A stretch of 64,000 nt of DNA from Linnemannia elongata. Its lineage: Eukaryota; Mortierellomycota; Mortierellomycetes; Mortierellales; Mortierellaceae. Location of the stretch: positions 1,364,001 to 1,428,000 of the forward strand of contig JAXBDG010000002.1 of assembly GCA_036320915.1 (NCBI GenBank), given 5' to 3'. The notes under the pieces are model-generated. The model saw nothing but the letters and a program-made list of their open reading frames with translations, was not told where the DNA came from and did not search any database. Shown in pieces: positions 1-64,000 of the stretch. Position 1 is the stretch's first letter, and each line of letters starts with the position of its first letter. The position numbers and the translations under genes were made by a program.

Positions 1-860
1 AACAAAGCAAACGGTAAGCAGCATTGATTGACACAAACTACAACGGTAGAAGATTTGCATGATGGACGGAAAAGAAAAACCAACGTTCGGAAAACAAGGG
101 CGACAGGACAATGAGGCGAGTGGTGGGGGGGAGGGCTGGATGGACGAGGGGTCATAGCGAGTTGGAAGGAAGGAGAAGCGTGACCTGACTGAGCGTTTGT
201 TTATATTTGATTGGAGACCCTTCCACCATGCACCATGGACCATGGACCATGCCCAGCACTTGGTTAGGGACCAATGGTCGACTCTTCGCTCTCGTTCTTT
301 TCTTTCTGTTGGGTGGGCAACCAATCAGATTAAGGTTAATTATGCAAAACAATGACAAAGGAAAGTACAAGGAAAATAAAATGCACACAGACTGACAGAC
401 GGACGGTCGGACATGCTAACCATCCCATTGGACTCCCACACTCCCGTCCACCGTCTCCGTTTCCCTTTCCTCCTCCTCCATTTTGTTGTTGTTGTTGTTA
501 TTTTGGTATCTTATCAATGCGAGCCAAGCCTTTGACTCCGCCCATTGGGACAAAGAACAACCCCTCGTTCTGACCCACAGAGAACAGAGAAGAAGGCCCT
601 AAAAATTGACTAAACGAAGAAGAGAGTACGTAGCGTCGATCAACGAAAGATCGGGGCACTGGAAATTCGGGTCCTCAACCTTCTTTCTTACTATTTTCTT
701 TTTCCTTCGTTCTTACTCGTCCCTTTTCCTCCGTCCCGTCCAACATTTGTATTCTTTCTCCCTCCTCTCAACAAACAAACCATACATTGATGCGCCCTGA
801 AATAGCGTCAAAGTCTGAAAAAGTCAACTTTATTGCTACTTTTCACACTCCCATTCTCTA
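1..860. other. Intergenic region at window edge
   Basis: I see no supportable gene here. A short direct repeat built on the words accatgg and ccatgg lies at about 226-249, and a (TTG)n run lies near 483-497. The stretch downstream of about 660 is pyrimidine-rich. It probably holds the 3' flank of the UVSSA-like gene and upstream DNA of a gene outside the window. Confidence 0.5.
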
Positions 861-3809
861 CTACTGCCATCGATTGAGTCGTGCATCTCGGGAAGAAGAC
901 GACTTTTCAATCGCTTCGTCCTGGGTCACCGAATCCTTCGAGGCCTTGCTCGCTACCCGTCTCAGGAGCCGTGCCCGTGAAGAGTCGACTGGCTTGGAAA
1001 GATTTACCAGAGCTGATGGAGGCTTTACGGGCTTCTTCTTTTTGACACCCTGACCGCGTTTCCGAGGCACTTCAATCTTCTCGAGTCCAAGGGCCAAATG
1101 TACATCGTCTTCAATATCTTCCCACGTAGAGGTATCCTTAGATTTTGCCTTGCCAGAGTCAGGTCCTCTGGACGACGTTGATAAAGATGAAGATGAAGAG
1201 GGAGCGGCAGCGGCAGCGATGGCTCTCGCGATTAAGGCAGCTTCCTGTTCATCATCAAGCACCTCCTCACCTGGGCGAACAAATCCACCCTCCCCTGGAG
1301 GCAACTGAATCTGACCCAACTCGTCTCGAGGGACAATCAAACCATGATAAGGACATCGTACTAAATCTCGACGCATGCAGAGACGCCCATTACTCATCGG
1401 GAACCGACATGCCTATTCAATACGTGAAGTCTTTATTTAGTTCAACGTGCTCCAGTAAAGAAAAATTGATGAAAAGAAGTCTATACGCAATTCATACCTT
1501 GATCTTTTTGGGTAGCTCTGGATTGTAAATCCGAGTCCGCATTTTCATTCGATCGAGAGTGTCCTGAGAGACCAAGTTGCTTCCATCGCCAACACCAAGG
1601 AACCTGTGCGAGTACTCCAGTCCAGACGTGTTGAAAGTCATGTCCTTCTTATCCCAAACAGCCAAGTCGTCGTCCCAAGGAACCACAGGAGCTCTTGCCA
1701 AAAGTTCTATTTGCCATCAAATAAATAAGTGAGTGAGCTGCCCTTGTTGAATACGCTTTCGCAAAGTTGACGTTTTGAACAAGAGGATGCGCTCATACCT
1801 TCTCTCGTCTCCTCGCCCTCGGGTGCAGTGGTCGACCCCAAATCCCTTGATCTGCCAGTGTCGGGTCTTGCAATAGCTCGAACGGGCGTCACATGAGTAC
1901 CGCCGGCATAAGTTGGATCGTCTTCCAGGATATCTTGCCCATGCATCGAAAAGACAGAGTTCTTGGATTTCTTAGTCTCTGGTTTCTGTTGATTCCTGAC
2001 AGGCTGCTTTCCTTTGTCCCTTGCATTGTTGTTCTTGGTGTTGTTGGTTACCATCACCTCTACTTCCTCGAGTTCTTCATCATCCTCGTCAGAATCTTGT
2101 TCATACGGACCTAATTGCAAGAGAACAATGTCGAGTTAACCATTTGTCCACGGAAGAAAATAACAAGCACATTCAATTTTCACATCGGACGATACGTACC
2201 GTACATGGTCTCAATGTTGACACCAAGATCTTCGCTTTTACCCTTTGCATCGGCCACACTCTTCTTCAAGTCGATCACCTTCTTGAGCAACCGGTCGTAT
2301 TCTGCCCGCTGCTCTCCGGGTTCGTGGTCTGCCCTCATCAGCACGTCCATCCATTCCGTGGCCTTGGGCCAGTGTTTCTTCACAATCAGACGATAGCACT
2401 CCCGCAATGTCGTAAAGATCTCTGCATTATCCTCTGATTCCTGAACGTCGACCGGGTTGTCCTTATTGACGTTGATAGTTAACTTGTATCGGTTTGTGCC
2501 CAGTGCATTGTCGTGCACTCCCATTGGATCGTATTGTCGCCAAGCAGCTTCTTGATCTACAATGTCGCCGTCGTCCAATTCCATCCTGTTGTCTTCGTTC
2601 TCATCATCCTCATCCTGGATATCTTGTTCCTTGTCGATGTTGCTTCCAGCAGGTGCTCCGAAGATAGCGTTCAATGCGCTCTCGTCGTCCAATTTTGGAA
2701 CCAAAATGTCGAAGCAAGACTCCTGTACTCCGGCAAAAATGCATAAATGTAGAATTTAATTAATAGCCGTCGCATTCATATTCTCCGACCTTGCATGAAC
2801 ATTCGAGATATCAAAAACAAAGAAGCAGTATGACATACCATCTTTCGGACATTATCCTGGATATCTTCTGACATCTCCTCGATCTCCACAGCTGCCTTCT
2901 CGTACTTGCGTTGTCGGATCCTTCGACTCAGTTCTTCCTGCGCCCTGTGCTCGGCACTGCGCGCCTCATCCGTGACTGGAACTAGATTCGTGAAGTCAAC
3001 CTTAAGGTGGTATCTCAGAAACTCGTATCCAAGGGCGATCTATTTAATTCAATGAACACGAAAGTAGAGCATGGTCAGAGTTATCCTGGAATAACAGGAT
3101 AGTTATAAGCAACGCCAAGAGAAAACTTTCACTAGTGTCCGCTACTTTGTCCTACCTGCTTGTAGACGGGGCCATACTTGGCATGCCACTCATTCGTGAG
3201 CGAGATGGCGAGCTTCTTGGTCTTGTCGGCAAAGACAATAGGGGGTGGCAGAGGGTGCTGATGAATCCCGACAGTCAGTTGCAAAAAGATAGGATAATCA
3301 GCCACCAAAAGCTCTCGGAATACATGCGATCTCTGGAACAGTTCTGCGATCAACTGTGTGCTCGAGTAGCGGATCTTTCGAGAAAGAAGGGAGGGTGAAA
3401 TACACGTCAGCGTTTTTGCTTCTACTTCTTGCGAGAACCTTGCGAGACGTACTCAACCACCATTAATATACAGTTGCTATTTGACGCACATATTCATACC
3501 TGTGCGTGCTTGCGTTTGAGCTGGATCATGAGAAGGTCGTAGGCAGTGCGGACGTTGACATCCGACTTTTTGCAGATGGATTTGACTTGCTAATAGGTAG
3601 AAAGTAAAGAGGGAAGGGGAAACAGCCAAGAATTAGACAATTGTCAACTGAAGCTGCCCCACCCCTCTCACATTTTCTTTTGAAAGTCTTGAAGAACAAC
3701 GCACTTTGACTTGGTCTGGGTCGAGGTAGAGGTCACCCGTCTTGGTGATGGCAAGGATGAGCGTCGACAGGGCTTCGCGTGCCTCGAGGTTCATTGCCAT
3801 GGTCGGCAT
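861..3809 (-). CDS. UVSSA: UVSSA-like transcription-coupled repair factor (8 exons)
   Basis: Exons by splice sites: 3705-3809, 3500-3589, 3156-3374, 2839-3039, 2200-2722, 1799-2110, 1498-1706 and 861-1412. They total 2,211 nt and give 736 residues. UVSSA acts in the nucleus: it binds RNA polymerase II stalled at DNA damage, stabilises CSB and brings in TFIIH during transcription-coupled nucleotide excision repair. The first three exons give an alpha-helical VHS/ENTH-like N-terminus (ALSTLILAITKTGDLYLD, then VRTAYDLLMIQLKRKHA). The DUF2043 region contains the conserved stretch around APVVPWDDDLAVWD. It is followed by a zinc-binding motif read across the last intron, CRFPMSNGRLCMRRD then CPYHG, and IVPRDELG. 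Acidic Glu/Asp-rich stretches fill the middle. The first ATG (3809) is followed by MPTMAMNLEAREALS; a second in-frame ATG three codons on is an alternative. The gene is divergent from the DUF3684 gene, 349 bp away. Family assignment is firm for the zinc motif and DUF2043 part; the repair role is taken from the family. Confidence 0.85.
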
Positions 3810-4158
3810 GTTTGCAAAATAGAAGTAGATGGAAGGAAAGAAAGATGAGTAATCGTGTCATGCTGTCGTATGCTTCTCATTTTTAGCTTTTTTTTTTCGC
3901 ATCGTTTTGGTGGCAAATTGCTGATAACAGTCACTCTGAGAGAACCCCACGTTCCTTGAAAAAAAGAAGAGAAAGGGGGCGAGTCGGAGGTTCATCTCTT
4001 TCGTCTCTTCTTCTTTCGCCCAACATCATCCCTTTTTTGTATACTCCATCTCCAACCTATAGACACCTCTCTCACATAGACATCCCCTCTTCCCTTTTTA
4101 CCTCACTTTCTTTCTCCTTTCTTTACATTTAAGCATAACATTCCACCCACCGTAATAC
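3810..4158. promoter_or_regulatory. Shared divergent promoter of UVSSA-like and DUF3684 genes
   Basis: This 349 bp gap separates two start codons facing away from each other. The right half (about 3980-4130) is strongly pyrimidine-rich on the plus strand, a common feature of fungal core promoters and leaders. I see no clear TATA box for either gene. Confidence 0.5.
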
Positions 4159-7100
4159 ATGGCCACAAAAAAGTCAGCATTGGACGCATTGCGTTCTCAG
4201 GTCCTCTCACACACCGGAGCTGAGGAACGAGTCGAAGGTACACTTGGAAACCACCTTTTACCTTTGCAGCCCCATTATTTTGGTCCGAAAATAAAACATA
4301 TCTCTCGCTATTCTTTTAACTCGCTCATTGTATCTATGTAGTTAACCAGCGCCATCTTATCGACAAGATCCTCGCCAGGTAAGAAAAGCAATAGATACAT
4401 ACCCACTGGCACAGCATCGATGTACCCATTGAATTTTTCATAAACTCGTGACCAAATACCACAAGGAGATCTTGCCAAGTTGCGTTCTAGCGAAAACAAA
4501 TAATACAATTACGTGGCCCCCCTCCTTGCATTGCATTGGTTTCCTCCCTTGCTGCGCTTAGAATTCGACCCAGTGCGACCTACAACGTTCATCCAGCAAA
4601 ACAACAAGGTCATGCCAAGAGTTTCTCACATGATCTTCCTGTTTGTGCCATTGAAAAATAGATACTCTGCTGAATATGTCGTCTATCGCGAGTTGATGCA
4701 GAACTCTGGTATGTCTGTGGGCCTTATGTTGAAGATGGCAGTGAAAAGCTTATCATGTACCATCCATGCATACTGATTATCATTCAACTTGGCCCAATCT
4801 AGATGATGCCGGTGCAAAGGGTATCGAGGTGGTCTTTGAGACTGCAGCACCCAACAGCCAAGAGACAGCCCCCAACCTGAGCGCCAAGATCACTCGAGTC
4901 CTGTTCAAGAACAATGGAATGGACTTTCGGCCAGAGGACTGGAACCGCCTCAAGAAGATCGCGGAAGGAAACCCAGACGAGTCCAAGGTAACACACAATG
5001 TCTGCCATCTTTGCTTGAACTAGTGTATGCATGCAACGTTTTATTTTCATTGAAATTTGTATGTCACTGACCACCCTTATTTTTGACTCCATTTGCTTAT
5101 AGATCGGTGCCTTCGGAGTAGGCTTTGTAAGTTTGATCGATATCAAATTCCTGCTACAATTGATAGCGATAATTGCGCGCTAACTTCATTTTGACTTCTA
5201 CCATATCCTTGCCATCTAGTATTCTCTCTTTTCCATCTGTGAGGAGCCATTGTAAGTGTCAAGCAGATCGCGCACTATGAACAGGATACATGCATTTTTG
5301 TCCGCACTTCTATCAATAGACAATATACTCACCCACTCTCCTTCACTGCTTCGAACTGTAGCGTATCGTCAGGAAAGGAGTGCATGGCGTTTTACTGGAG
5401 GAACGACCAACTTTACGCCAAGCGTGCAGGAATTCCAGACGATGAGAACCAAAAGGACGGCTGGACGACATTCCTTCTGGATCTGCGCGAGCCCATGGAT
5501 ATGCTGAGCATGGACGAGTTTGGTCCCTTCTTGGCTCGCTCACTTGGATTCACCGCCAATCTTCGCGATATATCTGTCTATCTGGATCATCACTGCATCT
5601 TGAAGATCTCAAAGAAGATGCGAGAACCCCGACCTATGACCCTCCCCAAGACCATGTACATGACGTCGCCCCAAAAGATCTTTACGCTTAAGTCGGTCGA
5701 TCTTCAGAGCGTGCAACTGGACGCCACCAAAATGGAAGTCTCACGATGGACGCGGGAGGTCACACACACCTCGACTACCATCTTCTTACGTACTGCTTCA
5801 GGAAATCTCGATGTCAGAGTGTCAAAGCAATTCTCAAACGAGATGGAACGCACGACAAAGAAATATCCTCCTAGCCAAACCGCGATTCAGATCCTCTATG
5901 TGGGGCATGACGAGAAACAGGCTTCTGCAGACAACAAGTCGATCTTCAAGGACCTGGTCCCTTTCCCAGAGCAAGGACGGATATTCATCGGATTCCCAAC
6001 CCACCAAACAACAGGATTCAGCAGTCATGTCGCTGGTCGTTTCATCCCTACCGTCGAACGTGAGAGTCTGGACTTTGTTGACAAAACCCTCCAAATCTGG
6101 AACCACGAACTCCTCTCCATGGCTGGATTGCTTTCCCGAGCTCTTTATGAAGGTGAGAGTTGGTATTGCTTGAAGATTGTCGTTTCTGCCATATAGTTTA
6201 AGCAATAATCTAACGGCGGTAATGTTTTATTGGTCATTAGACGAGCTGCTTCAGATTGGAAACCTCTACAACGAAATGATTGCTGCGCACCAAAAACCAG
6301 ACCAACCTGACGATGAGGCGACAGCAACGGCGAGAGACTGGCTGGAGAAGCGTGCTCTCCACGCGTTGCAGGCGTTTCAATTTCATCCAAGTACCCCAAG
6401 CCCTCAAGTCGGACACTACATCGACGCGTACTTTTTCAGAATGTCGACATTGGCGCTTTCTATCCTCTCGTCCAACGGCGTCAAAACATTGGACAAGGTC
6501 CGCATCCCTGAGCCCACAATGGCTGCCTTCTTGACGCAGCTACCTACCATCCCGAGCAATGTATACACTGGCAGCCAAAAGTTTATCGACAAACTGGAGA
6601 AGGCCGGAAAGATTCAGAGGATAACGTTCAAGGATGTGCTCCTGGAACTGGAGAGCAGAACGCTGACAGAGGTGCAAATGGTCGCGATGCTGAAGTGGTG
6701 GATCGATTTCAGTTCCAAGTACGTCATCCCCGACGCCGAGGTCAACGCTTTCTTCCAATTGGCTTTGGTCTGCTCCGGTGATACAGTCAAGCCTCTTGCC
6801 AGTCTCAAGTGGTTCGTCAACCCCAAGGTTACCCCGATTGACATGCCTCTGCCACCCAACACACTGCCTTATGACATTACCAAGACCTTCACGCAGCCTG
6901 AACTCTATCGGATATCGGACTCTTGGCAGGAACTCAACCTGTTGGAGTGGACGAAGTTCATCATCAACGATACCGACTTTGAAGTGTCTCCCGTGTTTGC
7001 AGAAAAGGTCTTGCTCGTGTTGTCTCGTGGATGGGGCCAGCTTCATGAGAACTCTCAGCGGGCGATTGTTGCACTGTTATCGCAGAAGAAGTGTATTCCT

Positions 7101-10100
7101 ACCAAGTACGGAATGAAGGTGCCCAACGAGTCGTATTTCCGCACTGTGACGCTTTTCCCCGATCTTCCAGTAATGGTCTTTACCAAGCAACCTCTGGAGA
7201 AACTCCTGCTCTCCATGGGCGCTCGCAAGGTAAGAAAGAATGCTGTAGTACAATATGATATTGACAGTAAGTATTTTAATGCATGCTAAAACCTTACTTT
7301 AATTGTGGTAGAGTGTGGAATTACAATTGGTGTTTGATCGGCTGGTGAACGCCGGTAGCTGGGACCACATGCAACTCGTCAAGTATCTCGCTTCGGTCAG
7401 GGAAACTCTGTCGTCAGGAGAAATCAAGCGTCTCAAGGCCACCCCCATCTTTCCCAAGGAGGACCCCGATGCAGTCAAACCTGACACCCCACCTCCCCAA
7501 CGTGTCAAGGCAGAAGGTGACACTACAGAGTCTCCACCCACTCCTCCGCCCGTTCAAGTCAAACGCTACCCCGCCAATGCCCTCTACGGCCCCAACGAGG
7601 TGCTTGCACCGCTTGGTCTTCCGATGATTGAATGGAAGGGTCGCTGGCGGGCTACGTCCGATGAAGCCAAGTTGTTATTTGAGCTTGGTTTGCTTACACA
7701 TCCTACCTTGGATGTCCTCCTGACTTTGGCATCTCCACCCACTGACAAAGATATTCAGGCTAAGGCACTTGCATACCTGTTGGAGAACTTCAAAACCCAG
7801 TACACTCTCCAGTACAGCCCCAGCAAGGTCAAGTTGACGTTCCTACCGACTACCACCGGTACACTGGAGACTCCAGAGGTATGCATGCCACTATGATACA
7901 CGTATACAAATTGAACACATGCTACACATGGCAAAACCTAACTGAATTATTTACTTTTTTTGATATAGGGATGCTTCTGGAATCCATCGTGCAGCGTTAT
8001 GAACTTTCCTGTTCTAAGGGAAGATCTCCGTGTTCACGCTGTGATGCTGGGAATCAGGGAAAATCCCCTCCCAGCCAGGCTGCTGGAGCGCCTTGCTCAA
8101 TCGCCTCCGCCTACCAAAGAGAAGGGCAAGGAAGTCTTTGAGTTCCTCGGCAAGTTCCAGGGTGAGTTTGGTCACCATCATTGGTCTGCACTGAGGACGC
8201 TCAAGTTTATCCCACTAGATGACAGTGGGAGCAACTTTGTCGAACCGCAGAGCTGTTACTTTGACAAGAAGGACTCGGCGTTCCATCCGGATCTTTTGAC
8301 GACGGTTGATTTCGGTCGGGCCGCCAACTTGTTCTTGAAGTCGTGTGGTGTGAAAGAGGAACCTACCCCTGTCGAACTGACCCAGCTGGTCGTGCGTGCA
8401 CCCCATGATTTCTTGAACCGGAACGGGGGTGTTGAGAACTACAAATCAATCCTGCGGCAGATCGCCTCCCACATGCATGTTATCCGGACTCAGAAGGCGC
8501 TTGTTACCGAGATGATGCGGTCGCCGTTCCTCTTGGGTGAGAAGAGGATCAATCAGGACGTGGATGATGAGACAGATACAGGATCCAAGCCCGGCGCTGA
8601 CGGAAAGGGTGACGATGACGATGAAGAAGGATCCTCGAGCGCCAATCAAGGACAGGTCGTCGTCCAGTACAAGTTGGCCAAGGCCAGCGACATCTACCTG
8701 ATCGACGATACTGTACTTCAGCAGATCTTCACGCCACTCAGTGCACCCATGGAGAGCCATCTCGAGACACTCTACGAGGCCCTTGGTAGTACGTGGATCT
8801 CAAGACAGGTCAAGGAGACTTGCCGTCCTCAAGGAGCTCTTGCCGTCACCCGTCGATCGGAGAACCTGCAAGAGCTGATTGTTGAGCGCGCCCCACTGCT
8901 TCTGAGCGACCACCCGCCTAGCCGCCTGAACTTCAACTTGGACTGGCTGACGACCAAACTAAAGGTTCGACAGGTCCCTGAGATCCAGTTGCGGCGAGAA
9001 TTCATCCCCACAGGCGCGATCCATAACGAGTCGACCACGGCGTGTATTGTCCAGGATCAGGCCAAGGCTTACTACCTCTTGGTGACAGCCAAGGGCGATA
9101 TGGATTACTTTGATATTGCTGACGCACTTGCCAAGCTGCTACTCAGGAAGAAGAAGCTGAACGATTCCATTTGGTGGTCCAACCTTCTCTTCACCAGTCT
9201 CGTAAACCTCAAGCGCAAGGTAAGATTTTTGTCTCATTTTTTGTCGTTCCTTGTTAATAGCCCTGAATTTGAGGTATTAATTACAAGTACATTTAATTTT
9301 CTTTTCATATCACTCAATATAGGGATTCCAAGTGGACCGTATCTTGAATGCAAAGAGGGCAGAGAAGGCGCGAGTGGAGGCGGCGGCCAAGGCTGATGCG
9401 GCGGCAGCGGCACAAGCAGCTGCCAACGTGAAACTGGGACCTAAGCAGACAGCTGAGTACCTGGCGCAACTGAAGGAGGTATTCCCTAACTGTGACCCCG
9501 CCTTCTTGATGGACGCTATCTCCAAGGAAACTCAAGATCATGTTCAGCGCGTCACTATGAAGCTACTGGATTCTGGATATCCAACTATTAACAGTGGCCA
9601 GAGTAAGGGTAACAACAACATGGCGGTTGCTCCACCTGTCCCTGGATCGTTCCCGACTCAGGATACGAGCTCGAATGTCTCGACCATCTCGACGCTGCCT
9701 CCTCTGCCACCTGTTCAGACCAACAATGCGGCAGCTTCTGCTTCAGGCGGCGGTGGATCTTTCTTTAGCCGACTGAAGACCCTCCGTGATAGCGTCATTG
9801 GCAAGCCGGTGTCCTACCCCAACCCAAACGGTGTTTCTTCTGGAATTGAAGCCTCGGGACCTGGATCTGCAGTGTCGACGATCAAGAACGGTGCCAACGC
9901 ACCTCCACCGCAACCACCAACTAACACGATCGTCAAGGGGTTTGCGCCAGACTACCAACAGAACCTCCAGCAGTCTCTCAAATCTGCAGTCGCCAATTGC
10001 CGATCGAATGGACGGGACGATATCCGCAGCGAACCCACGGCATCGACAGTATCAGAAGTCCTTACCAGCTCTTACTGCGATGTCAAGCCCGGTCACCAAC

Positions 10101-10773
10101 TCAACTTTGCAGGTCATGCTGGGGAACTGGAGTTTTACCTTGACAAGGACTGTGATGCAGATGAGATCATGACCAAGGAGAACCTCAAGTCACTTGCGCG
10201 GTTTGTTAAGTTGTTGATGGTCCTTGCCCAAGATGTCTTTAACCTTGTCCCCGAGACCATGCATGTCTATTATGACCCGGAGGGTCAGGCGATTGCGTTC
10301 AACCGTGGCGGGTCGTTGTTCTTTAACTGGAGGTACTATGTCGCGCTAGGACATGATGATGGGGCTGGGTTGGCCAAGAAGCAGGTCCAGGGCAAGACTA
10401 TCACTGCACGCGACGAGGCATTGATCTATTGGTTCTTTACCATGGCTCACGAGTTGGCGCATAACTTTGTTGGTGACCATAACAGCAAGCACGAGGTAAG
10501 AAATCGAGACGTAAAGATATGGAAGGAGATACGTGATATGTGATTGTAACTGTAGCCATTTAGGTGTAACAGCAAAAGCTAACGATATTTTCTTTCTCTT
10601 TCTCTTTTTCGCCATAGTTCTACTTTTCGTCATTCTGTGAACAGTATTTGCCGGCATTAATGGTCGCTATGGCTACCAAGGCCCCGGCCGAGATCGCTAC
10701 TTCTACATCTGCAGCCGTCTTGCCTAAGGTTCCCCAACCCGAGAACATTATGGATGCACCCGTCCCCAATTAG
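4159..10773 (+). CDS. DUF3684 protein: HSP90/sacsin-like ATPase fold, CUE-like segment, HELAH motif (12 exons)
   Basis: Exons: 4159-4237, 4342-4378, 4662-4708, 4803-4987, 5103-5126, 5220-5251, 5362-6152, 6241-7229, 7312-7878, 7969-9219, 9323-10495 and 10618-10773. They total 5,331 nt and give 1,776 residues. The N-terminus is a GHKL (HSP90/sacsin-type) ATP-binding fold. Its N-box is YRELMQNSDDAGAK, and the glycine loop is KIGAFGVGFYSLFSICEEP. The usual DxGxG box reads NNGMDF, so the ATP-contacting Asp of that box is not obvious. About residues 1,335-1,400 read AEYLAQLKEVFPNCDPAFLMDAI in two parts, a CUE/UBA-like helical bundle. A Pro/Ser linker follows. The C-terminus has a helix ending MAHELAHNFVGDHN, which fits a zincin HExxH with a third His at position 11. 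The protein matches fungal DUF3684 proteins, whose cellular role is unknown to me. ATPase or protease activity is inference from motifs. It converges on LCB1 with 196 bp between the stop codons. Confidence 0.88.
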
Positions 10774-10969
10774 AAGCCTCTTCCTCCCACCACCATCACC
10801 TTAGAAACGATGAAGAGAATAAAAAACGGGTGTTTATTTTTCCTGAGCAAAATAAGAATATTACGGTGTGAACGATAAATGGAAAGGAACAAGAAAAAAA
10901 AAAGTAATAATTAAAAAATATATATATGTGTTTTGCGTTGTTTGCTGTGTGTCAGGCAGGTTGAAGGTT

Positions 10970-11874
10970 TTACTTGCGCTTCGAGACAGCCTTGACAAAG
11001 GAGGCCTTGATGGCCTGGGCAGCCTTCTCAACATCCTTGCGGGCATGGGTAGCGCAGATGGAGATACGGATCGAGGGGCGAGGGAGGAACATTTCCTGGC
11101 TCTCGACGTACTTGGCCCTCGTGATCAACAAACCGTCCTTCACCGCGACCTATTGTTGTATGGGAGTGCAGAGACAGAAAAGTAGTAGGATGTCAGTGGT
11201 CAAGTAGGATAAGTGAGACAACACTAACAAATCCCATTAAAAACAGTAAAATAGACAGATGGTTTACCTCATCGACAATCTCCTGGAGGAGATACTTCTC
11301 CTCATCCCGAGTAGTGATACCAGCAGCAGAGAGAGCATTCTTAGGGAAACGGAGGTGCAAGATAGGCGATCCAACATCAGAGCTGACCTCAATCGCCTGA
11401 GGGGCCGAGACAACAACATTCCTGAAAGCAGCCGCATTATCGTTCATATCCTTCAACAACTTGTTGCCCTTCTCGGGTGTCTCCAAGATCTTGATCGCCT
11501 CCGACGCGCAGACGGCCAACATGGCAGGCATGGCTGCCGAGAAGACGAACGCCTGACCGGAAAGACGCTGATGCTCCACAACCTCCTTGGATCCTGCACA
11601 GAATCCTCCAGTTCCAGAGAGGGCGGTGGCCATCGATCCAATAATCATATCAACACGCTTGGGCGAGATGTTGAACACCTCCGTCAAACCACGGCCATTC
11701 TTGCCCAAGAGTCCAAAGGAGTTGCTCTCGTCCAGGATCACACGGTACTTGTACTTTTCCTTCAATTCCATAATCTTATCCAGCGGTGCGATATCTCCGA
11801 AGTTCTGGAACAAACCCTCTGTCACAATGAACCGACGAGTCAATGGTCTTTTCTTGCTCTATAGCCACAAGATG

Positions 11875-11927
<53 letters not shown>

Positions 11928-13763
11928 GCAGTGAGTTTATGCATTTTCCTACAGTGGAGTCCAGATAAAGTCCATAAAAAAAAAAAAAAAAAAGAGAAAC
12001 AACAAAACATACGGTGGTGGTCTCCTTCTTGATGGACTCGAGAACGCGTTCCAAATCGGCCATATCATTGTGCTTAAACCACTTGATGTTGGAGCGCGAA
12101 ATCTGGGTACCCTTCTGAATAGCAAAGTTGCAGCCATCATCACTATCGCATATGTTCCAAATCAAAATAGATAAACAGGTTAGGACTTGATACAAATGGT
12201 TGTGTACATCTGCAACCGTAACAGCCCACATCATCCCGTTTGCCTGCTTTGTTTGCTCGCGACACTGCGCAAACTCCTGGTTTCGGAGCAACATGCATAA
12301 AAAAAACTTACGCGACAATAATATCTCCACGCTTCGAGAAGGCAGCAATGACAGAGGAGATGGTCGAAAAGTTCTGGGAGTAGATGATAGCCTTCTCGGT
12401 GCCCAAGAAGCGAGCAATATCCTTTTCCAAGTTGATGTGAACGTCTATTTTCAAAATTCAATTAGGACATAACAAGAATGAGTAACCACGGGGGAAAAAG
12501 AATGAGTTGAATAAATCGCGATGGAATCGAAAGAGACGCGAAAAGGGTTGGTTGTTTGTCGGGTCGAAAGACTTACCAAGAGTACCGTAGAAACCGGGGG
12601 GTCCGCAGGATCCGACACCATAGTTGCGCAGAGTCTCAATGGCCTTCTCCTACAAAGTTGTAAATAATAATAAAAAAAGATGCCAGCAGGTCAGCATTCC
12701 CGACCTTGAGATGTCCAATGGGTTCAATTACCGTCAGAAATGAAAATTGCGTTCCCGATGAACGGAAACACGGTCAACATTTTCCAGGCATCATATTCAA
12801 CCGGAGCCCATCAACCACCGCGCACACGAGTAAGATAACAGACGACGATACATACCTTGATGTCTTCGTTGTTGATGTATCCGAGGAAGTTGGTGCTGGC
12901 GAGATTGAGAAGGTTCTTTCCTGAAGAAAGCATCTTGGGCTTGGGTCCCTGATGGCTAAAGACAGAAAACCCGACCAACAAAAAATAAACGTGAGAAAAA
13001 GGAAGGTCCAGCTCGGCGTTAGTTTTCGGTGTAACAGCGACAATTGACTAACAGGGGCATTCTTGGATGCTGACGGTGTGTGTGTGTATGTGGAGCGTAG
13101 TGGTGGTCGTCATGAAGTCAAGTTGCAGTGAAGTTGGCCGTAGGGGTGAAAGTGGACCCTTCCTGTCTCCATTTGCATTATCCAGCCAAGCGAGTTCAAA
13201 GTAAGTATGCTGCAAGTAACAGAGGAAGGGGGAAAGACGTTACCCAGCAATGACCTGAGTCTTCTCCAACTCCATCCGCTGAATGTCTGACAAAGGCTGG
13301 ACTAATGGCTCTGGCTGCCATTCCGCGACGAGCTCATCGATTTCCTAAAGTGCAAAACAACAATCGCGCAAGAAAGAAACAAGATCAGTTTCCCATCGTC
13401 CCTTGCTCTCTCTCCTTGAACCCCCTTTCGCTCCTCACACTTGCAATCGCATCTTTTCCCTCTTTCTCCAAGACACCGTAAAAGGAAGCCCTGATCACTT
13501 CTTTCTGTTCGCACAGTGTCCTTGCCATTATTGCATACCTTCTCGGTCAACTTGATATGGCTGGGATCAATACGATACTTCTTCGAGAGCATATACTTGA
13601 CGGCAAAGACGGCAAGACCAAGCTCGAGGACGACACGGAAGGGATCGTTCTGGTACGAGTTCTTGATGTAGTTGATGACGATGTCTGAACCGGGGATGGC
13701 CTCAATCGCTCGGGACGAAGCCTGGAGCGTCTGGTTCACAGCGGCCAAGATGGGGTTGTCCAT
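10970..13763 (-). CDS. LCB1: Serine palmitoyltransferase subunit 1 (LCB1/SPTLC1-like, 8 exons)
   Basis: Exons (about +/-2 nt): 13539-13763, 13244-13344, 12856-12955, 12577-12649, 12312-12444, 12013-12142, 11268-11858 and 10970-11149, giving 510 residues. LCB1 with LCB2 condenses serine and palmitoyl-CoA in the endoplasmic reticulum, the committed step of sphingolipid synthesis. Visible features are an N-terminal membrane segment ([16 protein letters not shown]) and the aminotransferase class I/II fold with [54 protein letters not shown] and [16 protein letters not shown]. The Cys of GSCGP that is conserved in SPTLC1 is kept. As expected for the LCB1 subunit there is no PLP-binding Lys motif; that belongs to LCB2. 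The exon 2/3 join uses the acceptor giving IAGHQGPKPK; the nearby cag acceptor would break the frame. The intron between exons 6 and 7 contains a run of about 51 A on the plus strand. Confidence 0.93.
11875..11925. repeat. Poly-A run of about 51 in an LCB1 intron
   Basis: Plus-strand A run (T on the coding strand) inside the intron between LCB1 exons 6 and 7, followed by a second A run of about 17 near 11977-11993. On the coding strand both are T-rich tracts between donor and acceptor. Confidence 0.9.
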
Positions 13764-14736
13764 TGTCTGCTTCTGTGTCCTTTGGTCGAAGAGGTTGTTG
13801 GGGGGGGGGGGGGGGGGGGGGGGGGGTGAAGGTGGAGAGGGAGAAAAGGAGGAAGTGTAGAAGGATGCAGGAAGTGGGATGATGAAAAGGAGAGAGAAAG
13901 AAGAAGAAGGTGCGAAGAGGAAGGAGTGCGGAGATGATGAGAGACAGGGACAGGGAAAGATGACAGGAGAGAACGGGACTTCTCTTCCTTTTGGTGTCAC
14001 TCTGTGTCTGCGCTGGACCAGGGAAAGGCAGAACTTGATGCCGCGCTGTTTTTATGCGTTTGGTGATACATGGATTGGTGGAGTGATGACAGTACAAAGG
14101 CCCTTAATAGATTGTCTGCTTGGTGCCTTGGTTGTCTCATAGTGATTGTGAGGGAGGTGAAACCGCTTGATACTTGGCAAGGCGTGTTTATGTACACATC
14201 CATCTTTGTCACACATTTTGTTGAATCGTTGTTGCCTTTGCTGTTGTTGTTGTTGTTGTTGTGTTGTTTCCAATGTTTGTTTATTCCAAGGGCTCAATGC
14301 CTTTTTGTTATGTTGTTGTTTCTTTTTTCTAGAAACGAACTACGGTTGGCACGCTCAATTGAAGAGCGTACCAACGTTCTCATACATACCCCGGATTGAC
14401 ACGCGAAAAGTCCTTACATCACATTCCATTCCCTTCATCTATCTGATGTCGTGCTAAAATCAATGCTCTTCTGACGATGTGGAGAAAAATCTTACACACT
14501 TCAAGTTACGTTTCTCTCACGCGATGCGTTCTGAATGGTCTAGGCATATATATTAAATCTATGCCTTTTATTATTATTACTTTTGGATGATTAGGATGTG
14601 CAGATAAAAGTATTAAGAATGCAAAGATGCGAAGTATTGTTGTAAATGGATTTGTATGTGTCATGTCGTATTGACAAAGAATGTATGAAAAAACGATGGT
14701 CAGAAGAAAAAAGAGAAAAAGGATATTCGGCGAATT
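13764..14736. promoter_or_regulatory. LCB1 leader/promoter and 3' flank of the Ser-rich gene
   Basis: On the minus strand this holds the LCB1 leader. A run of 27 C (plus-strand G, 13800-13826) lies about 36 nt upstream of the LCB1 ATG, followed upstream by CT-rich sequence to about 13960. The remaining part to 14736 is AT-rich and fits the 3' end of the next gene. A (TTG)n run sits near 14239-14270. Confidence 0.6.
13800..13826. repeat. Poly-G/poly-C run of 27
   Basis: Pure G on the plus strand, C on the LCB1 coding strand, located in the LCB1 leader or core promoter. Confidence 0.95.
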
Positions 14737-15888
14737 TTACTCCCACCACCAACCATCTTCCTTCTTGTGGTGGAAGGAATGGACCGACTCACTCCTCCGT
14801 CTCGCCGCCAAGAGAGTACTACTGTCACTACCATCATCAACAACCAGCACCATGCTACGACGACGACTGGGACTAGTGGTGGAAGAGGGGGAGGACAGGA
14901 TGGAATCGGCTGCAATGCTCGAGTTTTCGTCGTCGACCTCCGTGATCTCGTCGATGGTCTCTTCTTGGTCTCGTTCTCGTTGAACTCCCTTCCCCTTATT
15001 GCTACTGCTACTGCTGGTGCTCCCACTACTGCTGCTGTACGACGATGACCGACCAGAGATGGAAAGCGAGTCAATGTCGCAGAGGTTGGTACAGTCATCA
15101 GCCTCCACCTGCTTCTGAAGGTGACGAGACTGAGATTGAGACTGGGACTGGGAGTAGTAGTAGGAAGGTGCAGATCTGGACGAAGCTGAGCGCCGAATGG
15201 ATCCTTCACTATCATCACAGCAGCCATGGATATTTTGAGAGTGAAGGTTGTGGCTCTGATGATAATCGTCAGAGTACTGAGATCGCTGTTGCCGAGAGGA
15301 GGCACTCCTTCTTGGTGCTGACGAAGGCTCGACGGTCGCCGTCATGGCGGGCAAGGTGAAGGTACTTTGGGCTCTCTGCCTGGAATGTGTGTAGGGCAGT
15401 TGGTGTGCCTTTGGACTGTTGTAGACGTCCATGGGCGGTGTTGTTGATCCTACTGCTGTGGTCGTGGAAGAGTTGACAGAGGCAGGTCGGCGAAAGTAGA
15501 CGCTGTCGCGAGGGGAGGAGTAGGCAGTAGAGGGGGTGGTTGAAGGGGTGAAGGTAGAAGTAGGCGATCGTGGGGAGCAATAAAAGGACGCGTGGGAGGT
15601 GCTTGCTGCAGAGCTGACCGAGCGAGAACGAGTATGTTGTGTGGACTCGGGGTGGTGGTATTGGTGGTAGTGAAGGTTGTGTGTATGAGTATGGCTGCCT
15701 GTTGCAGAGGATGCAGATGAGAACGTGGGACTAACAGGGGATGTAGCGGAGTAGTTGTTGTGCAGAGCAGCGGCCTGTTCGGCCTTCTTGAGTTTGCGCG
15801 TAATGCGCTGGTTCTTGACCCAGTTCCAAATCCCCTCGTCCTTGTGTTTCCGGCCGTCTGTGCCAAATATCTCATCGAGGAACGACAT
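14737..15888 (-). CDS. Unrecognised Ser-rich low-complexity protein
   Basis: This is a single open frame of 383 residues without introns. The first 45 residues are ordered and basic: MSFLDEIFG, then GIWNWVKNQRITRKLKKAEQ, a likely short amphipathic or basic helix. The rest is dominated by Ser, Thr, Pro, His, Tyr and Gln with SQSQSQ and poly-Ser tracts. It ends with RRRSESVHSFHHKKEDGWWWE. No catalytic domain, signal peptide or membrane span is visible. The Ser/Arg-rich tail suggests phosphorylation, which is inference. The unusual N-terminal block is the best handle for finding relatives. Confidence 0.65.
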   Translation of the reverse strand: MSFLDEIFGTDGRKHKDEGIWNWVKNQRITRKLKKAEQAAALHNNYSATSPVSPTFSSASSATGSHTHTHNLHYHQYHHPESTQHTRSRSVSSAASTSHASFYCSPRSPTSTFTPSTTPSTAYSSPRDSVYFRRPASVNSSTTTAVGSTTPPMDVYNSPKAHQLPYTHSRQRAQSTFTLPAMTATVEPSSAPRRSASSRQQRSQYSDDYHQSHNLHSQNIHGCCDDSEGSIRRSASSRSAPSYYYSQSQSQSQSRHLQKQVEADDCTNLCDIDSLSISGRSSSYSSSSGSTSSSSSNKGKGVQRERDQEETIDEITEVDDENSSIAADSILSSPSSTTSPSRRRSMVLVVDDGSDSSTLLAARRRSESVHSFHHKKEDGWWWE

Positions 15889-17115
15889 GTTTCTGTTTTA
15901 TGGTATGAAGAGGAGAGAGTTTGGTAAAGAAAGAGAATGGATGTGAAGGAGAGAAGACGAGCGAGGATGGTAAGTAATTGAAGGCTTTGTCCTTGATGTC
16001 AAGGTGTGTCTGTCTGATACGAAAAGAAATGTTGTTTATAAATGATATGTGATATGAAATGCAAAAAAAAAGGATGCAGTGACAAACCTTGTGTGGCAAT
16101 TGCAGACCTCCATTGCTATGATAATGGGATATGCTCAACTGGAAGAAGATAGCAGTAAAAGAATAGGAGAGGGATGTGCGCTGCGCGGATGAGGGATGCA
16201 AAAGTGCGGCGGTGAGTGAGAAGGGAAACGTTGTTGTTGGCTGGAGAAGAAAAAGTGAAAGAAAAAAAAGAGAAGAGGTGGGTAGGGCGGCAAGCAAGAA
16301 AAGAAAAACGGGCGGGATGTAATGCAAGGTGTGTTGTAGGGATTCGTTCAAATTGAGTTGGCGAATTGGAGGAGAGGAAAGGTAAGGAAAGGAAAAGGGA
16401 TAAAAAAATGATGGTGGGAGTGTGCAGGAAGGAGAGCGGGAACGAGAAAGATAGCGCTAATAGATGGACGTGCAAGTGAGAAAAAGAAAGAAAAGTGAGA
16501 AGGTGGAAGTGAGAAGAGAAAAGGTGTATATGTAAGGAGGGAAGGGGTGGATGGTTGGATGGGTGATGCTTTGACAACGGAGATGGTTAGAACAAAAGGG
16601 CAAAGGGGACAAGAAGAAGAGAAGAATGGTGTGAAAGGTATATGGCTGCAGTAGCGAGGGACTTTGAGGGGAGAGAATGGCGGCAATGGTGAATTGAAGC
16701 GAGAATGAAGGGTTCAAAGGTAAAAAAGAAGTGGAGCGAGGGAGGGAGAAGAAGAAGAGAGATAAGGTAAGAAAGTAAGAACGTAAGAAGGTAAAGAAGG
16801 AAGGGTTGAAATAGGATGATAGTTTGTTGGTCTCGGGGGAGGGGATTGCTTACTTTAAATACTATTGCCCACTGTCCACTTGCCCACAGCCCATATTAGG
16901 ATAAGCGCAGACAAACATACAAAGAACCAAACAGCAACAAAGAGTTAGACAATCGGACCAATGTTCACCGGGGTCAATACCAACAATCTCAATGACAATG
17001 CTAGCAATGCCAGGCAATTGCCCCTACTTTCGTTTTTTTTGCTCTCACACCTGTTATACTACCATCGATCCCTTTACGATTGTGTCTGTCGTTCCTACTT
17101 TGCGCTCTCCTCTCT

Positions 17116-17180
<65 letters not shown>

Positions 17181-17787
17181 GCTCATTTTTTCCTCACCTC
17201 GTGTGCATGTGCATCGATAATAGAACACAAGTCTGTCTATCATGAACAAGCCCTTCTTTCTCTTGGCTTTGCACTTGCCTTTCATTTGTGTCTTTCGACC
17301 AGCTCCAACTGCTCACTTCTATTTTTTTCTCTCTGTTCATTTGCCAAGCAACCAGGCTGTGGCGGTGAGTCTTTCATAGCTGCTCCTTGCTTGGGTCATT
17401 CATTTTTCCTGGCAAATGCAACCAAGAAAAAGAGAGCGCGCGCATAAGAATTCAAAGACAAATGACAGGCGTCCCCCCTTTTTGACCTTATTCGTTGGAT
17501 TCATCTCTCCATTTGAGCCTTTCATTCCTGTTGCCAAGGACAAGAACACTTAGGAAAAATAGCAAAGACAGAAAAAAGAAGAAAAAAATAAGTGCATCAG
17601 CCCGCACTACGGACTTTTGGTGCCTCTCACAGCCAGAAGGGAGGAGGCTGGATGACAGGTTAGCCAGTTACACTTATGCACAACTGGTTTGTGACAATGA
17701 CAAGTGCAGGCAATACTCTTCGAGGAGCGGTTGCCCTGCCTTCCTTTTCCTTTGTTACTTTGTGTCGTTGGCCAAGAAAATAAACAC

Positions 17788-17826
<39 letters not shown>

Positions 17827-20448
17827 AAGAGAACGAAGAAAAGGGCATTCGCAATTAGGGGCAACCGATAACGTGCTCATTTCATCCATTCACTCACTCA
17901 TACCTTGGTCTTTTTTTTTCCTTCAAAACCCTCAGATCCCAAAGACGGACGTAGTTATAGAAAACATATTTCCCTTTTCGTCCGAGTGTTTGTTTGTTTG
18001 CTTGTTTGTTTGTTGAGCTTATGCTTGTTTTTGTGCTCTCGTCTTTTTTAGTTTTCTTGTTCCCTCCTGTTCTCTCTTCCTTCGCTCGATTTCGTTAACA
18101 AAGTGTATCATCCTTCCTTCTCTCTTTGCACACGTAGAACTTGTCTCTGTACTAACCACACGAGTTGATTTGTTTCTTTTCGTTCAATCTCGTGTGTGCC
18201 TGACCAGACGAGCAAACGAAAAAGGAAGGGGCGTGGTTGTTTGTTTTGTCTTGTTCAAGTGGGTGATTGTTTTTGAGACCCAGCCTCAGCTTCACACACT
18301 CGCACCACAACAAACAAAACACACACGATATGGACCAAGAAAGCACCAATTAGAGGCAGAAAACGTACCCCTCTGTCTTTCTTTGATCTAGATCATATGA
18401 GGATAGGGGGAGATAGGGAAGAGGAAATGGAGGTTGGACCAGTGAAGGGAAGGGAGGGGAAGTCGATCGGACAATGGTTATTTTCGACAGTCGACGGTTA
18501 CACACGCAACTGCAGCTAAGTAGGGAGGAGGAGGATGAGAGGGGAGAAAGAGGACATCCCCTATCCCACTGGCTTTGAGTTATGCCGGTGGACAAACAAG
18601 GAGACAAAATCAGATTACCTTTACTTGTTCAATGACCCTCCTATCCTCTCACTCCTTCCCCTGTTGGTCAGTGAAGTTCCTCTGTTCTTGCCGTCCGTAT
18701 GTCTGTCAAGAATGGAATCCTGTTTTTATTTCGGGGAAAACAGAGAACACAAACAACCACGTAAACAACCACGTAAACAAACAAAGAAAAGAGGTCTAGG
18801 CACACAGGTTTGTTGTTGTATTTGTCAACACCCAAAGACCCACAAACATGTCGTCAAAAATGGCGCATGCCCTAATTCTCACTCGGATTGGTTAATGGGA
18901 CATCTCGAAATGGGTAGTGGTAGACCCTAAAAGAATGAGTGAGCCCTTGTTTTTTGTGCACCGTCCCGTCCTCGTCTGTTTACCTGTCTGTCTATTTCTT
19001 GAGTCCGATAAGTTGTCATTCGATCCTGGTGTGTGAGTAATGGGCATTTGTACTTTTGGATTAGGGGAACGAAAGAAAGACAGGAGGATGGAATGGGAAG
19101 GGGAGAAGAGAGCAAGGGGGTGAGTGGAGGGTTGAAGGAGTAAGTGAATGCGGCATGGTCGGAGCGCGCATACTGAGGGTATGCGAAAAACGGAGGGTGT
19201 TCAGACCCAACGCAAAACGATACGACAACTGAAGCCAAAAAAATACCTCACCGACAGAAAATCATAGAGACATAGAAAAAGAAAGGAGAGAAAGGAATGA
19301 TTCGTCATTGTGCACAGGGAGAGAGAGAGGGGGTGTAAGACAACAACGTCGTCCAAGGAGAGACATACTGCTGACAAGGATGGCCCATATGCCGTTTTAC
19401 ATATGTCCGCTTGTCAAATATACCTGGCTGCATCGTCATCCTCATCATCCTCATCACCCTTCTCTCCCATCACTCCTGTTTTTCTCTCATCCATTTTAGC
19501 AATAACCGTTCTGTTGTTATTTCTTCACGGTTTTACTGCCAGGAGAGGAATGTGTGTGGTTATATTTGTGGCAATTGACAAAGCGACGTATGCATTGAGG
19601 TCACTCACCCACATCATCAGCATACTCTCGCATACCTGAGCAACTTTTTGACTCCGACTTCTGTCTCAGCTCTTTGGCAGCGCTGCTCCCTTCGTAACAG
19701 ACCAGGTTGGGGCATACCGGAGCCGGGATTCGAGAACAAATGACGAGTGGGCTTAGTTCTTTTTTTTTCGTGAGGTGGTCAGTGCTCCAGTCCACTGATT
19801 TTTTTCTTCTCTTTTTAACGGTTTGCTCTTCTCGTGGTACAATGTTCACTGTTGATCAACACAAGGCTCATACTGATTATAAATGCTGCTCTTCAGGTCC
19901 CATCACTAACCTTGTTGGTCTGATTGATCAAACAAATCTTGGATAGGACAGATGTAGCGAAAGGATCAAGACTTGTCGGCCATTATCACCAGGATGTCCA
20001 CGACATGTCCTGACTGACTGCCATCACTATCATTAGCTATCCAGATGTTCGGGGGTTGAAATTGAGCACGGCCGACATTCCATGTTGGGATTTGGACAAG
20101 GGTAGGTGACGGATGGGAAAGTGACACAGGCTGTTCAAATCTATCGGATAAATCATTTTGAGTACGGGGGTCATGACATAGCTCAGATATATCCGTTCAA
20201 TCTAGGCAACAAACGCGTTTGCCCCATCCTTCTGTTTTCTTTTCGTGTCTACGAAGGTTCCGTTTTCTACCTGCCCTCTCTCCCTCACGATCATGCGATC
20301 ATATGCTTTTTAGTTTCTTTCAGAAAGAAGTTACTCTATTTGATTCTCTCAACGTTGTGGCGTTTGCCATTCTTTTCCCTCTCTTTTTTTCATTCACCTC
20401 ACTCTCTCACACCTTCCTTCATAATTTGATTCTTGGCTCAAGTAAACA
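15889..20448. other. 4.5 kb intergenic region with simple repeats
   Basis: No gene could be supported. From 15889 to about 16850 the minus strand is pyrimidine-rich, as expected for the leader and promoter of the Ser-rich gene. A (CT)n tract lies at about 17117-17176 and an A run of about 34 at 17791-17824. The 300 bp before 20449 are CT-rich on the plus strand and are the probable promoter and leader of the coiled-coil gene. Short open frames here have the composition of these repeats. Confidence 0.55.
17117..17176. repeat. (CT)n microsatellite
   Basis: About 30 uninterrupted CT dinucleotides in intergenic DNA. Confidence 0.95.
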
Positions 20449-23400
20449 ATGCTCAAGGTCCCTTCCAACAGCGCTGATCTCTATTCTTCGTCATCTTCCT
20501 CCGCCACCGTACCGTCGTCCGCCCATTTATCCCAACCCTCCTCTCCAAGCAGCGGCAACAAAACTACCTCACCTTCAAAAGACATGGCCCCTGTCCCCTC
20601 TATTCCCTCTAGAAATCAACATCAACAAAACATATCAACCAGCAGCACGCAAAATACAAAAGAGACACTAAAGCCGTTATACGCATTTCAACGCCCTTTC
20701 GTCAATGAACCATCCACCGTCCACTCCTTCGTCCTTCCTTCTTCCCTATCTCGCAACCCCCACTCCCCCATCCCTCACACTCAGCAACAACAGCAACAGC
20801 ACCGTCAAAAGTTGTTCACCGCCACCACATCAAAGTCATGTTTTTCTTCCCCACCGTGTAGTAGTCGTGTCGGAGTTGGTCTACAAGCTGGTGCAGACTC
20901 GAATCTCCCTCACCCTACTACTCATTCTCAGCTGTCGCCTCAACCTTATCTCTCTGACCGTCAGCTACATAATCAACAGCAGCAGCAAGGGGGAGGAGGT
21001 ATGAGGAGGTTCTCGGGATCGGGTTCTGTGTTCCTGCCAATCTTGAGTATGCTTGCCGCCTCTGCCTCCTCCGTCGCTTCACAACAGCAGCAGCTGCTGC
21101 AACAAGAAGCCTTGCGTAAGGAGGATAGGAGCACTAGTGGTGGTGATGGTGCGGATGGGAATGGAATGCAGTGTGATGATCTACCCTCACCGGACTATCT
21201 CAATCTCAGCAACAGTTATACCAACGCTCACTCTGTAGTGTCCATTAACAAAACAGATAAGGCGTCTCCACGCGCTCCGCACACGATTATCCTCTCCGCC
21301 TCTTCCTTAACTACTCGCGACGTCCCTGCATCTCTGTCTGAATCGCATATACCCAGCATCGCCATTATGCCCATAACTGACACTCTCCAAAAGCACCACT
21401 ACCTGACTCCAGAACTGGTCGCCATGGAGAACGGGGTGGACCCGACACGACTCTCGCTCTCGACCATCTCCACCGAAAGTCATGATGGAGCTGACCGTAG
21501 CCGTCGACTTGATACTCCACTCCTCGATCTTCAAGAACAAGGTTATGCAGCAGCGGCGGCTATTGCAGGTTCGTCCTCTCCGTCGCCGTCAGGGGAGGTG
21601 GAAAATCGGCACGCAGAGCTATCGATTGTTACAAATGGACTAGGGCCTGGAGATGAAAGGGCAGGAGGAGTCGTAGTGGAGGGGGAAGGGCCGGTGTTAA
21701 TCATGCCAAGAGCAGGGCCGACGTCTGCAGGCGACGGCGACGGACTGGATCGTCGGTACTGGCAGCCTACTGAGTCTATCGAGGACTTCACATCGGATGT
21801 CGCAGACAGAGAGGAAATACAAGGAACAGAACAACCTACTGTCGAGAGCGAAACATCGACTACAGACTCTCCCCATCGGAGGGTGCGTTTCATGGAAGAG
21901 ATCCAAGTCATCCCTTCCAGTAGGACAGGAAGCGACGATGATGATAATTTGACACTCATTGACGATTCTTCCGATGATTCTTCCGATGAGTCCGGTGACG
22001 ATGATAACAACAATGACAACAGTGTCAAAGAGTTCCTCGACGTACTACCCGCCACCAACCCTACCGTCAAATCGACTTTGTCTGAGTGGAAGACAATCCA
22101 GGTGGTCAAATCCTTCTTGGCGTTAGAGGGAGTACCCGTCGGCACCGAGAAGGAATACAGAGACGGTGGTGATACCTCGACTCCTGCTACTGTCACTGCG
22201 TTTGCTCCCACGCCTGATCCGTGGACAGTAGCACTCCCTCCTTCTCCGAACCCGTCGGTTGGCACTGTGGATGATGATGAGGGCGGTTGTGACTATGACC
22301 ATACTATGGTTCCTTGTCCGTCAACGGTGCTACTGCGACTCACTCCCGTTACTACATCTCCTCCTATTACTACTACAACATCACCACCACCACCCGCCGC
22401 CGCCACACTCAAGTCTGTACCACCAACCATCACAACCACCACATCCACAGCTCACACCAAAACCACAGACGAAAACAACAATAACAGCACATGTATCTCC
22501 CCACGGACCCTCGAACTAATCTCAGTCCGCTCTCAACTGCACTACTGGACCGCAACCGCGACCTACCTCCGGGACCAAGAACAAGACCTCACCCTCCATA
22601 TCGACCAACTCGTCCAGGTCATGGCGGACGTGATCGAGAAGTGTCAAGAGACTGAGGATGAGCTTTTGGATCAGAAGCGTATTGTCTTTGAGCTTCGACT
22701 GGAACTTGGCAAGGTAATGAAGATATGTTCTGTGTTTTTGTTTATCGCTTAAGGATCGGAAAGTGGATATTTATTAACAAGTTCTCTTTTGGTGTGTGTG
22801 TTTGTGCATGTGCTTTTTGGTTTTGTAGGAAAGACAGATTGGGTTTGCGTCGATTCAGGAAGCGGCGTTGTCGAATAGGGAGAAACAGTTGTTGGAGCTT
22901 GAGTTGGAGAAATCGCGTCAGGAGGTTGAGAACCTGAGACGGACTTGCGCCCAGCAGCAGTGTGAGCTCGAAGTGGAGCGGCGTGTCCTGTCCTCGCAAC
23001 TGGCTCAGGCGCAGGCTCATATTCGCGTGCAAGGGATAGTTCAGGAGCAGAACCTGTTACTGCAAAAACAGCTGGAGGATACCCAGGAAAATTGGATTGA
23101 TGCAGTAGATGAGGAAGAAGTCGTGGAAGAACAAGAAGTAGATTGTCAAGAGGGCCAGGACCAAGATCATCATGAGATTGAGCAGCAGTCCTTCCTTCCG
23201 ATAGATAACAACCACAACTGCAACAACGCAGCACCAGCGCACAAACCAACCACCTTTTCACAATCTAAGGTTCAACAAAAGGACCTCTGCTCATTCCAGT
23301 CCCTCATCAAATCACTTTTCCTCTTCCTCGCCGCAACATTCGTCCTTGTCAGTATCACGATCCTCATTTCTGGATATCAACACCACCTTCACCAATCCTT

Positions 23401-23659
23401 CATTCGCTTCCTCAACACCCTCACCTTCTCCTTCTCGTCAGGAAACACAACCATCCTTCGGGAATACTTGCAACGCTACTCATCCATAATGGCGGAAAAA
23501 TTGAAGAATGTGATCGAATGGATGGGAGAGACGGTACCTAATTCGGTGTCAGGGGTGAGGGTGTTGTTCGAGGATTTGTTGTTCATGGTGGGAGGCTTGG
23601 GGCTATCTCTGGTGTGGGGCGATCAGCAAGATCTGCGAGTGGTCAGGACGTGGTCGTAA
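20449..23659 (+). CDS. Unrecognised coiled-coil protein with C-terminal membrane segment (2 exons)
   Basis: Exons 20449-22713 and 22829-23659, joined GK|ERQIGF, give 1,031 residues. The first ~680 residues are disordered: Ser, Pro, Gln and Thr-rich with poly-Gln, an acidic block (DDSSDDSSDESGDDDNNND) and short basic patches. About residues 690-870 form a coiled coil that spans the intron, with heptad-like Leu/Glu/Gln content (LELELEKSRQEVENLRR). After an acidic stretch, a hydrophobic span (SLFLFLAATFVLVSITILI) fits one membrane segment, followed by about 110 residues with further amphipathic helices. The pattern is that of a tail-proximally anchored cytoplasmic coiled-coil protein of an organelle membrane, for example a tether. 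That is inference; I do not recognise the family. The start lies after a CT-rich leader; no earlier in-frame ATG was seen. Confidence 0.75.
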
Positions 23660-23775
23660 TAAAGAAATACCATTTCACCGAACGAGTCCAATAAAACAGA
23701 GGGGAACCGAACTAACAAATTTAATTTAATTCACACAAAAAAAAAAAAAAAGACCCGTACAGAACCATCCTTCTT

Positions 23776-24759
23776 CTAATCCTCCAGGGCTTCGGTGGCG
23801 TCAGTAGTGTCGAGAAGAGGAGTTTCACGCGTGTAGTACTTGGGATGGCCGACATATTCAACCTTCCCATAGAGAATCGCTCTACGCTTGGACAACTCAA
23901 CGCCCTTCTCAGACTCGAACTCAGATTCCTCCTCAGGAGTGATGTCAGTGATGGAGGCAGAGGATGGGAGGTCGCGCTTCCTGATGTCGGCAGGGTTGAC
24001 ATATCGAACCGATCCATAGACCTGCATTCGGCGCTTGGACAAGCCAACATCATCCACAGACTCGGACTCGGACTCGGACCCAGATTTCAACTCGGGAGTA
24101 GTGGTAGCGGAGGCGGAGGGTGAGAGGTCGCGTTTCCTGATGTCGGCAGGGTTGACATATCGAACCGATCCATAAACCTGCATTCGGCGCTTGGACAAAC
24201 CAACATCATCCACAGACTCGAACACGGGTTCGGACCCGGATTTCAACTCGGGAGTGGTGGTGGTGGTGGTGGTAGGGGTAGAAGGGAGGTCACGACGCTG
24301 GTTGAAGCCACCAGAGCCGATCCATCTAATCCACGAATTAGGCATCGCCCTACGCTTGGACAATTCAACACCGTCCACAAATTCGGACTCGGATTCGGAC
24401 TCGGGTTCCTCCTCAACGGGTTCAGTGGCATGGCCTGGTGGCACAGTCTTGTAGCTATCGTCATCCTGGCGCTTGAAAACGACAGGGGTTTCGACTGGGA
24501 GACCGATCTGAGAGGGAGGGAAGCGGAAAGGAACCCTGGTGGGGACTGCGATGACGACAGGCGTGGAAGTATCAGTGGGACAGGCTATTTCGGGGAAGCC
24601 AATAGAGTAATGATCTCTGACTCGGAGTGAAGGTTGGTCATCGGCTGGGACTGGGACTGGGACAGCGGAGACCAAGTCATTGGAGACGGAGCCGAGAATG
24701 ATCAGCAGGACTGCGACAAAGATGGACCACGACAGCGAAGGCATCTTGTTAAATTTCAT
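23776..24759 (-). CDS. Secreted Kex2-type repeat peptide precursor A (four units)
   Basis: 327 residues. The start at 24759 is chosen because MKFNKMPSLSW begins like the paralogues (MK...) and runs straight into a signal peptide (SIFVAVLLIILG, cut probable after LVSA|VPVPVP). An upstream in-frame ATG at 24807 would add 16 basic residues. The mature part has four units, each an acidic Ser/Glu/Asp spacer, V(E/G)LSKRR, a core and a second basic site. The cores are AMPNSWIRWIGSGGFNQ-RR, MQVYGSVRYVNPADIR-KR (twice) and AILYGKVEYVGHPKYYT-R. Cleavage at the KR/RR sites by a Kex2-like protease would release peptides of about 16-17 residues. The organisation fits repeat peptide precursors of fungi; the peptide function is unknown. 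TATAAAA lies about 145 nt upstream (24903-24909, minus strand). Confidence 0.8.
   Translation of the reverse strand: MKFNKMPSLSWSIFVAVLLIILGSVSNDLVSAVPVPVPADDQPSLRVRDHYSIGFPEIACPTDTSTPVVIAVPTRVPFRFPPSQIGLPVETPVVFKRQDDDSYKTVPPGHATEPVEEEPESESESEFVDGVELSKRRAMPNSWIRWIGSGGFNQRRDLPSTPTTTTTTTPELKSGSEPVFESVDDVGLSKRRMQVYGSVRYVNPADIRKRDLSPSASATTTPELKSGSESESESVDDVGLSKRRMQVYGSVRYVNPADIRKRDLPSSASITDITPEEESEFESEKGVELSKRRAILYGKVEYVGHPKYYTRETPLLDTTDATEALED
23971..24282 (-). repeat. 156-bp tandem repeat inside precursor A
   Basis: Two 52-codon units differ at only a few positions over their core. The matching gtcgcg words at about 23971 and 24127 set a 156 bp period. Each encodes one MQVYGSVRYVNPADIR core with its spacer. 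Confidence 0.8.
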
Positions 24760-24902
24760 GGCTTCTTTGGCGTTTTTTTTTTTAATCGCAAGAGGTAAGA
24801 TTGGCAAATGTGTTTTGTATTTTGTTTTTGATCGTAGTAAAGAACTGATGAGTAGCTTGATGAGGAATAAAAGAAGAGCGAGAGGAGGGGTCTAAAATGC
24901 TC

Positions 24903-24909
24903 TTTTATA
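24903..24909 (-). promoter_or_regulatory. TATA box of precursor A
   Basis: TATAAAA on the minus strand, about 145 nt before the chosen ATG. Similar boxes stand 139-185 nt before three other members of the array. Confidence 0.5.
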
Positions 24910-26232
24910 TCCCAAGGCGAGTTGAGCGTGCTGTGTAGAAAACAATACTAGTGGCGTCACCCTAGGGAGGAACTATAATCGAGTTTGCCATGCAACAATT
25001 GAAACTAAAAGAGCACAGGGGGCAAATCGAGAGAACGACCTAAAGCGGTTGTTTCTCGCCTCTTTTCTTATTGTACCCCTTCCTCCAGCACGTATTCTCA
25101 ATCCTCTTCTCAAATCTTCTCTATTCTGTGAAAATAACAATTGACAGACCGAGCTTCAGGTGGCAAGAACAATGGTAGTGTGAACAATTAACGCGTCATG
25201 GGACTGTGTGATAACGTAGTGAGGGGCTGTGTGAAAAACGTTGTAAATTTGTTCTTGTTGAAGAGTTGTGTTCATGTAGTAAGAAGTGCTAGAAAATAGA
25301 GGTAGACAGCAGCCACCAGAGGCTATTGTAGCGTAGAAGTCATCAGCACAATCTCACGAGAGAAACCACGCAATTGCAGCGTCATGAGTTCTTATTGTTG
25401 GTGGCTGTAGGGTCGATAGCTTTTTTTTCATAACCCTCTTTTTGCTATGATTTCTATTCTTTCCCTTCTTTTCCCTTTTTATTGTTTCTACTTCTTCCTC
25501 CATTTCCATTGTTGCCAACTATTTTACAATTGGGAGGCAATTAAATGCGACTACACAATAGGAGGTCGTGTGAGTCAAGCAAGATAATAGTTATGCGATG
25601 AGGCATCGAAGCTATGAGCAACTAGGAGAGAATATGGGGGCAATTAGACGGGTTTGAGCATCTGTGGACAAGATATAGAAGACAATAGCAACACTGCTCT
25701 AAAAACGTGGTAAAAATTGATATTACAACTCGAGAAACACCATCTGACCCATAGTACGTGCGGGGTACCATTCTTTTTTTCCCCCGCTGTCGTCATAGCT
25801 AGACAAAAGCTTGATAGCTGAGAACAAAGCGGAACAATAGGAGAGGGGCTACGCGTATAAGTATTATTCGTCTTGTTTTTGGCCATGAGCTGAAGCCTTG
25901 ATGATTGCATGATCTTATGGGTGGCGTGAGCGCCCTAGAAGAAAAAATGTGATGCATGTTTATGGTAGTGGGATGATAAAGTGGGCACCATCGGGGGAAT
26001 TGACCAATCTATCCCATCACACAATCGGCATAGACAAAAAAAGACATGGTCGTGAATGTAACATGGACACCGTCCACATGCATGATGGATACGCCGTTAT
26101 TTTTATTTTTTGAGAAACCACAAAAAAGAAGGGGGAAATGACGGGGTTTAAGGAGCGAGTAAACACGGGTGACTTGCTATTGTTCCTTAATGCTAAGTTT
26201 TTCATGGGAACACTCAAACCTCAAAACTACAT
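24910..26232. other. Gene-poor spacer in the peptide array
   Basis: No gene is supported. A/T-rich sequence with short open frames only. A block near 25057-25075 containing ttctcgcctct resembles sequence upstream of precursor E (about 32081). Confidence 0.4.
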
Positions 26233-26583
26233 TCAAGGACCGAGTCCAAAGTCCAAAGGCTGGGGCTTCTTTTCTTTCTCAACCTCTTGCGCTGCCCCCA
26301 CAGTCTTGTTACAGACAGGGCCATGTCCAAAGTGAGGGTTCCAGTTTGTTGGACAAGGAATGAGGATAGCTGTTCTCGTCGGTGCAACATCATCTTGTGT
26401 TGTTGCTGCTGTTGTCTCTGCAACTCCCACGTTGTCGTCGACGTCGGCAGTGTTGTCGTTGTCGTGTCGCTGCTGCAGCTGTTCGAGATCGAGTACTTGG
26501 ACGGGCGCTGCAGTTGAGTAGGAGGTGAAGGCGAGGCCGAGAACCAAGGACAGTACGACAGAGAGAAAGATCGAGATTCTCAT
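26233..26583 (-). CDS. Small secreted protein with a two-Cys loop
   Basis: 116 residues. The start at 26583 begins MRISIFLSVVLSLVLGLAF, a clear signal peptide with probable cleavage after YSTA|APVQV. An in-frame extension upstream exists but places charged sequence before the signal. The mature region is acidic and Asp/Thr/Val-rich, then ends with CPTNWNPHFGHGPVC (13 residues between two Cys), a Lys/Glu patch and QPLDFGLGP. It shares the A-P-V after the signal and the strand with the neighbouring precursors but has no LSKRR unit. It could be a diverged member or an unrelated secreted protein. The two Cys may form a small disulfide loop. Confidence 0.6.
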   Translation of the reverse strand: MRISIFLSVVLSLVLGLAFTSYSTAAPVQVLDLEQLQQRHDNDNTADVDDNVGVAETTAATTQDDVAPTRTAILIPCPTNWNPHFGHGPVCNKTVGAAQEVEKEKKPQPLDFGLGP

Positions 26584-27699
26584 TGCTGTGGAGTTTGCGG
26601 GTTGGTGTATGTTATTTTTTTGGTAGTGGGATGAGGGAAGGAGAAGAGTCTGGATAAAGGATATGATAACGTGAAGATGCGATGGCGAAAGGGAGGAAAG
26701 GAAGAAAGAGTTAAGACGACATGACCTTTTTATTTTATTCCAATATTGAAACAGCGAAGAATGGACTCCCTCAACTTTCGGGATCAAACCATTGGCTCAA
26801 TATAGACGCAACGGACCATGGCAAATTCTTCGGTCTTCCCTTTTTTGATTTTTACATCTCTCATGAATCTAACATAAGCAAACAATACACCAACTGCGAG
26901 TAAGCGTACATCCATAAATGGCTTTGCTTCAAACATGTTTCTACTGGGTACTTATTTCTCAGTATGCCTTCGCCTGTTCTCATCAAAGAGGCACGCAGAC
27001 GCGAATAGTAGGTGTGAAAAAAGTGGAAAAGGAACAAGAGAAACAAAAGAGGAAACCCTTGCTACCACACTTCGTGTGGAACGCACAAGCTAGGCAAAGG
27101 GCAGAGCCCACACTTTAACTGAAGATAGCACTCATGCTCAGACTCCTCCTCTCCGTCGTCAGATGTGACTGGAGAGTTATACCTGAGGTATGTATTGGAG
27201 AAGATGGTATGGCCGGATCAGTCGCGTGGTGGGAGAGGTCCAGGGCCTTACTAGTGGTAATGGTAGTAGTTGTGAGGGCAGCAAGGCGTGAGGGAAGATA
27301 CATGAGAGGGAAGGCCAAAACGAGGCCAGTGGGAAAGATAATACCTCCTGCTCTTGCTTCCATTCACGCTCTTTTTTACTTTGAAGGACAACCAGGGACA
27401 CTTTTAAAGTCGTATTGCAAACGAGTTGTTGTATTTTTAAGTCTCTTCATTATTAAATTATAGCCTATGGTGATCATAGGACTGGAGAGGGGGCGTAAAG
27501 GAGGACAGGAAGAGGATGAGAAGAACGAAAAGGGAAGGTATAAGATCTTCACATTCCACTGAAAAAAGAAAAGGATTATAACGAAAAAAAAACGAAGGGA
27601 TTAAAACAATGAAAGATCAGGAGTACCCGATCAAGCACTCGAGACCAGCTCGATGGCGCCATGAAAACAGGACTACCACACCGCGGGAACTCTCTCTCC
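26584..27699. other. Spacer in the peptide array
   Basis: No confident gene. An 82-codon minus-strand frame (27115-27363) has a hydrophobic N-terminus but no LSKRR unit, and was not called. Confidence 0.4.
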
Positions 27700-28197
27700 T
27701 CAGTGCGCGGTGGTGCTGGTAAGGTCGCGCTTCATATCATCATAGGGTCGTCGTCCGCCTCTCGCTGCTCGCTTGTACAGATCGACAGCGTTCTCGAACT
27801 GGGGCTCGGAAACCTCTTCCTCAATGATGGTTGTGGAGGAAAGGTCGCGCTTCAATTCATCAGTATAGGGCCGACTTCCGCCTCTGATCCCTCGCTTGGA
27901 AAGATGATCGCCTTCCTGGGATCTCAGTTCGGATAGCTCTTTGAGAGCGGTGTCCAAGGAAAGGTCCCGCTTCAAATCGTCGAAGGGCGGTCTTTCGCCT
28001 CTCGCTGTTCGCTTGTAAAGGGCAGGGGTGAGGACCGGAAGGTTGGCTTGGTTGGCGCCGGTGATGTGGAAGGTCTTGGGGGCAGCAATGGATCCGGCAA
28101 GGCGAAAAGGGACCGGGACAGCATTGATCAAACCGGAAGCAAACAGCAAGGCCAAGAGAGCGGTGCAGGGCAAATAGGTGATGTCGTTGACCTTCAT
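27700..28197 (-). CDS. Secreted Kex2-type repeat peptide precursor C (Arg-rich cores)
   Basis: 165 residues, starting MKVNDITYLP with signal peptide (ALLALLFASG) and likely cut near INA|VPVPF. Three units follow. Their cores stand between KR sites: TARGERPPFDDL-KR, GIRGGSRPYTDEL-KR and AARGGRRPYDDM-KR, each then followed by D-L-(S/T). These 12-13 residue cores share (A/G)xRGxxRPxxDxL/M and differ from the YGxxxYV cores of its neighbours, although signal, spacer and flanking L(S/Y)KR and KRDL signals match. Processing by a Kex2-like protease is the natural reading. TATAAAA lies about 185 nt upstream (28381-28387, minus). Peptide function is unknown. Confidence 0.78.
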   Translation of the reverse strand: MKVNDITYLPCTALLALLFASGLINAVPVPFRLAGSIAAPKTFHITGANQANLPVLTPALYKRTARGERPPFDDLKRDLSLDTALKELSELRSQEGDHLSKRGIRGGSRPYTDELKRDLSSTTIIEEEVSEPQFENAVDLYKRAARGGRRPYDDMKRDLTSTTAH

Positions 28198-30109
28198 TGT
28201 GAAACTGTACCGTAAAAAAAAAATTGAGGGTATGAATGAAGAGAGGGATGGGCTGTGAGGAGATTTTTTATGAATGGAAGTCGCTGGTGTGTAGGTAGGC
28301 GTTACTCGGTGTGAGTGGTAGGAAGAGGAAGATGGTCAGTGAGTTGATGAAAAGGAAGATAAACGTGCGTGGTCGAGTCCTTTTATAACATGATGAAAAA
28401 GAGGCGGGAATTACTTCGCCATGGGCAAGGCAATGGCAAGATCACGCTAAAGATGCAAAATAGAACTCGACTAATCATGCAATGCATGGTGTACGAAGCA
28501 GGAAGCAGGCGTAAAATGAAATGCAAAAAAAAAAAAAAAAAAAAAAAAAAAGGTAACAAGCAAGAAGTCTTGTTCTCCCATTTCCTTTTCTGTGATGTGT
28601 AACCATGTTTGGGCTTCAATGAAGAAAACCAACAGGACCGAACAGGGCTCACAAGGGGAAAACATTAATTGCAAAGAGGCGAGCCAAATCGCGTGTCGTT
28701 GAAGACAATAGGCAAAGTGGCGGGTTCATGGGCGCCATGGTATTAAGGTTAATGCCTCGCCCCTTATTCTTTGTCTTCTTCTCTCCTATCCGTTCTATAC
28801 AAGCAAGAACGGTAAGTTCTTTCATTTCTCAATTGATGAGAGGAGGTGTTTCTACACTATAGAAGTTCGATGCGTTGCTGAGCCCGATCAAAAAGAAAGG
28901 TAGTGGCGCCTTAAATTCTTTTCTGGTGTGGAGGAGCGATCAATGCCAAAGTAGGAGAATTAAACGAGGGAGATGGCACACATCTTGCTTGTCTTGAGAA
29001 GACGTGATAAATTACGGCGTGAAGTAGCAGCCTAATGCTGCTAAGAGATAGCAACAGACACACCCGTCTTCCCTCTCTTACGCCATATGGGGACAAGCCC
29101 TCTGCACCTCCACGCACCACAATTTAATGCCTCACCTACTACATCTTTGCTTGCCAATGTGCAAATTTATTTTTTTCATGTCTCTACACTTATGAAAAAG
29201 CAAACGCCGAGTGAAAAATAAGAAAAAAAAAGGTGGAAGATCGAAGAGGGTGGGCGTAACGCTCGACCAAGAGGCGTAGACGTCCTACACTATATGATAA
29301 TATGAGAGGTTTTTACCTTGCCTCTTCTTTGTGCCCTGTTTTTCTTGAAAGGTATAGGGTGCCACCCTCACCATCCCCTACACATTTTTCAACTACGCCA
29401 AACTGCTAGTTCTCAACGCGTTGTTTTGCTCAGTTTAGACCACTTTTCTTTCCTTTTTGCTAGGTATTGATACCACACCAACTCCATTTCTCGGTAGTCG
29501 CAGTCCAGACCATGCTCTTGGAGTGTGGGAGTCATAGATGAGCAGTAATTGAGAACCTGAATGGACATGACTGACATGGCCAGGGAGATAGGGAAAGGAT
29601 GTGTAGAGAATCTACTGGCAGCTTTGATCGTCGTCGTTGAAGCCGCGGGGAGAGAGAAGCTTGTGATTGGCTAGGACGTGATTGAGATATCATTACTGAT
29701 GTGCAGAAAACACGACATGAAACGAGAACAGATAACAAGTGATTGATTCAAAGATAACAAAAGGATAGTTCAAGAGGGAGTTCTGACACTTGTGTGTGCC
29801 AAGTATGATCGTGTACACCTTCCATTCGCACGCGGCGAGTTGGGCTTACCACAAATTTCAATTATCTAGATGCGAGTCCGATGGACTGTAGCATTGGGTG
29901 TAAAAAGCATCATCAGGATTTTATTTGTGAGATATGGCATGCTTGCTTGCACGCTTTTTAGACTCAAGAGCATAGGAGGGAAAACAGAGGATCTAAAATG
30001 GGAAGGCATAGGTATCTATTTCTATCTTCCTGTAAAATAAGGACACAAGTACCAAGCGAACGGCGCTTGGAGAACCCGACACGGCTCTTAGTGGATTAGC
30101 GTTGGGGCT
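28198..30109. other. Spacer in the peptide array with a unit remnant
   Basis: No gene could be supported over about 1.9 kb. It has an A run of about 27 near 28525-28551. Just downstream of precursor D, a minus-strand stretch at about 30046-30078 reads VGFSKRRSLG in a shifted frame, a probable decayed unit. Confidence 0.4.
30046..30078 (-). pseudogene. Decayed LSKRR unit downstream of precursor D
   Basis: Out of frame with precursor D and beyond its stop, the minus strand encodes VGFSKRRS. The DNA word cggcgcttgga matches the KRR-encoding word in intact units. The stretch is short, so chance similarity is possible. Confidence 0.3.
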
Positions 30110-30475
30110 TCATATCGTCAGGCGAGGTAATGGGAAAAGGTCACGCGTTTCGTACTTGGGATGGCCGACAAATTCAAGTTTCCCGTAGACTATCGCTCGA
30201 CGCTTGGACAATTCGACATTGTTCACGGACTCGGACTCAGGTTCCTTAGGAGCGATGGCGGTGGGAAGATCACGCTTGTAAATGACTGGGATGACAGCCG
30301 GAGGGTGGACCTTGATGGGGATTGGAGATAGGGTGGTGCGAGAAATGGCAATGGGTCCAACGTGACGAACTGGAACCGGAACAGCGGAAGCCAGGATGGT
30401 AAAGGCGATGCCAACCATAGCCAATAGGGCCACGAGGGGAGACCAGAAAAGACGAGGGACGATGTTGATCTTCAT
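30110..30475 (-). CDS. Secreted Kex2-type peptide precursor D (single unit)
   Basis: 121 residues from ATG 30475 (MKINIVPRLFW, aligned with the MK starts of the paralogues). An ATG six codons upstream is possible, and the longer open frame upstream is not credible. The signal peptide ends near ILASA|VPVPV. A first basic site lies at VIYKR-DLP, then an acidic spacer, VELSKRR, the core AIVYGKLEFVGHPKYET and RD. The core closely matches the last core of precursor A (AILYGKVEYVGHPKYYT), so the two share a recent ancestor for that unit. Two TTTATA words (30624-30637) give TATAAA on the minus strand about 150 nt upstream. Confidence 0.75.
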   Translation of the reverse strand: MKINIVPRLFWSPLVALLAMVGIAFTILASAVPVPVRHVGPIAISRTTLSPIPIKVHPPAVIPVIYKRDLPTAIAPKEPESESVNNVELSKRRAIVYGKLEFVGHPKYETRDLFPLPRLTI

Positions 30476-31351
30476 CGGAGAGAGAGTGTTCATGGAAGTG
30501 AAAGGCGAGAGAGTTTTGCGCGTGTTTTTTTTTTGTGTGTGTGTTGGTGTTGACTGATGGTGTGTGGGTGCCTGCAAGAGATCGATGATTTGATAAGGAA
30601 AACCGAGGTGCGATCTGGATAACTTTATACCTTTATACAACAGGTGCGGTTGCCTATGTATGATATGTAAACACGAGTGAACCCCAATCAACAGTCGTAG
30701 CCTTCTCGTTTCCGCTTTCCTCTCGCGCATCACCTCTCGAGCACCATCAAGCAGTTGGAAAGGAATCAGTAAACAAAATACTTCAAGAGGAGGCGAAAAT
30801 ACAGATGTAATGAAGGCGACAAGGCTATGTCGCTGATTGGATGATTGTTAATATTTTCGCCCCTTTCGTTATTGTTCACTTCTCCTGTTGCTTTGCCTCT
30901 CTGGACTAGATCAATTAGTGCTGATTTGAAGAGTCCGCTGTGGCGCGTAGATTAGTGGCTTTAAAATTTTTACGCCTATGTTCACTTCCTCTCCATGTTC
31001 AAAGTCTCTACTTTTGTTATAGGCTCGACGCATGCCAGAATGCCATGCATCGTTCAATTTTTCTTGTTTTTTATCGAATGCTGGCATCGTAGAAAAGACA
31101 AGTATTTGATATTGATGATGACGCGTTGTGAATAAAGAAAAGGATTTACTAGCCATAAGAAAGATAGCCAAGGAATGTAAAACCAAAAGAGGGTTAAAGG
31201 AACAAAGGCGGAAAGACGAATGAGAATAAAAGAGATCAGGAGAGGTAAAGGAGTATTTTTTCTACACAGCTACCCCGAATAAGAACCACACACTCACGTC
31301 TCTCATGGCTGCTCGGCCTTCTTCTCAGTGAATGACGTTTGCAGGGTTGCG
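30476..31351. other. Spacer between precursors D and E
   Basis: No gene is supported. Contains the TATA words of precursor D and the 3' flank of E. In frame after the stop of E the minus strand reads RNPANVIH then stop, which recalls the NPADI of intact cores. Confidence 0.35.
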
Positions 31352-31738
31352 TTATTCATCCTCGATTTCGATCATCATGCCATAGGGGTTGTCGGCCATC
31401 ATACGGCGCTTTGACAGATCAACATAATTCTCGAACTCCTCCTTCTCAGGTGTCGTGGAGGACAAGTCGCGCTCCATGTAGCTGTCAGGATGGGCGGCTT
31501 GGATCTGTTCAGATTTCCTCATTCGGTGCTTGGTCAGCTCAACACTCCCCTCCATCGACTCGGACTGGGAAGGAGGAATGAGTTCGATCGACTCGGGAGT
31601 TCGCTCAGTGAAGGCTTGACTCAAGGCTGTCAAGACTGGGGCTGCTGAGGTCAAATCGATGGAGATGGTGCCGACGGTAGCCAGCAGGACCACAAGGAGG
31701 ACGGTCCATGGCAGGTGACAAATCTTGCTGGACTTCAT
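31352..31738 (-). CDS. Secreted peptide precursor E (degenerate units)
   Basis: 128 residues. The start at 31738 gives MKSSKICHLPW and a signal peptide (TVLLVVLLATVG) with likely cut near LTSA|APV. Two units follow. The first reads VELTKHR-MRKSEQIQAAHPDSYME-RDL, in which the first basic site has become KHR and the second ER, so both may be cut poorly. The second reads VDLSKRR-MMADNPYGMMIEIEDE and ends without a closing basic pair. The first core is homologous to the second core of precursor F (MRKSGQIQTVHPDDYMK). TATAAAA lies 139 nt upstream (31876-31882, minus). It may be a functional gene with weakened processing or an early stage of decay. Confidence 0.7.
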   Translation of the reverse strand: MKSSKICHLPWTVLLVVLLATVGTISIDLTSAAPVLTALSQAFTERTPESIELIPPSQSESMEGSVELTKHRMRKSEQIQAAHPDSYMERDLSSTTPEKEEFENYVDLSKRRMMADNPYGMMIEIEDE

Positions 31739-33289
31739 GTTGACTTTTTTTCTTGTTTTTGGTAAGGTGTAAGTAGGGAGGGTCAAAGTATGTTTTGTGG
31801 ATTTGTTGTTCTTTATGAGCTATCGATGAATGTGTTAGATAATGAAGAACCAAAACACGAGGGTCTGTGGATGTCTTTTATAGCTTGATGGGCCTTAGGG
31901 GTGGCTGTCTGTCCGTGTAGAAAACAGTGAGTGTGACTTGCCCCAAGCCGAAGACAATAATAGAAAAGTAATTCTTCAAACGCCGTGTGAACGTAGAGGG
32001 TCATTTGAAGGGCGCGCGACCAACATCGGACAGGATCTGTGTCAATAGAGGGAAAAACAGACTTCACTGTTCAAGTCGGCATTCTCGCCTCTCATCCTAT
32101 TGTAATCTATTTTCTTCTATCCCCTTGTAGCTGTCGTTATTGCCCTGTGCATCCCCGATTTTGTTATTTCCTTATTATCTGCCGTCCTTTTCTTTCTTAA
32201 AGAAGGAGAACAATTAAGGGAGGGAGATCGAGTCAGATGAGGCTTTGAGTCTGGGGACAATAGACACACATTGGACAATAAGGATAGGTGTAGATAAAGG
32301 CAATGGAGGCCTCAGTCGATGAGAGATACAAGCCATCAGGAAAGTATTTGGGAGCGAACAGTGGAGTATGAACTGCTGTGGGTGGCGTGTGTTTCTAAGA
32401 CAGCTCGAATTCATGAGCAGTTGAGAAACGTGGTTGTTGGACAACCTGCTACAAAAACGATAGTGAGGAAGATAGACATGAGATGGTTCCACAGCTGGAA
32501 AACGATTTTTCCCGTCCTTGAGATGAGTGATTTGTGTTGTGAAAGAATGTCAAACAGATACTGACAAGCAAGGATAGACAAGCAGACAACAGAAGCATTA
32601 ATAACGGAACATGTGAGCGCCTTCCAAAACAAAAAGATCAAAACAATAAGTAAACCAGCTGTCACGGCTCCAGTACGGTTCAGCCCCCACTTCGTTTGTT
32701 ATCACAGGGAAAAAATCAAGCATGAACGACATAGCACCAAGATGCGAGTATTTGGGGTCTAGTTGTGTGGCACGAAGTTGTCTGTAGCTAAGCCCCTTGT
32801 ACGCGACCCTATGCTTTTTTTACACTTGTCAAGAAAATTCTTCAAGGAACCCTAGAAAAGGCACACAAAACAAGTGGGCTGGCATTCACTATGCCATCTC
32901 AGAGTCAAGTAAGGATTGCTGGGATTAAGAAAAGAATGGACAAGATAATGCTACCGAGAGGGGAGCCGTGGGATGTAAGGGAAGAAATGATTTGCAGAAG
33001 GTTGAGTGTAATTTTATGCCGCTTTTTCTAACAACATAGAGTAATGACTCGTACTCCAGGTTTGGATTCCAGAGCGCAGGAATTCATGTCAACAAAAATA
33101 AACAGGGGAAAGTGGACAAGGAGAGAGGGAATGGAGAAGAATGGAAATAGGCATGGGCAAGGATGGGGTAAGTAAATGTATTTGCGCCAATTTCAAGTAA
33201 GAGTCATAAGGTCTTGTGTCAGTGTAAGAGCAATTGAAAACGATTGCCCAAACGACGCTCCGATAGCTCGACACATTCCTCCTCCGCTT
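31739..33289. other. Spacer between precursors E and F
   Basis: No gene is supported over about 1.5 kb. Small open frames at 32214-32665 on both strands overlap each other and lack signal peptides or units. Confidence 0.4.
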
Positions 33290-33437
33290 TCACCTCTTCT
33301 ACCATAGGCTTGAGCTTCTCCTCGGAGGTAATAGTGTTGCTGATGTGTACGGTACAGGGGACGTCCTCGCGCTTCTTTTAGTGGCCAGGATTGACATATC
33401 TAATGATCCCATTCGCTATCACTCTATGCTTGAAGAA
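33290..33437 (-). pseudogene. Decayed terminal units of precursor F
   Basis: In the same frame as precursor F and directly after its stop, the sequence reads FFKHRVIANGIIRYVNPGH, a second TAA, then KKRED, and further on VELSERRLGN before a final stop. This is a recognisable LSKRR-core-KRRD unit plus the beginning of another, interrupted by two in-frame stops (33438-33440 and 33378-33380). Precursor F therefore probably once had more units and was shortened by a nonsense change. Confidence 0.6.
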
Positions 33438-34115
33438 TTAAGCACCATTCTCAGACTCGGATTCGGACTCGGACTCAGACTTGGACTCGGACTTGGGTTC
33501 GTCCTCAGGCGTGGTGGTAGCGAAAGGAAGGTCGCGCTTCATGTAGTCATCGGGGTGTACGGTTTGGATCTGCCCAGATTTCCTCATTCGGCGCTTAAAC
33601 AGGGCAACACCCTCCTCAGGCACCTTCTCAGAAGTGATGGTGGTGAAGGCAGAGGGATGATCGCGTCTCCTGATGTCGGCGGGGTTGACGTATCGAATCG
33701 CTCCATAAACCTGCATTCGACGTTTTGAGAGCTTGACATCGCCTTCAGTCTCGAAATCCTTCCCTTCTTCAACGGACTTGACACCAGGCTTGGCCCGGTT
33801 GTAGATTTTGACGCCTGGAGTGTCGATATAGCATTCCATGACAGAGTCGATCAGGTGGCGAAAGTCTTCATCATCCCGCTCGCCCTGATTCCAGCGAAAG
33901 ACCTGGGTAGCGACGGTATGGTCGACTTGAGTGGGATAGGAGCCAGGTCTATCAGCAGGGATGGCAGTTTGGATAGTGGGAATAGGAACTTCGGTTCTGG
34001 AAGAGAAAGATGCAATTGGGGCTGAAGATACCAGGACGTTCGAGCTGGTACTAGCCGTGGCAATCAGGGCTAAGATGACGGACCAGAGCAAACGTGAGAG
34101 GTTGTCGAGCTTCAT
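33438..34115 (-). CDS. Secreted Kex2-type repeat peptide precursor F (truncated)
   Basis: 225 residues from ATG 34115 (MKLDNLSRLLW), with signal peptide SVILALIATAST and likely cut near LVSSA|PIAS. A 90-residue non-repeat region with one Cys precedes two units. They are VKLSKRR-MQVYGAIRYVNPADIR-RRD and VALFKRR-MRKSGQIQTVHPDDYM-KRD. An acidic Ser/Glu repeat tail follows and ends at a stop inside what was the next spacer. The first core is nearly that of precursor A; the second matches precursor E. F thus combines units found separately in two other genes. No good TATA is seen; TTAAAA lies about 145 nt upstream. Confidence 0.75.
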   Translation of the reverse strand: MKLDNLSRLLWSVILALIATASTSSNVLVSSAPIASFSSRTEVPIPTIQTAIPADRPGSYPTQVDHTVATQVFRWNQGERDDEDFRHLIDSVMECYIDTPGVKIYNRAKPGVKSVEEGKDFETEGDVKLSKRRMQVYGAIRYVNPADIRRRDHPSAFTTITSEKVPEEGVALFKRRMRKSGQIQTVHPDDYMKRDLPFATTTPEDEPKSESKSESESESESENGA

Positions 34116-35599
34116 TCTCGTGGAGGTAAACGGAAAGAGAGAGAGCGAGGTGTTTGTGTTGACGTTATTGTGCGTGTGTTGTTCTGAGGTGGGATAAATC
34201 GATTCCTGCGTTTGAAAAGGGCAAAAAAAAAGGAAAGATGGATTGCATTCTTGCAGGATCTTTTAACCCAAAGCAATAACGGCGACACAAGTAGTGGTGC
34301 AGGTTAAAAGACAGAGACTAGAGTACCAGAGAAGCAAGAATAGGGTTACGGTCTTGGCTAAATGACCATATTTAGCGATTGATCGTGGTAGCAACAGCGA
34401 GACGGGTTGAAGATATGTCGTGTATGTGGTATGATAGTGAGGAGAGGGAATCAAACACCGCAAACACCAACGACAAACCCCTTTCTGCCCGGTTTACTCT
34501 TTTCCTTCCACATTTAGTCCATTAGTTTCACCCGCCTCCCGATAAAAAAATCAAACCAACATTATGCTGTGGTACGGCCGGAAGGTGGAGAGCTTCCATG
34601 CAGTCAATGAAAAATGGTAGCATTCAAACGACATACATTAACAAGATCAGCGTGTGTGTCGTATCCTTCTTTGTCGTTTCATTTCTCTTCGCTCACTTTG
34701 CTACTTTCAAGCGGGAATAAATATTCCTCGCATTAGATGTGGTTGCCTTCACAGGCTGACAGTCTGGTCACACAAAATGAGAATGCACCTTAGAGGCAGC
34801 TCTTTTCTTTTCGAAAGGTGTATAATTGGGTGGCTGAGAGAGACCGACGGGTGAAAAAAAAAATGAACATACACTCTTTGTTTAACTTATCAGTCCCATA
34901 CGAGCCATCCTTCCTCCGTCTCCTTCCTTTTCCATCGTTTTGCAAAGTCTGGCTTGATCACCTCTTCGATACATTTTCCAACACACTCTACCATCTATTC
35001 GGTGCTCCACTTGTGGTTTGATTTGCTTGGCGCCTTTATTTTTTCTGGGTTTCTCTTTGAATTACGAAAGTAGAAATCAGAAAAGTGGCGGGCGACAGGA
35101 GATAATTCATCATTCATTCGTTTCAAAAAAAACAACATGGGCACTGGAGATATGTATACTATCAAAGCTTTCTTTACCCGGATTAGCTTCTGTTATCGAT
35201 GTGGTTTCCTTATACGGGACGCTCTTTCTAACCCAAAACAAAGAAATGAAATGAAATGGGATATGTAATCAAGAAGAGCGAAGAGTTGTGATTGGTTGGG
35301 GCGCGATCGTGTTATCGACCCGCTGATAGACAATATATTGATGAGGGCGCAGCTCGGGTACGTGAACAAAATGAACTGGAAAGGATTAATTTGGTGATAG
35401 ACGCGTTAGGCCGTGAGGGCATGAGAGAGGGCAAAGAAGGCATAAAAAAAAGTAGACGTCAAAGAAGGGGGGAAAGTGAAAGGAGAGTTCTCTACTTCTT
35501 TTGAAGACAGGGTTAACAGGTCTCCAAGATTTGGTTGGAACTGACGGCGCTCCATCCCAATTTGGAGTTCAATGTCAGTCTATGATCCCTCGTCATAAG
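34116..35599. other. Spacer between precursor F and the broken copy G
   Basis: About 1.5 kb without a supported gene. A plus-strand 70-codon frame (35292-35504) is very rich in Arg, Glu and Gly and has no recognisable feature. The region around 35283-35330 resembles 29661-29700 weakly (gttgtgattggttgggg versus cttgtgattggctagga), perhaps an old duplication. Confidence 0.35.
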
Positions 35600-36074
35600 A
35601 GGCGGTGGGTACCGAGGTCTCGCTCTTAGGTTCTTGTAAGCAAAATCCACCGGTAAGTGTTAGAATCGATCATTTGGCGCCTTAACAAAGGAACAGTGTC
35701 CACAAACTTGAGCTCGTACCCGTACGCGGACTCGGGGTCCTCAGGAACGTCGCGCTTCTCGCAACCGGCAAGTTATCAATAGAGGAGGTGGCGTGCTGCG
35801 TTTTCCCACCTTGTCGCCATTCATTATAGCAAAATCGGGATCTGTCGCTTCCTTGCCCTTCTCCTGGCCGGCCAAGAGCTTGAGAACGTCATCACTGCAG
35901 CCTAACTCCCTTTGAAGGGAGCAGGCAGTATTATTTTTGGAAAGCATCATCAGGTCTGGAAAGAGAGCTGCGACTGGGGCTGAAGAGACTTGAACGTTCG
36001 ATTTGGTGCGGACCATGGCCAGATGGACCCGGAAAGCGGACAACCACAGGAGAGGGCTGTTGTCTCGTTTGATT
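35600..36074 (-). pseudogene. Broken secreted precursor G
   Basis: The minus strand aligns with the start of precursor F. Where F has ATG-AAG-CTC-GAC-AAC, this copy has ATC (36072-36074) at the start codon position, followed by KRDNSPLLW. Later NVQVSSAPVAA matches NVLVSSAPIAS, so the signal peptide region is recognisable but now has charged residues inside its hydrophobic core. The frame then runs to a stop at 35741-35743. A one-base shift upstream of that stop restores GKRD/EKRDVPEDPESAYGYELKFV, a unit-like stretch with YGxxxxV. Loss of the start, a damaged signal and a frameshift together indicate a pseudogene. An upstream ATG at 36103 could in principle give a 120-residue product without a good signal. 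Confidence 0.6.
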
Positions 36075-36289
36075 CTCGTGAAGGGTGAGAGTAAAGGGCT
36101 CATGAGTATGAGAGGCTGGTAAGCAGGGCAAGGAGCAATGCTAGTACGTCTACCGCCTTCCTCGTTGTCATTCTATTTTTTTAACTCAAAGGCCTAATTG
36201 TTAAGAACACCCTCACGAAAATAGGACCAAACAAAAGCGGCAAGAGAACAGTAAAGATGTCAGCTACAGATTTGCTCTAATACTAAAAG

Positions 36290-36907
36290 TACACCCAATT
36301 TTTTTTACGGACAAAAGGATAAGAAATCTGTCCGCAAATTATTTTGGAAGAAATGAATCGAAAAGGTATTCAGTCATGGAAAAAGTATTCAGTCACATGA
36401 CGAATAGTCCACCTAAAGACAAAAAGACAAGAGAGGGTAGGGACAAAAAACAACCTTGCCTTCTCCCCTACACTCTTTTTTGCTAAAAATCCCACTTTAC
36501 TATGAAAAGCGGGATCTTTTCCACTGAATTAAAATATTAGGCGTGATATTCAATTCACGTTAGCTTGGCTTGGATTTACGCATGCAGAGAGAGACCAACT
36601 CTGCGCTAGGATATAAGACATGGTCAGCCGCCACAAAACTGAATAACACCTCTTATATTTTCAATTCAGTGGAAAAGATCCCGCTTTTCATAGTAAAGTG
36701 GGATTTTAGCAAAAAAGAGTGTAGGGGAGAAGGCAAGGTTGTTTTTTGTCCCTACCCTCTCTTGTCTTTTTGTCCCTAGGTGGACTATTCGTCATGTGAC
36801 TGAATACTTTTTCCATGACTGAATACCTTTTCGATTCATTTCTTCCAAAATAATTTGCGGACAGATTTCTTATCCTTTTGTCCGTAAAAAAAAACAAATT
36901 GGGTGTA
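36290..36907. mobile_element. MITE-like element with ~255 bp inverted arms and TA flanks
   Basis: The left arm (about 36290-36545) and right arm (about 36648-36907) are near-perfect inverted copies. Both begin tacaccc at the outer edge and run through tacggacaaaaggataaga, caagagagggtagggac and ccactgaatt. About 100 bp of unique sequence lies between the arms. The outer ends read agTA-caccc and gggtg-TAat, compatible with a TA target duplication as made by Tc1/mariner-type transposases. There is no transposase frame, so it would be a non-autonomous element. The arms differ by small indels, mainly in the outer A/T run. It stands about 215 bp upstream of the lost start of copy G. Confidence 0.8.
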
Positions 36908-37311
36908 ATACATACACGCCCTCTTCTCAAAGCCAACAGCTGAGCACAAGAAAACAGGTAAGCGATGGATCATTAGTCTGCTAGTTTTGTTCCTGTCGTG
37001 TGTAGGGTGGAAAAAAAAAAACCTAACAAAACGCGACTAACAGAATTACATGAGACAGGAGGGGAAAAAAATATTCTCGACAGTGCCCCCCCCCCCCCCC
37101 CCCCCCCCAATCCACGTCTCAAAAGCAACTATAGGATAGGATAACCAACGCACCATGACAACACGAAGCATGCATCCTTACTGGTAACATTGCATTCGAA
37201 TGGTTGATTATTATTAATAGTTATCACCTATTGTAACCAGGACGCAGGCGTCGAAAGAAAGGGAGAAGGAGGCGTTCACGCAGAAAATAACAAGGAAAGG
37301 AGAACAGGAAC

Positions 37312-37348
<37 letters not shown>

Positions 37349-37419
37349 ATCTACTCTCCAACCTTTCAGGAGTAATGCAAAGAACCCTGGACAGTGGAAA
37401 CTCTACTCGTCTTATCATC
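36908..37419. other. Spacer with poly-C and poly-A runs
   Basis: No gene is supported. A run of about 23 C lies at 37086-37108, and an A run of about 32 near 37315-37346 lies just downstream of precursor H. Confidence 0.5.
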
Positions 37420-37932
37420 TTACTCATACTCCTCCTTACGTTCTCTTTCATAATCATACTCTTCCTGCAGCCATTCCACCACCTCCTCTGACTCTTCTTC
37501 TTCTTCTTCTTCTTGTTCTTCCTCTACCTCAGACTCTTTCTCGAGCTCATCAGGCATGAAAGTCAGGACGTCACGCTTGACCTCATGCTTGACGTAGCCA
37601 ACCATCGACTTGTAGAGTGGAGCTTGTAGGCGGCGCCAGCGGTTCGACAACTCTACAATATGCCCTTGGAATTCCTTGGGCGAGTTTAAGACCCTTTGTC
37701 CTTGCGCATTCGAGCAACAGTCATTTGCAGGTTCGGAAACCCCGTTCATCACGCGGCCATTATTCCAAGGATCGAGTAAGTGGCCTTGGGGGCTGTGAAA
37801 TGAATGGGTGAGGATAGGAGCTGCGGAGACCAGGCCAGCGAAGGAGACGGTAGATTTAAAGGTAGTATTGGCTGAGAGGAGCAAGATCATAGGAGCTAAC
37901 AAGGGCAGGTATGGGATGTTTCTGAGCTTCAT
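37420..37932 (-). CDS. Secreted precursor-like protein H (one degenerate unit, acidic tail)
   Basis: 170 residues from ATG 37932 (MKLRNIPYLPL), with a hydrophobic signal (LLAPMILLLSA) and probable cut near GLVSA|APIL. The middle has VELSNRWRRLQAPLYKSMVGYV and then KHEVKRDV. This keeps the order LS-basic site-core with (Y/G)YV-KRD of the family, but with NRWRR in place of SKRR. The last 45 residues are almost entirely Glu with some Tyr and Arg. Two Cys are adjacent (DCCSN). It is the most diverged called member, placed at the right end of the array. Upstream sequence includes a run of about 38 A at 37970-38007, and no TATA box was seen. Confidence 0.65.
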   Translation of the reverse strand: MKLRNIPYLPLLAPMILLLSANTTFKSTVSFAGLVSAAPILTHSFHSPQGHLLDPWNNGRVMNGVSEPANDCCSNAQGQRVLNSPKEFQGHIVELSNRWRRLQAPLYKSMVGYVKHEVKRDVLTFMPDELEKESEVEEEQEEEEEEESEEVVEWLQEEYDYERERKEEYE

Positions 37933-37971
37933 TGCTTTATCTTGATGGATGAAGGACTGGCGTGAGCGTTG

Positions 37972-38009
<38 letters not shown>

Positions 38010-38648
38010 GAATGAAAAGAAGAGAGAGAGGGAGGATACAAGGACTTTCTTGTAATTTGCGCTGGCACGCATTACAACGAATGAAAGGTAAACAAAAACA
38101 TCGACCCAACCCCAATATTTTTGTTCGTTCCCTCATCTGAACAACAAGGAACATCCAAACAGCGCGAAGGAACAATTGCTGGTAGTAAAAATAGAGGTTG
38201 CTAGGTAGGAAATGTAGGAACAGAGGGTATTGTTCTAGTGTAAAAAACGGCTAACAATAGGAGGGGGGAGAGTCTCCTTTTTTTTGTCTTTCTCTTCGGG
38301 ACGTGATACTATTTGTTCCTCTAACTGATCTGTATGAGAAATTCTAGTCATTCATGCAGTTTGAACAACGTGTGCAAAACCTTAGCCCAGCGAAGGGAAG
38401 GGTGGCGAGTGTGAAAAGAAGAAAGAAAGAAAGGAAAGAGGTGAAAAGAAAAGAGAGATAAGAAAAAGGTGCAAGAGTACTTGATCCATGTTGAATCGCA
38501 TATCCATCAAATCAGTCCGTGTCCTTGTTAACTCATCTAGAACTAGAAAGAATACAAGGTTTTCATGCAAAACAGCAATTCTAAGCACCCTTTATTATCG
38601 TTGCCCAACGCGAGAGTACCATTGTAGAAAACAGCCTCCTTCTTTACT
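37933..38648. other. Spacer between the peptide array and the XRCC4-like gene
   Basis: Contains an A run at about 37970-38007 and purine-rich sequence. No gene is supported. Confidence 0.45.
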
Positions 38649-41337
38649 TCACTCCATGCCCTTGAACAGCTCCTCGACCGAGAAGGGTGTCGCATCTGAA
38701 TCTTTAAGTCGTGACAGTTTCTGGCGCTTGGGATCTATACTCGTTCCCTGACCTTCGTTTGAAGGCTCAGAACGCAAAGACGGACCCGGTGTCGCTTCAA
38801 ACGTGTGCTTCATCGCCGACACCTTAATCGTTCCTGACTTGCGTCTATTTGTATCAAAGTCGCAGTTACAAAATCGTAGGATGGCATTAGGTTCTTATTG
38901 ACTACCATACCATTTACCACCAAAAGCAAATATGAAATATGTTGAAGTACTTACATTCCAATAACTCGACGGGAGCTGGTCTCGGTAGGGCTCTTTCGCA
39001 CACTAGTGTCACTCGTGCTGGTGTGGCTTCTGCTGCTGTCATTGCTACCTTCTCGGTGTCTCTTCCTAACAGCTGCAACAATCCGACCGCGCATCGGATC
39101 CTTTGGTTCAATCTTCATCGGCACATCGCCATCATCGTCGCTGTTTCCGTTGCTCCTGTCGTTGTTCTGATGGTTTGCCAGAAGGAGCTTGTTCGCAGAG
39201 TCTGACTCTTCCCGCTTGATGACATGTGTTTTGGAATATGGTGGTGCTGGAGATGACGTTCTTGATGAAGACGCACTCTCGGAAGGGCTGGAACCCTTTA
39301 TAGATCCTGCATTTTCGAATAGTGAAACAAACATAGTTAGCAATGTCATGCGGGGAGATAGTCCCATCGCAAATACTTTCTGAGCATATATTCTTACCAA
39401 AGTTAACGGCTTTGGTGACGCGGTTCATGATATTTTGAGCGCCACCATGATGATCCTTGGATGAGCTTGCACCAGAACCAGCCTGCGCTTGCCGAGGTCC
39501 TCGTCGAACAAGCGATTCCTCTTCCCGATCTTCATTGTCCTGAGCATCAGTTTCATCTTTATCCCAGCCATATCCGTCTTGAGGGTGGGGCAGCGGTTCA
39601 AGTTCTTCACGCCCTGGCTCCTCGGCGTCTTCAAATTGAGCCTTGGCATCATGCGCTTTCATTGCTACAGCTCGTCGAGGTCTGACGGTCGATTTCTTGG
39701 GCTCTGGAGATTCATCATCAGAGTCTTCTTCAACAACGTCTGCACCTCTTCCCCTACCACGGCCGCGTCCTCTTCCTCGTCCCCTACCACGTCCTTTTCC
39801 ACGACCAGCGCCATGCTGAGCAGCAGCAGAATCTTCCTGATCCGATTCGTGCTTCTCCTTGATGTCCACAAGATCGATTTCGTCCTCGGGAACATCTTTG
39901 CCCTCCAGAATGGCCTTCTGTCGACGCTCTTCCCGCAGTGCTACATACGTGATAACAAGGAGTTAACATAGTTAGAAAACGCTCAAAATAAATTTGCTCC
40001 GCACCTTTCGCATATATGCTGAACAACAGTGACTTTTACGTGTTCTTACCAGTCTGCAGTTTCTCTATCTTATCCTCGAGTTTTGTATTAGCCTTGACCA
40101 ATTGACCGATTTTCTCCTTTTTAGTGTTGATCAACAACCGGAACTATTTCCATTCATCAACAATAGGTCAACAGTTAATCTCTCGGGGATTCCCGTCTCA
40201 AGTAGATAGCGGCATCATACGGATGACAAAATGCAGTGATTACCTTCTCAAGCATATCGTCCTGAGCGCGCAATTTGCTTTCTTTGAAATCTTCCAAGAG
40301 TTCCTTGCATTCGCTGTATTGTCTGTCCAAGTTAGCCACCGTTTCTTTAAGGCCCTCGCTCAAAACCTAACGACAACATAAAATGTATTGTTTTCAGTAT
40401 GAATTTATAGCGTACGAGAGGCTGAACGACGTATTTGCCAATAAATAGTGAGAGGAAGAAGTGGTGCAGTACCTTAATTTTTTGGCGCTCGTCGATAGTG
40501 GTGCGAATCCATTGGCGCAATATTGTTTTGGATTCTTCAGCAGGGACCTTCACCAAAATCATAGTTCCCAAGACTGTCTATTGTAATGTACATCATCCAG
40601 ATTACAAATGTTAATAATGTGGGCGATTGATAATGATATAGTCCTGGCTCACGTTTGATGAACTTTTCTTACCTTCTGCTTTGTCTCCTTCCCGCCGACA
40701 TTATTCGTCACCGATCCTGCCCATGTCAGCTATTATTTATTATGGCAAAAAAAAAAAAAAAAAATCAATCTCCACCTGCTATTGCATTCAACTGATGTTT
40801 TTCGCCGAAAATAGGCAGCAATTAGGTACCTCCAGGTCATCCAGCGAGTTCTTGCAAGGTCGAACACTGAGAGAGAGGTCCCACCGGTCACCCTCATTCT
40901 TCGCGACGCCCTTAAAAGCATCCCTTGTCAAGGATTCGTACAAGCTCCTATTGACCATGTCCTCACACCGAATCTGTCGCTGCTCCTCCCAATCCTTCTT
41001 CATCACTAGGCATAAAAAGAGAAGAGAAAATTCAGAGAAGTGAGTGGTGGCGTTCGCGTAAATGCATTATCACCCGTCTCGATCAACATCGGGCAAACAA
41101 AAGCTGACACAACAAAAAAAAAAAAAAAAAAAAAAAAAACGTACGCACCCCCTCCCAGTAAGAGGTATAGTCCATAACGACGATCTTGCAGTGCTTCTCA
41201 CTCGCGCCTCGAGAAACTGGTTCCCATATCGTTTGAATCGCGTGGTCGGATTTGAAGTTGTTTGGTTGGGGAGTAGTACTATTGATGGAAGCGGTGAAAC
41301 CATGGATATGGAACTGCGACACTTCACGGTCGCCCAT
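38649..41337 (-). CDS. XRCC4-like DNA end-joining factor (9 exons)
   Basis: Exons: 41145-41337, 40830-41005, 40673-40729, 40473-40577, 40244-40366, 40050-40143, 39398-39940, 38955-39306 and 38649-38844, giving 612 residues. XRCC4 is the scaffold of DNA ligase IV in non-homologous end joining. The first ~150 residues have the pattern of the XRCC4 head: short beta strands (FHIHGF, KIVVMDYTSYWEG), a helix pair (DWEEQRQIRCEDMVNRSLYESLT) and DLSLSV. A long coiled coil follows, with RLLINTKKEKIGQLVKANTK at the position of the XRCC4 stalk (RFILVLNEKKTKI-like). The ~330-residue tail is longer than in animals. It has about ten Arg-Gly pairs, acidic patches, Ser/Thr clusters and KRQKLSR, and ends ATPFSVEELFKGME. 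Exon 1/2 must join at the gtacgt donor to avoid a stop. XLF or another member of the fold is an alternative, but the stalk favours XRCC4. Confidence 0.72.
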
Positions 41338-41829
41338 GGCTCAATTGAATCGCGAAAGTGTTGCGCCTTTGTAAAATAAAAAAAGAAAAGTTGATGTCTG
41401 GGTTGGTTGTTTTTCAGGAAGCAGGGGGAGCTGAGTGTCGATGAAGGAAGCGTCTTGGTTGGAAAGTGTTGGAAAAGTAGAACAGAATGAGAGGGAGTGG
41501 TGGCAAAAAGAACGGCTTTGTTCTAAAAGCAGTCACTCGATCAAGAAAGCGTCGATCGCAGAGGCAGGAAGTGTTCAAGAAAATGACCATTTGTGGGCCC
41601 TTCCGCTCTATTTTGTTTGCCACCTTTCCTTTTCTTCATTCACATTCATTCTCCATGGCTAAGGACACCCTTCAACTGGCCGCCGAGGTACAATGATCAA
41701 TATGCGACATTGCAGCCCATTCGTTTAGAACAACGTTCAAGTTCATTCATTCATAAGCTACAGGCAACTCAACTCAACTCTACCCACTGTTGCGCACACC
41801 AACACTAGCCAGCAACAGATATCTCATCC
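41338..41829. promoter_or_regulatory. Divergent promoter of XRCC4-like and DMAC1-like genes
   Basis: This 492 bp gap lies between two start codons facing away from each other. No distinct box was recognised. Small plus-strand frames here lack features. Confidence 0.45.
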
Positions 41830-42208
41830 ATGACCCAGAAACCCCTTCAGACGATGCCATACCAACCCCGTTCATCATCAACATCACCGCCGCCACCAGC
41901 AGACTGCATGCCCTGCAAGTTAGTCGGTTGTGCAGGCTTTGGCGGTCTTGGTCTCTACTCCTTCTATCAAGCTCAGCAATTACCCAAGAACCTTGTCGCC
42001 CGTCGTCTCGGCCTTGGTGCCATGGGTACCGGTACGCATTTGCTGGTATTCTCACTCAATGAAAAAGTGTTATGAATTAGTAACTAAATTTTGCATCCTT
42101 GACCAATGTTTCCTCCGATTGACATTTTGCTCGTTAGCATTTATCGGCGCCGCGATCTACCGTCTGACCATGCCCATTCCACCTCGGCAACCCGCAAGCG
42201 AACAATAA
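41830..42208 (+). CDS. DUF4536/DMAC1-like small membrane protein (2 exons)
   Basis: Exons 41830-42031 and 42138-42208, joined MGT|AFIGA, give 90 residues. The motif DCMPCKLVGCAGFGGLGLYSFY has the D-C-x-x-C-(K/R)-L-V followed by a Gly-rich first membrane helix typical of DUF4536. A second short helix (FIGAAIYRLTMPI) follows and the protein ends PRQPASEQ. The animal relative DMAC1 (TMEM261) is a mitochondrial inner-membrane factor for assembly of the distal membrane arm of respiratory complex I. That role is transferred by family and not shown here. The start at 41830 (MTQKPLQTMPYQP) is the first in frame; the ATG at 41854 is an alternative. Confidence 0.75.
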
Positions 42209-42564
42209 ACAGCTCTACTTTTCACAAACATCCTTCCCTTTCTTTAAAAAACAAGCAAGGACGACATGCAGACAAAGTTCCTTCCAAAAGACAAAAGATA
42301 CAAAGTGGATTCAGTTGTTGAAAAAATATATTTTTTGTAAAGATGTAAATGATAACTATATGTGCGTGTAAAATGTCTTCTTCTTCAGGGTGCTTCTCCT
42401 CCAGGGGACCACGTAAAGAGCATGAAGCGCTCCATCGTGTTTTTGGTATTTTTGTAATAGAAAAGATTAGGGATTATTTTTTGGTGTGGGGGAATCGATG
42501 GGCGAATGTAAATAAAGAAACAAAAGGGCAAAAACTCAGAAGCGACTACAATAGCTAGCTATCT
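42209..42564. other. Convergent 3' region
   Basis: This 356 bp separates the stop of the DMAC1-like gene from the stop of the pseudokinase gene. It is A/T-rich and holds only 3' flank sequence. Confidence 0.5.
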
Positions 42565-45500
42565 TTACAGCTTGCCAAAGTAAACCTCACGGAGGGTCTC
42601 GTGAGTATAACGCTTCTCGGGGTCGGTCTCCAAAAGACCGCGGATGGCCTTACGGGCATCGTTCTCCTGGATAGCCTCAAGGGCGGGCTCAAAGGCAGTA
42701 CCCTCTTCGCTGGCCAACTGGAACTCGGCGAAGTTGGAGGACGAGAAGTAGGTCTTCTTGGTGTGCAACTCGTAGAGGATCAATCCGAGCGACCAGCGAT
42801 CCATCGAGACCGAGGCCAAGACGTTGGCATCGGCCTTCTTGCGTCCGTTCAAGATCTCAGGGGCAGCATAGGTGACAGTGGTAACGGAAGTATCGACAGT
42901 CTCTCCAACAAAGCGGGCATGGCCAAAGTTCCAGAGCTTCCAGACCAACTGACCGTTGCCGTCCTTGGCATCAGCGCCGGGAACACCCTCGAGGTAGAAC
43001 GAGGCAGGGCGGACGTTGAGGTGGACGACGTGGTGCTCGTGGCACCAGCGGAGGGCATCGGAAAGGGAAAGGGTCATCTGGCGGATCTGCTGGGAGGACA
43101 AGGTCTCGGTCTGGATGTACGACTCCAAGGTGCGAGAGAAGGAGCCCAAGATCGAGACGTAGCGGTATTCGGCAAAGGTAGGCAGGGAGTACAGGGTGTA
43201 GAGTTCAGAGATGTAACGGTCAGACTTGAGGTGCTGGAGCATACCGGCCTCACGCTTCCAGTGGGGCTCAACCTTCATCCACTTGATCGTGCGGGCAGCC
43301 TGGGGGGCCTTGGTCTCCTCAACATGCGAGTAGGCAGTCTCATCAATGTTGACGGCACCAGCGCCGATCATCTTGAACTTGGAGAACAGAACAGTTCCAA
43401 CAGCAGCGGCAGGGACGGCAGACGAGGCATCAGCACGCTCGTAGCGCATGATGGACAACTTCAAGGTGATCTGGGTCTTGTTGGCAGCCTGCTCAGCAGG
43501 AGTCAACTGACCGCCACCGACAACGCGGGTGGTAGTCGTGGACTGGTGGTTGTTTCCGATCAACTTGGCGCCGGCGCCGACAATGATGGCACCGCCAGGG
43601 ATGCGGAAACCGCCATCCTCGGTGCGCTCGACAACAGTGCGAATCTCCTGGCCATCGGGTCCGTTGGTGATGTGGTAGTAGGTAACCTCTCCAGCCTGGT
43701 TGCGCTCCGAGACGATGCGTATCTGCTCGCCACTTCCAGAGGTGGTGGTGGACGAGCCCTCAGTAACGGTGCCGCCAGAGACAGTGCGGGTGGTAGTAGT
43801 AACATTTCCGGTAATAACGGCGCCAATGACCTTGCGGATCTCTCCGGTCTCGGTCCTCTCCTCAGTCACATAGCGCAGCTCACCCTCGGGCTCCTTGACG
43901 GGGATGTGGACAAACTCTCCAGTCTCCTCGTGGCGTTCAAACTTGGTGCGGATAGCGTTGCCGTTGTACTGATCAACAATCACGTAGCGGATCTCTCCAG
44001 TCGAGGTGCGCTCGGTCACAATGCGGGGTCCCATAATAACACGAGTGATGGTGTTACCGGTGATAACGCCGCCAATGATATAGCGGATCTCACCCGACTC
44101 GGAGCGCTCGGTGATAACGTGGCGAAGCTCGCCGGTCTCCTCGTTGGTGGGGATAAGGCGGATCTCTCCAGAGGAGGTCTTTTCAGTAATGACACGGATG
44201 GCGTTGCCGCTGAAGCCACCAACAATGATGTAGCGGATTTCGCCAGTCGAGGTACGTTCGGTGATAATGCGGGTCGAGGAGGTAACAGAGGTAACGCCGC
44301 CGGGGATGGTGCGGACACCACCAGACTCGGTGCGCTCGGTCATGGTGCCAATGGCGCCGCCAGCAATGATGCCTCCAATAATATAGCGGATCACGCCAGA
44401 ATCGGAGCGCTCAGTGATGACGTGATGAAGCTCGCCGGTGGGCTCGTTGGTGGGAATGTAACGGGTCTCGCCAGTGGTGGTACGCTCAGTAATGACACGG
44501 ATGGCATTGCCGCTGAAATCGCCAGTAATAACCTGGCGGGGCTCGCCGTTGGGGCCACGCTCTGTCACAATACGGGTCGAGGAAGTAACGGTAGTGGTGC
44601 CTCCGGGGATGATGCGGGTGGTCTCTCCAGAATCAGACTCGGTGCGGGAAGTAACGACATGGCGAACAACACCGGCACCGACGGCACCGGCGATCAAGCC
44701 TCCAATGATGTAGCGGATCTTTCCGTTCTCATCGCGTTCCTCGATAACATGGCGTTCGTCACCCTCGGGGTGCTCGACAGGGATCAAGACCTCCTCACCA
44801 GACTCGGTGCGCTGGGTGATAGTACGGATAGTGGTAGTTCCAGGGACAACGCCGGTCAAGACATGGCGAGCAGTGCCAGTCTCGGTGCGCTCAGTAATGA
44901 CAGTGCGGCCGCCAGTGCCAGTGGTGGTGTAGATACGGCCTCCGTTCTTGGTAGTGGTAACAGTGGTCTTGCTGGTGACAATCTTCTCAGACGAGTCGTT
45001 CTTGTGCTTGTTGGCAACGACGGCAGCAGCGCCGCCCAGACCGATAGCACCGGCAATAGCGCCAAAGATTCCAGTACGACCGCCAGAGGTGGTAGTCTCG
45101 GTAGTAGTCTCAGTAGTAGTGGTAGTCGAAGAGGAGCCGCCAACAGGGACGACACCGCCGGGGCCAGTGGGACGAGGAGTGTTGGTAGTATCGGTAGGTC
45201 CGCCAGGGACGGGAACAACGTGGGAGCCGCGACCAGTCTGGGTCTCATCATCGATTTCAGTCTTGTCGGAGGGACCGCCGGGGACTGGGACAGGGACAAC
45301 ATGGCCGTTGGTGACCTTCTCTTCAGACTTGTTCTTGTGGTGACCGATGGCGGCACCAACAGCACCGGCAGCAATAGCACCGCCAATGATGGCACCAGTG
45401 TGGTTGTGCTTGCCGTTAGGAGTAGCGCCAGTGGGGGGAACGTTATGACCAGAACCAGAAGGACCAGGAGGGAAGGAAGAGTCGCCAGAGGGACCGCCGG

Positions 45501-48500
45501 GATAGTTGTTACCGCCGGAGGGACCACCGGGGTAGTTGTTGCCACCGGAGGGACCACCGGGGTAGTTGTTGTTGCCAGAAGGACCGCCGGGAACAGGGAC
45601 AGGAGCGACATGACCGTGGGAGACCTCCTCCTCGGACTTGTTCTTGTGATGACCAATAGCACCAGCAATAGCACCGCCAGCAATAGCGCCGCCAATGATG
45701 GCACCAGTGTGGTTGTGGGGAGCACCGCCAGTGGGAGGAACACCCGAACCGTTTCCAGAAGGTCCGCCAGGGAAGTTGGCGCCGCCAGAGGGGCCACCAG
45801 GGTAGTTGTTGTTTCCAGAGGGTCCGCCAGGGAGATCCTTGTCCTCAACGACAACCTGATCCAAATCGCCGATAGGACCAACGGGAGCAAGTGGGGGAAT
45901 ACCGCCGCCGCTGCCGTGGGGGTTGTGGATCATCTCGACACCATCGGGGCCACCGGGAACACCGTGCTCGTTCACCTCATCGCGTCTTCTGCGACGACGA
46001 GCAAAGACAAAGAGCAAAGCAATCAAGCAAATCAAAGCAATGGCTCCGATAATACCACCGACAATGGCGCCAGTGGGGGTACCCGAAGTCTTGGAACCGC
46101 CATCACCAGGAAGGAGTCCACCGCCGGGGGTAGTAGGGAGAGGATTGCCGCCGGAGATGGTGCCAGTGACACCAGGGGGGACAATAGTGGGACCGCCAGA
46201 GGGAATGCCAGTGGGGACACCAGTGGGTGGGGGAGGGATCCAGGATCCGCCGCCGCCGCCTCCGTTTCCACCACCTCCGTTTCCACCACCTCCGTTTCCA
46301 CCACCTCCGTTTCCACCGCCACCGTTTCCACCGCCGCCGCCGCCATTTCCACCACCATCTCCGCCACCGCCGCCATTTCCACCACCATCTCCGCCACCGC
46401 CGCCACCGCCACCACCGTTTCCACCACCGCCGCCACCGCCACCACCGTTTCCACCACCATCTCCGCCGCCACCGCCGCCACCGCCACCGCCGCCGTTTCC
46501 GCCACCACCACCGCCGCCGCCGCCGTTGTTTCCACCGGTAGGAGGAACATAGATCACGGTAGGGGGAGTAGGGGTAACTGGAGGAATGGGCTCGCCGGGC
46601 TTGAGGTTGGTCGAGCATCCATCGGGCTTGGTGCATCCACCATACACGATGATACCGGTACCGCAGTCAGCGACGGTGTAGTTGCCGTTGACGGGGGCAC
46701 CTTGGGAGCGGGGAATGATGGTATATGGGGGAGAGCCAGTGGCGTTGACGGACCAGACACCGAGACCGTCGTTGTTCTATATGAGAAGAGAAGGATTGAG
46801 GAGGTATGATAGGGTTAGAGATACGTTATCATTGAGATGGATCTGGATTGTGAAACGACTGATTGGCAAGAGATAAGAGACGCGTGACAAGGCAAAGGAA
46901 GGCGCATAGCCAGGTGCACTTGAGAGTTGCTTCTTTTTACCTTGCCGAAGATCCAGATGGCACCACCATAGTTGACAGTGCGGGGCTCGCGAATGTCCAA
47001 GGCTGGGAGGGGGTTGCACTCGCTGGTAGTCGCGACGGGGTTCTGGGAGGCAGTGCCAGCAGCGGTGATGGTGTAGTAGCACGACTTCTTGGGTCCAAAG
47101 AGGAAGTAGGTCTGGCCGTTGTTGGGGGCACCAGCGACGGTCATGTCATTGGGGACGTTACTTTAAAAAGTTATGAAATAAAGAGAGCAAACAGGAGTAA
47201 GTACCTATGTGCATGGTATGTTGCATAGGTGCATGACTGGCAATCAGAGCGATGGTAGTTCGAAAGGGGGATAAAAAAAACTTACGGAGTAGACAACTCG
47301 TTACAGGCGTTGACGGTGTCGTTCAAGAGCTGAACGCCAGTCAAGTGGCCGGTACCCTTGGCATCAACCCAGTTGATAAGGATGTCATCAATGGTAGCCG
47401 GCTGGTTCTGGTAGACCAAGGCGGCGTTGTTGGGGTAGGTGAGGGTGCAGGGGATGTTGCGGTAGGTCCAGGTACGACCCCAGTGATCCCAGATGGCGAG
47501 ACCGCCGAGGTACTGGACAGCAAAGTGGTTGGTGGAGGTGAGGAAGCACTGCTCGGTGTAGTAGGGCTTTCCACCGCCGGGGTAAGGGAGAGAGATCCAG
47601 GGGACGGTGGCCCAGTTGGCGGAGCACATGGACTGCTCGATAGCGTAGAAGACGAGGGAGCCCTGGGAGTCGTAACCGATCATGTAAGTGATGTTCTTGA
47701 CCTTGTCGATGACGATGCATGGCTTCTGGAGCACTGGTGGGGGTTCTGGGTGCCATCTGCTCTGGACATCACCGACTGGGAAGGGTGGAATAAGGATAGG
47801 GATAGAATGGGAAAAATAAAAAATAGACAGAGTTGGATATGGTAAGCGTCATGCATGAAGGTTGTCGAGTTGCGTTGTCTTGGATGTGTTGCAGCATACA
47901 CCGTTGGTATGCCATGTACTGGAGGCGCAAGATAGTCGCAAATCAAAAAAGAAAAATATCCGTCTCTATCTGTTTGTCTGACTTGTATTGATTTTTTTTT
48001 TTTGATCGAGAGCAAAGACAGACCACAGAGGGGAACTAACAACAACAACAACAAAAAAAAAAAAAAAAGCAATATCAAGGTGCATGAGCACTATTTTTTT
48101 TTGGTGGTGCGTTCGGTTCTCGAGTCACTGAGAGGCAAAAAAAAAATGAGCGCGAAAGGGAGCCCTGTGTGCGATTGGGCAAGCATGAAAGGAAGTAGGA
48201 AAGGGAGCCCAGTGCAACGGCGAAAAATATGAATGAAAAAAGTTGGGCCCTGATATCCAGATATCCGTAGCCATAAGAGAAAGACCCCAAGGAGGCATTC
48301 CAATGGAGAAAATATTGAAAGGACTGGGGAAATAGGGGAACAAGAATAAGAAAAAAGCGGTTCGAGCGCCAGAGCTGTGGCCATGAGGCTGATTGACCAG
48401 CTCAGTCAGGTACCAAAAGGGAGAGTGCAAAAGAGACTAGAAGGGGGGGTCTCACATGAAACAAATGATTGAAACCACACGGCAACCCAAAAAGTTTCCC

Positions 48501-49447
48501 GTTCCTGGAAAATAAAAATATCACTGGCGAATGAGAACAATCCGTGTGATGAATAGAATAGAATTGAATTCTATTCATTTGATCATATATCACAAATCCA
48601 TCCTTGAGTGGATGGGGTGGATGGGAAAAAGAAAAAAAAAGAAAGGTGCACAAAGAAAAGAAAGAAAAGAAAGAAAAGAAAAGTAAAGGCATATCAAACG
48701 TTTGTGGTTTAGATGGAAGGGGAGAACAGGCAGAAGAAGGGACGCCAAGGGGATCTATCCTGCGGAATGAACGGATGAGAAGGATGTACTGCACACACAA
48801 TAGGAGCGATGGAAAGGAGAGAACAAGGAGGGAGATGGAGACGGAGACGAGGACTACTGTGGTCTGGGCAAGGAAGGTGTATGTGATATTTCCTCGGGGC
48901 AGTCTGCTCTTTTTACTCAATATCACTAATCCACAACAGAGCAAGCAAAACAAACAAACAAGGAAAACAAAGGCAAAAGCGAAGGAAATGAATACGTTCG
49001 TGTTCCGCAAGGGTTGCGCCAAAGTGGTCAAGCCCTCTGAACCCAACGGTCCCAACGGAACTATGAAAATAAAAAATATCTCCACCCTTCGCTATGTACT
49101 CAGTACAAGCTGGGATAACGGCGAAGAGACAGAAAAGAAAGGAAAAGGGGAAAAGGCATGCAGTGGGCAATTGGAGGTGATAGATGATATGTAGGATGAC
49201 AGGGTGCAGAGTGCAGGCAATTGAGAGGGTGAGAGCAAGGGCGAGAGAGAGTGTGTGTATGTGTATTGATGTGTGGGAGAGAGAGAGTGGGTGTATGTAT
49301 GTGTGAGCGAGAGAGGAGAGAGAAAGAAGAAGGGAGTAGGGGAGTATCCTTACTGTTGGGGATGTAGACTTGTGCCATGGAGGGTGCAGCGAGCAGAATG
49401 GAGGCGACGAACGAAGCCATGGCAGCTTTGTTCTTCTGGATGTCCAT
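42565..49447 (-). CDS. Receptor-shaped transmembrane protein with C-terminal pseudokinase (4 exons)
   Basis: Exons: 49354-49447, 47286-47775, 46941-47160 and 42565-46776, giving 1,671 residues. Exon 1 encodes almost only a signal peptide (ASFVASILLAAPSMAQVYIPN). Residues ~32-350 are an extracellular domain with paired Cys and many aromatic residues. A Gly-rich stalk (~100 residues of G with N/D) leads to one membrane span (IIGAIALICLIALLFVFA) stopped by RRRRRRDE. The cytoplasmic part has PGGPSG repeats and two short hydrophobic Gly/Ala stretches beside HHKNKSEE. It then has about 550 residues of TERTxxGExRxIxGG repeats. The last ~280 residues form a protein kinase fold. TIKWMK fits the beta3 Lys, KREAGML the alphaC Glu, YAAPEIL the APE motif and SMDRWSLGLILYEL the helix F Asp. 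The HRD loop reads HLNVRPASFYL and DFG reads NFG, so both catalytic Asp are Asn. It is probably a catalytically inactive receptor-like protein; ligand unknown. Confidence 0.82.
46246..46535 (-). repeat. Gly-rich stalk repeat tract
   Basis: Imperfect trinucleotide-based repeat (GGN on the minus strand, with tttcca words encoding Asn-Gly spacing) inside the pseudokinase gene. It encodes blocks of four to eleven Gly separated by Asn or Asp. Confidence 0.9.
47776..49353 (-). other. Long first intron of the pseudokinase gene
   Basis: About 1.58 kb lies between a GTAAGG donor (49348-49353) and the ttcccag acceptor (before 47775), while the other introns in the window are mostly 40-300 bp. It directly follows the signal-peptide exon. 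Contents are pyrimidine-rich on the minus strand with no conserved exon that I could recognise. A small extra exon or an alternative promoter cannot be excluded. Confidence 0.55.
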
Positions 49448-52400
49448 TATGATGAAGGGGTAGAACTGCGGTTCTGTGAGTGAAAAGAGAGAAGAGAGAG
49501 TGAGGTGTTGGGAGAGAAAGAGGAATGGAGGTTAAAGGGATGTATAAATAGGGTATAAGGATGGGTCGTAGTTCCTCCCGGTGTGAATGTGGATGGGAGA
49601 AAGGGGGAAAGGGGGAAGAGAGGATGAAGAGAAGAGAAGAGAAGAGAAGAGAAGAGAAGAGAAGAGAAGAGAAGAAGAAGAGGGGACGAGTGAACTCGGA
49701 TGGTAAAAAGAAGAGAAAGGCGTGAAAGGGGGGAAGGGGGAAGTAAAAAGAACAACAGAGGGGAAAAGACAAGGGACTCGGCCAGGAGGGGTAGAAAAAG
49801 GGAAAGGGAGGGAGGGATGGATGGCTTGGGTGATAATGGTGTTGGTATGGGTATTGGTATGGGCGGGATGGGATGGGGTTCGGACAAGGCGGACACCCAG
49901 GGATAACTCTCAATCTCTTTCGTTGAGTTGTTGCGTTGGCTGAACAAGAAAAAATAAAGGAGGTGTCTGACGGTTTTACAGACAGGGCAGGGACTATGAA
50001 TGGCACGGCATGGAAGGAGACATGACCACATTTATCCACTCATTCCTTCACTCACTCACTCTTAGTTCACTGTTCAACGCGCTTACACTTTGCTTTGTGT
50101 GAATTGCTCTTGCCTCTTTGTAGCTGGTTACTGAGTTTAGGATGGACCGGCAATGACTTTCCAAGGGACAGGCTAGCAGACAGGGCCACGGCAATCGACT
50201 TGACTTGAAAAACTACGCAGATGAAGTGTTCCTTTAGATGGTACTTGAATACGAAGGGCAACCCAGTTGTTGAAGGAAGTTGGTTGGCAATGGAGCGTTG
50301 GTGTTGTTGTTGTTGTTTCGGAAGAACACCAAAAGAAATAAGGACCACTGCAGATTGAATGGAGAAGCTATTTTTTCTCACTTGTGTGTTGGTAAGTGTA
50401 TGTGTGGCGGAGATGCCCTTTTGATGCTGCGAAATTGGATCTATCAATTTGATTGATATCTCGCGACAAGTGGGGCCTTGCAGAGGTACAGAACACAAGG
50501 TATTATGTAGTACGTAGTGTAAAGCAGCGAAAGGAAAAGTATGAACTCGAATGCCTGTGTGTATGTCGGCAGAGAGAGTGAGTGGGTGAGTGAAGCGAGA
50601 TTAGAAGAAAGAAGGTAGGGTATGGTACAAAGGAGGTGGAGTATGAAAAATACAAGAAAAAAAAATAATATTATCGTCCTGGGAGGATGGGATGGGATGA
50701 ATGCTCTCAACCCTATGGTTTATATAAATAAATTTTGTTTGCTTGTTTGCTTGTTTGTCTTTCTGTTTGTATGTCTGAATGAGTTAAGGGTGTGAGCACG
50801 CAAACCATTTTATTGGAGTGTAGTGAATGGGATAGGGGCAGGAAGGTCTAGTCTTTCCTCTCTCGAAATCTAAAAGGAAAAAGCTCACCTGCTTATGCTT
50901 TTTTTTTAATCCTTTTTCTGGCTCCCTTGTGTCGTTGTTCTTTATTCCTCCCGTCATATGCATCAGACCAAGCAATTGTGAGCTATGGCGTCCTTATTTC
51001 TTCTTTGTTGTTATTTGTTGATGTTGCTGCTGCCTGTTTGACAGCTGTCCGATGATGATACTGAAGACATCTGGGATGAGGTGGAGGGAAAAAAGCAAGA
51101 CGGGCAAAAATACTTTCTTACGGGATTGTTGTTTATGTTCGTTTGTTTGTTGACAGGGATGTTGTACTTTTTTTTGGAGACCGCACCCAGAAAAAAAACA
51201 CGAGAATATATACATGAACAGCGGTCCTTTTGTTGTTGCCTGCCGTTGCAGGTTGCAACTGTTATGTGCTTCTCAGTTGCCAATTCTTGGATCATCATCA
51301 TCATCAACAACAACGACAACAACAACAACAACAGCCTAGGATGGAGGTGCCTTTTCTCAGATGTCTGCCTGGCTGCCACCGAGAGCTCTTGTCACGTCGG
51401 GTCGGTGTTCAATGGGCCATACTGCTCCGATCGTCTTTCTTTCTCAATGCTCATTTTTACCTTCTTTTCCCTCGTGCGTACATATTTATTTTCGCGCGGG
51501 TTTGCTTCATTAGCAAAGCAATTTTCTTCTTAGCGTTTTCTTGCACCCTGCAACCCTCCTCTTTCATGCATCTTGCGTGTTCTTCTTCCCAACGCCTCTC
51601 TCTAAGCATGATGTGCAGGCCGCAGACCGTTCATCACCCATCTCTTTTTTTATCTCACTCTCTCACCTCGCACCCAGTGCCAGTAACGGGGATCAAAAAA
51701 ATATGAATGGATAGTCAGTTAAATGAGTTTTTTTTTTTCGCACCCCTGCTCACCATTCTGAGCACCCATTCTTACCTTCTGCCGCTTCTCCTCGGCCTCT
51801 CGGTCGCGCGAGAAAGAGAGAGCGAGCTCAAAATGAGAGTAAAAAAGTAGAACAAAGAGAACCATCCATCAAGCAAAGTACCCAGCATTGGCTCACAAGC
51901 ATCCCCTTACAGACGTGAATGAGGAAATATTGCATAGAAATTGAACATGGCGATGCCAGGTGAGCGCCGGAACTGGGACCTTTGTCCTCCTCCAATTGGC
52001 CACCCCTGAAAAGAAAACTATAAGATAGAAAACCCAACTTTCTTGCTCCTTTGTTTTTTACTTTGTCAGCATGGGAAGAAGGTTGTCAACGGCAAATTCA
52101 AGAAAACACGTCCGCTTCCACTAGCACCCTTTGTCACTGTCTCTGTCGTTGTTATCGCCTTTTGTCACCGTTCGCGCTATTTTTTTGTCCCGTTTTAACG
52201 ATCTCCGCGCTACTTTTTTTTTTGTTGTATGTTACAAAACGTTTTGGGCGTTTTAACCTACCGGAGGTACCAGCAACTCCTCTCAGCAATGGATGCCATA
52301 ATACACACGTCAGCCAGCATTGGCATAGTGGCAAGCTTTTCTCCCTTCTCTTTAAATCGTCCCTTACTTTTTTTTACTAACAACGACATTAGTAAAGCTT

Positions 52401-53939
52401 TTTGGTTGGTAAGAGTCGCTTTGAGTTTGTGTCCATCCTCATGGTGTGACAAGACAAAAGACGAAATTCCTTTTTATCCTTGGTCTTGACCTGTGTGCGT
52501 GTAAATAGAGCGAAGGAGAGAAGTGGTGAAGGGAATTTGATAATCCACGGGCATTATAGTACACAGGGGGGTATGAAGGTTTTCTCTCCGGTCTGCATCA
52601 TACATCATCCTTTTTTTCCTTTTCTCAGACCATTTCTCTTACCTTCAAGCAAGAAAGTAAATAAAGCTGTACTTCGATCCTTCTTTGCCATTCATCCATG
52701 CACGTAAAAGTCCCAGGGCAAAAATGAATCTGCGATTGGGAGGGGACAGCTATCCCTGCCCCTTCTTTCCCCCTGTTCCTTCCTCCCCTTCGCCTAAAAT
52801 ACGCCCACCCTATCCCGTTAGGGTCCCCTTTCCTTCCTTCCTTCCTTCCTTTCTTCCTTCGTCTCATGGAGAATGTAAAGTTCATGGACCTGTTTCTCCC
52901 TCCTGTTGTATTTAGCCACTGCTTTTGACCTTGAAAAAAAAAAAAAAAAAAAAAAAAGTGAGAATGTTCTGTTACTTACTCGAAATAAAATAGATTGCTA
53001 CCGAGGACGAAGGGAGAAGGGGAAAAGTGGAAGAACACATGTACTCGTCGTCATACCTTGCATGCAACCTAAAAATGGCACTACCCGCTGGTCATCCCCA
53101 ATCTCCAAATGTGCGAATAGCTGCAGGGCAGGTAACCATTTCGATCAAAGATGGAGGGAGTAGAGAGAAGGAACATGGCATGGCATGGCATGGCATGAAC
53201 ATGAGTAGAAGAGACCCCTTCTTCCTCCCTCGATCATCATCACCATGACGAACTGACTTTGATATATTCCGTGACACTGGCATGAAGGATGGCTTCCTCC
53301 TCCTCCTCTCTCATGCCCATTCGCCGTATGATAAGAACCTAGAAGAACAATAGACATGGTGCTGCCATGTTGGATCGCGCAATTACCAATGCCCATGTCC
53401 CTCTCCCCTGTCCTCCCCGTTTACATTGCACTAGTCTCGTTGCACCAAAGAAAAGGCACTAAAATAACATTACCGCGGAACCCAAACCTTTTTCTTGTGC
53501 TTCCTGCCTGCCCTTTTGATAAGACCCGTACCCTGGAGTGGATTAGATCGGCAGGCTGTAGTTGCTTTTGCGTATGTGTCCGACATGCTCAGGCGCCCTT
53601 TTTTTCGACTGTTTTGCTTCGCTGCCTGTCTGTGTGGTCGGGCAAGACAGAAGAAACCAATATATACACTCTTAAATTTAGACCATGCGTGGATGGGTGG
53701 GTGCACCATCCGTCTCAGCTTGGGCCCTTCTCTTTGTCTTCTCTCGTCTTTCTGTGTTGTGCGGGTCCACCATGCAGCAACATCAACGAAAAAAAATGAT
53801 ATGTGGGACTTTTTTTTTTTACGATTCCCCCCTTGTCCTCCCTGTGGTTGATCCTATTTCTGCCTCACGTACACTTGCCACCCAACTGCATGAGAGAAGG
53901 GTTTTTTTTTTCTTGTGGGCCCTGCCAGTCAACTGTTAT

Positions 53940-53978
<39 letters not shown>

Positions 53979-54736
53979 CTCTCCGCCATCCATTTACACC
54001 AGACCTCAGGGGGCACTGCATAACGCACAAAATAACAAAAAGCTTGAACGGACCCACAAATCGATCTTCCCGCGGCATGAAGCAAGTTTTTTTTTTTTTT
54101 TTTTTTTTTTCTCTTACTATGTATTCGCTTGCGTTTTGTCCTCCTTCTTGCCCCTCTTGGTGGTGAAAAGTAACCACCAGCGAATTTTCATCCGAGCGTT
54201 GGGTCGTGTCTCGTTTTTTTTTTTACTAGAGAATCCTCGACTTTGTTTTGTTGTTTTGTTTGCTTGCCGATTGGTGTTGTTATTTTGTTTGTTTTGGCGT
54301 GTCAAAGTCTAGATTTCGCCTATAACTACCCACTTAACGCTATGAACAAAAAAAAAACACAAGAGTCGAATCGACAGCCTCGACAGAGTGTGGCAAGGCG
54401 GCGGACGCGACACACTCATGATGACTAAACAACAAATAAGGTCCTCTTTTTTCGTCAAGAGCGAGACAAAGAAAAGAGGAGACAACACAAAAGTTACCGC
54501 TGTTCGTAACCCCCCCCCCTTTTTTTTCGTCGTTGGTGTCACCTTTTTCCCACACAAAAAATGCAGGGTCAGGCTTAGCCATCAACAACTTCCTTCTTCC
54601 ATAAGGCTAGGCAGGCGTCAGTAGAAAAGTGCCAATACAAAAAAAAAAAGGCAACACTTACGAGTTGTGACATGACTGGCAGCAATAACTCGTCCACTCC
54701 TTTTTTATTACCTTCCCTTTTCTTCTTCTCATAAGT
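49448..54736. other. 5.3 kb intergenic region with simple repeats
   Basis: Left part (to about 49930): CT-rich leader of the pseudokinase gene on the minus strand, including a GAAGA-type pentanucleotide repeat. The rest has no supportable gene. It contains an A run (52935-52957), a (GGCAT)n run near 53174-53196, T runs of about 36 (53941-53976) and about 25 (54086-54110), and a short C run near 54511. All open frames here are short and overlap one another on both strands. Confidence 0.55.
49627..49678. repeat. (GAAGA)n pentanucleotide microsatellite
   Basis: About ten copies of a gaaga-type unit upstream of the pseudokinase gene. On the minus strand this is a TCTTC tract in the promoter or leader. 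Confidence 0.9.
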
Positions 54737-57700
54737 TCACATCCCTCCTACACCTTCACCACCTCCTGCACCCCCACTAAAGTATTGAACAAGCCACCTC
54801 TGCTGCTCAACCAACTGCTCCCGGAACAGCTCCTGTTGTCGTGTCATCTGTAACTGTAACCGCTGTTCCAACTGCGCCTGGGACTCTTGGAATTCGCGCC
54901 GGACTTCTTCTCGCATCTCCTTCTTCAGTCGGTCTAATAGAATCTCCCTCTGCTTCTTCCCTTCTTTCTCTCCATCATTCTCCTCGGCAAGGTGGCGTGT
55001 CGACTTTTGGGATAGGGTCGAGTCGCTCCGGCTGACAACTTGGATCTGCTGCTGCTGTTGAGTTTGGAGTGTGGTGGTAATAGTAGAAATCGGGTCGTCG
55101 ACTTGAAGATCGCGTTCATAGTCTTTGACCTGCCGTGGTGTTGCCGAGTAATAAATCTCTCTCGGGAACCAGTCGTGCGTCTCCCGGAATCCTGTTTGTG
55201 TCACAAAAAAAACGGGGACCGTTAGAACACCTCCTAGCAAGCTTAGCTGCGATATATGCACGGTACTCGCTCGTGAAAAATGCAGAACATAGAGGGAGAG
55301 AGAATTTACCTGGGATTTGATAGGACATGTTCTCGGCGCTCTCGATGTACCGCAGCCGGTTCTCGAGCCACGTCAGATGCCACGTTCCATCACTCTCATT
55401 GAACGCCAGATTGATCAGTGCTATTAGTTTGTTTAAAAATTGGTGGCAAATAGTGGAGGAGGAATGAAACAAAAAAAAGAGGTGATAAGTCAGGCGCCAT
55501 CACAAAGCGTAAACAATAACCTGTCACTACCAAAAGGTCCACCAAATAAGCAACGAAAGGAATCCAAACTTACCAATAAGCACATTCAACATGAGGATAA
55601 CAGTGAAAAAGAAATAAACAATCATCATCGTGTGGAACGGCCAGTTATCCATATTCAACTGGTTGTTGATCGAATCATACCGTCCACCCATAAAGAAGTA
55701 CGTCGACGAGATTGCGCTGTAAAAGTTTCGAGGAAACATCACTGTCTGGTCTTCTGGTAGCATTGCATTAAGCTCATCGTCTGAGGGGCAGGACTCGTGG
55801 ATACATGCTCGAAGGAGGTGGAGGATCGCAATGGTGAAGCCGAGGATTCCACCGGCAAATATGAAGAAGAAGACGCGGATCTCGGAAACGACTCGGATGA
55901 TGATTGTTACAAAGTGGCATACACTTTTGATTACCCTTAGTTCGAACAGCTAGTTGATTTGAATACAAAACAGAATTTGTTACTTGAGACGCATAAAGAT
56001 TCGAATCTGCAGAACAACGAGAATCGCCAAGTGACTTACAAAGTGGAGAAAGATGAAGAGGACGGAGAAGCTGATAAGACCAGGATTGCCACCTGCGTTC
56101 GACTTGCCCCAGATAATAAGCAACTGGTTCACACTGCCCGCCAGCGGGAGTCCAAACGTCGCCATATCCACCACATTGTACACCGACCTAAGTAAGCAAC
56201 ACACATATCACACATATTCGTTAATTTCATTATGGGAGTAACATAGTGCGATGCAGCAAATCAAGGTTCGGTTAAAAGGAATGAAGGAGAGACTTACGAG
56301 ACGTATTTCTTCTTCTCGTTGATGAGTTGAAGCAACTCAAGCCAGATAAAGATACTGGCGACCGAGATGATCGCAATATAAACGGGCGTCAGGATTGGAT
56401 GGCTACTGCTGTAGACCTGGATAAACACTGTCACCAACACCAGTATGTAAAATACGCATTGGCACAAGAACCGCACCAGCCAATACTTGAACCCAATTGT
56501 ATTCCTAATGGTATGTTGGTGCAAGAAAAATGAAGGCATTAGTACCCTGCCAACCATTGCAAAGCGAGAAGAGGGTGAAAAGCGAAAACAAAAGTAGAAA
56601 GGTTACCACTTGTAGCGGATGAGGGCGGCGATGGCTGGGTTATCGAACGCCTGGAGCGTGAACGGGTGGCATTCAACCTTGGCATTCCCATTCAACTTTA
56701 ACTTCTGCCAGACCTGGAATACCAAGTTATACAACCACGAGGCGCTCTTCTGGGCGCGCATCTCTCGCGCCAATACAGTCGATGACGACACTGGGCTACC
56801 GTCCTTTTTCCGCCATAGCAAGTCAAACGAGGTAACAAACAGACTTCGTGTAAAGTTGTCGTTGATCGAGTTGGTATATTTGATGGTCGTCAGTTGGAGG
56901 ACAGGGTCCTTGCACTGGTGGAGAGACCGCCCTTGGGGGTGCCACCAGAATTTGGGGCGGAACCGGAGTTCGGGTTGGTAGGCGATCGAGTGGTGGTCGA
57001 GGATGAAGGATCGGCTCTTCACAGGGATGTACGCCAGTCTCTGGAGTGTCCTCCGAGCGAGTTCCAGATGTGGGCGTTCTTGGTCAATCAGCTCGGGGAG
57101 ACACTGCATGATGGGTGACAGGAGGTGAGGATCCTTTTCGGTCTTTGCTTGCCGGATACAATAGTCGATGATGACTTTTGCAAGTCCGATGGCTCTGGGC
57201 TGGGTAATCGTCTTGTCAAGGAGGATACAGAGTGGGTTGGAGCGCTTGTCAAAGTCGTTCCGGGGAGCCCATGATCCATGAGGCGACGCTAACAACTCGA
57301 TCACAAACTCTTTGAACGAGTCATACAACTCTGGTCGCCAGTCGATACAGATCTTGGCGAGTACACTCTCTGTTGGGTCATCCGGGTTCGGGTAGCTGTT
57401 AATATGTCGGCCAATGTATCGAAGGACCTCATTCCTGCAGGCCCCCGTGGTGTCCTGAAATATATCGATCAGTGTAATAACACCGTCTAGGAACCGAGTT
57501 GAGTTCCTGCGGGAGAAGGGTCGCTCGACAGGCATACACCAGACCATCTCCTCCGCCATGTAGTCCTGCGCATAAACTTGCTGGTGCCGACATACCCTCC
57601 AATGAATCCTCTCTGCCTTGTACGCAAGCAACAACGTAAGATCGCCCTCCAGTGTTGTCGGTAGCCCCCAAATCATCAAAAATTGGTGTGAGCGAATGAC

Positions 57701-60700
57701 CAGTCGAGAACACGAATCCAGAAAGACGGCGTTGATTTGTCGCATATCGTACCCCCTCACAGGGATCGCCGGCTTTTGAACTGACAACACACCATTCTTG
57801 TCGGTCACCGTCACCACCACGGTCGTCAGCCCTCTGTCCTCTTTACCTTGTGCTCTCACTGTACCAGCTCCGACAGCCGCCTGACAGATCTCGGCCTTAA
57901 ACTGCAGCCCTGCTGGGGAGGTATAGTCCGAACTCAGAGTCCAAGGCCTGACCAGATCAGTGCACCGCCCACACTTGGGATCCGACCTCGAGAACGGCCG
58001 CACAACTCTATCATCCAAACGAAGCAGATCCAAGTTGGAGTTGTGAGCTGCGACCAAGTACTGCCCAGACCCAACAACAGGTGAATGTTGCGCAAAATAA
58101 TCCCCTGGAATCGAGAACCTATCCAAGACCGACATATTGACCGAATCCAGGATCAGCCCAAACTCTCCACGACCATACTCGGCATCCTGAAAGGACATGT
58201 TGACAATGATCTGGCTACCTCCTCGGATGAACTGCAGATCTCGAATGAACTGGTAATATTCCTGGTCCGGCACCATAAACGAGTTCAACAACGTCCCTGA
58301 TGCTGTCCAGTTGGTCGTTATGTACCCCTTCTGACACATCAACAAGATCGACCCATCGTCCGAGAAAGTAATCGGCGTTCTGCCCTCAAACCGCCGATGC
58401 CCCAAATGTTCCGGCCAAGTGAAAAACGATACCAACGACCCATCCTCGACATCCCAAACCGACACCTCATTTGACTCATTACTCCACGCAAAGTACCGGA
58501 ACCGGAGGCCTGAAAACAACCTGGACGAATAAAGATCTTTTTCCTGCGGTAGGTCCAGCAAGATGGTATGTCGATGAGTCCAGGACCGATGAACGCCAAA
58601 TACATGAACTGCCTGTCCATCACACGCAATAAACAGCTCCTTCTTGACATTGGGACTCTTGCGTGAACTAATATGGAACTTGCCACGGCCCAGAAAGTTC
58701 CGGAGCTGCAGGTTATGCTGATACGTCGTCGCAGGGACCAAGGTCCCTCGGCCTGGAGGCGCTGTTCCAGGAGTCAAGGATCGATCCGTGAAATGTTGAA
58801 ACACTCGAAAGATACTCCTGTAGGTCGCTCGTTCATCCGCCGACAAGTGCACCGCTGAAGAATCAACCAATGCCACTTGTGAAGCATCCCAAGAGATTGA
58901 GACGTCAATTGCGCCCTTGGTGACTTTACGGAACGGGACATGAATCCCTGCACAAGATTTCGGGGTGTAGGGGCCAGCCTGGACTGCATGCTGAGAAGGG
59001 TCAACGCCAGATTGTCCCGAGATGATACTGAGCTCGGCAGGGTCCCTGATATCCCAAAGGTCCAGAAGTAAATACCGGTCCGCACAAGAGAGTGTTGCTG
59101 CGTGAGATCCGCTGCCAGAGATGGCAAAGTGGAGGATCTCTTTTCCTTTCTTGACCTTCTTGTCATCCTCTGGATAGTGTCCCTGGTTCACATTGAGCGA
59201 CCACAAAAATGGTCTATGCTGCCTCGTTGAAAGGTCTAGCAAGGCAAGAGCAAGGAATTGATCGGTAAGGATCGTTGTACAATGGGCTATCCAATGTTGC
59301 ACTAACGACTTGAAGAAACACATTACCATCGAGGTTGAGGCCGTAGAGGTTCCTGCGGATATCCATAAAGTGTAGCATGATCGCTCCTGCGTTCGAAGGC
59401 ACTTCGGCAGATGTCCGGATCTCCAGTTCAAACGTGACCGAGTGTAGCGGTCTGTCGCGAGTCCTGGTCAATTGTTGGTGCAGCTTCCATCTCGACAATC
59501 CTCCTGTCCCTGCTCCTGCTCCCGTAGCATTTGCCCCGCACATTCTTTTGAACTCTCTCTGCGTAATAATCTACATCATCAGGTAAGCAAAAAAAAATAT
59601 GTCCTGGTTACACTCAGTTATCGACTCTCCCAGTCAGATCCAAAACAAGCGAGCTGTTGTGGCAAGCATATCATACCTCGCTGGGCTCGATCTTCCAGTC
59701 ATTATAGATATCCCGCTTGAAGAGCGCAAAGGTAATGGACTCAATCCAGTCAATAGGTTGCTGCCCTGCTGTAGTTGAGATCCCGAGCACAATGTCATAC
59801 AATCCATCATCAAAGTCGCTCGCTTTAAGTCGCCACTATATCAGAGCAAGCAAGGCAAGGGGGTGAGAGAGAAATGAGATGTGGATGTTTGTGTCAGTTA
59901 CAATTTTCTTTGTGCTCACAAGATCAGGCACTCACACCTCACAAACAAAACACAAACGAATTATGCATTGGAGTAGGGAAAGATGAGGAGCGTGAACAGA
60001 GAGAGAAAGGAAAGCAAAGGTTCAACCTACTCACTCGAATGCTCCTTGTCGATGCCGTGATGATAACTGGCGGGTGAGGTCTAGTTTTGTTATCAAGATA
60101 TGTTTGAGGTCAGTCCTCCTTCATCGTTCCTCATGTCTCTCCCTTCTTGCTGCCAACTTTTAAATGCAGAAAGTGCTTACTCGAGACAGCATTGGAACTC
60201 GGACTCATTCTTGGGTGAGCCTCCCGAGGTATCGACCTCATACTCCTCAAGGTACCACCTCAACGCTAAAACAACACATCCATGCACAAAAATATGTCAG
60301 TTTCTTCTTGCGCTTTGCTGCGGCCTCCTCGCTCCTTCTCTCTCACACACTAACAAACGCAAAACAATCAACAACCACCCCACCAGCAATGCTCCTTACC
60401 AGCGTTAGAAGAAGGCAATTCGTCTAAAGTATCCTCACGATCATACAACACAACCCTCCGCGGAGACTCAGACTCCTCCAGAGCATGACCCAACAACGCC
60501 GCTGCATCATCATATCCCCCTCCCCCTCTTGCTATTGCTGCTGTATAATCCTGCTCCTGCACTGGTCCCCTCTGTGCTTGTCCGTGTAATTGGTTCCACT
60601 GTTGGTGGTGTTGGCCATGGACAGTAGGATGAAAATCTCCTGCAGAGTCTAGGATGTCCATGGAGAAGTGATCCATGTGGTCGTTGGACAGGGAGGCGTA

Positions 60701-60745
60701 TCCGCCGCCGATGTAGGTTTGGTGCAGTGGTCTCCTTCCATCCAT
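54737..60745 (-). CDS. TRP-like ion channel with propeller-like N-terminus (11 exons)
   Basis: Exons (last five approximate): 60400-60745, 60181-60265, 60035-60080, 59677-59835, 59327-59570, 56607-59286, ~56296-56503, ~56038-56190, ~55577-55948, ~55313-55420 and 54737-~55192; about 1,600 residues. Residues ~120-800 are beta-rich with WD40-like signatures (LSCADRYLLLDLWDIRD, NEVSVWDVEDGSLVSFF, PITFSDDGSILLM). A helical linker leads to an ion transport domain. It has several membrane helices (FYILVLVTVFIQVY, PVYIAIISVASIFIWLE, ILGFTIAILHLL), a pore region (ISSTYFFMGGRYDSIN) and a last helix MMIVYFFFTVILMLNVLIG followed by ALINLAF, as in TRP channels. The C-terminus is a Gln/Glu/Arg-rich coiled coil. 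It is probably a cation channel of the plasma or vacuolar membrane; gating and ion are unknown. The exon 5/6 join needs a 40-nt intron (59287-59326). A calcium-channel-type relative is the main alternative. Confidence 0.78.
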
Positions 60746-61325
60746 TCGTTTTTCGGCAAGGTGAGGAAGAAGGGAAAGAGAGGGAATATGGGTGAAGGTG
60801 AGAGTAGAAGGAGAGTGAAACGTGGTGAAAGAAAGAGAAAAGGGAGAGAGAAGGAAGGAAGGGAGAGTAGAAAAACAAACGGAGCTCCCTTCCTTCGATC
60901 GACTCTGAAAGAAAAAAGAAGGTTACACCTGATCAATTGAGTGGTCCGCCGTTCTTGTTATTGTTGCTTTTGGAGGTGTTGGACATCGCACAGATGCAGT
61001 CAAGTCAAGGCATCGCCGTTTTTTTCTCTTGAGGGGGAAAGGGGTTGCAAATCCAAGAGGGAGTAAAGCAAGATTTCCATCGACCCTTACATCAAAGAGT
61101 CTAGGCTCTCATTTAAAGTCAAAGAATGGCATTCGTACAGACGTCAGCCTTTACTCTCTTTTCAACTCCATAAAGCCTTACCATGAAGAACTATCATTAA
61201 AGGGTGAAAACAAGAAGCTACTTTTCACAAGAGCCGTCATCACCCACATTTAGACTTCAGCCTGACTTACTTTCACCCATTGATGTTGATAAAAGTTTAA
61301 TACATAACTATAAAAAATTAATAGC
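60746..61325. other. Promoter/leader of the TRP-like gene and 3' flank of the next gene
   Basis: Both neighbours are on the minus strand, head to tail. The first 160 bp are CT-rich on the minus strand, fitting a leader. No separate gene is supported. Confidence 0.45.
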
Positions 61326-64000
61326 CTATGCACCATAACGGTTCTCGAGGTCAGAATATAACGTGGCTTCAAACCTCGACCCAAACGTCGACTCGCCATT
61401 CTTGCCGCCAGCACCAGCACGACCACCAACAGTAGGAACCATCAACGTCCCATCCGCCCCCGCAACTCCTCCTCCTGCGCCGTCAACACCACCATTACCA
61501 CCACTGGCAATAACAACCCCGCCAGGGTACAGACTGGAATAGTTCATCGTCAGGCCAACACCCATCTCGGCAAAGCGTGTCATCTCACACTGACGAATCC
61601 TCTCCAATTGACACTTAAGCAGCTTGATCCCGTCCTCGGCAGCCGTCAGGCTCAGATGGTGGTGCTTCTTGGTGCCCGCTGCGACGCCAGGGTTCAGGTT
61701 TGTTGATGAGGATCCTGTCAATCCACTATTGTTGTTGCCGCCTGGAGGTGCAACGTAGCTCTCGCCCATCGAGACGGCTCCCACTGTGTTCGAGCTACCA
61801 CCCCCGCTGTACGCCGGCTGGGCGACCATAGGAGAAGCTCCGTTCGTCAACTGGTTATGACTATTGTGACCTCCACCATGCTGTCCAACAATCGCACTAA
61901 TGACCTCATCCTGGCCATCCGCGGTCCAGAGTCGAACCCGCTCACGATCCAACAGTGTCGCAACCAATTTCAGGTTGCGATCCTTGACCACCGTGATCTG
62001 CTTCTTGTACTCTGTAATCGTCGACAGAAGATGCAAATGGACCGAGCGCAACTTGTCCATCTCAGCCGAGATCAGCGCATGTCGATCCAGCTCAGAGCCA
62101 CCGGCCAGGGATCCGCGGTCAGAGTACTCGTAGCTAGCCCGGGAGGGTGGTGTCGAGAAGTTTTCCTCGTCGTTTTCGGACAGTGTTGGTGGAGAGGAGA
62201 CCCGACGAAGGACTGAAGCTCGCTCAGCACGAGAGATCGATAGAGACCGCGAGACAGAGTCTCGATCACCACCGGTCTTGGATCCTCCTCCATTACCGCC
62301 AGCGTTTCCATCGTTGACGCTGTTGACAAGAGTACCAGTGCTGTCTCCATTACTCTCTACCTGACCAAGTCCTGATCCACCCAACGCAGTCGAGTACCGG
62401 GAAGATGTTGCCAAGGCACGGCTCTGGATTGAGCTCTTGCGGGCGGTATCGGCGCTCGAGATTGACCCCTCATCGTCGTCATCCAAGATCTTGTTCAACC
62501 CACCCCCAGTAATCTTGACCTCCCCGACAATCTCCCACACCTTCTCGACCTCAGCCTTGCGGTGCTGGATCAATCGATCAAGTTCCTGTTGGAGACTCCG
62601 GAGCTGGTTCCTGAGGGTGCCGACCTCATCATAAAGACCTGCGATCTGGTCGTTCAAGTTCGACAGTTCTTGATCGGCCAGCACCAACGAGGCCCTGGAC
62701 TCTGCTAGCGACGTCTTGAGGCTGACGATCTGGTGCGTCGTCGTCATCTGGAGGGCATAGAGAGTCGAGCACAGAGACTGAATAAACAACTTGTGGTCGC
62801 TAATTGAGCACGACTGGGTGTAATGGTCGATAGACGCCGTCGACAGTCTCGAATCGATCGCCTCCTGGTCATCACCCTCATCCACAACACTGCAAGAGTT
62901 CCTCCACAACTGCGAGCTCGCCCTCTCAGCATTCGCATTATCCTCTTCTGCCGCCATCTCAGCCGCCAGCTCCATCCCCTGTGCGACCGCAGCCGCAATA
63001 GCCTCTCTTCGTTTCTCTGTCGCTGCATCCTCTGGTTGAGACCCCTCGAGTTTGACCAGCAAACCCCTCAGCAGCTCCTGGGGCCCAATCTTGCGCATCA
63101 ACTCCCTAACACGGTCTAAGTCCTTGAGCTTCGACTGCTTCTCATCCCTGTAATCCTGCAGATCCTTCTTGAGCTTGTTGTAGTAAGTCGTCACAGACTC
63201 GGCCTGGTCCATGAGCTCATTGAGCTGGCTCTGGAGCTTGATCTGCTCCTTCATAAAGTTGGGCTGCGTATCAGCCTTGAAAGGCTGCGAGACAATCTTC
63301 TCGACATTCTCGTCGAGTTTCTTCTGGAGGCCGTCGAGGTAGAGACATTTGCGGTAGATCTGTTCCTTGGCCCGGGTGCATTCCTGAAGACGTGTATCGG
63401 CTTCTTCGGCATCCCGCGAGATCTCGGCCAGGTTTGCCATCAGGATCTCAAAGACCAGTTCGATTTCCTCAAGGCTTGGGAACTCTTCTTGTGGATTGCC
63501 GTTCTCGTCGATCGTGATGAAGAGGGGCTCATCCTGTGGGTTGTGGGGTGTCTTTGAGACAAAGACCTTGGTGGCGCGAGGACGGGTGACCAAAGAAGAC
63601 GATACGGTTGACGAGTTATTGCCATCTGTGCCTGCCCCACCAGCACCTCCAGCACCAGCACCGTTGGCACCGCCGCCGTTCTGCGAGTCCGAGTTGTCTG
63701 CTTCCGATTGTCGAATACCCTCGAGCTCAAGCATGGCTTGCTGCCACCTCTCCTTGAGACTATCATTTGCTAGCTCCAACCTCGCCGTCTGGGCTTTGGA
63801 CAGTTCCAACTCGTGCTTGAGAGTTGCCACCATGTCTTGCTCACCCTGGTCAGCCAACGGCTTGGAAGCGGACGCCTTGAGGACAAAGGACCAATCAGCC
63901 GTCACGGGTGCCGAAGAAGAGTCACCATGGCCGGCAACACTGGGGGTGACAATGCCACTTGCTATACGTTGTCGCTTGATCTGCTCATCCTCTTGGACCA
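61326..64000 (-). CDS. Unrecognised large coiled-coil protein, 5' end outside the window
   Basis: The open frame runs without a stop from the window edge to the stop at 61326, at least 890 residues and no intron. No start codon is claimed: the frame continues upstream of the internal GTG/ATG codons (VQEDEQIKRQRIASG at the edge). Several long coiled-coil stretches are visible: ~63720-63840, ~62990-63470 (RAKEQIYRKCLYLDGLQKKLDE and LKKDLQDYRDEKQSKLKDL) and ~62530-62760. A helix pair lies at ~62000-62090. Between them are Ser- and Gly-rich linkers, and the C-terminal 150 residues are Gly/Asn/Val-rich, ending ATLYSDLENRYGA. I see no signal peptide, membrane span or catalytic motif. A cytoskeletal or membrane-trafficking scaffold is a guess from architecture only. 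Confidence 0.75.
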   Translation of the reverse strand, partial: VQEDEQIKRQRIASGIVTPSVAGHGDSSSAPVTADWSFVLKASASKPLADQGEQDMVATLKHELELSKAQTARLELANDSLKERWQQAMLELEGIRQSEADNSDSQNGGGANGAGAGGAGGAGTDGNNSSTVSSSLVTRPRATKVFVSKTPHNPQDEPLFITIDENGNPQEEFPSLEEIELVFEILMANLAEISRDAEEADTRLQECTRAKEQIYRKCLYLDGLQKKLDENVEKIVSQPFKADTQPNFMKEQIKLQSQLNELMDQAESVTTYYNKLKKDLQDYRDEKQSKLKDLDRVRELMRKIGPQELLRGLLVKLEGSQPEDAATEKRREAIAAAVAQGMELAAEMAAEEDNANAERASSQLWRNSCSVVDEGDDQEAIDSRLSTASIDHYTQSCSISDHKLFIQSLCSTLYALQMTTTHQIVSLKTSLAESRASLVLADQELSNLNDQIAGLYDEVGTLRNQLRSLQQELDRLIQHRKAEVEKVWEIVGEVKITGGGLNKILDDDDEGSISSADTARKSSIQSRALATSSRYSTALGGSGLGQVESNGDSTGTLVNSVNDGNAGGNGGGSKTGGDRDSVSRSLSISRAERASVLRRVSSPPTLSENDEENFSTPPSRASYEYSDRGSLAGGSELDRHALISAEMDKLRSVHLHLLSTITEYKKQITVVKDRNLKLVATLLDRERVRLWTADGQDEVISAIVGQHGGGHNSHNQLTNGASPMVAQPAYSGGGSSNTVGAVSMGESYVAPPGGNNNSGLTGSSSTNLNPGVAAGTKKHHHLSLTAAEDGIKLLKCQLERIRQCEMTRFAEMGVGLTMNYSSLYPGGVVIASGGNGGVDGAGGGVAGADGTLMVPTVGGRAGAGGKNGESTFGSRFEATLYSDLENRYGA

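What the first reader, a model, noticed from the sequence alone, without database searches (positions are those of the whole stretch)
23776..37932. Same-strand array of secreted, Kex2-type repeat peptide precursor genes
Seen: at least six intact minus-strand genes (A, C, D, E, F, H) plus one broken copy (G) in 14 kb. Nearly all begin MK, with a signal peptide ending S-A-(V/A/S)-P. Most carry units of acidic spacer, LSKRR, a 12-17 residue core, then (K/R)RD. Known: fungal secretory proproteins are cut after KR/RR by Kex2-type proteases, and repeat precursors releasing several related peptides occur in fungi. Inference: this is a locally amplified family of secreted signalling or interaction peptides. 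I know of no description of these cores (YGxxxYVNPADIR, YGKxEYVGHPKY, RGxxRPYDD).
Basis: partly seen in the sequence, partly recalled or inferred. Interest (0 to 1): 0.88.

Follow-up and report, generated by a model that had tools for sequence, protein, structure and literature searches.

The report
Mosaic Kex2-type peptide precursor gene array
A 14-kb stretch of what is likely a Linnemannia soil-fungus genome holds six intact same-strand genes and one broken copy whose proteins are predicted to be secreted and cut at Lys-Arg sites into short peptides, several of these peptide types recurring in more than one gene, and the peptides likely serve as extracellular signals.

Summary
Six intact minus-strand genes (A, C, D, E, F, H), one relic (G) and one unrelated-looking small protein (B) lie at 23.8-37.9 kb. 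The six have a hydrophobic N-terminus and cores bounded by KR/RR. Relatives of all six exist; every named one is from Linnemannia, Mortierella or Haplosporangium, and gene order is largely kept. Seven searches of the window's 51-Mb genome gave no hit outside the array at E below 0.03. Core types recur in different genes; paralogous cores show pN/pS 0.24; cores are better kept than spacers in five of six alignments (two overlapping; C is the exception), each weakly on its own. Gene A has 4 units here, 3 and 2 in two L. elongata records. The genome carries two adjacent Kex2-like genes. It works like the known KEX2-processed repeat proteins (KEPs), but only 2 of 38 family proteins have three cores at least 60% alike, so most fail the published repeat criterion: here the repetition lies between neighbouring genes. 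Cleavage, release and signalling are inferred, not shown. I rate it a new variant of a known kind.

The parts
23776..24759 (-). Gene A: precursor, 327 aa, 4 units (core types NSW, YVNP, YVNP, GHPK)
   Evidence: relatives P0002-P0007, P0029
24298..24348 (-). A core 1 AMPNSWIRWIGSGGFNQ (KRR..RRD)
   Evidence: coordinates worked out from the frame
24136..24183 (-). A core 2 MQVYGSVRYVNPADIR (KRR..KRD)
23980..24027 (-). A core 3 MQVYGSVRYVNPADIR, one synonymous change from core 2
23833..23880 (-). A core 4 AILYGKVEYVGHPKYY (KRR..TRE)
26233..26583 (-). Gene B: small secreted-looking protein without KR/RR sites, probably not part of the family
27700..28197 (-). Gene C: precursor, 165 aa, 3 cores of the RGxRPYDD type after single KR sites
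   Evidence: relatives P0019-P0023
27973..28008 (-). C core 1 TARGERPPFDDL
27853..27891 (-). C core 2 GIRGGSRPYTDEL
27733..27768 (-). C core 3 AARGGRRPYDDM
30110..30475 (-). Gene D: precursor, 121 aa, one GHPK-type core (upstream in-frame ATGs exist)
   Evidence: relatives P0028, P0032, P0034
30149..30196 (-). D core AIVYGKLEFVGHPKYE
31352..31738 (-). Gene E: precursor, 128 aa, two cores, the second ending the protein
   Evidence: relatives P0025, P0027, P0030, P0031, P0033
31475..31522 (-). E core 1 MRKSEQIQAAHPDSYM (KHR..ERD)
31355..31402 (-). E core 2 MMADNPYGMMIEIEDE (C-terminal)
33438..34115 (-). Gene F: precursor, 225 aa, two cores; orthologs with up to four units elsewhere
   Evidence: relatives P0008-P0012, P0014, P0017, P0024
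33669..33716 (-). F core 1 MQVYGAIRYVNPADIR
33540..33587 (-). F core 2 MRKSGQIQTVHPDDYM
33237..33437 (-). Eroded relic of further precursor sequence downstream of the stop of F
35608..35739 (-). Gene G: recognisable part of a broken copy, most like P0013 of H. gracile
37420..37932 (-). Gene H: divergent precursor-like gene, 170 aa
   Evidence: relative of the second half of P0018 only
37579..37629 (-). H candidate core LQAPLYKSMVGYVKHEV (RR..KRD)

Best explanation
The 14-kb region is an array of mosaic precursor genes whose proteins are predicted to enter the secretory pathway and to be cut at KR/RR by a Kex2-type protease, which would release linear 12-17-residue peptides that likely act as extracellular signals of the fungus. 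Shown from sequence: intact frames, N-terminal hydrophobic segments, regularly placed dibasic sites, acidic spacers, core types shared between genes, recognisable cores and largely the same gene order in relatives, and two Kex2-like genes in the genome. Inferred: the signal peptide is removed at the X-A/S-X-P junction; Kex2 cuts after KR or KRR (P4 is usually Leu/Phe, as recalled for Kex2 and for the yeast alpha-factor SLDKR site); a Kex1-type carboxypeptidase trims the C-terminal K/R; unit-by-unit duplication, loss and exchange between neighbouring genes sets the mixture of peptides. Most inferential: that the peptides are self-directed ligands. I prefer this because most cores are constrained, near-neutral and cysteine-free rather than toxin-like.
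For: Dibasic sites above shuffles in A, C, D, F. A profile built from 16 of the family's own units marks 4 units in A, 1 in D, 2 in E, 2 in F and units in their relatives (partly circular). Three family searches give 34 proteins, of which P0001 is the window's own and P0016 differs from D's frame only by reading through its stop; the 26 with a source name are all from Linnemannia, Mortierella or Haplosporangium (searches scored only the roughly 8000 candidates sharing most words). Order by locus tag: L. hyalina 6032-6029 = C, D, E, F; M. hygrophila 376-379 = A, C, E, F; Mortierella sp. GBA39 13985-13983 = D, E, F. Six core types each occur in two to four gene positions. Paralogous cores: pooled pN/pS 0.24, Fisher P 4e-4 on truncated counts, three pairs. 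Cores better kept than spacers in 5 of 6 alignments, two of them overlapping. Two adjacent genes with subtilase and P-domain parts. The 12 cores computed have no Cys and charges -5 to +1; helical moment below 0.3 except in the C type.
Against: No expression, cleavage or secretion data. E and H do not exceed chance in dibasic sites. In C, cores are less conserved than spacers between window and M. hygrophila (0.58 vs 0.66) and equal over five sequences (0.41 vs 0.41). In the shift test the other sets reach only 0.05 to 0.11 each (12 of 249, 6 of 122, 12 of 118, 7 of 63, 5 of 104 shifts). In F orthologs the leader is nearly as conserved as the cores. No STE2 or STE3 receptor hit, but the control genomes were silent too, so this says nothing either way. 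KEP knockouts in Coprinopsis cinerea had no axenic phenotype (PMC9769878, abstract and discussion read), which speaks for a biotic-interaction role instead.
Confidence: 0.62

Rival explanations
1. The peptides are released as described but act outward, as effectors or antimicrobials against plants, bacteria, nematodes or endobacteria, rather than as signals between fungal cells.
For: KEP knockouts in C. cinerea showed no axenic phenotype and the authors favour biotic interaction (PMC9769878). Unit turnover and restriction of the named hits to one fungal group fit an arms race. The C-type cores have high helical moments (0.50-0.74) and are no better conserved than their spacers.
Against: The other cores computed are near neutral (one at -5), cysteine-free and weakly amphipathic, and the paralogous pairs show pN/pS 0.24.
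Confidence: 0.27
2. The cores are ustiloxin-like RiPPs, cyclised through their conserved tyrosines by UstYa (DUF3328) oxidases.
For: Several core types have conserved Tyr; ustiloxin-type precursors share the signal-peptide-plus-KR layout (PMC7329392).
Against: No UstYa hit in the genome, though the control was silent; none of the 12 flanking frames or frame pieces of the window that I scanned has such a domain. Umemura found no DUF3328 proteins in any of the six phyla outside Ascomycota and Basidiomycota.
Confidence: 0.05
3. The proteins are ordinary secreted, mostly disordered surface or wall proteins with incidental basic motifs, and are not cut to peptides.
For: E and H have few dibasic sites; leaders are long and, in the five four-unit F orthologs, about as conserved as the cores (0.76 vs 0.78).
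Against: Sites are far over chance in A, C, F; site columns are 0.74-1.00 identical across the six alignments; in P0031 and P0033 a core is missing exactly from KR to KR compared with P0025 and P0027.
Confidence: 0.06

Closest known systems
KEX2-processed repeat proteins (KEPs), Le Marquer et al. 2019 PMC6339444; Umemura 2020 PMC7329392
   Same: Secreted-looking precursor, cores within the commonest published size class (9-24 aa) between KR/RR sites, lineage-specific core sequences; Umemura reports 767 KEPs without DUF3328 neighbours that have another KEP gene nearby.
   Different: Most members here have fewer than three alike cores: 2 of 38 pass a 60% identity rule. One protein carries up to four different core types (P0005), and a core type is repeated across neighbouring genes. 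Le Marquer reports 1114 of 1193 KEPs with a single motif type.
Ascomycete alpha-factor-type pheromone precursors
   Same: Signal peptide, pro-region, spacers, KR-bounded peptides; P4 Leu before KR (recalled).
   Different: No run of Ste13-type XA/XP dipeptides leads into the cores, though single XA starts occur in half of the C-type cores; unrelated core sequences; no STE2 hit, with a silent control.
Dikaritin RiPP precursors (ustiloxin, phomopsin, asperipin)
   Same: Precursor cut by Kex2; Tyr-bearing cores.
   Different: No UstYa or tyrosinase domain in the 12 flanking frames or frame pieces scanned.
C. cinerea KEPs and their kex2 paralogs (PMC9769878)
   Same: Several precursors plus more than one kex2 gene (three there, two adjacent Kex2-like genes here).
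   Different: Different phylum; there the linear peptides were detected by mass spectrometry, here nothing has been. Whether those genes form a mosaic array was not looked at.

Membership tests
KEP | N-terminal ER signal peptide | tested here: inconclusive
   Hydrophobic N-terminal segment (best 12-residue Kyte-Doolittle mean 2.25-3.06, at most 1.33 after residue 40) in all six and an X-[AS]-X-P junction by eye; no SignalP available
KEP | KR/RR sites bounding the cores | tested here: met
   over chance in A, C, D, F; not significant in E and H, so met for four of six genes
KEP | At least three alike repeats of 8 or more aa within one protein | tested here: not met
   0 of 6 window genes and 2 of 38 family proteins (P0020, P0021, both C-type) have three cores at 60% identity or more; my rule only approximates the published ones, the regex misses or trims some cores, and some of the 38 are partial records
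KEP | A Kex2 protease in the genome | tested here: met
   Two adjacent genes with subtilase and P-domain parts on contig C30
KEP | Peptides actually released | not testable with these tools
   needs mass spectrometry
Alpha-factor-type pheromone precursor | Ste13 signature (XA/XP dipeptides) after the KR site | tested here: inconclusive
   By eye: no run of such dipeptides; single XA starts in 8 of 16 C-type cores (2 of 3 in the window's C) and in P0013's first core, none in the window's A, D, E, F cores
Alpha-factor-type pheromone precursor | Cognate STE2 receptor | tested here: inconclusive
   No PF02116 hit (nor PF02076, STE3); controls silent
Dikaritin RiPP | UstYa (DUF3328) gene in the cluster | tested here: inconclusive
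   No PF11807 in the own genome but the control was silent; none in 12 flanking frames or frame pieces scanned

The most novel reading that the evidence does not exclude
A combinatorial peptide-signalling locus of Mortierellaceae: roughly ten ligand types are shuffled as cassettes between neighbouring precursor genes, so that strains and species differ in the mixture they emit, and the whole array is switched by an HMG-box (mating-type or hypoxia-type) regulator through ATTGTT sites. It would be a peptide recognition code in a group of fungi whose better-known relatives use apocarotenoids, not peptides, as sexual signals.
Probability: 0.14. Interest if true: 0.82.

Novelty: new variant of a known kind. 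Interest (0 to 1): 0.52.

Why it matters
Published KEP surveys ask for three or more like repeats inside one protein, so they would likely miss most members of this array. A search by core-sharing between neighbouring genes could reveal peptide systems across early-diverging fungi, where Le Marquer et al. call the chemical nature of pheromones largely unknown outside two groups (PMC6339444, passage read). Cores short enough to synthesise and a single 14-kb locus make the function directly testable in a fungus that, if it is L. elongata, can be cultured.

Tried and rejected
Pfam on the seven proteins: only weak hits below the curated cut-offs, none for C, F and H. UstYa, STE2, STE3 in the own genome: nothing, with silent controls, so no absence is claimed. 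Papers: Linnemannia + KEX2, 0 papers; Mortierella + 'KEX2-processed repeat', 0; Linnemannia + small secreted + peptide + effector, 0; Mortierella elongata + secretome + small secreted proteins, 0; two of Mortierella/Kex2/peptide precursor, 20 listed, none on Mortierella peptides by title; Mortierella + sexM + mating + pheromone, 3 listed, none read; Linnemannia elongata + secreted + peptide + genome + signal, 4 listed, of which only PMC8070225 was searched by term: 12 of 19 passages shown, 'RiPP' 2 occurrences (a single fungal-RiPP cluster, genome not named there), 'ustiloxin', 'ribosomally' and 'DUF3328' 0. The library holds open-licence papers only. The first core-versus-spacer test used a Mann-Whitney on neighbouring columns, which overstates significance; the shift test replaced it and is weaker. 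The antimicrobial idea was checked by charge and moment and not favoured, except that the C-type cores are amphipathic. B was tested as a member and dropped; no protein search was left for it.

Promoter motif lead: TATTGT/ACAATA is the top non-homopolymer six-mer in the 700 bp upstream of the seven genes A-F and H, present in all seven (14 seen, 3.6 expected from 39 kb of non-coding sequence, Poisson P 3e-5, about 0.05 after 1681 tests; first pass against mixed sequence). ATTGTT and ATTGTTC are also up against 63 overlapping GC-matched segments. I had noticed it by eye first, the promoters may share ancestry, and the background was small. That ATTGTT resembles HMG-box sites is recalled; one search listed one paper, not read.
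Full report
What is there. The window is positions 1364001-1428000 of contig C12 in a 51.1-Mb, 32-contig genome. Gene A's closest relatives are L. elongata proteins (98% and 96% identity in the alignment), so the source is likely Linnemannia elongata or a very near relative; this is inferred. Between 23.8 and 37.9 kb the minus strand carries six intact precursor-like frames (A, C, D, E, F, H), a broken copy (G), an eroded extra stretch behind F and one unrelated-looking small secreted protein, B. Each precursor has a hydrophobic N-terminal segment followed by X-A/S-X-P, a pro-region, and then units: acidic spacer, mostly [LF]-x-K-R(-R), a core, and mostly (K/R)-R-D. A, D, E and F share one core family; C has another; H resembles the rest in layout only.

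Is it more than chance. KR/RR sites exceed composition shuffles strongly in A, C and F, mildly in D, and not significantly in E and H. A unit regex written after seeing the units gives 8 matches in the array and 0 in 245 kb of the same genome. Searches of the whole genome with A, C, H, B and with P0013, P0018 and P0033 (D, E and F were not used as queries) give no hit outside the array at E below 0.03; weaker outside hits lie on C12 (0.034, query B), C5 (0.042), C30 (0.25), C27 (0.42) and C15 (0.83). That is a six-frame search with a loose first look, so other members could have been missed.

Relatives. Three searches of 5.8 billion proteins returned 18, 5 and 27 hits, 34 different proteins in all. 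P0001 is the window's own; P0016 matches D's frame at 99.6%, its only difference being that the stop of D is read through. The 26 hits with a source name are all from Linnemannia, Mortierella or Haplosporangium. Sensitivity is limited to relatives sharing five-residue words, and searches scored only the candidates sharing most words, so more distant members are not excluded. Locus tags, taken as gene order: L. hyalina KI688_006032-006029 are C, D, E, F; M. hygrophila EC957_000376-000379 are A, C, E, F; Mortierella sp. GBA39 BGX30_013985-013983 are D, E, F; H. gracile has F-like 8386 next to P0013 (8387), the best match of G, which follows F in the window. Not all agree: in H. gracile the A-like gene (8391) lies on the other side of 8387, and in L. 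schmuckeri the members are on two contigs and P0026 looks like a fused gene model. For H only one relative, the second half of P0018, was found.

Mosaic structure. Clustering the cores of 38 proteins (six window genes and 32 fetched; B, P0001 and P0016 were dropped) shows six types each found in two to four gene positions: the YVNP type in A, F and P0018; the HPDDY type in A, E, F and the P0013 gene; the GHPK type in A, D and P0026; the NSW type in A and F; the PYG terminal type in A and E; the NIYRW type in E and the P0013 gene. Only P0020 and P0021, both C-type, have three cores at least 60% alike; no window gene does. The regex misses the H core, trims some others and also caught some leader pieces, and some of the 38 are partial records, so the type list is approximate. 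Gene A carries 4 units here, 3 in the L. elongata record BKA57 and 2 in AG-77. The E genes of L. hyalina, M. hygrophila and GBA39 lack the HPDDY core that P0025 and P0027 carry; in P0031 and P0033 the gap runs exactly from KR to KR. The AG-77 loss starts inside a spacer instead. Units thus come and go as cassettes.

Selection. Between paralogous genes, cores differ by 11 synonymous changes in 29.5 sites and 10 nonsynonymous in 111.5 (pairs A3-F1, A4-D1, F2-E1; pooled pN/pS 0.24, Fisher P 4e-4 on truncated counts). Two other pairs were computed and left out of the pool: A2-A3 (1 synonymous, 0 nonsynonymous) and C1-C3 (4 and 5, ratio 0.41). Between orthologs I aligned sets with comparable unit layout (5, 8, 4, 3, 3 and 2 sequences, not all members): cores are more identical than spacers in F (0.78 vs 0.55 and 0.71 vs 0.48, overlapping sets), E (0.86 vs 0.77), D (0.88 vs 0.68) and A (0.86 vs 0.66), and less in C (0.58 vs 0.66); by the shift test each set alone lies at 0.05 to 0.11. 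Site columns are 0.74-1.00 identical. In the five four-unit F orthologs the leader is as conserved as the cores (0.76 vs 0.78), less so in the wider set (0.61 vs 0.71); I cannot explain that.

Machinery. Contig C30 carries two adjacent genes with subtilase and P-domain parts (P-domain E 2e-16 and 2e-17, subtilase 8e-22 and 9e-15; the pro-domain of one scores below its cut-off), and by eye a membrane segment and acidic tail. No UstYa, STE2 or STE3 was found, but the control genomes were silent, so absence is not shown. Umemura reports no DUF3328 proteins outside Ascomycota and Basidiomycota (section read), which favours linear peptides.

How it likely works. Precursors would be translocated, cut by Kex2 at KR or KRR, trimmed by Kex1, and release one to four 12-17-residue peptides per precursor. 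Whether the third Arg stays on the peptide is open: C-type units have KR only, KRR-type units could be cut at either bond. The peptides are cysteine-free and near neutral, except the E terminal peptide at -5. Purifying selection on the shared cores argues for a partner that is itself conserved, hence my preference for a self-directed signal; an outward role is the main rival, and published KEP knockouts in C. cinerea without axenic phenotype favour that rival.

Regulation lead. The six-mer TATTGT is the most enriched non-homopolymer word in the seven 700-bp upstream regions (all seven contain it), about 0.05 after correction. TATAAA lies 144-190 bp before the start codon in A, C, D and E, but is not more frequent overall than in the background (P 0.24).

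Known or new. The class is known: KEPs (for PMC6339444 and PMC7329392 I saw the abstract, passages and one section each; for PMC9769878 the abstract and the discussion). Neither KEP survey's main text contains a word beginning Mortierell-; their supplements could not be read here, so members of this family may be listed there. The cores were not found in print by the searches. New is the organisation: repeats spread over neighbouring mosaic genes, most of which fail the three-repeat criterion. Because that criterion was tested and not met, I file this as working like KEPs, a new variant, not as strict KEPs.

Noticed in passing
window 36299-36893: A long inverted-repeat element (190-nt arms, 99% complementary) between G and H; a 251-base piece of it gives 17 matches in the genome including its own two arms, so it looks like a MITE-type mobile element.
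   Followed up: partly
window 26233-26583: Gene B: a small secreted-looking protein without KR sites inside the array; beyond itself only one marginal hit in the genome (E 0.034).
   Followed up: partly
L013 3510-9119 and L014 187-1934 (contig C30): Two adjacent Kex2-like proprotein convertase genes; PMC9769878 notes one kex2 gene in the ascomycetes whose kex2 was knocked out and three in C. cinerea.
   Followed up: partly
upstream of A, B, C, D, E, F, H (700 bp each): TATTGT/ATTGTT words enriched, resembling HMG-box sites (recalled); also AGAGGC and GTAGAAA words.
   Followed up: partly
P0006, P0012, P0021, P0025: A MAG labelled Linnemannia elongata (JOS17) encodes an A-type protein only 66% identical to the window's A, against 96-98% for the other two L. 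elongata records; its species label may be wrong.
   Followed up: no
window 42565-46776, minus strand: A 1403-aa frame with, by eye, a glycine-rich stretch, a membrane-like segment and repeated TERT-like motifs, and a protein kinase domain (E 2e-23), perhaps a surface receptor-like kinase.
   Followed up: no
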